64,000 nt of DNA from Xanthostigma xanthostigma (lineage: Eukaryota > Arthropoda > Insecta > Raphidioptera > Raphidiidae). Under the pieces are notes generated by a model. The model saw nothing but the letters and a program-made list of their open reading frames with translations, searched no databases and had not been told where the DNA came from. Where the stretch lies: contig OY754468.1 of the NCBI GenBank assembly GCA_963575645.1, forward strand, positions 52,587,665 through 52,651,664. The letters are read 5' to 3'. Shown here piece after piece: positions 1 through 64,000 of the stretch (positions are counted from its first letter, which is position 1; each line of letters opens with the position of its first letter). The position numbers and the translations under genes were made by a program.

Positions 1-48
1 ACCAGTCAATTAATTAGAAATAAAATCTAAATAGTTTAATTTAAAAAA

Positions 49-1030
49 ATTGGTTGTCTGTAAAGTCGGTTTACGGACGATAGTTTTACGTGATAACGTA
101 TTCCGTAATACATAACCTAAATTTATATAATAATTATAATAATTCGAATCTATGATATTGCATCTTTCGCTTCAAATTTAGGTAAATTTTATTAAGTAGA
201 ATAATAAAACACTATAAAAAGTACACTATTATTATATAAAAAACAACTATGGCATGTATCTCTTTTGCGCATGCGCCGATTTTCCCCAAAAAATTTACAA
301 AAATTTCTAGTAAAAATAGATAGAGTAAAAACCGTTTTAAAAACTATATTATTATTATATAAAACATCATTATAAGAGATATATTCTTTTACGCATGCGC
401 CGATGTTCCCCAAAAACAATAGGCCACTTCATATTTGCATATCAAACATCCTCCCAAAATTTGGTTTCAATCCGCTTATCCTTGGTGTCGGAATGATAAG
501 AAATGTCAAAAGTGACGTTTGCAACTGTCAAAGTATTATGTTCTAATAATAATTAGTTATTCCAATACTTAACTTAGAAGGCGTTGCATTTCACAAAATA
601 CTAATGTCAAAAAATTGAATTAAACATTAGAAATGCAGCCGTTTTCATGTTAAGACAAGACATACGTTATTTTCTAATTTCCATGTACGGCAAACAAAGA
701 CGACCGACCGCGTCGCGCCATGCATTAGACAACATTGCATTTATACAGCTATTTTTCTATATAAATTTGTACAAAAAAACTGTTTAGGCAAATTCTGTTA
801 TACGAAATCTATGTAAAATGTTCTCCTCTTTCGTTTAAGACTGGTTTCAAACCGATCTGATTTAAATTGAGCGAGAAATTAGCAAAAAGCACGCACAGGG
901 TCAGGCGGAACGTTATGCGTTACGAACGTTAGGATTTAGGAACGTTACACTTTTTCGTGCATGCAGCCGGTGTTTTATCAATTTATAAGATTGGTGATTC
1001 ATCAATTTATAAGACGTTATCACGTCAAAA
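49..1030 (-). mobile_element. HIN-1 element (Helentron/HINE-like), long copy
   Basis: It is bounded by the two HIN-1 ends: attggttgtctgtaaagtcg at 49 (the element's 3' end, inverted) and cgttatcacgtcaaaa at 1030. The subterminal inverted repeat is ACGTGATAACG/CGTTATCACGT. The interior shares about 550 bp with the copy at 21091, and it holds a roughly 115-bp direct repeat (about 205-420) with cgcatgcgccgat in each unit. The classification is inferred from structure. Confidence 0.7.
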
Positions 1031-1142
1031 ACAAACAACTCGCTGCGCAAAAATGAATTAATTCCGATTAGCGCAATCAAATTTCTGTATCTTTTTTTGG
1101 TTTAGAAATTAAAGGCATTCTAGATTTGTTTTTTTTTTTTTT

Positions 1143-1478
1143 TTGACGTGATAACGTCTTATAAATTGATGAAACACCAATCTTATAAATTTATATATAG
1201 TATTTGATATTGTTTTTCTATGTTTCTTTTGACGTGATAACGTCTTATAATTTGATGAAACACCGGCTGCACGCACGAAAAAGTGTCACGTTCCGCCTGA
1301 GCCTGAGCGTGCAAGCGAGAGCGCGGTATAAGCGATGGAGAGGCACGATCGGCCCAAGCGTCGGCTTGTACGCATTTCTCTCTTCTCGCGTGACGTCAGA
1401 GAGTTCATCAATGTTTCTTTATGACGTTATCACGTAAAACTATCGTCCGTAAACCGACTTTACAGACAACCAATTTTT
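1143..1478 (+). mobile_element. HIN-1 element, compound copy
   Basis: Two 5' ends (ttttgacgtgataacgtc at 1143 and at 1229) precede one 3' end (acagacaaccaattttt). This suggests that one copy inserted in another or that an end was duplicated. The segment from 1200 to 1478 is nearly identical to 7890-8180. Confidence 0.65.
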
Positions 1479-1680
1479 CTTTTTGTAAATTTTTGGAAAT
1501 CTTGAAATGGGTTCATTGCAAACAGCGTCTCTTTTTGTACATGTATGGTGAGTGTGAAAACGGTTTGAGGAATTTCAAATTTTATCAAAAATCTGATTAA
1601 GTAGACGCCTTACGCAAGCTTTTAGAATGAAAAGTACAGTCGGAATAATACGTGACGTCATCTGTAAAATTGTGACAAAT

Positions 1681-2225
1681 CTATATGTTACGGCTAATAC
1701 GAGAAACTAGTTTATTCGCGAATTAACCGGCGTCAAGGATAAATGCCGAATATGTCTTAGTTTCTCGCTTTTTCGCCTATTATCAAGTGCAAACAGGTTA
1801 AAACGCGAATTATCCAAAAGCAACCTTATAAAACGTTTATTGTCTGTATTAGTTTTGATTCCTAAGTAGGTATTCTTATTTTTATGATAAATCTATTTGT
1901 TTTTATCAGTGTTGTTTTATTTTATTTGGAGAACATTTGTTATTTTGTATTATTTTAATAAAAATTGCAGCTCACTACTTATACGCACGTCTATGAATTT
2001 GAGGTTAATTGCTTACTTAACATATTATCCGGCTAATTCGCAAAAGAGCCAAGAGCTATCGGATATAACCGATCATATTGTCGAATTCGCGTTTTAACCG
2101 AATAATTTGCGAAAATTGTTAAATCATATTTCTTTCTTTGGTAATAACCGGCTGTATTGGTTAATTCGGGTATTAGCCGGTTAATTCGCGAATAAACTAG
2201 TTTCTCGTATTAACCGTAACATATA
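1681..2225. mobile_element. Palindromic MITE (CTATATGTTACGG ends)
   Basis: The left arm from ctatatgttacggctaatac recurs inverted at the right end (gtattaaccgtaacatatag). The arms also share gaaactagtttattcgcgaa and are about 60 bp long. This is the only copy of the family in the window. It lies 59 bp upstream of the first coiled-coil exon traced. Confidence 0.65.
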
Positions 2226-2283
2226 GATATCTCAGTTTTCAAAATCTGTTCTGTGCAAATATATAAATTGTAATTTTTTTTAG

Positions 2284-5200
2284 GGATTGTTCCTGCATTG
2301 CAGACAAAAAGGTAATAGAATCTAGTTGAACTGATTATTTTATTTTATTTTTTTTCAATTGATATTTGTTCGATTGCTTTTAAATTTGATTTAGCTTTAT
2401 TGCAACTGAAATTTAGTAAAGTTCGGTTAGCATGTCGATTGAGTTATTGTTATGCGAATTTCATGCAAGAAAATTCTTTAGTAAATTTCATTGCTTGCTT
2501 TTGCTGCTTTTAGAAATATTTCTAATTTTAATCACCGCGACACAAATGTCGCTAGTAATGCCAGATGCATGTCTTTATTTCCTTTGTGTTATTTTGAATT
2601 TAATTTTGGAATGATCGTTATTTCTTTTGTAAAAACACACTACACTAGGGTTCCGATATCGAAACAGAATCACTGAAAACTGAATTGAATAACTTGCGTC
2701 GAAACAGTGAATTTTGGGAGAAAGAAAGTGGATCTAAAGAAAGGTAATTATATTTCTCAACAACGGCTACGTCCGGTTTTTTTTAAGTTTTCGTTTTGCC
2801 AATTATTCGATACTTGCTATTTTAGAGCTATTCGAGAACTGAAGAATCAATTGTCGATAAAAAACGATGCCGATCATCAGAAACAAATTCAGGATATTCA
2901 GATTCAACTCGAAATGTCGCAAAAGGACAACTATAGGCTTACAAAAGAGTTAGGAAATATGGTTAAACAGCTCGAACAGAATACTATTGATTATAAAAAG
3001 CTAGTTGAAGAGATGGCAAAAGCTGAAAAAGTAAGTCGCAGAAAAAGGAGAGAGTCGAGTGTAGATAAAGCGAACACAAGGACCTTAAGTGTATTCGTTT
3101 TATACAGTATGTAAACGCGTAAGGTGCACATAGGGAAATTAGCATTGGGAAAAAATACTTGGATCAGAGTTAGCCATGACTACATTAATTGTTATTTCTA
3201 TTGAATTATCGCGGTAATCTTGAGGATTTCTATTTTATTTTGATTTATTTTTATTTTACCTGGCTTTTTTAATAATAAAAAGCTCTTATAAATCATTATT
3301 TTAATTTTTTTGTACAAAAAAAAAACAAAAAAACAACTCCATCTGTTTGGAAACATTTCATTCAAAAATTGTCTGACTGGTATGACGTATGCGCGTTGGT
3401 AAATCAGTGACCCAAATGTCTTTAGGTTCAACACGAATATGCGGAGATATTTGATCTCGCACCATATTTAAGTATTTTTGGGAATTTAATGTCCCATTAA
3501 TAAAAAAAGTGCGATTATGTTGTAATCATTTGAATATTTTCTTCGGTATTATACACATTCATTTTGCAAATTGAAAAACAAGATTTCAAGGCTCACTCTG
3601 ATCCAGTCATTTTTTCCCAATGTTAATTTCCCTATGTGAACCTTACGTGTTTACATACTGTATAAGAAATTTAATCTAATTCTTTTTATTATAGTCCGCG
3701 AAAGACACTCGAGACGCATTGACGGCCGAGGTTGCTGAAAAGCACGATTGCATCAGATCTCTGCGTCACGAGTTCCATCAGCTCGAAGAGCGCTGCCGCC
3801 AAATCGACAAGCAGGCTCATTTTAAGGACGACATCATAAAAGAAATGAGAAAAGAGCTGCGCAATTCTAAACAAGTGGTAAGAACACTTTACGATTTAAA
3901 TACATATCATATATCGTCGTTGGTTCTGTAATACCTCTTATATGCAAAAAGTAAAATTTGCAGGAAAGGCCAAAAAGTGGTTATTTCAGCAATGGATGGT
4001 TAGAACTAGCAATTTCAGAGGTATATTACTAATTCATACTTATCTTCACTATACATGTTTAATTGGGCTTTTGAATGAAATTTTTTTTTGTCATAAATGG
4101 AAAGATCGTATATAAGTTTTATAACAAAACTATTTTTCTTTTTTTAATTTTCGTTATAATTCAAAAGTGATATCAAATTAAAAATAAATTTTTGTACCCA
4201 GTTCCGAGAACGCGCCGACATTTCCCGAACATAATGTGACGTCATAATGTTTTAGTCAATACACATGTAGAAGCCATTGGTAGTATACTGCGTATATACA
4301 TTTTACCATTATGACGTCACAACAATTTTAGTGCGTTTGCAGTCACGTGATTTTTTAAAATATTTTATCAATTTTAAATTGCTTATAATTAATTTAAAAA
4401 AAGTTTTTTGAAAGTTTTTCGCATCGATTATCAATATTATTTATAATAGTTTTAAAATACAATAAAAAAATCGATAATTATTTTTTTTTCAAAAGTCTAA
4501 TTAAGACGAAGTTTTTTCTTAAAAAATATTTAACGTTAGTTTCAGATTTATTGGCACATGGGAGGAATTATTTTTTGATACAACTTTTCACATAAGAGCT
4601 ACTTCCCCTTGTTGGTTACTGTAAAATTAGTTTGGAGGTATTACTAGTGTATAGAGCTCCGTTTCCTGAATCTTTTCATTTAAAAAGCGTAAAATCTGCC
4701 AATTATGCATACAAGAGCTATTACAGAACCAACGACGAAAAAACAGTCATTTCTTGACACCAACTTCGAGAGCTATGCTTTCATCTTCAGCAAAAAACGA
4801 AACTGACGTTATTATCTGTTTTAACTCAATGAATAATAATAATAATAAATTGTCAAAGTCGTCAATGCCAAACCGAGTGGTTCATGGTCGTGTTATTTGA
4901 ATTTTTACAAAAATAATTTTTATCTCAGTATTATAACATATGCGTTAAAAAATATTTTTATAACTAGTTCAAATCCTTAAAAGTTCGCCTTACTAATAAA
5001 AATAATAAGGTCTATTTCCGCAGATAAAATCCATGCCCGTTTTATCCAACGTTCCGTTCAATCCAAGTTTCCATCAAACAAATTTATCCTGGCAATCCGG
5101 TTATCCGCAGACGGCAGAAGAATCCGAATCATTTTTTTCAAATGACAAATACAATTCGCACGAATCTGAAATATCGATGAGTTCGTCACAAGACGATTGT

Positions 5201-8200
5201 AGCTTGTGCGATATGCCAGAAAAACTTTCAAAACATTCAGACGCCAATAATCTCGAGGGAAGAAACTCGAGTCAGTCATTTTTTTCTAGTGAAGTTATTT
5301 CGGTGAAGTACGATTCGAGTTCAAACCAAGATGAAGAATTAGATTCAGACGAAACAATGTCGGTCGAAAGTCAGTTTTCGGAATGCAGTCGAAATAAAGT
5401 GAAATATTCGACATCGATACCGTCGATCGATGCCGAAAAACGCCCTTTCTCGGCGCCCGTCAATATCCCCCCGATAGTACCGGTCAAAAAACACGTTAAA
5501 AACATCGAACAAGTTCAAAGGAAGACAAATCAGACGATACAGATTTTACGGAAAAAAACTTTTTAAGAAACATAAATTTATATTTTAATTGTTTTTTTCC
5601 CGACAAAATTTTAAAAGTGATTAAATAACTGAAGTAGCTGATTATCAAAGTTCTATTGTACATGTGTATAAAATTGAATTTTTAAATATGTATCTCAAAG
5701 ATACTCGCCTGTTTTACTTTCTTGATTATTATATATTTTATATTTTCCTTTTTTTTATTTCATATGTTTTATATCGTAACGTATTTAAAATTTATAATAA
5801 AAACATTTTCTAAAAAATATTCTTGTTATGTGGCATTTGAAAGCTAGAATTTATTTGTGTGTGCATTTTTTCAGGAAGATCAACTGGCCGAAATAAAGTT
5901 AAAATACGACCAAATCGAAAAGGAAAAAAACAATTTCGAACAGCAATCCAACAATGAATTAGAAACTGTAGGTATTTTGTTTTCTTAGAGAAAAAAAAAA
6001 CCGGTCAGTGCACTTTGTTGTAAGTTATTTTGAAAAAAACACGTTTGAATATAATTTTTTGTTAAAATTTTCATTTCTTTTTGACAGTTGTGGAGGAAGA
6101 GAAATTTATGTTTAATTACAAAGTTGGTACAGAGGAAATCGATAGGTATTTGTTTTTATTCCTTGTCGGTCGATAGCATGATTCGTGTTGCTTTTTTGCA
6201 TGTAGTGCATTTTTGATCGTCATTTTTTTTTACGCATTTATAGGTTATAACAAGTTTTTAATGTAAAATTATATTATAAAACGAGCGATCCGACCAGTCT
6301 TTGCCCGGCTAGATTATCCCCGGCCTGGTTTGTGTGTGATCCCATCTTCTCATCTCCCTTTGTCAGTTGGGAAGTAATAGACAGTGAAAGAATTTTACAA
6401 ATCGGTTCTGTAGTCTCTGATATTAGAAGGAGCTTAATTTAGTTCGGCTTTCGCGCAATTGCAATACGCTTGTATAAATATTTTTCATTACACAATACTG
6501 TTTTATTTTCGAATTTTATAATTTTAGAGATATATTGGATTGGAAAGAAACTCTTTTTAATTTGGTAGTTGCAAGAAGAAAGCTGAACTAAACATTCGTA
6601 AATAGTTTTTTGAGGTAACTTGTTCATTTATTGTAATGAAATTGTGTAAACAGATAATTTTTTGTTTGTTTAACGCATTTAAATGTTTAATTTTTGCTAA
6701 ATTTTGACGATTTCCTCAAATAAATAAGTTCGAAATTGAAATTAATATAAACAAAGTAAAATATTTCACTGTCTAATTTGTGTAACAAAAAAAAAAAAAT
6801 GACAATCTTAACTACATTTTAAAGTATTGTTAATTCTTGGTTATTCTTTTTTCTAGTTAAAAAGAAAAAATGAAAAGTTGGAGTTCAAATTAAAAGAGAT
6901 GCAGCAGGTGCTTCAAAAGTCCGATGAAGAGATAAAATCGATGAAGTTTACGTCATGTTCTGCTGTCGGAGAAAACGAAAAGAAAGTTCAGGATTGTTCG
7001 ACGAAAATCAAGGAATTAAACAATTGTAACGATCTATTGTGCAAAACAATTGAAAAAGCTGAACGCGATTTAAAAGAAGTGAAAATGAAAGCGGAACAAT
7101 ATGTAAGTTTTTGACGTGATAACGTCTTATAAATTGATGAATCACCAATCTTATAAATTGATAAAACACCGGCTGCATGTACGAAAAAGTGTAACGTTCC
7201 TAACGTAACGTTCCGCCTGACCCTGTGCGTGCTTTTCTCGAAAACGGCCCTAACGATTTGGATGAAATTCACTGAAAAGGGATTTTGGGGGGCAAAAAAT
7301 CGTTTTAGCTAGGTCTCATCTCTCGAAAAAATCGTTTTCTTACAAATTTTATCATTATATAAATTAATTTTTTGACGTATGAAAATACTTAAATATTGTA
7401 AGTAGGTTTTGGAATTTTATATAAACAGTGAAACAATTGTTTTATAAATATTATGACAGCTAATCTTTGAGACTTAAAATAAATACGAAAGAAAGAAAGT
7501 TAAAAAAAACAATTATATTATATGGTGAGTAATTTAAATAAATAAAATTAACCTAAATTTGAAGCGAAAGATGCAATATCATAGATTCGAATTATTATAA
7601 TTATTATATAAATTTAGGTTATGTATTACGGAATACGTTATCACGTAAAACTATCGTCCGTAAACCGACTTTACAGACAACCAATTTTTGTGAAATTTAA
7701 ATAAATTTATTTTGAAAAAGGATCATTTTATAATTACCTAATAATTTTAGTTACAAGAACGAAACAAAGCCGAAAAAAGATTGGAATATGTTGAACAGGA
7801 ATTAAGTTCCATCCAAGTGCAATTGTCGGAATCTTTCGATCAAATATCATTTCTTAATGTTCAGGTATTTATAAGGTTTTTTGCTTATAGTATTTGATAT
7901 TGTTTTTCTATGTTTCTTTTGACGTGATAACGTCTTATAATTTGATGAAACACCGGCTGCACGCACGAAAAAGTGTCACGTTCCGCCTGAGCCTGAGCGT
8001 GCAAGCGAGAGCCCGGTATAAGCGATAGAGAGGCACGATCGGCCCAAGCGTCGGCTTGTACGCATTTCTCTCTCTTCTCGCGTGACGTCAGAGAGTTCAT
8101 CAATGTTTCTTTATGACGTTATCACGTAAAACTATCGTCCGTAAACCGACTTTACAGACAACCCATTTTTTTTTTTTTGTAGAATCGTACTTTACAAGAA

Positions 8201-11200
8201 CAGTTGCTCCAAAATTGCGTCTGTGACGAATCTTTGGCTCATTGTAGACTCGAAGAAAAAGAGCCGACTAAAAAGGCCAAAAATGATCACAAACACTTAA
8301 CAGATCTTGAGAAAAAATTACAGAAAAATGTCGAGGAGAAATCTAAACTGGAAAAAATCATTGTCGAGTTGAGAGCAACTATAAATGAAATTACTCAAGA
8401 AAATAGTGTAAGTATATTATAACGGTTATAATATTCTTGTAAATGTAAAGTCATTACGAAACAATTTTTTTTTTTTTTAGGTTTACGATGTGAAAGCATT
8501 TGAAAAAAAAATCTGTGATTTGGAAACTTCACTTTTGTCGAAAGAAGCCGTCGTAAGTATTTCATCGCAATAAGATATCATTGACGCAACAGTTTCTTGA
8601 AAGTTGAATTTGTTTTGAAATTAATTTTGTTTTAATTTAGATTGAAAATTTACAACAAGCTGTGTACATTCATCAGAATACAATTTCAGAACTTGAAAAA
8701 CAGAAGGCCAACGCTCAGGTTGCCGTAAGTAATTAACAGAAATATATTTACAAAATAGAACAGTCTTACGTTTATGATATGTATCTGAATCATAGATATA
8801 TATTAATAGATAGCGGATGCCTATCCTTGAGCATTGTGCGGAATGGTTCCAATTAGAAGTCATATGGAAGCCATTTTGTACGTGGAAAACGCCGTAAAAA
8901 GCGCGCGGGATTCAAAAAGATTAAATATTCTATAATATGAAGTTAATGGAAAAACAATAAAACTCGCAGTAAACAGTGATATTTCACTCCAAAACCTATT
9001 TTGATATTGAAACGTTTCAAAAATTCCAAAACTGAGCATAAATATAATATAAAAGCTTAGAACATTTTACATTGTCAGAGTGGCATCAATGCTTGTCAAC
9101 CTTGATGCCAAATTGACAATGTAAAATGTTCTAAGCTTTTACATTATATTTATGCTCATGCATATGTAATTTTTGAAACGTTTCAGTAAAAAAATAGGTT
9201 TTGGAGCGAAATATCACTGTTTACTGTGAGTTTTGTCGTTTTTCTCAATAAAATCATATTATAAAATAATTAATATTTTTGAATCTCGCGCGCTTTTTAC
9301 GGCGTTTTCCACGTACAAAATGGCTTCTAAAAGGTACAGGAGGCGCTAGTGTATCCGCAATCTATTAAATATATATCTATGATCTGAATGTGTGTTTGGC
9401 TGTTCTGTGCAGAAAGACCATCAACAACAAACGATAAACAGTCTGCAGGACGCATTAATATCGGTCAAACAACAATTGTCCGAGGTACAGAGCCGCAATG
9501 TGAATGAAGTGAGTCACGGGAACGGATGGGCGTGGCCGGTAGGCGGTGGCCTTAGGGCCAGAACGCACTTATCGACCAATAGAAACGTAGTGCACGATGT
9601 GTGATTGTTGTATAGTGCATGTTTTGTTTATTGACAAGTAACAATCGCGCCCTACAAACGTCCTCTAATATTTTAACACTAAGTACTCATTCAACTGTTA
9701 CTGTATAAAAAGAGAAAGTCGTAACTCTAAGTTAACTGAAGTATTATTGAATTCACAGTGTTTATTATTAAAATGTCTTGAAACAATATATTGGGAGAAT
9801 CGTTGGCACGTCTAAAAGCAGATAAAGTCCGATTGAAGTACAAAAGATAGCGTAGATAGAGGAAATTTTGAAAAACCAACCGTGCCAAAACATTAACAAT
9901 TTTTTAAATGTACATACCTATCATTATTTATTAATTTAAAAGGTTTAAAAAAACAATTATAACGCTGTGTTCATATAATTTAATTATTTATTGATCTATT
10001 TATTATTAGCTTTAAGATACGCGTCGAAACTTTGCTTTTTGGAATGTTGGTTTACAAAGCAATTCGCCGGCCCAGATTTTAATATTATAAATTACAATTG
10101 AGGCGTTGGCTTTTGTTTTTTTATTATTCTAGTTCAATTTACTAACTTATTTTAATGTTGTGTTTTGTTTTGCGATTACGCTTTTTAAAGAAATTTGCGA
10201 TACGGTTCAGTATTCTGGGAAATATTTAAGAAAGAATTGAAATTTGTTACTAACTTATATATTTTATAAACATTGTTAAAGTAGATAAAAAATATATTTT
10301 TGTATTAACTGCATTGAAATGTATGATTTTTTAAACAAACGTGTTTCATGAAGATTTTCAAATTCATTATCATACAATAAATTATTATTTATTTAACAAA
10401 AATAATAATTTTAATATGTTTTTTGCAAGAACTTTTTGACGTGATAACGTCTTATAAATTGATGAAACACCGGCTGCACGCACGAAAAAGTGTAACGTTC
10501 CGCCTGACCCTGTGCGTGCAAGCGAGAGCGCAGTATGCTTCGGCCCAAGTTTGACAGCTACTAAAATTTAGGTTATGTATTATGGAATACGTTATCACGT
10601 AAAACTATTGTCCGTAAACCGACTTTACAGACAACCAATTTTTTTTTTAACAATTCATTAATCCGATAAAGAGTTTGCAGCAGACTTTTGCGATTCGCTT
10701 TTGTTTTTAATCGTTTAATGCTTATGGTCGATCTTCATGAAACACTAAAATTCCGGTCATGTTTCACAATTTTTTTTATATTGTGCTACGTTCAAGCTAT
10801 CGTTTATCGCAAGGTAAGTATTTACGAAATGGAATTTATTTCGAGCGAAGATCGGTTTTAAACCGTACTTCATTTTTCAGGTTAAAATTCGAGACGATGC
10901 AATATCAACTTTACGAAACGATTTAACGTGTCTCAACGATCTGTATACGAGCGCTTGCAACGAGGTAAAAAATTTAACGCATTTCTAGTGTAGTTAAGTA
11001 TCACAAATAGTATGGTAGAAAATACATTATTTCTATTAGTTTCGGTATTCTAAGAATTTTTGAAGTGAAAACTTCTTTAGCGGAGTTGTACACTTTTTTT
11101 GTAATGGGTAAAAAATGTTAAACTCGCGTCAGGCGTCAGGACACGTGACCTGATCTAAGATGACAACTTTTATTTATACAACGTTAGACATCTAGCGTTG

Positions 11201-14200
11201 AAATATCGTACATAAAAATGCAATCTATGATACAAACCATTTTATTTACAAGTGTTGCCAATAAATAAACAATGCTTCTAAATGCAAAAAATTAAGACGT
11301 TAATATTCAAGTTTTCACTTCTGCCGGCACTCCCGGAGTGCAACCCGTGTATTTTTTAAATTAACTAAGCGTAATTTAATAGACCTACTAGTTTTATTTT
11401 AAATTTCGCAGCGCTATGTTTTGTTACTTTTGCCGGAAAATATTTTTTACGTTCTGACTACTAGGACACATGCGAGTTAGTAAACTTTATGCTAAATTGC
11501 AGCTTGTTATCTTTATTTAGTCCAGAGAATTTCGACTGCGAGGTACGAAACCCAAAAGAAACCGAAATGACTGATTTTTAAAATATTTTTCAGATGATAA
11601 TGATAAGCCGAACGGCCGAAAAAGTGCGAGACTCGAATTTGGATCTGAGAAGTGCAAATTTTTATTTGCAACAGGACAATTCTATACTCCAGTTACAGCT
11701 GCATCACAAGCAACTTTCTCTTTCCTCGTTCGAGGTACGAGGAACGAGTGAAATAGTTTTGTGTTGTAGATTCCTCTTTTATTTGTCAGTTTTGTTATTG
11801 TTGATATGTCTTTCAAAACCAAAATAAAGACAGTATTTAATTATCTGGACATTTACACTATTTTTAAGGAGGTTGAGCCGTTTTACGAAGATAATGAAAA
11901 AAATCTGAAATAAAGTTTTTTTAATAGATTTTTTAATGATAAAATTTTCTGTAAAAAATCCAAAATCATTAGGAGATTTATAAAGTTAAAAATTAAAAAA
12001 AAAACTTTTACATGTAGTCTTATGGAAAATATGTCAACCTAGCATGCAAACGGTACATTTTAATTTTTTGCAAATAACCAAATAATGTCAGCAGTTCCAA
12101 AAACTAACTATGTAAAGCATCGATGTCTTAGGCATATTTTAATATTTTTTCCAATTTAATTAGGAGACTTTTAATCAATAAAAAAAAAATCATTAAACCT
12201 TAGCACTTTTCGATTATGGACTTTTATTTTTGACAGTTTTAACAATTTTAACTGAATTTTCAACTTTTTAATGATTTAATTTTAATTTTTATTACTTCTA
12301 ATTTCTTTTTTTAATTATTTACTGTAAAAAAATATGTAAAATACAGATATTTACATAAATTTATTTTTTTTAACCTAACTTTACACAAAAAAATTATAAG
12401 TTAGAAATAATTAATTAATATTAAAAAAAAATATTTATTTATGCTTTTATGGCAATAATATTATTGGTATCATCGACTTATAACCTTTTGTAAAAATTTA
12501 TTATGGAAAAGTTCCCATTTAGAATTCAACTTACTTTTGAATGGGACTGTAACGGATCAACCTCCTTAATTGTCGAACGTCTATAATCTACAATAGCTAT
12601 ACTGCAATATTTTTAGAAAATACCTCGTTCGAGACTATATTTAGATATTAAACAGATTTTTGATAAGTCAGCACGTCCTAAAGCGGGGGGCTGCCGAAGA
12701 AAAAAACGCCGATTATCATTGGGGAAGTTCTTTTCCATCGTTTCTTATTATTCCAAATCAAATATGCTGAGAAATCAAACTTATAAGGCTGAAAATAGTA
12801 GGTAATTAGTAAGGTGCAGGAGGGAAACGGCTAGAAACGCTCTTTTGTTACATCGTAGCCTTATCGATTTATATTTGGTTTTGAAGGAAATATCGCTCGA
12901 ACCATGTATTCTCATTATAATAAATGAAATAATTTTTGTGTTGATTTTTTCTATGAATTTTTAACAAACGGTAATTTAATATCCGTTACGAATTCTTATT
13001 TTCAATTTTTTTCAGGGCGGCTGCAAAGCTTTGCAGAAAGAACTTCAAACTAGAGATACGATATTATCCAGTTTAAAACAAACAATCGATAGGGTAAAGT
13101 CGGACGCATGAAACAATTTTCGTTTGAATTCGCACATCTTTTGTTTCTACTGTTGAAACATACGATTATTAATTGAAATTGTTTTTTCAGTGCGAGTGTT
13201 TAACACTGAAGAGCGAGCTGTTGCAAAAGAACAATATAATAGACGAAATGAAAAGTCGACTCTTTTGCAGCAACGAGTTGTGCGCTAACGCGTGGGATCA
13301 AATTAAAAATTATCAAGAGTGGCAGGTGTGTGGCTTCGCTATTTTTTTTAACCTAAAAACAATCCAAAATCGAAGCCAAAAACAAATCTAGTAATTGATT
13401 CGGAAATAAAGGAACTAGTTTCTAAAATATGTTTTTAGTTATTGGCGTAACTAGTAGTCTAAGTCATTCATCGCGCTGACAGGTCATGACTTAGCCTACA
13501 AGTTGCGCCCATAATTTTATTCAACAATTGCGCGTTATTCATGTTTTATTTATTGTTACTAATGAGATGTTGTAAATAACTATTTATTTCTTTATAAAAA
13601 AAAACTGTCAATACTAACAGCACCAAACAGCACGATTCAATGTTTTGGTTTGAGGTTAGCCGGTTATGAATAAACTCCATGTCGAAAACATTCGGCCTCT
13701 CAATTTTAGCCTCAATGGGTAACAACGGAGTTGTTGTTACCGACTATTTCGTTACGACTCAGAAAATAGTTACGTTTATTTTCATTACTCCACAATGGCC
13801 GAGCTAGTAGGAATCTTCATTGAGTTATGACAAGTAATTGTCACCAGTCGGTAAATGGCTATTTAGGGTTCGGTTTTTAGGCATGATAAAACATGAATAA
13901 CGCGCATGAGTTGAATAAACGTTATTTGTTCTTCCTTTTTAGTGTGACTATGAAAATCTTATTGAAGATCTAACGGTGGAACTATCGTCTGCGAAAGGAA
14001 ATCTTGAATATTTGCAGTCATTTTTGGTAACATTTAAAATTTTGTATTAATTAATTATTAATAACTGTTGAATGTCAACAATTAGCTACGTATTTTTCAT
14101 AGGAAAGCGATGACGAATTTTGTCTCGCAAGATCGTTGACCGTTTCGAATTTATATCGGCACGTCGAAATGCTCGAACACGAACTGGTACAAGTGCAAGA

Positions 14201-17200
14201 GCAGATTATAAACGAGTCCAAGTTTAATTCAGTTCAATTCGGGCGTATTCAGGAGATGGAACAAATGCTTGACGAAAAACAAATGGAGGTCTGTGCTATG
14301 AATGAATTTTTGTACGGTTCCTGCCGCTAGAGGCGCTCATAATGTAATTGGCACAGTGCTGCCATCTCTTATTGTAGTGTGCATAATTTCATATACCTAC
14401 GTTTTTCGGTTTTCGGAAGTAATCTTTTTAAATAATTAACTAGTGTGACCTGTGCGAATTATTCGCACTAAATAAGTATAATAATTATCACTTTACAAAA
14501 TTATTTTTTAAATATGATTACAGGTATTCAATTCGTTTCTAATTTTGCACACTGCTTATAACGTTCTTCTTTTTGTTGTATTACAATATGAAGCTCAGAT
14601 GACAGATCGAAGAAATATTTTACTAAAATTGTCATATAGAGGCGCAAGTAGCAAAAGCGCTGAGCTAAGCCGTCAGATGGCATCATGCAGCATTGCTGTG
14701 ACGTTGTTCAGCGTTGCTCGCTGTTTCAAAATTACAGCCATCAGATGGCAGTATGCAGTATTGTGTCTGTTATATTACAATATGAAGGTCAGATGACAGA
14801 TCGAAGTGTTGACGTAGTTTCAAAATTAAAGCCGTCAGACGGCAGACGTTGTTCAGCGTTGCTGTATTTTAATTAATTTACAAAAACAAAAGCAATAATA
14901 CATTTTTTAGTTGTCGATGTCAGTAGAGCAAGCAGTTATCTGTAAAATGATATATAATTTATGTGGAGAAATTGTGAGTTTTTTTCTAAAAAGGGAGGCA
15001 AACATCTTAAACCTTAGCGTATTAATATATATGATTTTGTTACGAGAATGAAATATTATTTATTTGAATATAATTTAATAGATAAACAAACTGGAAGATG
15101 TTCTAATGACAACCAGAAACGATTTAACTTTGGCTTTGAACGAAAACAGAAAAATGAACCAATCAATTGAAGAATTGAATAATGAATTGTCTGAACAAGA
15201 CAATTGCATCGATTGTCCTAACAAGAACAATAGCGGGCGACTACGTGAAAAAATATTGTCGCTGAAAAACTTACTGCAGAATAAGTCTGAAGAATTGGCC
15301 AATTTGCAAGTGACCTATCAGATGCAAGTCAACGAAAACTGTATTTTGAAAAGTGAAATGGAAAATGAGAAAACGTCTCATACGGAGGAGTCGAATAAAC
15401 TAAAAACAGTTGTAAGTAGTTTTCCTTTTTTGAAGTGAAAACTTCTTTAGCGGCGTTGAACACTTTTTTTGTAATGAGTAAAAAATGTTAAACTCGCGTC
15501 AGGGTCACGTGTCCTGATTGAAAGTGCGTAAGATGAAAACTTTTTATACAACGTTAGACATCTAGCGTTGAAATATCGTACATAAAAATGCAATCTATGA
15601 TACAAACCATTTTGATCGAAAATTCGTCAGACGTTAATATTCAAGTTTTCACTTCTGCCGGCACTCCCGGAGTGCAAAGGAGTTTTTTTTTTTTAAGGCG
15701 CTCTCAAAAAAATGTTTCTCTCTTGTATTTTTTTATCTCAGATAACAAAAATAGAGAAAAAGCTTTGTGAAACCGAAATGCGATATTTCAAGTGCAATCA
15801 AGATTTAATAAAACAACAAAAGAAGGTCGCCGATTTGGCTCAACACGAAGCGGCGTTAGAGAAATTGCTGACCTTGAAAGAGACAGATATCAATCAGAAA
15901 GAGGAGCAAACAATGAAAATGGAAAACGCTCTAATTGCGTTGGACGACAATTTGTTGAACTATAAAACAAAACTTTTGGATCAAGAACGCGAACTGGAGA
16001 ATTTAAAAGCAAACATTTCAGCGAAAAGCCAACTGATTTCAGCTTCAGTGAAGGAAAGTACGAAATTGAACGATGAAATTACAAATTTGAAACAAACGAT
16101 CGATCTGCTTCAAGCTGAGGTAAAATTGAATGTTGCGATTAGTGATGTGCCGGATATCCGTATCCGCGGATATCCGAGGGAGAAGAAAGATCCGTATCCG
16201 TTAGTTTTTTGGCGGATCTTTTACCTTATTAATTTTCAATTCATAGATGAAATTTTATATATATAGGTGATTAGGTAATAATGAAAAACTGTTAAATTCC
16301 ATTCAGATTATTTTTTATTTTTTAAAATCGTATTTGGCACCTTTATATTTCAAACATTTATCGTAGTGAGTACCATACCAATAGTACATAACTCAAAGGT
16401 ACTAAAAAACTATCTTTATAATGAGATATTGCACATCGATCTTTGGAAAGAGACAATCTGTTATGAGAGTTAACTCTTAAAGAGGTCAATAACTTTTTCC
16501 CATAACAGATAGTCTCTTTCCGAAGGTCGATGTGCAATATTTATCGCCGCGTACTCTAAGAAAGTTGAGATCCGTATCCGCGGATCTTGAAACCAAATAT
16601 CCGTATTCAGATCCGTATCCGCGGATATGCATTTTTAACGATCCGGCACATCACTAGTTGCGATATATTTTCTTTACCGTTCCAACTACACAAATGGTAC
16701 TGATTTAGGTTAAAATTTCGCTACTTTTCAGAACGATAAATTGAAGAACGAATTATCGACGTCAAATAAAAGAACAGTTCGAGTCGATGAATATCAAATG
16801 GAGTTGGTGCAAAATTCGAATATGTTCCTCGAGGACAGAAACATTTGTATCGTAGAAGAATTGAACGCCCTGCGTAAAGAATACGACGATCTTCAGGCCG
16901 ACTATAGACTGAAAGAAGACGAGGTGATTAATCTGCAAATGGACTTAACAGACATGACGACTTGTCGGGAGGAGATTTGTTCTCAGTCGAAAGCAGTCGT
17001 CAACAATGCCAAAAAATGGTTACAGGAACAGAAAGCGATCAATCAACAATTGATGACCAACATTCAAGAGAAAAATGATGCAATTAAGAAATTGCAGTTT
17101 GAAAATCAGTACGTTCATATCCATTAAAATAATCTTTTATGGCACGCCGTTTTACTATTTAATAGTATAAAATATTTTTCCAAAAATTATAAAAATATGT

Positions 17201-18775
17201 AACAATTTTAATTTCAGAAAAAAAATTTTGAGTGAATTTTTTTTATGTGGTGACATAATAAAAATACATTATTATTATGTCATGACAATAAAAATACATT
17301 ATTTTTATGTCATGCCATAATAGGGTTATTGACGAAATTTCAAAAAGTATTTAAAATTAAAGAATAAGGCCTAACACACATGAAGAGCGTTCAACGCGCG
17401 TTGGGCTAACGCGAGTTGAACGCCTCTCATATAAACTAGGCCTAAAGGTATATGAACCCGTAAAAAATATTTTTTCTCATAAATATAGCAGATTTGACTC
17501 ATTATTAGTTATTTTTTATTTTGACTTTAAATTCTGCGCCAAAACGTCAATTGACCTTGACAGCCATGTTTACTGATTGCCTACGTCACAGTAGGCAATC
17601 AGTAAACACTAAGCAAGTGGGTACAACGTGACATAATAGCATTATAACCAACAAAGTGTTGCATTTAATATGATTGACAGAGTACAATGAATACACCAGA
17701 GAACATACACTGAACAGAGATAACGAATACACATGGCAGTCAGTGGCACACAGCTACCGGTCATGTTGACTGATTAATGACGTCACGCGCTGTGATTGGT
17801 GTTTGAAATCACGTGACACAGGTTAAAAATCGTGATTTTATTTAATTATTTTAATATATTTAACGCATTTATTTAATAAAAATAATAATTCTAAACGATA
17901 TTTTAGACCATAAACTTTCATTATAACACAGTTTTATATTTCATTTTAATTACTATATAATTCGTCGTTTTTCCTATCTCTTCCTACGTATAAGCATTTA
18001 ATTTTATGTCATGACATAAAAATAATGTATTTTTATTATGTCATGACATAATAATAATGTATTTTTATTATGTCACCACATAAAAAAAATTCACTGAAAA
18101 ATTTTTTTTTTTGAAATTAAAATTGTTAAATATTTTTATAATTTTTGGAAAAATATTTTACTATCAAATAGTAAAACGGCGTGCCATAATCTTTTGTGTA
18201 AAATGTTTTCTTAAAAACTTATTGCAAATATTGCTTTAGGTCTATGTTGGTGCAGATCCAGAACTTGCAACACATTCTCAACGATGGCAAATGCTGTTCC
18301 CTTAGCGATAACGAAAAATGCCACAATCTGAGTTCGTCGTCGAAATCCCAAGTGTGGGTCAGAAGTGATTCGTACGAATCAGAAGGAATGTACTCTCCTC
18401 CGACCAGTCCGACTTCGTTCGAGCAGGAACCGGAACGCGATCAAAACGACATCTGTTATTGGGTACTTTTTATTCGGAAATATTAACCTCGTAATATTCA
18501 AATTTGTATTGCTTATCTGTTGTTTTGAAATTTCGATACCGGCTCTTTTTGGTGAAATGAATCCAAATTACGCTAATATGATCAAAGTTATGATTTTTTT
18601 AATATTCTAGACAAGTTTGAATAACGTCGGCTCCAGTGATACTACAGACAGCAATTATTCGGACCAAGCTAACAAATACTGGTTAAATAAAGTACAAAAC
18701 ATCTATCAAGAACTGAAGAAAAATAACGATTACTGGAAACGAAAATTTAGTCAGATGCCGAAAAAATCATTCTAA
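2284..18775 (+). CDS. Long coiled-coil protein, 5'-partial, 23 exons
   Basis: Exons: 2284-2311 (microexon, less sure), 2649-2743, 2826-3030, 3695-3877, 5875-5967, 6857-7102, 7751-7864, 8183-8407, 8481-8552, 8641-8724, 9413-9508, 10881-10964, 11594-11734, 13016-13093, 13191-13325, 13943-14026, 14103-14288, 14911-14973, 15082-15411, 15742-16119, 16732-17108, 18240-18462, 18611-18775 (TAA). All joins are GT-AG and keep frame, giving about 1227 residues. The product is almost wholly heptad-rich Glu/Lys/Gln/Leu sequence, as in centrosomal, cytoskeletal or Golgi tethering proteins. Near the C-terminus is a Ser/Pro-rich stretch (YSPPTSPTSFEQEP) and the protein ends in KKSF. I recognise no named family, so no function is assigned. 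The start codon is not in view: upstream of 2284 there are only transposons. Twenty of 22 introns are phase 0. A poly(A) signal lies at 19100. Confidence 0.85.
3105..3660 (-). mobile_element. Deletion-derived Tc1/mariner-type element
   Basis: It is flanked by TA (3103-3104 and 3661-3662), with inverted repeats of about 70 bp starting CAGTATGTAAAC. The minus strand encodes a fragment (RAYVIPVRQFLNEMFPNRWS) matching the C-terminal catalytic region of Tc1/mariner-type DDE transposases. A sister copy lies at 50128-50697 in the opposite orientation. Too little is left to encode an active enzyme. Confidence 0.75.
3914..4738. repeat. Imperfect foldback repeat in a coiled-coil intron
   Basis: tcgtcgttggttctgtaata at the left is mirrored by attacagaaccaacgacga at the right, and both arms continue with diverged matches (tatatgcaaaaag against aattatgcatac). 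A smaller inverted pair, atgacgtcac, lies at about 4238 and 4310. Confidence 0.5.
5024..5566 (+). CDS. Alternative 3'-terminal exon of the coiled-coil gene
   Basis: An open frame follows a good acceptor (tctatttccgcag) and runs 180 codons to a TAA at 5564-5566 with no usable donor. It begins in phase 0, as does the next coiled-coil exon at 5875, so exon 3695-3877 could splice to either. The encoded tail is not coiled coil. It is Ser/Asp/Glu-rich, with an acidic cluster (NQDEELDSDETMS) and a basic C-terminus (QILRKKTF). AATAAA at 5796-5801 lies downstream of the stop and upstream of the next exon, as expected for a transcript ending here. I infer a short isoform of the first coiled-coil exons plus this tail. 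A separate gene or a retained exon remnant are alternatives, but the matching phase argues against chance. Confidence 0.65.
   Translation: MKSMPVLSNVPFNPSFHQTNLSWQSGYPQTAEESESFFSNDKYNSHESEISMSSSQDDCSLCDMPEKLSKHSDANNLEGRNSSQSFFSSEVISVKYDSSSNQDEELDSDETMSVESQFSECSRNKVKYSTSIPSIDAEKRPFSAPVNIPPIVPVKKHVKNIEQVQRKTNQTIQILRKKTF
5796..5801 (+). terminator. Poly(A) signal for the short coiled-coil isoform
   Basis: AATAAA occurs 230 bp after the stop at 5566 and 74 bp before the exon that starts at 5875. It would end a transcript that uses the alternative terminal exon. Confidence 0.5.
7108..7688 (+). mobile_element. HIN-1 element starting at a splice donor
   Basis: ttttgacgtgataacgtc begins directly after the gtaag donor of coiled-coil exon 6857-7102, and the element ends cagacaaccaattttt at 7688. 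The interior block (about 7250-7600) is shared with 26494-27076 and in part with 62520-62790. Confidence 0.75.
7917..8178 (+). mobile_element. HIN-1 element ending at a splice acceptor
   Basis: A short 262-bp copy whose 3' end (acagacaacccattttt) merges into a T13 run followed by gtag and the coiled-coil exon at 8183. The intron without it would be only about 60 bp. Confidence 0.78.
8791..9381. mobile_element. CATAG-family foldback MITE
   Basis: Ends are catagatatata and tatatatctatg, flanked by the 8-bp duplication atctgaat (8783-8790 and 9382-9389). The arms run nearly the whole length. The centre holds gacaatgtaaaatgttctaa in inverted pairs. Other copies are at 41206, 59961 and 63141. Confidence 0.8.
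10434..10649 (+). mobile_element. HIN-1 element, short copy
   Basis: It has a complete 5' end (tttttgacgtgataacgtc) and 3' end (cagacaaccaattttttttt) with a roughly 120-bp interior. It lies in the coiled-coil intron between exons 9413-9508 and 10881-10964. Confidence 0.75.
11061..11347 (+). mobile_element. HIN-2 element (Helentron/HINE-like)
   Basis: It starts tgaagtgaaaacttctttag and ends aagttttcacttctgccggc plus the hairpin GCACTCCCGGAGTGC. The subterminal inverted repeat is gaagtgaaaactt. The middle carries one copy of the 72-bp unit (acgttagacatctagcgttg) that is expanded at 36603. Confidence 0.75.
11868..12565. mobile_element. TTAA-flanked MITE
   Basis: GGAGGTTGAGCCG at the left and ATCAACCTCC at the right are flanked by TTAA on both sides (11864-11867 and 12566-12569). 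TTAA duplications suggest mobilisation by a piggyBac-type transposase. Sister copies are at 28908, 37462 and 56048. Confidence 0.75.
13438..13919. mobile_element. Palindromic family-F element
   Basis: A leading hairpin (gtctaagtcatt against catgacttagcc) is followed by inverted arms ttattcaacaattgcgcg and cgcgcatgagttgaataa. The interior (gggtaacaacggagttgttg) is conserved with copies at 22382 and 55397. It lies in a coiled-coil intron. Confidence 0.7.
14574..14875 (+). repeat. About 195-bp degenerate tandem repeat
   Basis: ttacaatatgaagctcagat at 14579 recurs at 14774, and the blocks gccgtcagatggca and gttgttcagcgttgct also recur. Units have internal indels. It lies in a coiled-coil intron. 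Confidence 0.55.
15437..15677 (+). mobile_element. HIN-2 element, 3' of a splice donor
   Basis: It starts gaagtgaaaacttcttta 25 bp after the donor of exon 15082-15411 and ends in the ggcactcccggagtgc hairpin. It has one 72-bp-type unit. Confidence 0.75.
16140..16656. mobile_element. hAT-type MITE with perfect 8-bp TSD
   Basis: The terminal repeat TAGTGATGTGCCGGAT is flanked by GTTGCGAT on both sides (16132-16139 and 16657-16664). Long internal arms contain repeated atccgtatccgcgga blocks. The 8-bp TSD and TAGTG start fit the hAT superfamily. Confidence 0.85.
17139..18187. mobile_element. 1.05-kb foldback element with 8-bp TSD
   Basis: ATGGCACGCCGTTTTACTAT at the left is mirrored at the right, flanked by AATCTTTT on both sides (17131-17138 and 18188-18195). 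The arms are about 180 bp and contain tattatgtcatgacat microrepeats. The spacer holds smaller hairpins, such as gattgcctacgtcacagtag. It fills most of the intron between coiled-coil exons 16732-17108 and 18240-18462. Confidence 0.78.
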
Positions 18776-19283
18776 TTAGTAAATTTATTTCCTAGTTACA
18801 TAGTGTGCCAACAAATTTTGATTCTTTTAAATTAATAGCTAAATTTGTGTTTTAAATTTCTTGATTGCTTCACTTCTTTCCTATTTTTTTTTCAAATTTG
18901 AGCTGAAATAGGCATATTTTGATTGCCAAGCACTTGACATTTTAAACTAAATTATTACTAAAAATGTTCGCTAGAGTGTAGTGATCATTGTTTCGTTTTG
19001 TGTACCGTTTTTGAGTAATTTCTGAGTTCTTCATTAATATAAATGTAGTCATGTTTGAGACGAATTGCGTCTGATATTTCCAGTGAACAAATTGGCATCA
19101 ATAAAACATAATTGGGTTTTTGTGCAATATTATATTTAAAACACAAAATTTATAAATTAATAGTTAAATTGATTGCATATCCTTTAAAAAGCATTTATAT
19201 TATCTTTATATCATTTAATATTATTTTTTTTGTATTTTTGTCGATCTCAATATATAGAGTTCCGAGTTTTGAAGATTAAAAAA
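18776..19283. other. Convergent 3' UTR interval
   Basis: These 508 bp separate the stop codons of two convergent genes. The sequence is AT-rich with no open frame of note and no repeat family that I could match elsewhere in the window. It presumably holds the 3' UTRs of both genes, which may overlap. Confidence 0.6.
19100..19105 (+). terminator. Poly(A) signal for the full-length coiled-coil transcript
   Basis: AATAAA lies 325 bp after the stop codon at 18775, in the interval before the convergent CFAP119-like gene. Confidence 0.5.
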
Positions 19284-20398
19284 TTATTTCTTTTTCTCAT
19301 TTTTGTCTTTGCCTTTTTGTGCAGATTCGGGTTCACTCGATGTCCAGTCTAAATTTAACTTGTAATTCGGTAAACAAAATGCTCTGATTAAAGGAAGATT
19401 GCGCAAATATACCATGGTAAAATATAAAAGAGCTATTTTGCCTTCGAGCGGGGAAAATATTTTTATGCGTTTAGGCGGGTGCTAAAAAACAAGCGTAAAG
19501 GCGTATTTATATTCGGTATATCTGAACGAGAAAAGGCAACGAAAAAGCTTTCTTACCATAACACTGTGCAACAATACTAGTTCTCTGAAATACAAATAAA
19601 TTTCCTCGGCTGACCTCCACAAAAACGTTTGAAAATATTCATGAGTTATATAGACCATTGAAAATAAAGTTTGTGTTTTTTCGACATTATAACTGTTATT
19701 TCTACAAAACACGATTACATCCGTTAAAAGCTCTAGCAACAATTGATGAGTTATTTTGGTCTCGGCTTTTGTCATGCGCTCTCCTAAAATTTAAAATTCG
19801 TCCACTTTTTTCGAAAAATCGGGTTTATTAAAATGTTTAAAATATGACACATACCAAGAAGACTACAGATTGAAAAACTGTCTTCAAGATTAAGTAAATC
19901 CTGCGTCTCGGGAATAGAGAAGACGTGCGTAAATATTATTCTTGGTTTGTCGAACGACCGCGCTTCGAAAAACGGTTCCAAGAGACTAGTCTCTTTTTTT
20001 TCTTTGATTTTTACGCATATTGCCGGAGACGAGTGCGAATTTTTAAGTAGTCTTGCTAACTGTTCTTCGATTTTAAATTCTTTACTTTTTTCTTTTGTTA
20101 ATTCTTTTCGTTCTTTGTTTTTCTCTTTCGGTAATTCCACTTTTTGTTCTTTGCTTTTTACTTTTACCGGTTCGGCTGTTGTTTCTATCTTTTCCTTACT
20201 TTTTTCTTTCTTTGAAGTTTCTTTTCCTTTTTTTTCTGGTTTTTTTGCCACTTCTACCGATGGTTCTTTGACGACTTCCTGCGGCGGTTCATCTTTTTTG
20301 GGTAAGACTAATGGTAAAGATATGTCTTTGTGAGGATCTCTTGGCTGATTCAAATCAGAGAAGTATTCTTCAATTGTTGTAGGTTTTTCTGTATCCAT
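19284..20398 (-). CDS. CFAP119: CFAP119 (CCDC189)-like ciliary protein
   Basis: Three exons on the minus strand, 20398-19855, 19783-19557 and 19481-19284 (TAA), join in phases 1 and 0 to give 322 residues. The first 140 or so residues are low complexity and very rich in Lys/Glu (runs such as KEKNKERKELTKEKSKE). The conserved part follows, with a helical block (LLELLTDVIVFCRNNSYN) and the block YFRELVLLHSVMHPPKRIKI, which resembles the ELLLCHSV.RPPFSI block I recall from CFAP119/CCDC189. That family is associated with motile cilia and sperm flagella, so a role in the axoneme is inferred from family only. The protein ends in a Lys-rich tail. It is head-to-head with the MALSU1 gene. The family call rests on remembered motif spacing and needs an alignment; the gene model itself is solid. 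Confidence 0.7.
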
Positions 20399-20513
20399 TT
20401 TTGTGACGCCTTAAAAAATATCCTCTAACGCACGCCACTGCACGCAATCCGCAAAAATCATGTGTTTATTATAACCTACAAATTGTTTTCGCTCTGTCAG
20501 TTTCGACACAAAT
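20399..20513. promoter_or_regulatory. Probable bidirectional promoter
   Basis: Only 115 bp separate the start codons of the divergent CFAP119-like and MALSU1 genes, so both 5' UTRs and core promoters must lie here, or else overlap the neighbouring exons. The interval has no transposon and is less AT-rich near the CFAP119 side (acgcacgccactgcacgc). No clear TATA box is seen. Confidence 0.55.
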
Positions 20514-22268
20514 ATGAGCTCAAAATTATTTCAATCATATAAATTATTAAAAAATCTAGGCTCTACCGTATTGAAGAGCAGAAATGTCAATTTATTGCAA
20601 AATAATTTTAGAAAAAAACAATTTAGTAGCAATGACACTGGCGATAAAAAATTAACAAATGAAGAGGACAAAAAGCTAGATCAAACCTTAGGTGCTGTCG
20701 CCTCGAAATATCAGATCTTTCGGGATCAGGATGCAGAACTTATCTTAGACATCGAAGAAGAACGCCGACTGGAATATCCAGAAGGACTGGGCGAATTGTG
20801 GATCGAGAAGAAAGATGAATTCGAAGGAATAAATCTTGAACGTAAATATTAAATAAAATAAAATTCGCTGTTTCAAACATTTATAGGGGCATTCGAGTCA
20901 CAACTTACGTTTCGATTTACCCATAAATATCGACTAGTAATCGTTGAATTAGTGTGATAATGGAACGAGGGGACTCCGATCTTTATACTAGCAGGATAAT
21001 CGGATATTTGTTAGCTTAACGGGTTAGGAAGGTTCCGAGGATTTAAAAATCGGCCAGTTACAAATTTGTTGCCAGTACATACTGATTTATTTTTGACGTG
21101 ATAACGTCTTATAAATTGATGAATCACCAATCTTATAAATTGATAAAACACCGGCTGCATGCACGAAAAAGTGTAACGTTCCTAAATCCGTAACGCGTAA
21201 CGTTCCTAACGCGTAACGTTCCGCCTGACCCTGTGCGTGCTTTTTGCTAATTTCTCGCTCAATTTAAATCAGATCGGTTTGAAACCAGTCTTAAACGAAA
21301 GAGGAGAACATTTTACATAGATTTCGTATAACAGAATTTGCCTAAACAGTTTTTTTATACAAATTTATATAGAAAAATAGCTGTATAAATGCAATGTTGT
21401 CTAATGCATGGCGCGACGCGGTCGGTCGTCTTTGTTTGCCGTACATGGAAATTAGAAAATAACGTATGTCTTGTCTTAACATGAAAACGGCTGCATTTCT
21501 AATGTTTAATTCAATTTTTTGACATTAGTATTTTGTGAAATGCAACGGCTTCTAAGTTAAGTATTGGAATAACTAATTATTATTAGAACATAATACTTTG
21601 ACAGTTGCAAACGTCACTTTTGACATTTCTTATCATTCCGACACCAAGGATAAGCGGATTGAAACCAAATTTTGGGAGGTTTAGGTTATGTATTACGGAA
21701 TACGTTATCACGTAAAACTATCATCCGTAAACCGACTTTACAGACAACCAATTTTTTTGTAGACGGCGTTACCGGAGTATTTGACATAGAAGATTTGGTT
21801 GTGGTGTTAAAACGCGAACAAGCCAAGAATATATTCGTCGCAAAAGTGCCTCCGGAATTAAAATACGTCGATTATATAGTCGTAGTTAACGGAAGGTCCG
21901 GTAAACATATGTTAGCTTTAGCTGAATTTGTGCGAAAAACGTTCAAGAAGAAACGTTACGAAGACGAAATTATTCCGAAAATTGAAGGAAAGAAATCGAA
22001 AGATTGGATTGCATTAGATTTAGGTGAGGGTTAATTTAATAAAACCCAGTTGAAATGTGTGAAGATTTGAAATTACTTCATTTTTTTGTTTGCAGGAAAT
22101 ATCGCTTTACATATATTTTCAATCGAAGCGAGAGAACAATACGACTTGGAAAGTTTGTGGTCTGTCGGTTCTGAATATGACACTGAATACAACAAACCTG
22201 TCGATTCCTTGACTGAATTGATCGAGAAACATTCGATATACTTAAGAGATCTCAAACCCGCTGATTAA
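20514..22268 (+). CDS. MALSU1: Mitochondrial ribosome silencing factor (MALSU1/RsfS)
   Basis: Three exons, 20514-20841, 21763-22023 and 22096-22268 (TAA), join in phase 1 both times to give 253 residues. Residues 1-45 are basic and Ser/Asn-rich (MSSKLFQSYKLLKNLGSTV) and look like a mitochondrial presequence. From about residue 110 the protein has the RsfS/Iojap fold signature: FDIEDLVVVL, a beta segment (YVDYIVVVNGRSGKHM), then DWIALDLGNIALHIF and REQYDLESLW near the C-terminus. The family binds uL14 on the large ribosomal subunit and blocks premature joining of the small subunit; here that would act in mitochondria during large-subunit assembly. Its length is close to the roughly 234 residues of the human protein. 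Intron 1 contains a HIN-1 transposon whose end lies only a T-run away from the acceptor of exon 2. Confidence 0.93.
21091..21758 (+). mobile_element. HIN-1 element ending at the MALSU1 acceptor
   Basis: It starts ttttgacgtgataacgtc at 21091 and ends acagacaaccaattttttt, directly followed by gtag and the MALSU1 exon at 21763. The interior matches the long copy at 49-1030. Confidence 0.82.
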
Positions 22269-23368
22269 TTGAATAAGTTAAGAAATTGTACGCGACGATA
22301 GATTTTTATTCTAGTGAGCGCGTGAGACAGGGATTCAGTTGTTCAACGATATCTGTACACGCGCCCGCCGAAAGAACATTAGTTATTGGCGTAACTAGTA
22401 GTCTAAGTCATTCATGGCGTGTCATGACTTAGCCTACAAGTTGCGCCCATAATTTTATTCAACAATTGCGCGTTATTCATGTTTTAATTATAATGAGATG
22501 TTGTAAATAACTATTTATTTCTTTATAAAAAAAAACTGTCAATACTAACAGCACCAAACAGCACGATTCAATGTTTTGGTTTGAGGTTAGCCGGTTATGA
22601 ATAAACTCCATGTCGAAAACATTCGGCCTCTCAATTTTAGCCTCAATGGGTAACAACGGAGTTGTTGTTACCTACTATTTCGTTACGACTCAGAGAAATA
22701 GTTACGTTTATTTTCATTACTCCACAATGGCCGAGCTAGTAGGAATCTTCATTGAGTTATGACAAGTAATTGTCACCAGTCGGTAAATGGCTATTTAGGG
22801 TTCGGTTTTTAGGCATGATAAAACATGAATAACGCGCATGAGTTGAATAAAAAATTTTATGTTGAAATGTTTGATTTATTTTGTAATTATTAAAGTGTTG
22901 TTTTTGAGAAAAAATCGAGACGGAAATATATTCTTATTAAGCCAAAATTGAAAATCGATATTTATTCAACTGATAGCAAATTTTACGTCCGAGATTAATT
23001 GTTTAAGTTTAATTAACCGATGTTGATATATTTATTGATAATGAGTAAATGTATATGTACAAACGTTTTAAGATTAAATATTGATTTTTTAACTTATCTA
23101 TACGTAATTTTTTTTGTACTGATCGCTTTTATCTTTGACATGAAAAAGATAAGCAGTTTATTGTATGCAATTTTCGTGTGAAAAGTAGTCATTAACAAAA
23201 AAAAAAAAGAGAAAATAGTTCTTTGTTTTTTTATTTTAAGTGACATTTTAAATTCTACTAAAACGAGTTAATTAATAACTTACATATTGACTTTGTTGGG
23301 TAGGTTATAAATAAAAATAAAACAAACAAATAAAAAATGTGAACCGATATTATAAAGCGCATTACAAA
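22269..23368. other. MALSU1-XKR intergenic region
   Basis: It holds the MALSU1 3' UTR, a complete palindromic family-F element (22382-22851), and about 500 bp of plain AT-rich DNA before the XKR start codon. No open frame or RNA gene is seen. Confidence 0.6.
22382..22851. mobile_element. Palindromic family-F element
   Basis: Nearly identical to the copy at 13438, with the same ends. It lies downstream of MALSU1, possibly inside its 3' UTR. Confidence 0.7.
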
Positions 23369-26300
23369 ATGTCTAAAAAAGATTCAATTTTGGACAAAAG
23401 TCCCAGTGCAATATTGGGATGGCCAATTACAAAAGACCAAAAAGTAATCTTTTGTTATTTGGTGCCATCTATTGTCAGTTGTTTAATTTATATTGTCCAT
23501 ATAGCCAGCGATATTGTTTTGACTTACGAACATTATCTAGAAGAGAATTATTATTGGGCGGATTTGACGCTGGCTTTCATTTATTTACCGGCGTTTGCTT
23601 GTTTTGTACTGACAATTACGACGCCTCACCTATGGCCGCAGGAGGACGGTTGCTGCAACTTTATAAATATTAAGTGGTTTTTCGTTCGAGTTGGACAACA
23701 CGTATTGTTTCCCGTTTGGGTAATGTACAGGTAAGTAAGGGGGGTAATCCTTTCCTATAGATCGAGAAAAAAAAAATTGGTTGTCTGTAAAGTCGGTTTA
23801 CGGACGATAGTTTTACGTGATAACGTATTCCGCTCGAATATCATATTTATAATAATACATAACCTAAATTTTAGTAGCTGTCAAACTATATTTTTACCGA
23901 CTCTATCGCTTATACTGCGCTCTCGCTTGCACGCACAGGGTCAGGCGGAACGCTACACTTTTTCGTGCATGCAGCCGGTGTTTCATCAATTTATAAGACG
24001 TTATCACGTCAAAAATATTAAACTTTGGTTAAACTAAACAGTCGTACCGGCAATTCATCCGTTGCCGTTTTAAAATTATCCCATAATATATTTTACACTT
24101 CTCTGCCACCTGCGTTTTTTATATTTTTGAAGCTAATAAAACAATTGCAAATGAGACGGTACGGTTTTTGTTCATATAAAATTTCCTTATAGATATGCGG
24201 AGCGAATATTCTGGGCGATCGAGGCAGTCCGTTTGGACGACGATGAAAGGGAGGAGGCGTTGTGGCATTTAAACAAGCCTCGTGCAGTGGAATTGTACCG
24301 TTTCTTACAAGCTTACATGCAGGCTGCTCCGCAGCTCTTGCTGCAAATACACATTCTGATGCGGCAGGACGATTTTTATCGTTCCGATAGAGGTTTGCAG
24401 TTTTTTGTTTTATTAAAAATTTCACAGCAACATAAACCGGAGATCAGATGAAAAGCGCATTTTTTTGAAGTGAAAACTTCTTTAGCGGAGTTGTACACTT
24501 TTTTTATAATGGGTAAAAAATGTTAAACTCGCGTCAGGCGTCAGGATACGTGACCATGATCGAAAATTCGTAAGACGACAACTTTTATTTATACAACGTT
24601 AGACATCTAGCGTTGAAATATCGTACATAAAAATGCAATCTATGATACAAACCATTTTATTTACAAGTGTTGCCAATAATTTAAGATAATATATAAGAAG
24701 GTATTCCAATCCTGCAATGCATCATGGGAAATGTGTCAAGCGGTGGCGCCACCACGAGTGTGTCAGATACACTAGCCAGTAACTAAAGTATTTTCATCCT
24801 AACTCTTGAAATAATAATAAATATTGTTTATTAATTAATTAGCGCCTAAAAAATTTTTTAGATTTTTTAGGCGCTAATTAATTAATAAACAATATTTATT
24901 ATTATTTCAAGAGTTAGGATGAAAATACTTTAGTTACTGGCTAGTGACACATTTCCCATGATGCATTGCAGGATTGGATGGCTAGTGTATCTGACACACT
25001 CGTGGTAGCGCCACCGCTTGACACATTTCCCATGATGCATTGCAGGATTGGAATACCTTCTTATATATTATCTTACAATAATTATAAAAAGTTAGACATC
25101 TAGCGTTGAAATATCGTACATAAAAATGCAATCTATGATACAAACCATTTTATTTTTTGTAATGGGTAAAAAATGTTAAACTCGTGCCAGGCCTGACACG
25201 TCAGGAAGTGTTGCCAATTAAACAATGCTTCTAAATGCAAAAAATTAAGACGTTAATATTCAAGTTTTCACTTCTGCCGACACTCCCCGAGTGCAACCCG
25301 TCTTTTTTTTTAATTCCCACTCGATATTTTCAGTGAATATGCAAGCTTTGAGTATAATAATGTCGATGGTCAAAATGGCTTTAACAACTTCTGCCTATCA
25401 ACATTACGAAAGCCAGAAATTGATAGGGATAAGATATCCTTGGAGCAGAGTTCGTCCGTACATGCCTTTTCCAATGCGAACGGCCGAATCGGTCGGTAAG
25501 TAGAACAACAATAAACAAAAGTTCGCAACGAAGTATTACTTTTAAAATAATCGGTATACAGTGTGGTCACTTAAGTGTGCAACATATGGGAAAATTTTTA
25601 ATTAAATGCACAACCAAAATACAAATATTGCCAAAAGTTGGTGCATGTCCGATAATCATTTTAGGTGCTCTTAGAATTGTTGAAACTCAAACAGCATACA
25701 GGGTGGGTCAAAAAATATAAAAATTGTACAAGAGTAAAGTGCCCTTATTTAAAAAAATTCAGCGAAATGTTATAAGAAAAAGTTGTTTAGAATTAAAAGT
25801 TATGCCCAAATAACAAAACATGGCCTTCTAAGAAAAAAAAATTTTTTTTTTTTTTGAAAAACCAAAATTATAATTTTTTTGAAAATTTTTTTTATACTTA
25901 CCTGAAACACACTAATAAATTATTCAAAATCAAATCAATTTCGCATAGCTTTGTTCAAATTCAGGCATATTTGTAAAATTAACTTAGATTTTTAATTTTT
26001 TATGGAATCACAAACTTTGTTTGTTGCAACGATATTAAACATTCTGTATGCTGTTTGAGTTTCAACAATTCTAAGAGCACCTAAAATGATTATCGGACAT
26101 GCACCAACTTTTGGCAAAATTTGTATTTTGGTTGTGCAAATTTTCCCATATGTTGCACACTTAAGTGACCGCACTGTATATGTTTGAAAAGCTACTTCAG
26201 CTAAGTATCATTTCAGTTCAAATAAATCTAAGATGACCATTTTTTTAACCGACCTTAGCTTTTCAACTGGAAGAAATACAATATTTTGCTTTTGCCTATT

Positions 26301-28672
26301 GACAATTGACATCGCCGTGTCTTTTTCTATATTAAGGACTAGCGGTCCCGTTCGGTTTCACCCGGGTATAAAAGAACGAATGGGGAAGAGAGGAACATGA
26401 TTACACACATTCATCTTAGTTTACCGAGATGAATGTTGTGTCCAAATTTCATGATGATTGGAGTTACCGTTCAAAAGTTTTTGTCGATAAAAAAATTGGT
26501 TGTCTGTAAAGTCGGTTTACGGACGATAGTTTTACGTGATAACGTATTCCGTAATACATAACCTAAATTTATATAATAATTATAATAATTCGAATCTATG
26601 ATATTGCATCTTTCGCTTCAAATTTAGGTTAATTTTATTTATTAAATTACTCACCACCTATAAAAATAATTTTTTTTTTTAACTTTCTTTCTTTCGTATT
26701 TATTTAAGTCTCAAAGATTAACTGTCATACTATTTATAAAACAATTGTTTCACTGTTTATATAAAATTCCAAAACCTACTTACAATATTTAAGTATTTTC
26801 ATACGTCAAAAAATTGATTTTTATAATGATAAAATTTGTAAGAAAACGATTTTTTCGAGAGATGAGACCTAGCTAAAACGATTTTTTGCCCCCCAAAATC
26901 CCTTTTCAGTAAATTTCATCCAAATCGTTAGGGCCGTTTTCGAGAAAAGCACGCACAGGGTCAGGCGGAACGTTACGACCGTTAGGAACGTTACACTTTT
27001 TCGTGCATGCAGCCGGTGTTTTATCAATTTATAAGATTGGTGATTCATCAATTTATAAGACGTTATCACGTCAAAAGCAGTATTTATACTTTTTTTAACT
27101 AATAATTTTTTTTAAATTAATTAAATAAAATTTAAATAAATTTAAATGTAAGCCTTAGAAGAAAGCAATGTAGAAAATAAAAAAAAAAAAATAAAAATAT
27201 ATTCGCCCAACGTAGGGCTCGAACCCACGACCCTGATATCGACAGTCGTGTGCTCTACCGATTGAGCTAGCCAGCGTTGTGTTTGACAACGCTAATATGG
27301 AGTATATTTAGTTAGTGAATTTCACCTTAATAGAAGCTTATAACATTTTGCAACATTTTTCATTAATGCTCCGCTCCTAATGGTCGTAGCCTGATTTTAT
27401 ATAGCCTATAGCCTTCCTCGGTAAATGGACTATCCAACAAAAAATTTTTTTTTCAATTTGAAGCAGTAGTTCCTGAGATTAGCGCGTTCAAACAAACAAA
27501 CAAATAAACTCTTCAGCTTTATATATTAGTATAGATGACTATTTTTTTTTTTAGAAAATGAAATTGAAACAGGCAGCAAAGAAGAAACGGAAAATTCAAT
27601 GACAATTTTTGAAGATCCCGACATTTATGAAGATCTCGTCAAATACAGAAAAAGCGTTCCCGAAAGTCAACGAAACGATACGACAACTACTGATTCTATA
27701 CAATTCATAAAACACGCACCCGCGTCGACTATTAGTTCACAAACAGAGTCCGTTGACTACAGAAAATGCACACCAAAATCGGAAAGAAAGTACAGCTTTG
27801 AAACCGACATCAAACATATCGACAGCCTGTCTGCAAACAGCAGCGATAGCGATTATTTATCTTTACCCGAATCCGACATGTATACGAAAAGGAAAACGGC
27901 CGTCCTTCCGGACGCGAAAAGAATCAGTGAAGTCAATTCGCAGGGAGTGCAGAATTTAGCAGCACTCGATATCGAAGACGAAGCTTCGACGAGCGAACCA
28001 TATCGGTCGAAGCAAACTAGTTACGTGTCGAGTATTCTGAGTCCCCCTCCGTATCCTCCGCCGCCTAGACCCGACGGAAAAGACGACGGCGTACCGTCCA
28101 TAAATCAGCGCAGCACCGAATACGTTTCAATATTGCCAGAATACGTTTTATCGCCGCCGCCCGAAAATTTAGTACTGCCCGTCAGGAAGTATCCGAAAAA
28201 GGGCCGTGAACCGGACGATGCCGTAGCTAAATTTGTCGCTTTTACGTGGTGGTTCTTTTTTATCGTCATTCGAATTTTAACAATATCGGTTTTCGCTTGT
28301 TTCTATCAAAAAGAGGCGTTTTATTTTTGTTTGGCTCATTACGTCATCATGGTCGTATTTTTATTCGAGTACACTCGTTCCAGACATGTGAACCGCAACA
28401 CGGTATTTTTGTTTTTAGGCTTCGTGTATGTGTTCTGTATTATGGAATTCAGGGTACGGTTCAAGTATATTTACAGAACGTACGTTTGTTATATAATTTT
28501 TGTTTTCACCGAAAACTTTATTTTGATTGTTGTTTGGTTGCTCAAAGATTGGGAGAGCTGGTGGTTTTATTATATTCTGTACGTTATTATTGGAAGTACG
28601 ATAATAAGCGTTGCTTCGATGCTACTTTACTTGAAATTATTAAAACCAAATAAAATTGTAATTTACGATTAA
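23369..28672 (+). CDS. XK-related (XKR) membrane protein
   Basis: Four exons, 23369-23730, 24193-24392, 25334-25495 and 27555-28672 (TAA), join in phases 2, 1 and 1 to give 613 residues. An ATG at 23369 (MSKKDSILDKSP) is the first in frame. Exon 1 encodes two hydrophobic spans (about residues 30-57 and 68-92). Exon 2 carries the family block AYMQAAPQLLLQIHIL, and exon 3 the next one (QALSIIMSMVKMALTTSAYQ). The last exon starts with about 195 hydrophilic residues, including a proline patch (SPPPYPPPPRPDG). It then gives five or so close-packed membrane segments from about residue 450 to the end. Some family members (vertebrate XKR4/8/9, worm CED-8) act in caspase-triggered phosphatidylserine exposure. 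Whether this one does is unknown, so no specific paralogue symbol is given. The introns are filled by HIN-1, HIN-2, a TA-flanked foldback and a Helitron. Confidence 0.9.
23777..24014 (-). mobile_element. HIN-1 element, short copy
   Basis: Inverted orientation, in XKR intron 1: attggttgtctgtaaagtcg to cgttatcacgtcaaaa. It begins 46 bp after the donor of the first exon. Confidence 0.75.
24467..25300 (+). mobile_element. HIN-2 element with a nested foldback
   Basis: It starts gaagtgaaaacttcttta and ends cttctgccgacactccccga. It is split by a palindromic element at 24682-25075, and 72-bp-type units lie on both sides. Its end is about 33 bp from the acceptor of XKR exon 3. Confidence 0.72.
24682..25075. 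mobile_element. Palindromic element nested in HIN-2
   Basis: taagataatatataagaagg at the left is mirrored at the right. Arms of nearly 190 bp meet at a centre around 24855 (ttttttagattttttag). An asymmetric extra block with aatgcatcatgggaaatgtg is repeated in the right arm. Confidence 0.7.
25559..26176. mobile_element. TA-flanked foldback MITE (CAGTGYGGTCAC ends)
   Basis: It is flanked by TA at 25557-25558 and 26177-26178. Arms of about 145 bp start cagtgtggtcacttaagtgt. The ends and TA duplication fit a Tc1/mariner-type MITE. It lies in XKR intron 3. Confidence 0.78.
26494..27076 (-). mobile_element. HIN-1 element nested in the Helitron
   Basis: Complete ends, attggttgtctgtaaagtcg to cgttatcacgtcaaaa. 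It interrupts Helitron sequence that is contiguous in the copy at 39469-40993 (tttatcgacaaaaac). Confidence 0.8.
27204..27275 (-). tRNA. tRNA(Lys)-derived sequence in Helitron, probably not a functional tRNA
   Basis: The 72 nt read gctggctagctcaatcggta through gtgggttcgagccctacg to ttgggcg. The A box and B box (ggttcgagccc) are intact, and most positions match animal tRNA-Lys. The acceptor and anticodon stems are imperfect, and one base is missing near the 5' end. The anticodon position would read GTC by simple counting. Confidence 0.55.
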
Positions 28673-30122
28673 TTATCGAAGGATATTTTTGTGAGTTCAC
28701 TTTATGTCGGTCTTATATTTGTGCAATAATGATAAATTGGTTTTATTAATATAGTGGATGTTAGGAAGAGATAACCCGACATCAGATAAGATTACACAAT
28801 GTGTTCATTAAAGAAAAAACTGCACCGTGATTCAGGACACAGTTTTATCTAGGGCTAAGCAGACAAAAGTGCTCGGAATAATAATATTTAAATGACAATA
28901 TATTTAAGGAGGTTGATCCGTTACAGTCCCAATCAAAAGTAAGTCGAATTCTAAATGGGAACTTTTCCATAATAAATTTTTATTAAAGATTATAAGTCGA
29001 TGATACCAATAATATTATTGCCATAAAAGCATAAATAAATACTTTTTTTTAATATTAATTAATTATTTCTAACTTTTAAATTTTTTGTACAAAGTTAGGT
29101 TAAAAAAAATAAATTTATGTAAACATCTGTATTTTACATATTTTTTTACAGTAAATAATTAAAAAAAGAAATTAGAAGTAATAAAAATTAAATCATTAAA
29201 AAGTTGAAAATTCAGTGAAAATTGTTAAAACTGTCAAAAATAAAAGTCCATAATAGAAAAGTGCTAAGGTTTAATGATTTTTTTTATTGATTAAAAGTCT
29301 CCTAATTAAATTGGAAAAAATATTAAAATATGCGTAAGACATCGATGCTTTACCCAGTTAGTTTTCGGAACTGCTGACATTATTTGGTTATTTGCAAAAA
29401 ATTAAAATGAAAAGTTTTTTTTTAATTTTTAACTTTATAAATCTCCTAATGATTTTGGATTTTTTACAGAAAATTTTGTCATAAAAAAATCTATTAAAAA
29501 AACTTTATTTCAGATTTTTTTCATTATCTTCGTAAAATGGCTCAACCTCCTTAAGCAATGAAATCAATATTTTTATAAAAAAATGTAAATGTCACTGCCA
29601 CCAGGCTCTATGTGAAAATTAATAAAGTTTACACTTTGTGTATTTATCCTTTTCTTGATAACGCGTACGCGCGTATGTTGTGCTCTTTTTAATATCAGCC
29701 GCATATATTTTCAGAAAACAACCATAATATGTCAGACGGTGTGAACTGTCAAATATGCATGTCGAAAAAAGCGTAAAGTAATACATATTTTTACGAATTT
29801 GTTGATAAAAACATAAAGAATTTGATAACAAACAGATAGCAATGACTAAAGAATTACATATAAACGGTAGGTGTTTTTACAAATAGACGTCAAATTATGA
29901 ATCATCATCATTTGACTTTTTTAATTTAAATACTTTTTATCATGCGTAGTGCCTGAGGCCATTAAAAATAATTTTCTGTGATTGTGCAATACCGCTATAT
30001 TATTTTAAAACTGTATTAAAATGTCAAAAAGCGAGTGAATAAGCGTTCAACTGCTAAGAAAAAACATGAAATGACAATTTGAAATGTTCTGCGGAAATTC
30101 AAAAGAATTGAACAACATTAAA
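28673..30122. other. XKR-MROH1 intergenic region
   Basis: It contains the XKR 3' UTR, a complete TTAA-flanked MITE (28908-29550) and about 570 bp of AT-rich DNA, including the presumed MROH1 promoter and 5' UTR. No other open frame is credible. Confidence 0.6.
28908..29550. mobile_element. TTAA-flanked MITE
   Basis: Same ends and interior as the copy at 11868, in inverted orientation, with TTAA at 28904-28907 and 29551-29554. Confidence 0.75.
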
Positions 30123-33100
30123 ATGTCGTATGTTTCAGTCGTCATTCGAACATTGATAGAATCGAGCACGGATAAAAATGAAAGTGTTACTGCTGCGATC
30201 AGGTCGTCGCTTTATAAAATTGCAAGTAAATATCCGAACGAGGTGCTTCGAACGGCTTGCGACTACCTGCAGAAGAACAAACCAGCGGCGAACCAAACGG
30301 CCGTTCTTTTACAAATAATGGCCCACATTTCACAGGAACACATAGTAGCACTCGACGGGGATGTGGTTTTAACGTTGATCGGTTTTTGTATCAATGAAAT
30401 GACAAAAAACGGACTGCCGAAGTCCACGGACGTGGAATTAAATGCTTCCGACGTGCTTGTCGCCTTAGGGAAAGAGCATTCGATACAGGTAAAGAAAATA
30501 ATTGTGTTACGTTGTTAACTTCGGCTTCAGAATTTTACAATAAATTAACTATGTTTGATTCTGGTTATTATGGCCTCAGTAAGTTACTTGGTTGATATTG
30601 GGTTGGTTTTTTAAATCAGGTTCGTAAATTAATATTCACAGGTATATTTGGTAGTAATTATACACTTTCACGGTCACCTGGTTTTTTGGCTCTAGAAAAT
30701 CGAAAAATAGATGGATTTCAATGATCTCGGTCTCAAAAAGTTCCATTTTACGGCGGATTTATGAAAAAAATTAGTTCACCCCGGAATTACAATTCACATA
30801 CCCGTTTATCGTTCACCCCGGAATTACAATTCGCATACCCTTTTATCGTTCACCCCGGAATTATTTTTTTAAAAACTCCACATTTGCCCCTTCCCGTTTC
30901 ACTGCGAGACAATTCGCATACCCCTTTATCGTTCACCCCGGAATTACAATTCGCATACCCGTTTAAATGCATAAATTGGAACATTCGTGTAAATGTGATT
31001 TAGAATGTGAAATAGAATACATTTTAGGCTGTAAAATACCGAAAAATTAACTTTTTTGAAAATTTTTTTTTTCAATATATTCATTTTTTTATGTAGATTG
31101 CGAAAAAAATATACGAACTTGATTCCACGACGTCAGAAACAGTTATAAAGGATTATATGTAGAAAGTCAATTTTTTTTTGCATTTAAAGTCATGAAACTG
31201 TGAGAAATATTGATTTTTCCAATTTTCGTATTTTTTTCCATAAATCCGCCATAAAAACGAAGATTTAAAAAAAAAATTCATCGAAATCGGATGATTTTTC
31301 GATTTTCTAGAGCCAAAAAACCAGGTGACCGCGAAAGTGTATAATTAGCGTATATTTTAAAATAAATAGACGTAATACAAAAGTTTTACATATAGTTTTA
31401 ACAATAGTTAAATAATGTTTATTCTCTCGGTCAAAAAGTATATCAGAATACAGTATACAATTTCAACATAACAATGCTTTCAACAATCATATAAAGAGGT
31501 CAAACTTGTGCAAATAACGAATTAATACCACGGGGTCGAGTCATTATTGGCAGAACAAACGGTCGGGTCAGGTTGATTATGGTCCTCTCTACGTTGTGTT
31601 TTTTTAATAATGGGTCCAACAATTAGGTCAGTGTAATGTTATGGCGGACGAATGTTCTATCGCACCAAAGCGTAAAATGAGAGCGGACGAATTGTCGATC
31701 ATATTCAGTGTAATGTTATGGCGGGCGAATGTTCTATCGCACCAAAGCGTATTGTGAAAGCGGACGAATTGGCGATCATACTCAGTGTAATGTTATGGCG
31801 GACGAATGTTCTATCGCACCAAAGCGTATTGTAAGAGCAGACGAATTGACGATCATACTCTGTCAGTGTAAAGAGTCAGATAAAGCGAGCTTCAAAAGAC
31901 TGAATTATTTTCAAAAATTGTTCTGACCTCAATAAAACTCGTATCGCAAACAATGCGAACGCGTTAGTAATTCATTAATAAATTTTAATTAATAAAATTT
32001 AGGTAGTAAACATCTATCTATCGCGAGATGAAACACGGCTCACTGCACGCACCGTAGCGCAACCATGCATCAAAACGACAAATAGATAGTGGTTCTTTAC
32101 TAAGGTGCATTTCATATACTACAACGTACATGAAAGATGAAAAATAATAATTAATTATAAATATTGTTTGACTCAAAATTATTTATAACAATTGGCCTTG
32201 TACAAAATCAGTACTAATATGCAACGGTATCTCCGTCTGTAATTTCGCTTTCTTACGGGGTATTTTGAATGGCTCCTAAACGAGAAAACGTATTTCTAGA
32301 ATGTTTGTCTGTAACGGCATTGCTCGAGAACGGCTGGACCGATTTTTATTAAACATCAATTGGTACCCAAACTTAAGATAAGGTTCCTGTAAAAAATGGA
32401 AGTCAGATGGACATAGCTTAAGGTTCGTTCCAAGCAGCCGTGAACGGGTAATAAAACCGTACACAGTCTTGTCACTGCGCAAGACTAATTTGCGCACTAG
32501 CTCAAAAATCGATACTGCGCAAGACAGTCTTGCGCAGTAACAAGACTGTGTACGGTTTTATTACCGTTCGCGGCTGCTTGGAACGAGCTTTTAGTTAATT
32601 TTGCCTTTTCTCTCCAAAAAGACTCGAAGGCGCTTTTATTTCTGACCAAGTTCTCGCGAAAAACTGGCGTAGATATCAAAAAATGAATAATATTGCGTGG
32701 CAAGTTGATTTTATTAAATTAAAAACACTGATTTTAGGTGATTGAAAGTCTTATTAAAAAGTTTGAACCGGGGACAGTGCCTCATTACACCGTAGTCCAT
32801 ACGATGGGATCTTTGGCAATAGCCAACTGTTATGGAACAGTTCCGTATATAAAAAGCGTTATGGCCAGTATACTACCGTTGCTAGGAAGTCTCAAGTCTG
32901 ATCATTTGAAACAGTCGTTCGTTTACGGTAATGTCATTATGATCGTACTCAGTAGGCCTGCCACATCGGTCTAATGCTACAGTCAACTAGTGATGTACCG
33001 GATATCCGTATCCGTATCTGCGGATATCCGAGGGAGAAGAAAGATCCGTATCCGTTAGTTTTATGGCGGATCTTTTACCTTATTAATTTTCAATTTATAG

Positions 33101-36100
33101 ATGAAATTTTATATATGTAGGTGATTAGGTAATAATGAAAAACTATTACATTCCATTCAGATTATTTTTTATTTCTTAAAATCGTATTTGGCACCTTTAT
33201 ATTGCAAAAATTTATCGTAGTGAGTACCATACCAATGGTACATAACTCAAAGGTACTAATAAAAAACTATCTTTTTAATGAGATACTGCACATCGATCTT
33301 TGGAAAGAGACAATCTGTTATGAGAGTTAACTCTTAAAGAAGTCAATAACTTTTTCCCATAACAGATAGTCTCTTTCCAAAGGTCGATGTGCAATATTTA
33401 CCGCCGCGTACTCTAAGAAAGTTAAGATCCGTATCCGCGGATCTTGAAACCAAATATCCGTATTCAGATCCGTATCCGCGGATATACATTTTTAACGATC
33501 CGGCACATCACTACAGTCAAGAGTGTTAAAAATTGTAATTGAAAAATTACAAATCATTCTTTTTTGCACAGATCGATTTTTTGTTTTACTTTTTTTTAAC
33601 GATCAGAGTGGCAGGGCCGCAGGGTTTATATAACGACAAGACAATCAACAAAATTGATTTTTAATATTCTTACAGCCATTGGAAACTTCTGTTGCGCTTT
33701 AACGGAATACATTGCGAACATCGATAAAGCTCCAGACCCGACTTTAGATAAAGAAACATTTTCAATTGAAATGACAGTCGCTTACGATATAATCGTTACT
33801 TGGTTACATTCACGTGAACCGAAAGTCGTCGAAAGTATTTTACAGGCGATCGGTGCCCTGGTTCTTATATTGCCCGTCGACAAAATCAAGGAGCAAGTAC
33901 CGAAGTTGGTACCCAATTTATTATCGATTTACAAGAAGTTCAACGAACCCTTCGTGATCACAAAATGCTTGTGCTCGGTAATCGTTGCTATAACTGAGAA
34001 AAATAAACAGTTACTGGAGCCCTTGCTCGACAACCTGTTGAATTCACTTTTAGATCACGTGTCTGTCTCTCCGGATTATATCAGTCATACCGACACGTTA
34101 AAAAATAATTCGGAAGTTTTACGCTGTTACGATAATCTGGGTACATATTTTCCCGATAAAATTATCGATTATCTATCGCAACAATTGAAAAACAATAACG
34201 AAACCGTTAGAATAAAAGCACTTACGATCGTTTCTCATATGATCAATTCCTCCGATCAGGAAATAAAAAAACGTTTGACGAAATTGGTTGCGATTTTGAA
34301 GACGTTATTAAACGATCCTTCGATCAAAGTTAAAAAAGCCATGTTGAAGATTATTGTTTTACTCGCGTATCATAACTTTTTAGAAGGGGACGATATAAAT
34401 CTGTTTTTGAATTACATAATAAAATTGTGCAGTAACAATTTTAATCACGAAATGAACCACAAAACCGACGCTACGAAAGAAAATGTCGAAAACGTCGAGT
34501 TCAAAAGATTGTGTGATAATTCGTTATATTTATTGACGACGTCTGTACCGCAACTCGAAGAAAAATTGTGGCCGTTATTCTTACAAAATTTCTTGAATAG
34601 AGAATTTTCAGAAGCTACATACAGCGTGACCAGATGTTTGTCGCACCTCGCCAGTAAAGTTAAAGAGCAGCAGACGTCGGAAAAAACCATTTCCGAATCG
34701 CCCGATAGTGCCTCGGTTTTTGTTAGATGTTTAGCTTTGTTATCGTCGCCGTTATTGTCATATCGAGGAACGTACGTACTTAATTTTTTGAAGAATTACA
34801 TTTTATTCGTCGACGAAAGACTTACAAAACTCTGGGAAACGAACATAGATGAAATGATTAAATATTTAGAAGAAAACTGCGACGATTTCGATCAAATCCA
34901 ATGGGAAAATCTGGTCATGAACTTTTTATCCACGACCGTAGAAGAAATCAGCGAACCGAAATGGAAAGAAGTAGTAACAAAAGAATTAGAACTAAGTATC
35001 AATAGTTATACGGAATTTTGCGATGAAAAAAACTTCTTATTTATATGTTTAGCGACAATAATTAATCATATACACGACAGGGCTACCATCAATGCCAAAA
35101 TAGATCTGATTCTGAGCCACGCCAAGTCGCACAGCGACATCGAAAATCAGATCTGCTCGAGAGCCATCGGAATTTGTGCCGATCAGAATCTGGATATTAT
35201 TTTACCTAAACTGAAACTGTTGTGGAGTAACGAAGCTGCTCGAAAACATACCAAATTTTTCGGATTGATGAAAGATTCGAAACACGACAATACTGAGCGC
35301 ATAAAACTGACATTACTTTATTGCTATTGGGAAATAGCGTCGAACAAAAAAGATAATACGGTGGCAGCACTCATCGATAACGACATTTTGAAATGGACAG
35401 TCGAACAATTGAAATCCACAAAAGACTTTCACGTCCGTAAATCGGCACTGATGACGATAACGAGTATCGTAGACGTCATGCATACGAACAAAGCGAATTT
35501 AAGTTATACGGTCGAAGATCGCGACGCGATATTGTTTACCGTGCTAGATTTACTGCACGACAACATTCAATTGTATCCGGTGGTATTTCAAGCGGCAACT
35601 TCACTGATCAAATTACCGCCGATATTAAAAATTGAACAGAAAACGCAAATTTTCAAAATCTGTTTTGAAAATGTTTCGTCGAAAAATAAATTAAATCATG
35701 CCGAAATAAACGATAACTTAATATTACTCATACAAGAAATCTTGCTGCAATCGGTGTCGCCGGTCGTTTTGGAAGAAATCTTCTGTTTGCTGCAAATGTG
35801 GTTGAGTCAGGCGGATCAAGAGAAACGATATGCGGCGCTCAAAGTTTTAAAATCGGTCCTGGAATGCTATTTGGTGAACGTTTCGTACGATTCAGGCAGC
35901 GTATTCGAATTGACCGGTTTTATAATAGGCTGTTTAATACCGAAATGTTCCGATCCGAACATGGAAGCGAGAAGGGAGGCCGTCGATTGTATCGAGTTGG
36001 TTTCGGGCATAGCGTCGAAATACGAAGGCCATGTCGATAATTCTTCGGAAGGAAAAGTTTTCGCGGAAATCAAAAACAACGTGCAAACGAATAACCAGCA

Positions 36101-39100
36101 GTCGTTGATGGACAGTTTAACGGAACTGGCTAAAGTAATAAGCGACAGAATGCCGCATTATCAACTGGTTAATTTTATTGAGAATTTATTAACCGGATTG
36201 CTGGACACAGAACCGAACTGCTCGAACGGAGTCGCGAATGTTTTGAACGTATTTTTCAAAATTAAAGGCGGCGATTTATTCCATCATGTGGACGACGTTA
36301 TGAGCAAAATTATATTCAATTTGGAAAGGATTTCCGATCACAATACGAAGATCACGACGTTGAATTCGATTGTAAATTTAGCATCGCACCATCCCAAAGC
36401 TGTTATTACTTCATTACTTATGCAACCGCTCGACAATGAATCGTAAGTTAAAACAGTTTTTGTTTTGTTTTTTTGAAGTGAAAACTTCTTTAGCGGCGTT
36501 GTACACTTTTTTTGTAATGGGTAAAAAATGTTAATCTCGCGTCAGAAAAAGTAAGAACTGGGTGAGACTCTCTAAGTGATAGTAATTGCCAGATACTTTT
36601 TATACAACGTTAGACATCTAGCGTTGAAATATCGTACATAAAAATGCAATCTATGATACAAACCATTTTATTTATACAACGTTAGACATCTAGCGTTGAA
36701 ATATCGTACATAAAAATGCAATCTATGATACAAACCATTTTATTTATACAACGTTAGACATCTAGCGTTGAAATATCGTACATAAAAATGCAATCTATGA
36801 TACAAACCATTTTATTTATACAACGTTAGACATCTAGCGTTGAAATATCGTACATAAAAATGCAATCTATGATACAAACCATTTTATTTATACAACGTTA
36901 GACATCTAGCGTTGAAATATCGTACATAAAAATGCAATCTATGATACAAACCATTTTATTTATACAACGTTAGACATCTAGCGTTGAAATATCGTACATA
37001 AAAATGCAATCTATGATACAAACCATTTTATTTTTTATACGTTAGACATCTAGCGTTGAAATATCGTACATAAAAATGCAATCTATGATACAAACCGTTT
37101 TATTTACAAGTGTTGCCAATAAATAAACAATGCTTCTAAATGCAAAAAATTAAGACGTTAACATTCAAGTTTTCACTTCTGCCGGCACTCTCGGAGTGCA
37201 ACCCGTCTTTTTTTTTATGAGTTAGTTCAGGAATGTATCAGCATCGGTACTTTTTTTTTTAATTTGCAGTTGTATTTCCGAATGCTGGAGGGTTATCAGC
37301 GAAGACAAATTACTGGCCGCGGCTGCCTTGAATCATTTCAGTCGATTGTTCGGAACCACTAATTTGTACGACGAGCAGCCTGGTAGAGAATTATTACGAA
37401 TTGCAACCCATCAACCGCTTGCCGTAAGTTTACCCGGTTAAATAATTTTTTGTACAGTTAAGGAGGTTGAGCCGTTTTACGAAGATAATGAAAAAATCTG
37501 TAATAAAGTTTTTTAATAGATTTTTTTATGACAAAATTATCTGTAAAAAATCCAAAATCATTAGGAGATTTATAAAGTTAAAAATTAACAAAAACTTTTA
37601 CTTGTAGTCTTATGGAAAATATGTCAACCTAGCATGCAAACGGTACATTTTAATTTTTTGCAAATAACCAAATAATGTCAGCAGTTCCGAAAACTAACTA
37701 TGTGAAGCATCGATGTCTTACGCATATTTTAATATTTTTTACAATTTAATTACGAGACTTTTATTCAATAAAAAAATTATTAAACCTTAGCACTTTTATT
37801 CTTGACAATTTTAACTGAATTTTCAACTTTTTAATGATATAATTTTAATTTTTATTACTTCTAATTTCTTTTTTTAATTATTTATTTACTGCATAAAATA
37901 TGTAAAATACAGATATTTATATAATTTTTTTTTCTAACCTTACTTTGTACAAAAAATTCAAAAGTTAGTCCATTAATTAAAATACTGAAATAATGAATTA
38001 ATATTAAAAAAAATTATTTATTTATGCCTTTATGACAATAATTTATTAGTATCATCGACTTATAACCTTTTGTAAAAATTTATTATGGAAAAGTTGCTAC
38101 TTAGAATTCGACTTACTTTTGATTGGGACTGTAACGCATCAACCTCCTTAAGCTATTAAAGTGCAGTGCAGCCAGTCGACAAGATTATCCGAGAATCTAG
38201 TACCTACCGATCCATATTTTCAATTTAATATTTTTAATAATTCCGAGAATCCGCTCGATAAAAATATTACACGCGTTTTCATCGATGTCGACGTCTTTCA
38301 GGCGATAAGCGCATTGAGCGATATGTTCCGGTGGGCTCACATGGAAGAGATAGCCGTTTCGCAGTTTGCCGAAATATTCACGATACTGTTTGTGTCGGTG
38401 GCTTGTTACATAGGAGTATCGGCTCCCGTTCACATTCCGCAACAGTCGAAAGACAAGGACAATAAGTTCAGTATAATTCCAAACCGTAACGCTTATAAAT
38501 TAAACCCTGCAAAAATAGCTTTGGACTCGTTCAAGTCGTTCTTACTCTGCGCCAAATGCGAAAGAGTCGCCGAAGCTCTTTTATTGTGCAGTCGAATCGA
38601 ACGAGAAGAAAGCGTTTTGGCGTACATCGAAGTGATGCCGAAAATCACAGAAAACGTATGCATTGCCCGGCCGAACATGGTTCCGAAAATCATAACAAAT
38701 TTATCGCATTATCGTACGAGTACGTACGAAATACAGAGAATTGCCGTCGCTGCTTTTTATGCCGAGGTTTGTCCGTCTGTTCAGTCCCGTACGGATCTGA
38801 GTATGTATCTAAATGCATCGATATTTCCGTTTTAGTTCATTCATCAGAAAGTTAAGACCGATACTGTTTTGCTCGAAAGCGTGATAACTAGTTTATTGGA
38901 AGGTCAAACGGACTCGTGTGCTACGGTTAGACAGTTGAGTCTGCGAGGTCTCGGCTACATTCCGTCACAAAGTGAGGTCATAGTGTCTCGGCATTGTTCC
39001 GCTGCGTTGAATGCTTTTATGAACGGACTCGATGATCACAAAATGAGGTAGCGACAATTGAAATTTTTATCGTGGTCCCGTTCTTTTTATGCAGTATGGA

Positions 39101-42100
39101 AATTTTAATGCTTGTTATTCGCAGTAACGATATGACAAAGAATACCATTCCGTTAGAAGCAATGATCGGTTTATCGAACATATTACATGCGATCGACGAG
39201 GATCAACTAAATTCGATACAAGTAAATGTCGGAATGCGAATAAAACAGTTCTTCGAAAACGACGATGCTGTTTTGCGTGCGACTTCTATAAAATTGTTCG
39301 GCGATTTGGTCAATTCTTGCAAGAAAACGTGCAGACAAAACACGCTCAAGGAACAGATCAACGGAAATTTGATCTGTCTTTTGTTACATTTGAGCGATAC
39401 GGACGCCGATGTCGTAAAGGTATTTTTTTTTAATATAGTAGGAAAGGAACTGGAGTATTTACTGACTATCTATACTAATATACAGGGTGTCCCATTAAGA
39501 ATGTGACATAGAACAACCGCAGATTCTCCAATTCAAAATAAAACGATTAAGCGAAATATGCTTAGATAAAATGTTACTCGTTTCCGAAATACGGGGTGTT
39601 GAAGTTGAAAACTGAAAAATTATTAATGTCCATAATTTTTTTAATACACCGTATAATTTTACTCAAATCGGCACACTTGTTAAATATCATAAAATGCACC
39701 TAACAATAAAAAAATTAGTTCAGTACGCTCTACCAGTGGCGTACGGCAGGAGTAAGTAATGCTTGTACCCCTTCTAAATGTTACGCCGCTGTCTAAATTT
39801 TAATTTTGACTATAATTTTAATTTTTTTGATATTTTCTAAGTCAATAATGTACACTTGTTAGTTTGTTGTAAAGTCATTGGTTTTCGAGATATTCGCAGT
39901 TTTTTTAAGACAAAATTGTAAAAGTGAATATTATTAATAATAATACAAATAAAAAGTACATGTCTATCTATCTTTAACTGCGAATATCTCGAAAACCAAT
40001 GACTTTACAACAAACTAACAAGTGTACATTATTGACTTAGAAAATATCAAAAAAATTAAAATTATAGTCAAAATTAAAATTTAGACAGCGGCGTAACATT
40101 TAGAAGGGGTACAAGCATTACTTACTCCTGCCGTACGCCACTGGTAGAGCGTACTGAACTAATTTTTTTATTGTTAGGTGCATTTTATGATATTTAACAA
40201 GTGTGCCGATTTGAGTAAAATTATACGGTGTATTAAAAAAATTATGGACATTAATAATTTTTCAGTTTTCAACTTCAACACCCCGTATTTCGGAAACGAG
40301 TAACATTTTATCTAAGCATATTTCGCTTAATCGTTTTATTTTGAATTGGAGAATCTGCGGTTGTTCTATGTCCCATTCTTAATGGGACACCCTGTATAAA
40401 GCTGAAGAGTTTGTTTGTTTGTTTGTTTGAACGCGCTAATCTCAGGAGCTACTGGTTCAAATTGAAAAAATTTTTTTTTGTTGGATAGCCCATTTATCGA
40501 GGAAGGCTATAGGCTATATAAAATCAGGGTACGGCCATTAGGAGCGGAGCATTAATGAAAAATGTTGCAAAATGTATCTCAAAAATAAGCTTCTATTCAG
40601 GTGAAATGCACTAACTAAATATACTCATATTAGCGTTGTCAGAATACAACGCCGACTAGCTCAATCAGTAGAGCACACGACTGTCAATATCAGAGTCGTG
40701 GGTTCGAGCCCTACGTTGGGCGAATACATTTTTATTTTTTTTTTTATTTTCTACATTGCTTTCTTCTAAGGCTTTTATTTAAATTTATTTTAATATTTTT
40801 AATTTTATTTAATTAATTAAAAAAAGTATAAATACTGCTTTTTATCGACAAAAACTTTTGAACGGTAACTCCGATCATCATGAAATTTGGACACAACATT
40901 AATCTCGGCAAACTAAGATGAATGTGTGTACTCATGTTCCTCCTTTCCCCATTCGTTCTTTTACATCCGGGTGAAACCGGACGGGACCGCTAGTCTCAAA
41001 TAAAAGAACAAACTCGCATTAATCGTTTCTGTTTGCAGGCCTGTAAGTATTCTTTACGGGTAGTCGGCCCTTTGTTAGATGCCAATAAAGTGAACGCAAT
41101 GATCCAGGATCACCTAATCGACGATGCAAATTTACAGTTTTCTGATTTTATGATGGCTCTCGTTAAAGTGATGGTAAGAAAAATATTTAAATACAGAAGC
41201 TCAGTCATAGATATATATATATTTAATAGATTGCGGATACACTAGCACCTCCTGTACCTCTTAGAATCCATCTTGCACGTGGAAAACGCCGTAAAAAGCG
41301 CGCGAGATTCAAAAATATTAATTATTTTATAATATGATTTTATTGAGAAAAACGACAAAACTCACAGTAAACAGTGATATTTCGCTCCAAAGCCTATTTT
41401 CGTTTCAAAAATTACAAAATTGAGCATAAATATAATGTAAAAGCTTAGAACATTTTACATTGTCAATTTGGCATCAAGGTTGACAAGCATTGATGCCACT
41501 CTGACAATGTAAAATGTTCAAAGCTTTTATAATTATATTTATGCTCAGTTTTGTAATTTTTGAAACGTTTCAATATAAAAATAGGTTTTAGAGCGAAATA
41601 TCACTGTTTACTGCGAGTTTTATTGTTTTTCCATTAACATCATATTATAAAATATTTAATCCTTTTGAAATCCGCGCGCTTTTTACGGCGTTTTCCACGT
41701 ACAAAATGGCTTCCGTACGGCTTCTAATTGGAACCATTCCGCACAATGCTCAAGGATAGGCATCCGCTATCTATTAATATATATCTATGGGCTCGGTAGA
41801 CAATAAACGAGTAATTTTCACGTAAAAAAATATAACAAAACAGGATCAACGCCATATCATTATTCAAGACAGACGCAACTCGGAATGCAATAACGCTTAA
41901 TATTTTAACATATGTAAATATATTTTCAGGGCGAGGAGCTGGCGGAACTGATTCCATTCTTGTTAATGAGCGCGCTGGCGTACATTAAAAGCTACAGTCC
42001 TGAAATTCGGGGGAATACAGCCGCAATGATCGGTCTGTTGTACAGTAACATGCCGAAAGGGACTGAAAATCAAAAATCTTTAGATTCCGTGTGCCATCGA

Positions 42101-42187
42101 CTTGTGCAGCTTCTCAAAGATCCCGACTCGAATGTTAGAGCAAAGACCGCATATGCCTTGGGTAACTTATTCAGTAGTGCAGACTGA
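30123..42187 (+). CDS. MROH1: Maestro HEAT-like repeat protein MROH1, complete
   Basis: Nine exons: 30123-30488, 32738-32927, 33676-36442, 37270-37423, 38167-38766, 38836-39047, 39125-39419, 41039-41173 and 41930-42187 (TGA). The phases are consistent throughout, giving about 1658 residues, close to the size of human MROH1. The start at 30123 (MSYVSVVIRTLIESSTDK) is preferred because family members begin with this first helix; an in-frame ATG at 30084 would add 13 residues. The protein is nearly all amphipathic helix pairs typical of HEAT/armadillo repeats, with the family block HTMGSLAIANCYGTVPYIKS near residue 145 and a last repeat DPDSNVRAKTAYALGNLF. One 2.77-kb exon encodes over half of it. 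Two acceptors 30 nt apart (39095 and 39125) keep the same frame. The cellular role of the family is poorly known. The acceptor of exon 38167 directly follows a transposon. Confidence 0.93.
30657..31345. mobile_element. Foldback element with internal minisatellite
   Basis: attatacactttcacggtca at the left is mirrored at the right (gaccgcgaaagtgtataatt). Arms of about 50 bp include ggttttttggctctagaaaa. It is in MROH1 intron 1. Confidence 0.7.
30772..30963 (+). repeat. 36-37-bp minisatellite inside the foldback
   Basis: Units read gttcaccccggaattacaat then tcgcataccc.tttatc, with four to five copies, one of them interrupted by an AT-rich block. The near identity suggests recent expansion. Confidence 0.7.
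31628..31870 (+). repeat. 77-bp tandem repeat, just over three units
   Basis: tcagtgtaatgttatggcgg begins at 31628, 31705 and 31782, and a fourth, truncated start occurs at 31863. Each unit carries atgttctatcgcaccaaagc and gcggacgaattg. It is in MROH1 intron 1. Confidence 0.75.
32422..32588. mobile_element. Short palindromic MITE (GTTCGTTCCAAGCAGCC ends)
   Basis: gttcgttccaagcagccg at the left is mirrored at the right (cggctgcttggaacgagc). The second arm block is gtacacagtcttg. An interrupted copy lies at 59823-60572. Confidence 0.72.
32988..33513. mobile_element. hAT-type MITE
   Basis: Same family as 16140, with TSD CAGTCAAC at the left against CAGTCAAG at the right (7 of 8). It lies in MROH1 intron 2. 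Confidence 0.83.
36474..37205 (+). mobile_element. HIN-2 element with expanded central repeat
   Basis: It starts gaagtgaaaacttcttta and ends cttctgccggcactctcgga. Between them the 72-bp unit is repeated seven times. It makes up most of the MROH1 intron 36443-37269. Confidence 0.82.
36603..37106 (+). repeat. 72-bp tandem repeat, seven units, in HIN-2
   Basis: tacaacgttagacatctagc recurs at 36603, 36675, 36747, 36819, 36891 and 36963, with a seventh, slightly altered unit at about 37035. The first six units appear identical by eye. Confidence 0.9.
37462..38147. mobile_element. TTAA-flanked MITE abutting a MROH1 exon
   Basis: It has the same family ends, with TTAA at 37458-37461 and 38148-38151. 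Its right end is 19 bp from the acceptor of the MROH1 exon at 38167. Confidence 0.78.
39483..40394. mobile_element. TA-flanked foldback MITE (CAGGGTGTCCCA ends)
   Basis: It is flanked by TA at 39481-39482 and 40395-40396. Two nearly perfect arms of about 430 bp begin cagggtgtcccattaagaat. The ends fit a Tc1/mariner-type element. It split the Helitron 12 bp from its 5' end. Confidence 0.83.
40651..40722 (+). tRNA. tRNA(Lys)-derived sequence in Helitron, probably not a functional tRNA
   Basis: Sister of 27204-27275 with a few substitutions (gccgactagctcaatcagta). The B box ggttcgagccc is intact and the 3' end is gttgggcg. Both copies occupy the same place in the Helitron. Confidence 0.55.
41206..41789. 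mobile_element. CATAG-family foldback MITE
   Basis: catagatatat to atatatctatg, with an imperfect 8-bp duplication (agctcagt against ggctcggt). It lies in the last MROH1 intron, 32 bp after the donor at 41173. Confidence 0.78.
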
Positions 42188-42242
42188 ATATATAAACTTC
42201 CTAATAGATTTTAAGAAAAACATTTAGGTAGTCTATTACCCA

Positions 42243-42248
42243 AATAAA
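42243..42248 (+). terminator. Poly(A) signal of MROH1
   Basis: AATAAA lies 56 bp after the stop codon and is followed within 25 bp by T-rich sequence, which fits a short 3' UTR. Confidence 0.6.
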
Positions 42249-43359
42249 CTTTATATTTCTTCCATTAAATGCTTTTTAATTATACTTTTTTTATATAGTA
42301 TGTGACCACTGACCAGCGATTGTTTTTCTCTGATTTCTCTTCCATTCAACAAAGCCTATGATAAAAGATATATCATAATATCACTAGGGCTCCGTTCATA
42401 TAACGAATACATTTAAAAATAGGTTATGTAATTTTGGCAGTCAGTAACGAAAAAATTAAAAAATAAAATAACTCACCATTGATTTTCAATTTGATACCAT
42501 CAAGTTATCAACCATTCAGCAACTGATGAGATTTTCCAAGTGCAGGAGTTCATGTTCATAAATAGTCACTTTATGCAAATCACTTTCATTCTGTTAAAAC
42601 CACTTCAAGTCAAAAATAATAGATCTGAATTTCACAACACTTAACGGTTTCCTGATATTTTCATTTATTATTGTCTGAATTATTTTTGACACGTGTAAGA
42701 ATAATAAAGAACTAGACTTTTAGCACCTTTTAAAACCACTCAAGTTACACAACTTGTTAAGACCTGATATTACGTAATTCTATTACAATATCAAACCAAA
42801 AGAAATTATGCAAGTGTTCGTGTGTTTGATGCTGATTTTGTAAGCATTTATGCAAACTTTAAATCGTCTGGATTATTATAATGGATATTTCTAGCTATTA
42901 CATTTTAAGATTAGTATGATTGTTAAAAATTCGAAATAATATCCGTTGTACTTTGTTGAAAAATAATTACAACTACCAAAACGCGGAATATGTTCTAAAT
43001 AGAATATTTCCACCGCAGTGGAACTATTACGAAATTTAAAAAAAAAACTTTTTACGTAGATTAGTGTTGATATATTTTACCATAGATAAACGTATTATAA
43101 TATATAATACGTTAGCCAATGATTTTACTATTAATTTTGAAATTTGTTAATATGTGTATATATTTTATCATTGGAAGATACAAATAACTTATATAATTAC
43201 TTGAAAAATGTTTTAGTTTTGTAATAATTTTGGAATTGTTATAAATTTTGGAAAAAATAAAGTTGACTTTTTTTTAAAAACACGCCACCAAAATATAGGT
43301 ATTTGTAGTATTAATTTCCCCGACCTACATTTGACGTCGCGGCATCGAAATGTCAATTG

Positions 43360-44073
43360 CTTTAATGAGCCTTTTTCCTGAAGTGCGAAAAATCACTCAC
43401 TAGTAGCGCTAGTAGTTCGGTAGGGACAAACACTGTCAAATCCCCATATAAACACACATTAAAGTGTACTTGAAAAAAAATGTTTTTAACAGAAGATGAT
43501 GTTCCTGGAGCAAAACTAAAATTTGCAACTGTAAAAGATAACAATGTAGTAACATTAAAACGTTGGCTTGCGTGTCGTAATTTAAAAGTATCTGGAAAAA
43601 AAATGAATTAATAGACAGGTTAGTATGCAGACTCTAGTAAAATATTAACGACAAATTCAAACTATAATAAGAGAAATTGAAAATAATTATGAATTTCAGA
43701 TTTATTTCCAAATGAAATATGGATAAAAAATATATGGTAATAAAATAAATTTAATTAAATATAATAAATGAATATAATTTAATAAAAGATTGAGGTTATA
43801 TCTCATTCTAATCAATGGTAATAAACTGTGAAAAATTTACTATTCATTTAATTAATTTTAAAAATAATTTCGATAACATATGTAAATGATGACTCTCAGT
43901 GATAAGTTTATCAGTTCAAAATTTTTTTTATTTCAGATTTATATTTTTAAATAAAATAATATCACGTAAATAACATTGGTTGGCATGTAAATATTTTATG
44001 TTTGTCCCTACTACTAGTGCTGCCTCTCGTGACACTTTTGCTGCACTATTCTCAGGAATAAGGCTCATTTCTT
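43360..44073. mobile_element. Inverted-repeat element carrying the SAP-like exon
   Basis: The left end (aatgagcctttttcctga, then ggtagggacaaaca) recurs in inverted form at the right end (tgtttgtccctac, then tcaggaataaggctcatt). The imperfect terminal inverted repeats are about 75 bp. The interior contains the SAP-like fragment and AT-rich filler. The family is unknown. Confidence 0.55.
43480..43611 (+). pseudogene. SAP-domain-like exon fragment, frameshifted
   Basis: Forty-three codons starting MFLTEDDVPG include TLKRWLACRNLKVSGKK, a helix-turn-helix pattern typical of SAP DNA-binding motifs that occur in many insect transposon-derived proteins. The frame stops right after an A-run (GGAAAAAAAATGAATTAA). 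One fewer A would continue the SAP pattern into a sequence ending at a good donor (GACAG then gttagt, 43619). So this looks like a first coding exon, broken by a one-base slip, whose downstream exons are missing. It sits between inverted repeats and is probably part of a decayed transposon or a captured exon. Confidence 0.5.
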
Positions 44074-45353
44074 TAAACACGCTATCTGACCTAAGACAGG
44101 CTTAATTTTTATTGATAGCTACGAATCCCAAAAGCACACAATACAAAACGTTCTAAGAAACGACAACAAAATCAAACAACATTAACGAAGTTAACATGTA
44201 CCTACTTTTTACTGACACTTGAATCTCGATGTTCTGAAACCAATTTCCCAAAAGCAGAAACCCTAAGTATCGTTTGAGAATGATTTTATTAATGCAATTC
44301 AATTTCTAATGAAAAATAAATCAGATGAAATAAACTGCCTCACTTTTGTTTCAGCTGTTTTTTCTTTTGTTTTTAGCTAACCCAACTTATTCACACAAAA
44401 ACAAGGTATGTTCCAACACGCCACCAAACATAGAACTACATAAAAAAAGTACCTTGGGTCAAACAAAAATACACGGCATTACGTAATTAACAATTTTTTA
44501 ATTATTATGTAAATTGCCAATCTGTAAATTATATAAATCGGGTTATTTTTTATACATAATCCAAATTGTATCATTCTATAGAGTGGCACACAACAGTATT
44601 TTATTTTTACTGCATAAATTTAAAATTTACGCTGTTCCAAAAATAATTTTTTTTTTTTGAAAATCAACATAACCATCGCAATTTAATCTCAATTCAGAAT
44701 TACGCTTTTAATGTGATAAAATTTAGTTCTCGTCAATAAAAAATAACAAATAGTACCCCCATTGCGGCCACTCATAAAGTAAAATAATTCATACAAGATT
44801 GTTGATTATAGACATTCTATAACCCTGGTCATCAGAGTCTATCATTCATAGAAAATAGAAACGATTTTACAAAAGCTAAGTGAGATTTTTTACTTACAAA
44901 AACAGAAGTTTTATGTGCTCGCCTATAAATGAAAACAATGAATTTTATTCCATCACAGAAATAGATATCTGCTGAAAATTATCCATTTCTCACTATCGGT
45001 GATAATGAAATTTAAATAAAAAAGAAAGGGAAAATGTCAAATAAATAAAAAAATGATTATATATTTATACAAATAAAAAAGTATGTACAAAAAAAGACGG
45101 TGAATAATTTTCAGCAAATATTTATGAACGGAGAACGGACGCGATTAGGAGGAATCAAAAACATCTTTTTTTTATCGATAACCAATTGTTTTATAGCGAA
45201 TATGAAATGACCTTTTAATAAAACGATGAAGTCTTTCAAATCCTCCTTAGCTCGTTATCTATATATGTTAACTGTATCAAATGAGATTGTATCATAGATT
45301 AAATCAGCACGTTACAGAAAAAACAGTTGTGTGGTTTTAAGAAACCACGACGC

Positions 45354-45666
45354 AAGTGAAACTTTTATTGGATTGTAGACACTTATCCATCACGATTAAT
45401 TATAAACAACAATATTCACATGAATACACGAATAAAAACATGTAAACACTGTACAGCACTTGCCCGCATGACAGACTGACTATGTGTTATACATACTACA
45501 CGGTCAGCTGATGCTAACCATGGGCGCCGCCATATTGGCCTTGGCTGCTCTATCGAGCGCCTACTCCGAACGCCTTTCACTTTACCCCTACTCCGCGGCC
45601 GTCTGTAATGCGACATGCAACAGACGGCCACAAAAATTCGGGGCGATAGAATAAAAGTTTCACTTT
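45354..45666. mobile_element. Short GC-richer element with inverted ends
   Basis: aagtgaaacttttatt at the left is mirrored by aataaaagtttcactt at the right. The interior is notably GC-rich for this region (gggcgccgccatattggcc). The family is not recognised. Confidence 0.5.
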
Positions 45667-46196
45667 AAAAAAAACGAACAAAACTCTTCCGCTGCGATTA
45701 AAACAAAAAAATAGTTTTAATAGTAATAATTCTAAATATTATTCCACAATGAACAAAGTTCAGCATTTTTATTGGCAATAATTTAACATACGAGAAGCAA
45801 AAATAATACTAGTTTATATGTATATCAAGTATTTTATATAAAATTCTCTGCTACATATGCTTTATAAACATTCCAAAGTGGGATCATATAACTTAGTACA
45901 AACCGTGCGTCTTAAAAATCCTCTTCTTTCTTAACAACAGCAAAAAACACTTGAACTATACTTCAACTTCACCGGGAAATCAAATACTTTGTACTAATAT
46001 TATATACACACGTAGTTTAAACTTTTTAATGAAGACTTTTACTGTCATCAAAAAATGATTTTTCTTTTTTTTTTTTAATTTTGATAATAAATCTACCAAC
46101 TAGCACATTTATGGAATGTCAACATAAACAAAATTTATGTCTTTATGTACAAATGATTTTTTTTAGTATAAATCAACTGGTAAAAACCAGATAAGC

Positions 46197-46561
46197 ATTC
46201 TGTCAAATATTTACGAAGTCTTCAGCACGGTGCTGCCATCTACAGTTAATTCTGTCGTACTAGTCCTAATTTTCCTAAACAAATTTCTCATGCTGTCATT
46301 TCGATGTTCGTTTTATCAGTTTCACCAGCGATAAATCCCAGTCGCAGACACAATAACAAAAAGTAAAGAATTTTCATCTCATTCTGTCAAATATTTACGA
46401 AGTCTTCAGCACGGTGCTGCCATCTACAGTTAGTTCTGTCGTACTAGTCCTAATTTTCCTAAACAAACTCATGCTGTCATTTCGAAGTTCGTTTTTTCAG
46501 TTTCATCAGCGATAAAGCCCAATCGCAGACACAATAACAACAAAAAGTAAAGAATTTTCAA
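46197..46561. repeat. About 183-bp tandem duplication near the OGA 3' end
   Basis: attctgtcaaatatttacga starts at 46197 and again at 46381. The two units differ by a few substitutions and small indels. Both contain gcacggtgctgccatctaca. They lie within 560 bp of the OGA stop codon, so they may be in its 3' UTR. Confidence 0.75.
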
Positions 46562-46751
46562 CACAATATCACACACAAATGACGAACCGTCGGCATTCGA
46601 CCTACAGATTGTACTCTAGACGCTCGAGAGGCGAGCTCATTTGGGTCTATAACCTATCGACTCATTTGATACAATAACTCCGACCGTTAAATTAATATAA
46701 CATTGATATATAAAAAGTTTTGTTAGACTTAAATTAAACAGTACACGATTA

Positions 46752-49700
46752 TTAAAACACTCGGCCCATGTGTATTTGACCTGTCGACGAATCTTGATTA
46801 ATTTCGACGAAACCCAACTTTCCGTAAAATGAATGCGTGTAGCTGTCGGAAGTGTTGAGCGGAACGTGGACACCGAACGAACCTGTGGCAACCATCAAAG
46901 AAGTGTTAAAGCATCAAATAGCCTACCCTGCAGAATAAATAAACTCTTCGTCTGATCTAGTGGTGATTAAACTTTTTTGACGTGATAACGTCTTATAAAT
47001 TGATGAAACACCGCCAGCACACACGAAAAAGAGTAACGTTCCGCAAGCGAGAGCGCGATATAAGCGATAGAGATGCACGATCGGGCCAAGCGTCGGCTTG
47101 TGCGCATTTCTCCCTCTTCTCGCGTGACGTCAGAGAGTAGTGTGCGTTCAACATTTTTTTCGGCTGTTCCAGCGAAAGCTACATCTGACAGATGGCCTTT
47201 GTTTTATAAACCGTGGAAATTAAGACTTAAAATCACGATATCTAATAAAAATGTCATAAATTATCGAATTTTTAAAACAATTTTTCAGATAATACATCTT
47301 TATTTGTCAATTGATAGTTTGTACACAAACGCAGCTACATTTTGTATCAAAAACAAATCTTGGGAGATATCTGCATTTCATAACAGCAGATAAATTATAC
47401 GGTTTGTTAACAAATATATGATATATATACATTCTTTTAAATGTCTTTTATAATTGCTTAAAAATATGTATTTTGCTTTGGTTGATCAAATTATTAGTCG
47501 GTAAAAATATAGTTTGACAGCTACTAAAATTTAGGTTATGTATTATTAAATATGATATTCGAGCGGAATACGTTATCACGTAAAACTATCGTCCGTAAAC
47601 CGACTTTACAGACAACCAATTTTTTTTTTTCAAAAAGTAGCCCGAATATTAAAACGTGTTCATAAAAAAAAAATTGGTTGTCTGTAAAGTCGGTTTACGG
47701 ACGATAGTTTTACGTGATAACGGCATAAAGAAACATTGAAATGCGTACAAGCCGACGCTTGGGCCGATCGTGCTTCTCTATCGCTTATACCGCGCTCTCG
47801 CTTGCACGCTCAGGCTCAGGCGGAACGTGACACTTTTTCGTGCGTGCAACCGGTGTTTCATCAATTTATAAGACGTTATCACGTCAAAATGCAATATCTC
47901 ATGTTGAATACAAAAACTTCAAATAAAAATCGGGCAATCACTAAAATGCTAATGATTTCTACATCACTTACCGTTAGCTCTAAGCGCAGCAAGAAGACAC
48001 GTAATAAGACGTTTACTAACAGACTGATCCAATACTGAAGGCAATAAACTACAACACATGACAGACGGATGCTGGGGGCTTGGCACGTCCTGTTCTTCGG
48101 GAAATGTGTGGAAATACGATACGGCATCCTGGAATTCAAACAATTCATAATATCACAGGAATCAAACGAAGAAAAAAATTCAAAATTTAAGATGCGAATT
48201 GTAATATAAGCGGCAGTTTTTGAAGTGAAAACTTCTTTAGCGGCGTTGTACACTTTTTTTTAAATGGGTAAAAAATGTTAAACTCGCGTCAGGACACGTG
48301 ACCTGATCGAAAATTCGTAAGACGAAAACTTTTGTGACATGTCCTAAATGAAATCCATTGTATTAATGTGCAAGGTATATATTTTTTTTGGGACTTGTCT
48401 ATGCAATCGAATGGTTTTTAACTACACTATAAGTTGTGCTTTGGCGACATCAGACGGAATTTCTTGGAAGTTATTAGTTCAAACTTTTCTGCGCTTTGGT
48501 CGTTTAACATAGACGTTAATGTTCAAGTTTTCACTTCTGCCGGCACTCCCGGAGTGCATTTGCGTTTTTTTTTATGCACGGGACAGGTATGCATTACACT
48601 AGTTAATTGGCCTGCAGCTACACTGAACGATCCGTACTATAGTGACGGAGTCACTTGAATTTTGGTCACAGACTATAAGTTTCGAACATCACTTTGACGA
48701 CATTTACCTGAACAGTTTTCGGCAAATCGCTGTCGTTTTTCAGTTCTGGATATTTTGCGCGCATCTCCGGTATCCAAGAAACGGCCTGACGCGTGCGGAA
48801 CTTGCGAGCGCAAAGCGCCGCGCACGCATAACCCACAATGGCCGTGTCGTCTTCGATTACCATACTCAGCTCCGGATGCAGCGTCAAGTATGGCCCGACC
48901 AATCTAAATTTTAAAACCGGTCGACGTGTTAAAAAAGTTGCCGAATTACAAGCCACAAAATTGCACTGAGACTATTTGTTTCAGACTCATGTGAGTGTAT
49001 AACATCTCTGTTTGCCTTACTGGACTAAGAGCTGGCTACGGAGAAAATGGGTGACTCGGTGCAGAGCTGAAAATTTGCAGAATAATAGAAGATAGTATAA
49101 GTAAGTAGGGAAAAAATTGCCAGAAGGCTAGGCGGAAGATAAAGAGCCGCCAGAAGGCGCTAATGTTGCGAAAAATCAGTGCACTTCTGGCAATTTCTAT
49201 ACTTATTCTGTAATTCAAAACTAGATTATATATTATCTATATTATACATTATATAGTTATAAGGGCATACTGAAAATTCAAACATTCGACAAATATTCAA
49301 CATTTTTAATGACATTTTGATAGAAATAAAATTAATCGTCATATATTTTCATTAATAAAATTAATTATAACTATATAATGTATAATATATATAATCTAGT
49401 TTTGAATTACAGAATAAGTATAGAAATTGCCAGAAGTGCACTGATTTTTCGCAACATTAGCGCCTTCTGGCGGCTCTTTATCTTCCGCCTAGCCTTCTGG
49501 CAATTTTTTCCCTACTTACTTATACTATCTTCTATTATTCTGCAAATTTTCAGCTCTGCACCGAGTCACCCATTTTCTCCGTAGCCAGCTCTCCGTCTAT
49601 ACGTTGTTGTCATAAAACTACGCAAAAAATACTTACTTTTCAGCAATGATGTCTTTGTATTCTTCAGGCATGGTTTCATTGTTTTCGAGACCGTCTTTGC

Positions 49701-52700
49701 ACGTTTTCATGCAGACGGAAAAGACACCCTTCTCGTCTGAAGCTAAATAAGGTCTGATTGTATAAACTTTGCTCGACGGCACTTCGGGTGCTTTGTAAAT
49801 GAACAAATCGTTGCCGGAATCAACCGGTAAGAGGCGCTGTAAAGCAGTAAGGAAAGCAAATATGAATTTCAAACAAAACAAATTAAAAAATGATCGGTAA
49901 ATAAAAAAATCGAAAATTACATCGCAGATTTTGCAGTTTTGATTATTTTTAATTTTAGAACTACAATGCAGCTAAAAATAATTAATTATTCTTTTACTAC
50001 ACCCAAAGGAAATTATTTTGACATTTACAAATCGGTAAGTGACAACAAATTTAATCGTTATTATAAATAATATAACCTAACCTATAGCGCACACATAAAA
50101 AAAAAAACTGAAACATTTCGCAGTATACAGTATGTAAACACGTAAGGTGCACATAGGGAAATTAACATTGGGAAAAAATGACTGGATCAGAGTGAGCCTT
50201 GAAATTTTGTTTTTCAATTTGACAGATAATATTCTTTTGCAAAATGAATGTGTACTACCGAAGAAAATATTCAAATGATTACAACATAATCGGACTTTTT
50301 TTATTAATGGGTGGGACATTAAATTCCCAAAAATACTTAAATATAGTGCGAGATCAAATATCTCCGCCTATTCGTGTTGAACCTAAAGACATTGGGTCAC
50401 TGATTTACCAACGCGCATACGTCATACCAGTCAGACAATTTTTGAATGAAATGTTTCCAAACAGATGGAGTTGTTTTTTTGTTTTATTTTTGTACAAACA
50501 AATTAAAATAATGATTTATAAGAGCTTTTTATTATTAAAAAAGCCAAGTAAAATAAAAATAAATCAAAATAAAATAGAAATCCTCAAGATTACCACGATA
50601 ATAGAAATAACAATTAATGCAGTCATGGCTAACTCTGATCCAAGTATTTTTTCCCAATGCTAATTTCCCTATGTGCACCTTACGTGTTTACATACTGTAT
50701 AACAATTGATAACTTTTATTATTAAATATTGCACAATACAAAACTGCACTGAAAAATTCGATATTCGACACCGACCATTACCTAACAGTATTGTAATTGT
50801 CAATATTTAATATGAGATTAAACGAAATCATACGGGAGTCCAAAAATCCTATCCAGGGATCTGAAAATTATTTAACAATCAATTAACGTAACAAACATTC
50901 CATTAAAAAAAAAAAATAAAATTATGCCGTCTGCATATTATAGTTATACAATTAATAAAATATATCACACTGCGTTTGAACTTAATTAATGTTACTTTGA
51001 TAAATATATCAATTTTACACTTCCATCCAGCTTCTAAAATTTGAAAAACATTAGGAAAAAATTTAGAAACTGAAATGATTCTATCAACATTGGGCCGTTC
51101 TGTAAATGTGACCTTGAGATTACCTTGATCGAATAGCAGAACCAATTTTTATCTGCTAGTACCGCCCGAGTTTCGTTAAATTAGTCGAATGCTTTCAATA
51201 AAACGGAAAATAGAGATGCTGAAAATAAAAATGGAACTTGCACATAACCTCAAAATTGTGTGATGACAAGTTAGCCTCAAAACCAAATAAACTAACGTAT
51301 TTTCAGCGATCGAGATACCGAGATCCCATTTACTTGAACGCCCTTAACAACACTCGAATCTGTTTTCTTGATTTTCAACTGCATTGGAATTCCAACAAAG
51401 TTTATATCTTGCAAAATCGATTACCAAAGATTTACCTGTAAATCAGAGGTAAGACCACCTCGGAATACCCAAGGTTCCTGTTCACCGCTCATGAAAGTTT
51501 CCTTCCAGCCTTTCGAAAACCCTACATTAAAAAAAAACACAAACACGATATTAACGTAACGATCATCGCACCACAGCTAGACGGCATGCTCGAGTTGGTG
51601 CAATACGATCGTACTTAATATCAAGAAAGGAGCACCAACCGCTCGCTAAGCAAAGACAACACACTGCGCGCTGACGCTTTCTGTACGGTAACTCGGCAAT
51701 CGAAACAGTTTGGCAGAGAAAATTAAACGGCACTATTGTGACATTTTTTCAGAGTTACAACAGAATAGATTATTTGAAGCCACCCGATTAAACTTTCAGA
51801 ACATAAAAATCACAGACTCTGAACCAACTGTTAAAACTAGTGATGTGCCGGATCGTTAAAAATGTATATCCGCGGATACGGACACGGATCTTAACTTTCT
51901 TAGAGTACGCGGCGGTAAATATTGCACATCGACCTTTGGAAAGAGATTATCTGTTATGGGAAAAAGTTATTGACCTCTTTAAGAGTTAACTCTCATAACA
52001 GATTGTCTCTTTCCAAAGATCGATGTGCAGTATCTCATTAAAAAGATAGTTGATTTAGTACCTTTGAGTTATGTACTATTAGTATGGTACTCACTACGAT
52101 AAATGTTTGCAATATAAAGGTGCCAAATACGATTTAAAAAAATAAAAAATAATCTGAATGGAATTTAACAGGTTTTCATTATTACCTAATCACCTATATA
52201 TATAAAAATTCATCTATGAATTGAAAATTAATAAAGTAAAAGATCCGCAACAAAACTAACGGATACGGATCTTTCTTCTCCCTCGGATATCCGGCACATC
52301 ACTAGTTAAAACACAATTATTGACCAGAAAAAGTCGTCATTATTTTTATTTTAGCATAGAATTCAAAAACGCTTACCAAAATAAAAACATAACAAAACAA
52401 ATGCACGATCACCGTACAGAAAAATATTAATTTGAGACTACAAATTAAGAAAAGAAGTACTAAAAATGAGAACCGTGAAGCTCAAAAAAGAAACGGTGGT
52501 TCTCAAATCTTAGACGCGCTCGGTTACGCAAGCCGAAAAAAAAAAAAAATTCTACGCGCCGCAACTTTTCAAAACAGGTTTACGCAAACGCGTCCTTATC
52601 CTATGTAGGCGATAACTGTCACATTGGATGCGTACATGTGTAAGTTCCTTGCGTGAATGACGGCATCGTAGATGGAAACTGGCCCAGAGCTGCCACGGAA

Positions 52701-55700
52701 AGTCGATAAAAGCAGAAAAATCACATTTATTAGCATAAACAATAAAAACACTTTTAAACGATCTATCAAAAAAGAGAAAACACTACTTTTTTTTATACAA
52801 TCTTATCGATTCAAACAACTCTACCGATTCGTTTTTGTTTTACAGTGCGTCATCGATTATTTCGATCGAACATATTTCGAAAGAAGATTGTACAAAATCA
52901 ATAATCTAAAAGTGTTGACAATTTCTCCTCGAAAAAGCTTGTTGGAAATTTTACGCCAACAACACAGTGAAGAAGAAATGATCAGCTTATTATATTTCAG
53001 TTTTTATTTTTGAAAAACTATGAAAACAAAGCGTCTAAAAAAAAATCGCGACAAAAACCATCTCAAATCAGAATATTCGTCTTTCTCGATTCGAAATCGT
53101 ACGCAAAGCAGTTTCGCGCAAAGCTTTCCAAGAAGATCGTCAGCCATCTCTGAAAAAAATTCGCAGCCAAACCAACTGAATTATTATTAATTATAAATAA
53201 ATGCAGCAACGGCGGCGCCTCTTACGAAAAATGGAACTTAAAAACGCAAAAAGAAAATCGTATATAGTTTAACAATAACACAGTTGGACCTAAAATTCGC
53301 AAACCCTACAAATAATAAACGCAAATTGAAAATGCCTTACGCAGCTTTTCACAGAAATTGTTACGCAACTAGTTTATTTAATTACGCAATTAGCAGAAAA
53401 TTACGCACAGCAATTCGCAAAATACAAAATTTCACAGCGACGTCCATTAATTTCGATTTACAGATATTTCAATAGTTTTGTTCAACGATAAGTAAATAAT
53501 ATGAGATACACGTCGTCATCGACGGCAAACAAATGAATACACCATAACAAATGAAGGTGACAACGTTTCCGCTTCCAGTAAAAGGTTACATTTCAAATAT
53601 GACTCATCGTTCTACATTACAAATTTAATGTAACAAAATAATAAACAAATTTCACTCGATAAAGATCGTCCGACTTTAATTTCCTCGAATATTTTAACAT
53701 TTTTCAGAATTTAATGAACATCGGTTGTTAATTTTATGTTTTGAGTTTTTCTGAAAGAATCAAAAGAGGAATATTCCGTAATGAAAAAGTAATAATCTTA
53801 AAATCGTGTTGTCAATACAAAATAAAAGTCCGTTTTATATTTTTTCAAAATAAAAACAAAAATTCACTTTTGTTTACGGTCTATTGAAAGCAGATTGAAT
53901 AAGAGAACAATCGACTCTTCATTCTGCTTACAAGCTCATGCCGGACGGTTGCACATTTTACCAAATCATTCGGATTTATTTCACGATTCAAACCGACGGA
54001 TACTCGTTTTTGAGAAAGTTTCCGGTTTAAAATGCACAACCGACGACGACTGAAATAAATTTCCGAACACGACAAAGATTACGTCCGGGCATAAAGCACA
54101 TACCGAGCCATTTGATATAGGAGTTGAGCAGAGAGACTACGCCCCGTATGTCCCATACATACGAGTACAGGTCGTACAACAGTTCCCGATTGTTGCAGTA
54201 CGTCAATCGTTCGAATAACCTGTTCAGAGACACCGACATGTCGTGCATTTTACGCGCTCGCGTAAACCATTCCTGCACCTGAAAAAACATCTGAGTTATC
54301 GATTGTCTCTAAACGATTTTTTCTCCATTTGAAGAGTATTCTTCCCTGCAAACACCCCCTGCACCCTTCATCTCAAATCTTTTCCCTCTCGCCTAAAAAC
54401 GGTTCGCGCTCTCCCGACGCTATTTTTAAAGTTAGAGGGTTCTGGTAAACGCCGAATGAAAGACAAAGAATCAGACTACAGATCCTTCAAGCGAATTTTT
54501 TGAAAATAAAATTCCTGAAAAAACTTACAACCTTTTGAAAAAAATAATCAGTTACGTAATATTTCACACGTAGGCGAAACTGTTTTTCAATTAAAAAAAA
54601 CTAAAAAACACGCTTTATATCGGACTAAAAAGTAAAAAATAATTGTTTTAAAATAAGCTTAAAAAGCGTTGGGCGCTCGATGTACGAAAATGTGGAACAA
54701 AGCGCCCCACGCTTTTTAAGCTTATTTTAAAACAATTATTTTTTACTTTTTAGTCCGATATAAAGCGTGTTTTTTAGTTTTTTTTAAACTATATTTTATT
54801 TTTCACTTTTTAGTTTGAGGATCTATAAAAGAATTTATTAATCCTGGGGGTCCTAATAAGGATAATGGGAAACTGTTATCAAATTATTGCATTGTCATCG
54901 GTCCTTGATACGTATGCAAAGTTTCAAATTAATCAGACTTCGGGAAATTGGTGAAAATTATGCTCAAAGATTCCGTTACATACATACATACTTACAACCC
55001 AAACTAATATAAAGCGTTTAAAAAAATCGCGTGAAGGATCTGTAGTCTGATTCTTTGACTTTCATTTGGCGTTTACCAGCTTTAAAAATAGCGTCGGGAG
55101 AGCGCGAACTGTTTTTAGGCGAGAGGAAAAGATTTGAGATGAAGGGTGCAGGGGGTGTTTGCAGGGACGAATACTCTGAAGAATTTCTCACCTCCGGCTT
55201 GTTGTGTGAATTCTCGTCTTTAGACTGGTTAGCTGAAATGACTAAATGGGCGTTGATTTTCAGCCAATTGAACTCCTGAAGAAGTTGGAGTCCCTGGCCG
55301 CCGTGTTCGAACGGAAGGTAGAATAAATCGCAAAGCAATGCCAAGTCTTCTTGCTTTAATTCTTTGTCAGTTCTAAGAAAATAACTACACTTAATTGTTA
55401 TTGGCGTACCTAGTAGTCTAAGTCATTCATCGCGCTGACAGGTCATGACTTAGCCTACAAGTTGCGCCCATAATTTTATTCAACAATTGCGCGTTATTCA
55501 TGTTTTAATTATAATGAGATGTTGTAAATATCTATTTATTTCTTTATAAAAAAAACTGTCAATACTAACAGCACCAAACAGCACGATTCAATGTTTTGGT
55601 TTGAGGTTAGCCGGTTATGAATAAACTCCATGTCGAAAACATTCGGCCTCTCAATTTTAGCCTCAATGGGTAACAACAGGGAGTTGTTGTTACCTACTAT

Positions 55701-58700
55701 TTCGTTACGACTCAGAAAATAGTTACGTTTATTTTCATTACTCCACAATGGCCGAGCTAATAGGAATCTTCATTGAGTTATGACAAGTAATTGTCACCAG
55801 TCGGTAAATGGCTATTTAGGGTTCGGTTTCTAGGCATGATAAAACATGAATAACGCGCATGAGTTGAATAAACAAATATAATGGCAGTTTTAAAAGTTAA
55901 CCGAAAGTAAAACGCACAACTAGGGCCCGGTGTTTCCTCATTAAAACAGATATTCGAGATCCCAAAAGTTTAAAATCGACGTACCGATAATTCATTGGCC
56001 GTTTCTCAACGGTTATTGAAAAGGTACGCTATTAAAACCACTGTTAAGGAGGTTGATCCGTTACAGTCCCAATCAAAAATAAGTCGAATTTTAAGTGGGA
56101 ACTTTTCCATAATAAATTTTTACAAAAGGTTATAAGTCGATGATACCAATAAATTATTGTCATAAAGGCATAAATAAATATTTTTTTAAATATTAATATT
56201 AATTATTTCAGTATTTTACTTAATGGACTAACTTTTGAATTTTTTGTAGGTACAAAGTTAAGTTAGAAAAATAAATTTAAGTAAATATCTGTATTTTACA
56301 TATTTTTTGCAGTAAATAATTAAAAAAAGAAATTAGAAGTAATAAAAGTTAAATCATTAAAAAGTTGAGAATTCAGTTAAAATTGTCAAGAATAAAAGTC
56401 CATAATCGAAAAGTGCTAAGGTTTAATAATTTTTTTTATTGATTAAAAGTCTCCTAATTAATCAAATCTTTATTTTGATAATCATTAATAATTTTGAAAG
56501 ATTTTATAAAAAGCTAATTAGATTTTAAATATTAATTATTTTTTATATTTTTTAGATCAGTTCTGAAGAAGGTCCAAATCCGGATTGAAACGTTAATGTA
56601 TAAAATTGGTCGATAATTTTATTTATTGAAGTCTCCTAATTAAATTGGAAAAAATATTAAAATATGCGTAAGACATCGATGCTTTACATAGTTCGTTTTC
56701 GGAATTGCTTGCATTATTTGGTTATTTGCAAAAATTTAAAATGTACCGTTTGCATGCTAGGTTGACATATTTTCCATAACACTACATGCAAAAGTTTTTT
56801 TTAATTTCTAACTTTATAAATCTCCTAATGATTTTGGATTTTTTATAGAAAATTTTGTCATAAAAAAATCTATTAAAAAATCTTTATTTCAGATTTTTTT
56901 CATTATCTTCGTAAAACGGCTCAACCTCCTTGAGACAAGGAAATTGATGATAGATTAACTAAAAACTTACTTATTATTTTCATTGTTTTCAATTAACATA
57001 GGATTTGAGGATACTCCGTTGTTGGCACCCGATGTAACACTGTCTGTTGACGATTCTACCTGCATGCTTCCGCTCGACTAAAAAAGAAAAAATTTGCAAA
57101 ACACGCCGGTTCAGTTACGTGTATTTCTACTTAATAATTCCAATCTACTTTGAAGATTTTATAGCCGAGTTCGTGTAGTACAAAACACGATCTTCTAAAT
57201 CAAATAATAGACGTAGGCTTGGCTACGGAGAAAATGGGTGACTCGGTGCAGAGCTGAAAATTTGCAGAATAATAGGAGATAGTGTAAGTAAGTAGGGAAA
57301 AAATTGTCAGAAGGCTAGGCGGAAGATAAAGAGCCGCCAGAAGGCGCTAATGTTCCGAAAAATCAGCGCACTTCTGGCAATTTCTATACTTATTCTGTAA
57401 TTCAAAACTAGATTATATAATATATTATACATTATAAAGTTATAAGGGCATACTGAAAATTCAAACATGATATAATAATTACATTCGACAAATATTCAAA
57501 ATTATTAATGTCATTTTGATAGAAATAAAATTAATCGTCATATATTTCCATTAATAAAATTACGTTGTTATACAACGTAATTTTATTAATTTATTTAACT
57601 TTATTTCTATCAAAATGTCATTAATAATTTTGAATATTTGTCGAATGTAATTATTATAATATCATGTTTGAATTTTCAGTATACCCTTATAACTTTATAA
57701 TGTATAATATATATAATCTAGTTTTGAATTACAGAATAAGTATAGAAATTGCCAGAAGTGCGCTGATTTTTCGGAACATTAGCGCCTTCTGGCGGCTCTT
57801 TATCTTCCGCCTAGCCTTCTGGCAATTTTTTCCCTACTTGTAATATCTCCTATTATTCTGCAAATTTTCAGCTCTGCACCGAGTCACCCATTTTCTCCGT
57901 AGCCAGTTCTTAATCCATAACATTCTATTTACCGAAGTGTTTTCGCTCATCGCTACATCTTCCGTCGACGACAGGGCTTTGGTGACGTGGAGAGGCGAAT
58001 TCGACGGAGACGTATTGCAATCCATAGGCTCGGTCGGACTCAGACTCGACTCCGAAGTTAAATCGCCGGTCTCGTTACCGATATTGTTCGTCTCCGTATT
58101 CATCGGGCTTCCGATTTTACCGTTGCACTGTTCGCTGTTTACGGTCAACGATTTGTTTTTTTCCGTATTATTTTCGGAGCCGTCTTTGTTTTCGGCGGCA
58201 CGAGCGCCGTTCAGAACGGCAGGTTTGACGGCGACGAGAGAGCTGAGCGTCAGTGGAATCACGGTCGGAGCGATCGGATTTGGAATCGAATCGTTGCACA
58301 CGACCTTAGTTTCGGAAACTAACGAGTTCATGACGGGCGTCGAAATCGGGTTCATAAAGCTATCCGACGAGACGTTTACCTGTTCAATACAAAGTATTAT
58401 CGAAATAGTTATATTTATTTAAATTGTCAGGTCTATTGCCGAAAATCTCTCTGAGTTTATATTAAAGAAAAAAAAAATCCAGCCAATTGGGCGACGGGAC
58501 CATTCCAACTTCAAAAATGTTGACATATAACGTTATACATAAGAGTAAATAAAATTTCTGACATCGCGTGAGGTGACGCGGGTAATGGCTGGTATTCAAT
58601 ATGATATTTTCTATTCGTTGCCATGGTTACCTACATAATATGTTCCACGTCATATAAAAATTAATCAAAGCATGCCGAACTAGTTTATTTCTGACAGATC

Positions 58701-61700
58701 CATAAAACAAAAGAGCGGCTGATTTTTTTTTATTTTCAAAATATTTCCGAAACTATAAATTTTTTAACTAAATTTTCTTGAAAAAATAAATAGAATAATA
58801 AACCGTTATGAAAAGTACACCATTATATAAAAAACACCGTTTTAGCATATATCTCTTCTGCGCATGCGCCGATTTTTCCCAAAAACAATAGGGCTCTTCG
58901 TATTTGCATACAAAACATTCTTCCAAAATTTGGTTTCAATCCGCTCATCCGTTTGACCTGTATCGTGTTTACAGACAAACAGACGCACAGAGTTTTTTTA
59001 AAAATATATTTTTTGGATTCGGAAAACGGAAAGAAATTGTAAAATTTTTGAATAGTGATTTTTGACTTAAACTAGTACCATTCCCCACTTGTGGGTTGGA
59101 ATAGTAAAATGGGAAGTGTACAGCGAGTTGAAGTAAGTGAATGAAACAAATGAAAAAAATGAAACAAATACTAGTCAGAGTCGATAAGGTTTGTGAAATT
59201 TTATTTTCGACTTTTGCGGTTTTTTTTTTTAAGGACTTTATGGATTTTCCAGGGCTGTACCAAACTCTGTCTACTAGTATTTATACCTCCGTTTGTTTTA
59301 CATGTCAAAATATCAAACTGATATCCTATTAACTGACAGAATATCACTGACTAGCAGATGTTTTCATTAAAAAATTCCGTCTATTTTTCACCCAGAGTAT
59401 TCTGAAGAGAAATAAAACAAAGAAATCCAACTCAACCATTTACAGTCCAAAACAGAAATTAGAATGTTTACTGAAATGTTAATGTTTGTCAGATTCATTA
59501 AAATAGCAAACATCGGTATCCGAAACACCGAAGCAAATCGGTAGTCATTTCACAATTCATAACTGTTAAAGAAGTCATCGAAAGAACCTTAATAAAATTA
59601 ATCTTTTAATAGCTTTGAAATAAGTCATAGCTGACTCTATGCAGGATTGATTATCGTCTCACCGTGAGAGGCAGCACTCGTGGTAGGCACAAAATTAGCG
59701 TGCTGCCTCTGGCGGCTAACTGAAGTATCAACACCTGGAAAAAGGCTCATCGATTGCAAAATTTGGTTGCCAAAACCCAACAAACTGTAATCATTTAGGG
59801 TTAAATCCATTAAACTATAAAGTTCGTTCCAAGCAGCCGCGAACAGTAACAAAACCGTACACAGTCTTGTTACTGCGCAAGACTGTCTTGCGCAGAATCG
59901 ATTTTTGAGCTAGTGCGCAAATTAGTCTTGCGTAGTGACAAGACTGTGTACGGTTTTATTAATAGATATATATTTAATAGATTGCGGATACACTAGCGCC
60001 TCCTGTACCTTTTAGAAGCCATTTTGTACGTGGAAAACGCCGTAAAAAGCGCGCGATATTCAAAAATAAAAATTATTTTATAATATGATTTTATTGAGAA
60101 AAACGACAAAACTCACAGTAAACAATGATATTTCGCTCCAAAACCTATTTTTATACTGAAACGTTTAAAAAATTACAAAAATGTGCATAAATATAATGTA
60201 AAAGCTTAGAACATTTTACATTGTCAATTTGGCATCAAGGTTGACAAGCATTGATGCCAATCTGACAATGTAAAATGTTCTAAGCTTTTATATTATATTT
60301 ATGCTCAGTTTTGTAATTTTTGAAACGTTTCAGTATAAAAATAGGTTTTGGAGCGAAATATCACTGTTTACTGCGAGTTTTATTGTTTTTCCATTAACAT
60401 CATATTATAGAACAATTAATCTTTTTGAATCCCGCGCGCTTTTTACGGTGTTTTCCACGTACAAAATGGCTTCTAATTGGAGCCATTGCGAACAATGCTC
60501 AAGGATAGGCATCCGCTATCTATTAATATATATCTATGGTTTTATTACCGTTCGCGGCTGCTTGGAACGAACCTTGTGTGACACTACAATTAACCAAATT
60601 TTACAGATAAACGCCTGTATTATGAAAATTAATAACTTTTGAAATAAATGAAAACATGCACATTTTTCATCCCAAAGTTTTGTTGTTTGTATTAATATTC
60701 ACATCACACAAACTGCACGAAAAACAATTTTAGAAATTAAATTGTCTTCAAAAAGAAAAAATAAAAACAAAAACAAAATACTAACATTTAATTTTGTGAA
60801 ACAAATATTGCCTATGATCTTTGCAATACTGGTTAATAGTCCGTTACTTAAAAACTTGATGATCTGAAGAAAATCAAGTGGACATTGTTAAAACTAAGAG
60901 CCAAATTGTACTAAATTAATCGACTCACCGTGCTGCAAACTTCGGCGAGCGCCTGGAGTTGCGTCGTGTTGACGACCGGCACGGATGGCGTTGTTCCTGC
61001 CGTTGTCGAACTCGTCGTCGTCGTAGTCAGGCTCATGCAAGTGTTTATGGACGGGATTATAGGCACTGGAACTGTATAAAAAAGAAATCGGTTTATCCCT
61101 CAAAAAGTTACGACTGAACATTCATATAAAATAATATATCCGTGGAACATAATATAACAGTACCTGGGTGACCGAGCTTTGCTCGGAAAGTCAAATAAAA
61201 TACCGATATTCAAATACTGGACTAAGAGCTGGCTACGGAGAAAATGGGTGACTCGGTGCAGAGCTGAAAATTTGCAGAATAATAGGAGATAGTACGAGTA
61301 AGTAGGGAAAAAATTGCCAGAAGGCTAGGCGGAAGATAAAGAGCCGCCAGAAGGCGCTAATGTTGCGAAAAATCAGTGCACTTCTGGCAATTTCTATACT
61401 TATTCTGTAATTCAAAACTAGATTACATATTATATATACATTATATAGTTATAAGGACATACTGAAAATTCAAACATGATATAATAATTACATTCGACAA
61501 ATATTCAAAATTATTAATGACATTTTGATAGAAATAAAATAAAATAAATTAATAAAATTACGTTGTTATAAAAACGTAATTTTATTAATGAAAATATATG
61601 ACGATTAATTTTATTTCTATCAAAATGACATTAATAATTTTGAATATTTGTCGAATGTAATTATTATATCATGTTTGAATTTTCAGTATGCCCTTATAGT

Positions 61701-63059
61701 CAGAGTGCCCGTCGGCAAAAATTTTATTGATACATACTCTCCCCAAACTTTGTATATGGCTTCATTAGGCCTAGTCTGACACCTATTTCCTCTATGACTT
61801 TTCTTGATTTTGGGGCGTTTTCCCTCTAAAGTTTCCAAAAGATGTCGTTTTGACGACATGTAAAAATTTATAGATACTGTTTGATTTTTTAATTGGATAG
61901 CTTAAAAACTTCAACCAAAACGCTATAATGATGGTCTTTGACAAAAAATACGAACCATTTAAAATGTCTGACACCTCGAATATGTCGAACATATTCGAGG
62001 TGTCAGACATTTTAATTGGTTCATGTTATTTGTCAGAGAACATTATTTCAGCGTTTTGGTTGAAGTTTTTAAGCTACCCAATTAAAAAAACAAACAGTAT
62101 CTATAAATGTTTACATGTCAAAACGACATCTTTTGGAAACTTTAGAGGGAAAACGCCCCAAAATCAAGAAAAGTCATAGAGGAAATAAGTGTCAGACTAG
62201 GCCAAATGAAGCCATATACAAAGTTTGGGGAGAGTATGTATCAATAAAATTTTTGCCGACGGGCACTCTGACTATTATATAATGTATATAATATATAATC
62301 TAGTTTTAAATTACAGAATAAGTATAGAAATTGCTAGAAGTGCACTGATTTTTCGCAACATTAGCGCCTTCTGGCGGCTCTTTATCTTCCGTCTAGCCTT
62401 CTGGCAATTTTTTCCCTACTTACTTGTACTATCTCCTATTATTCTGCAAATTTTCAGCTCTGCACCGAGTCACCCATTTTCTCCGTAGCCAGCTCTCCGT
62501 CTATACGTATTTATTTTAAGTCTCACTTGGATAGTAATTAAAGATTAACTGTCATAATATTTTGAAAACAATTGTTTCATTGTATAAAATTCCAAAACCT
62601 ACTTACAATATTTAAGTATTTTCATACGTCAAAAAATTGATTTTTATAATGATAAAATTTGTAAGAAAACGATTTTTTCGAGAGATGAGACCTAGCTAGA
62701 ACGATTTTTTGCCCCCCAAAATCCCTTTTCAGTAAATTTCATCCAAATCGTTAGGGCCGTTTTCGAGAAAATATTTAGAAACATAGGTAGTTACAAGATT
62801 AGCTCGTTTAATAATATAGGGGATCCTCTTTTTTGAAGACAACAAAACAAAAACTCACCCGCTACAACTGGTTGCGGTTTGGCTATTGGACCCCACGCCA
62901 ATTTATGTCTGCTAAACTCGGGCAACCATTCGGCTATGGCATTGCGAAGAGCCTTTCTAGGATGGTACATGTTCGGAGAGAGAGTCGTCGGCACAGCCTC
63001 TCCGCAGACGCCGTCTTCAGTCTCGGTTTCTAGTTTAATGTCAGCAGATACAGTATCGT
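46752..63059 (-). CDS. OGA: O-GlcNAcase (protein O-GlcNAc hydrolase), C-terminal part
   Basis: Eleven minus-strand exons in transcript order: 63059-62859, 61071-60929, 58379-57933, 57077-56971, 55372-55192, 54278-54104, 51521-51436, 49836-49637, 48903-48708, 48128-47972, 46882-46752 (TAA). All join in frame to give about 673 residues. OGA removes O-linked GlcNAc from nuclear and cytosolic proteins. The N-terminal GH84 catalytic domain would lie beyond the right edge. The first exon in view has YHPRKALRNAIAEWLPEF, which follows the catalytic domain. Then come about 230 Ser/Thr/Asn-rich disordered residues; the helical stalk (LLCDLFYLPFEHGGQGLQLL, ELLYDLYSYVWDI); the linker ETFMSGEQEPWVFRGGL; and the acetyltransferase-like domain (VYTIRPYLASDEKGVFSVC, TRQAVSWIPEM, SVSKRLITCLLAALRANG). 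It ends GQIHMGRVF. Every intron over about 500 bp carries foldback transposons. Confidence 0.94.
46975..47632 (+). mobile_element. HIN-1 element, long divergent copy
   Basis: It has a 5' end (tttttgacgtgataacgtc) and a 3' end (acagacaaccaattttttt), with about 350 bp of private AT-rich interior. It lies in the last OGA intron, 93 bp from the terminal exon. Confidence 0.7.
47672..47888 (-). mobile_element. HIN-1 element, short copy
   Basis: Inverted copy, attggttgtctgtaaagtcg to cgttatcacgtcaaaa, close to the 46975-47632 copy. The two form an inverted pair 39 bp apart. It is 84 bp from the donor of OGA exon 48128-47972. Confidence 0.75.
48222..48557 (+). mobile_element. HIN-2 element lacking the 72-bp unit
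   Basis: It starts gaagtgaaaacttcttta and ends with the ggcactcccggagtgc hairpin, but the centre is private sequence with no 72-bp unit. It is in an OGA intron. Confidence 0.72.
49028..49592. mobile_element. Foldback element, GAGCTGGCTACGG family
   Basis: agagctggctacggagaaaa at the left is mirrored by ttttctccgtagccagctct at the right. The arms are about 200 bp and contain gccttctggcggctctttat. Other copies are at 57217 and 61224, all in OGA introns. Confidence 0.78.
50128..50697 (+). mobile_element. Deletion-derived Tc1/mariner-type element
   Basis: It is flanked by TA on both sides and has the same inverted repeats as the copy at 3105. The plus-strand frame at 50244-50663 keeps more transposase (GTLNSQKYLNIVRDQISPPI, then FLNEMFPNRWS), with the middle deleted. 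It lies in an OGA intron. Confidence 0.78.
51838..52304. mobile_element. hAT-type MITE with perfect 8-bp TSD
   Basis: Same family as 16140, with TSD GTTAAAAC on both sides (51830-51837 and 52305-52312). It lies in an OGA intron. Confidence 0.85.
54331..55185. repeat. Large palindrome filling an OGA intron
   Basis: The left arm, 54331-54510 (cctgcacccttcatctcaaa), is the inverse of the right arm, 55018-55185 (tttgagatgaagggtgcagg). A second palindrome, 54565-54790, centred on a roughly 40-bp spacer lies between them (aaaataagcttaaaaagcg and its inverse). It spans most of the intron between exons 55372-55192 and 54278-54104, and the right arm stops 5-7 bp short of the donor. Confidence 0.72.
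55397..55872. mobile_element. Palindromic family-F element
   Basis: Third near-identical copy, in the OGA intron upstream (in the transcript) of exon 55372-55192. It ends 25 bp from that exon's acceptor side. Confidence 0.7.
56048..56929. mobile_element. TTAA-flanked MITE with a retroposon insertion
   Basis: The left flank is TTAA and the right flank is decayed to TTGA. The interior is interrupted at 56462-56628 by a separate insertion with its own 15-bp target duplication. Confidence 0.72.
56462..56628 (+). mobile_element. Short retroposon-like insertion
   Basis: A 167-bp segment is flanked by the perfect 15-bp repeat AAGTCTCCTAATTAA (56447-56461 and 56629-56643), the long TSD typical of LINE-driven insertion. 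It contains gaagaaggtccaaatccgga then ttgaaacgttaatg, the kind of conserved tail found in some SINE/LINE 3' ends. It is younger than the MITE around it. Confidence 0.6.
57217..57910. mobile_element. Foldback element, GAGCTGGCTACGG family
   Basis: Same arms as 49028, longer because the inner arms extend to a centre near 57567. It ends 23 bp from OGA exon 58379-57933, just past that exon's donor. Confidence 0.78.
59823..60572. mobile_element. Short palindromic MITE split by a CATAG MITE
   Basis: Same ends as 32422 (gttcgttccaagcagccg and cggctgcttggaacgaac), with a complete CATAG-family element inserted at 59961-60538. Confidence 0.75.
59961..60538. mobile_element. CATAG-family foldback MITE, nested
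   Basis: It is flanked by GTTTTATT on both sides (59953-59960 and 60539-60546), an 8-bp duplication of the older element's sequence. The first base is A instead of C. Confidence 0.82.
61224..62496. mobile_element. Foldback element, GAGCTGGCTACGG family, with nested foldback
   Basis: Same ends as 49028. The right half is interrupted by another foldback at 61701-62270. The outer flanks (gactaagagctgg and agctctccgtctatacg) are shared with the copy at 49028, so the true element may extend a few bases further. Confidence 0.75.
61701..62270. mobile_element. Foldback element nested in another foldback
   Basis: cagagtgcccgtcggcaaaa at the left is mirrored at the right. The arms are about 270 bp, meeting around 61985 (cgaatatgtcgaacatattcg). 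This is the only copy seen in the window. Confidence 0.75.
62520..62790 (-). repeat. Interior fragment of a long HIN-1 copy
   Basis: It matches the interior of 26494-27076 and 7108-7688 (tttgccccccaaaatccctt, atccaaatcgttagggccg) but has neither HIN-1 end. It is a truncated relic in an OGA intron. Confidence 0.6.
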
Positions 63060-64000
63060 CTACGCAGACAATATAAACAAATGAAACATACTGAACTTTT
63101 TCAGAAATTCTTCATGAAATTCAACAAAAGCGCTATTATCCATAGATATATATATATATTAATAGATAGCGGATGCCTATCCTTGAGCATAATTGTGCGG
63201 AATGGTTCCAATTAGAAGCCATTTTGTACGTGGAAAACGCCGTAAAAAGCGCGCGGGATTTAAAAAGATTAAATGTTCTATAATATGATGTTAATGGAAA
63301 AACAATAAAACTCGCAGTAAACAGTGATATTTCGCTCCAAAACCTATTTTTATATTGAAACGTTTCAAAAATTACAATTTTTTTTTCTTCAAGTTGACAT
63401 TTTTGACAATTTAAAATTGTTGTTTGATTTAGATCATTATTACAACAGTGTCAAGACCAAAAACAGAAAAATTATTTTTTCATAACTCATTTTAAAACTT
63501 AATTCAATTAAAATTTTGGACTTATTTAGCTGTATGATTTATAGAAAAATCGATTGTTGAAATAATTATTATCAACTAATTTTAACAAATATACTTTTGT
63601 TTACAAACAAATGGATATCCACATTAAAGAATGCAAAACTTATGATTTTTTTCTGAATCTTTCAGTGAGTCCAATGCTCTCTACCGTCGCATTTAAAAAC
63701 TAATTTGTTCCAATTGAACACGCGCACAATGCGGCATTATGCGGCATTTAGTCGCACTCGCAATGGTAATTGGAAAACGGGCAAAATGGAGCATAATTAT
63801 AATATAAAAGCTTAGAACATTTTACACTGTCAGATTGCCATCAATGCTTGTCAACCTTGATGCCAAATTGACAATGTAAAATGTTCTAAGCTTTTACATT
63901 ATATTTATGCTCAATTTTGTAATTTTTAAAACGTTTCAGTATAAAAATAGGTTTTGGAGCGAAATATCACTGTTTACTGTGAGTTTTGTCGTTTTTCTCA
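63060..64000. other. OGA intron running off the window
   Basis: No exon is seen. From 63141 to the edge lies a CATAG-family foldback element, interrupted at about 63380-63789 by unrelated AT-rich sequence. Confidence 0.6.
63141..64000. mobile_element. CATAG-family foldback MITE, cut by the window edge
   Basis: It starts catagatatatatat. The arm is interrupted at about 63380-63789 by AT-rich DNA not seen in the other copies and resumes at gagcataattataatat. The right end is outside the window. Confidence 0.7.

Follow-up and report, generated by a model that had tools for sequence, protein, structure and literature searches.

The terminus of a HINE-like transposon as the probable 3′ splice-site region of a MALSU1 exon in Xanthostigma xanthostigma

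The window analysed here, i.e. the whole stretch of 64,000 nucleotides from contig OY754468.1 of Xanthostigma xanthostigma (assembly GCA_963575645.1, forward strand), carries a three-exon MALSU1 gene whose first intron holds a transposable element (Table 1). Joining the three exons yielded a 762-nt open frame encoding 253 aa, which bears out the claim of an earlier note, made from the sequence alone, that the MALSU1 frame is kept across the junction behind the element. The joined protein matched the Pfam family PF02410 (RsfS, 7.8e-25) and, among solved-structure chains, 5ool_u (4.1e-25), a chain named mitochondrial assembly of ribosomal large subunit protein 1, over query residues 115–226. Because the exon 1/exon 2 junction falls at residue 110, this homology backs exons 2 and 3; exon 1 is drawn from its open frame and donor, the match starting beyond it. 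The span of the match would also suit a wrong exon 1 model, in which either another exon lies upstream or exon 2 is the first exon, so that the element end is not the acceptor of this intron; we regard this as highly unlikely, in view of a 109-codon open frame with an ATG, a GTAAAT donor and a matching phase, and, unless exon 2 is itself the first, its acceptor would be required whichever exon lies upstream. A protein search of the whole 623-Mb genome, with four candidates scored, returned three matches at E ≤ 0.001, all of them exons inside the window and free of stops, i.e. a single MALSU1 locus; therefore the insertion sits in a conserved gene of which no other copy was found. Elsewhere in the window, an inverted repeat at 39479–40398 has 423-nt arms that are 100% complementary and 74 nt apart.

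Table 1. Coordinates (window numbering) of the features at MALSU1 and at the second gene
Feature	Position	Strand	Remarks
MALSU1 exon 1	20514..20841	+	coding, ATG to donor C/GTAAAT
MALSU1 intron 1	20842..21762	+	921 nt, 253 nt of them outside the element
Left host flank CTGATTTAT	21082..21090	+	probable displaced original branch-point/pyrimidine region, judged from empty-site comparison
HINE-like (non-autonomous Helentron-type) element	21091..21758	+	668 nt; from copy comparison
5′ subterminal palindromic repeat GACGTGATAACGTC	21095..21108	+	terminus anatomy
3′ subterminal repeat ACGTTATCACGT	21702..21713	+	45 nt before element end
3′ hairpin GTAAA-CCGAC-TTTAC	21727..21741	+	3′ arm holds candidate branch point, A at 21740
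Element T7 tail	21752..21758	+	putative polypyrimidine tract before acceptor
Host GTAG acceptor	21759..21762	+	element ends four bases before exon 2
MALSU1 exon 2	21763..22023	+	open frame, homology
MALSU1 exon 3	22096..22268	+	open frame, homology
Left flank TATTTGATATTGTTTTTCTATGTTTC of second insertion	7891..7916	+	TTGAT and T-rich tract left behind
Second HINE copy	7917..8178	+	ends in T13, within intron 7865–8182 of second gene
Coding exon after second element	8183..8407	+	acceptor formed by element tail and GTAG; open, phase 0 both sides

The element was called HIN-1 in the earlier note, a name with no other source. Its boundaries were set by BLAST within the window and by 28 full-length genomic copies, and they coincide with the span first proposed. 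Ten copies of the element 3′-end were found in the window, the MALSU1 one included, with an identical terminus and unrelated flanks. Genome-wide, 40 of 428 candidate copies were scored, all of them near full length, and the 28 of these taken with their flanks aligned from element position 1 or 2 to 666–668 at 97.6–100% identity; the 23-base terminus string occurred 20,002 times in 623 Mb (10,051 + 9,951), versus 0 for the reversed control. GTAG as element sequence was ruled out by the right flanks, which differ among other copies.

The terminal anatomy fits the published description of HINEs, i.e. non-autonomous Helentrons, as given in the available part of PMC4067079: a palindromic subTIR of 12–15 bp 2–4 nt from the 5′ terminus, a 3′ subTIR 38–60 nt from the 3′ terminus, a 5–10 bp palindrome 8–35 nt from the 3′ terminus, a T-rich target with no target-site duplication, and no coding capacity. 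Here, GACGTGATAACGTC begins at element position 5, four bases in; ACGTTATCACGT lies 45 nt from 21758 and 38 nt from the last non-T base; and 17 nt separate the end of the 5-bp GTAAA/TTTAC stem from 21758. The T tails were 5–14 long at 60 element ends, no target-site duplication was seen by eye when flanks of copies within this genome were compared, and no stop-to-stop frame of at least 70 aa lies wholly inside 21091–21758, in keeping with the lack of coding capacity. The window also contains a second Helentron-like family (11057–11362, 15427–15696, 24462–25315, 36470–37220 and 48217–48578) with GAAGTGAAAACTTC ends, a 3′ hairpin such as GCCGGCACTCCCGGAGTGC and a T tail; its copy at 36470–37220 contains a tandem array of 72-nt period, and an AG lies within 2 nt after the T run at only one of its five 3′-ends, at 15676 (AAGG).

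Intron 1 ends in ...CGTAAACCGACTTTACAGACAACCAATTTTTTTGTAG/ACGGCG, where the element end GACTTTACAGACAACCAA and its T7 are followed by GTAG and then by exon 2 at 21763, an arrangement that the earlier note had described correctly save for one A omitted before the T run. The nearest host intron sequence on the far side of the element is at 21090, about 670 nt away and with at least 11 AGs in between, so that, as argued there too, the branch point and the polypyrimidine tract would have to lie in the transposon. Its candidate for the branch point, TTTAC (21737–21741), does fit yUnAy and is the only such motif in the last 60 nt of the intron; the adenosine at 21740 lies 23 nt before exon 2, and the motif forms the 3′ arm of the terminal hairpin of the element. 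Branch points lie about 20–50 nt from the acceptor, according to the available text of PMC7349775. A branch-point-like motif and a T tract are thus both found inside the element, with the AG at the exon. The TTTAC match is weak evidence in itself, because yUnAy is loose and occurred at least once in the last 60 nt of six of the eight other, non-element acceptors (in two there was none). RNA folding predicted pairing of the candidate branch-point region with the acceptor at a z of −1.56, which is not significant, 10 of 200 shuffles folding equally well.

Fifteen AG positions were counted in 21400–21802, six of which keep the frame open, giving exon starts at 21679 and 21685 in the element, at 21763, and at three places within the exon. 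Use of 21679 or 21685, which are both in frame and stop-free, would add element-coded residues to MALSU1; the chance of this appears slim, as these two starts are preceded by ATTGAAACCAAATTTTGGGAG and ACCAAATTTTGGGAGGTTTAG, poor tracts lacking a long run of pyrimidines, whereas 21763 has T7. A further possible competitor, the CAG at 21741–21743, 19 nt upstream of the acceptor, shifts the frame into stops. If exons 1 and 2 are joined in frame, the simplest reading is splicing to 21763 from a branch point inside the element.

The host sequence left of the element reads CATACTGATTTAT. In the reconstructed empty site, i.e. the flank plus 0–4 shared T plus GTAG, CTGAT comes to stand 10–14 nt from the exon, a somewhat short distance for a branch point. 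The left flank looks like a displaced host branch-point region, and we infer that the element probably entered a T tract between the host branch point and the AG, in agreement with the T-rich target described for HINEs (PMC4067079, available part).

The layout recurs in a second gene upstream of MALSU1, with phase-0 exons at 6857–7102, 7751–7864, 8183–8407, 8481–8552 and 8641–8724, in which a second HINE copy ends just before the exon at 8183. As no Pfam family scored above the cut-off for this gene, its exons are supported by open frames and phase. The branch point and tract that intron 7865–8182 had before the insertion seem to survive in the left flank TATTTGATATTGTTTTTCTATGTTTC; the candidate adenosine matching that at 21740 lies 29 nt before 8183. 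This second case, the likely original acceptor region in the left flank at MALSU1 and the nature of TTTAC as a hairpin arm were all absent from the earlier note. The recurrence of the 31 nt left of the second element (7886–7916) at 1196–1226 raised the idea that the element had created the intron; the 26-nt core of that flank was found at only two places in the window and at none of 78 genomic loci examined, and the idea is rejected for now because the core looks like host intron, leaving an intron of 56 nt. The copies at 1196–1484 and 7886–8176 have 291 nt in common at 98%, the 31 nt of left flank included, and another element 5′-end, at 1138–1195, precedes the former; a transposition or conversion event may have taken host intron sequence of the second gene with it. 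A third element copy stands directly after the donor GTAAGT (7103–7108) of the preceding intron (exon ...CAATAT/GTAAGT/TTTTGACG, 7103–7112), i.e. element copies abut donor and acceptor in successive introns of this gene. Besides this gene of many short exons (6857–8724), the window has an uninterrupted 948-aa frame with MROH2B-like HEAT repeats at 33600–36446 (PF23210, 5.1e-107).

The strength of the MALSU1 acceptor and the age of the insertion bear on whether the intron is removed properly. Pyrimidine content in the 20 nt before the acceptor was 0.55, the lowest of ten acceptors compared, versus 0.60–0.85 for the eight non-element acceptors and 0.80 for the second element-borne one (exon 8183). 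The MALSU1 copy differs from another genomic copy by 2 mismatches in 668 bases, so the insertion is young and may be recent and even polymorphic; the suggestion in the earlier note that the element is tolerated is weakened by this, above all as regards long-term tolerance. The insertion could instead impair splicing, in that exon 2 is skipped, the intron is retained or the CAG at 21741–21743 is used, the assembly then containing a recent and possibly polymorphic hypomorphic allele. The near identity to another copy, the weak pyrimidine content and a competing CAG that leads to a frameshift and stops would all suit such an allele; we nevertheless consider it unlikely, as every exon of this conserved single-copy gene is intact and another exon of the window repeats the arrangement with its frame open.

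How often an AG adjoins such an element end was determined at several scales. In the window, an AG lies 0–2 nt after a T run of at least 5 in 68 of 410 cases on the plus strand and 63 of 451 on the minus strand; the corresponding counts (AG at +0 to +2) were 2 of 10 for the element ends in the window and 2 of 27, including locus L073, for those of other full-length copies, and an AG lay within 2 nt of 10 of 60 element ends sampled in listing order from contig C1. No enrichment of AG after element ends over T runs was seen among these 10 window, 27 full-length and 60 sampled ends. An AG beside the element alone is thus not unusual, since AG commonly follows T runs; the unusual part is the real coding exon after the AG. 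Among the 10 AG-adjacent ends of the 60, the two longest frames (85 and 76 aa) fell below the Pfam cut-off. When the genome was searched for termini with a GTAG no more than 10 nt away, 416 matches were obtained, those listed all lying on contigs C1 and C2, and in the flanks of 50 of the 416 a T run (one other base allowed) stood directly before GTAG in 29. Thirteen of these 29 (L014, L028, L033, L039–L042, L045, L046, L049, L051, L052 and L055) share one downstream flank, GTAGGTTCGGGAATCTTTTTAACATAACA, which points to copies of one nested insertion, their ends probably having been copied as part of another repeat; a Pfam scan of four frames from the remaining 16 GTAG-adjacent ends gave nothing above the cut-off.

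Our preferred explanation, to which we assign a probability of about 0.7, is that a HINE-type element lies in the T tract of MALSU1 intron 1 and that its terminus supplies the branch point and the tract, with the host AG kept. A non-autonomous rolling-circle element would have inserted downstream of the host branch point, for which the CTGAT of the left flank is the probable candidate, and upstream of the host GTAG, so that some 680 nt and numerous AGs now separate the old branch point from the exon. Most likely the intron continues to be removed, the element's own terminus serving in place of the lost signals: branching would take place at 21740, in the TTTAC hairpin arm 23 nt before the exon, the T tail after TTTAC would act as the U2AF tract, and the exon would be joined at the host AG. 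An AG only a few bases past a branch point gets skipped, and the CAG at 21741–21743 would be passed over as too close, 3 nt past adenosine 21740. On the sequence evidence, this is likely a real, if modest, example of a transposon supplying the region of a 3′ splice site, by a plausible and specific mechanism.

The closest parallels share only parts of this arrangement. In canine PMEL, the merle SINE is reverse-oriented, a longer tail puts the branch point farther away, and with long tails a cryptic acceptor is used instead (PMC7349775, in its available text); as at MALSU1, a transposon sits at an intron–exon boundary in the acceptor region, and, as is proposed here, its T tract takes the part of the polypyrimidine tract and the original splice can persist, whereas here a HINE seemingly supplies the branch point as well as the tract, with the host AG in place. 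The T tract likewise serves in antisense Alu exonization (same source), but there the new exons consist of Alu sequence, and MALSU1 keeps a conserved host exon and the host AG. HINE/DINE-1 elements share the palindromic subterminal repeats, the 3′ hairpin, the T-rich target and the variable number of terminal T, whereas splice-site use is not mentioned in the available part of the account in PMC4067079. Introners are also mobile and interact with splice signals, some recruiting target splice sites, but they create introns, and the word Helitron is absent from the text of PMC9860276; here, 253 nt of the MALSU1 intron and 56 nt of that in the second gene lie outside the element, and both introns probably existed before insertion. 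The maize Helitron paper PMC4528327 deals, in its available part, with splicing of captured genes rather than element ends. Among the matches listed in one open-access library (titles and abstract openings), no paper was found in which the end of a Helentron or HINE serves a host exon as its branch point or tract.

A broader and rather doubtful extension is that a Helentron-type terminus is a portable branch point plus tract, which would repeatedly take over existing acceptors without frame change because the element enters T-rich tracts, and which may affect many genes, given 20,002 exact ends. If such termini do stand in for branch point and tract, a rolling-circle transposon that is common in the genome could insert where an intron is under the strongest constraint and still be harmless, and the survival of T-tract insertions would be explained; recent natural branch-point replacements would then be at hand for testing the minimal sequence requirement of a metazoan acceptor. 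Should splicing be impaired, the locus would be a naturally occurring hypomorph of a gene for mitochondrial ribosome assembly.
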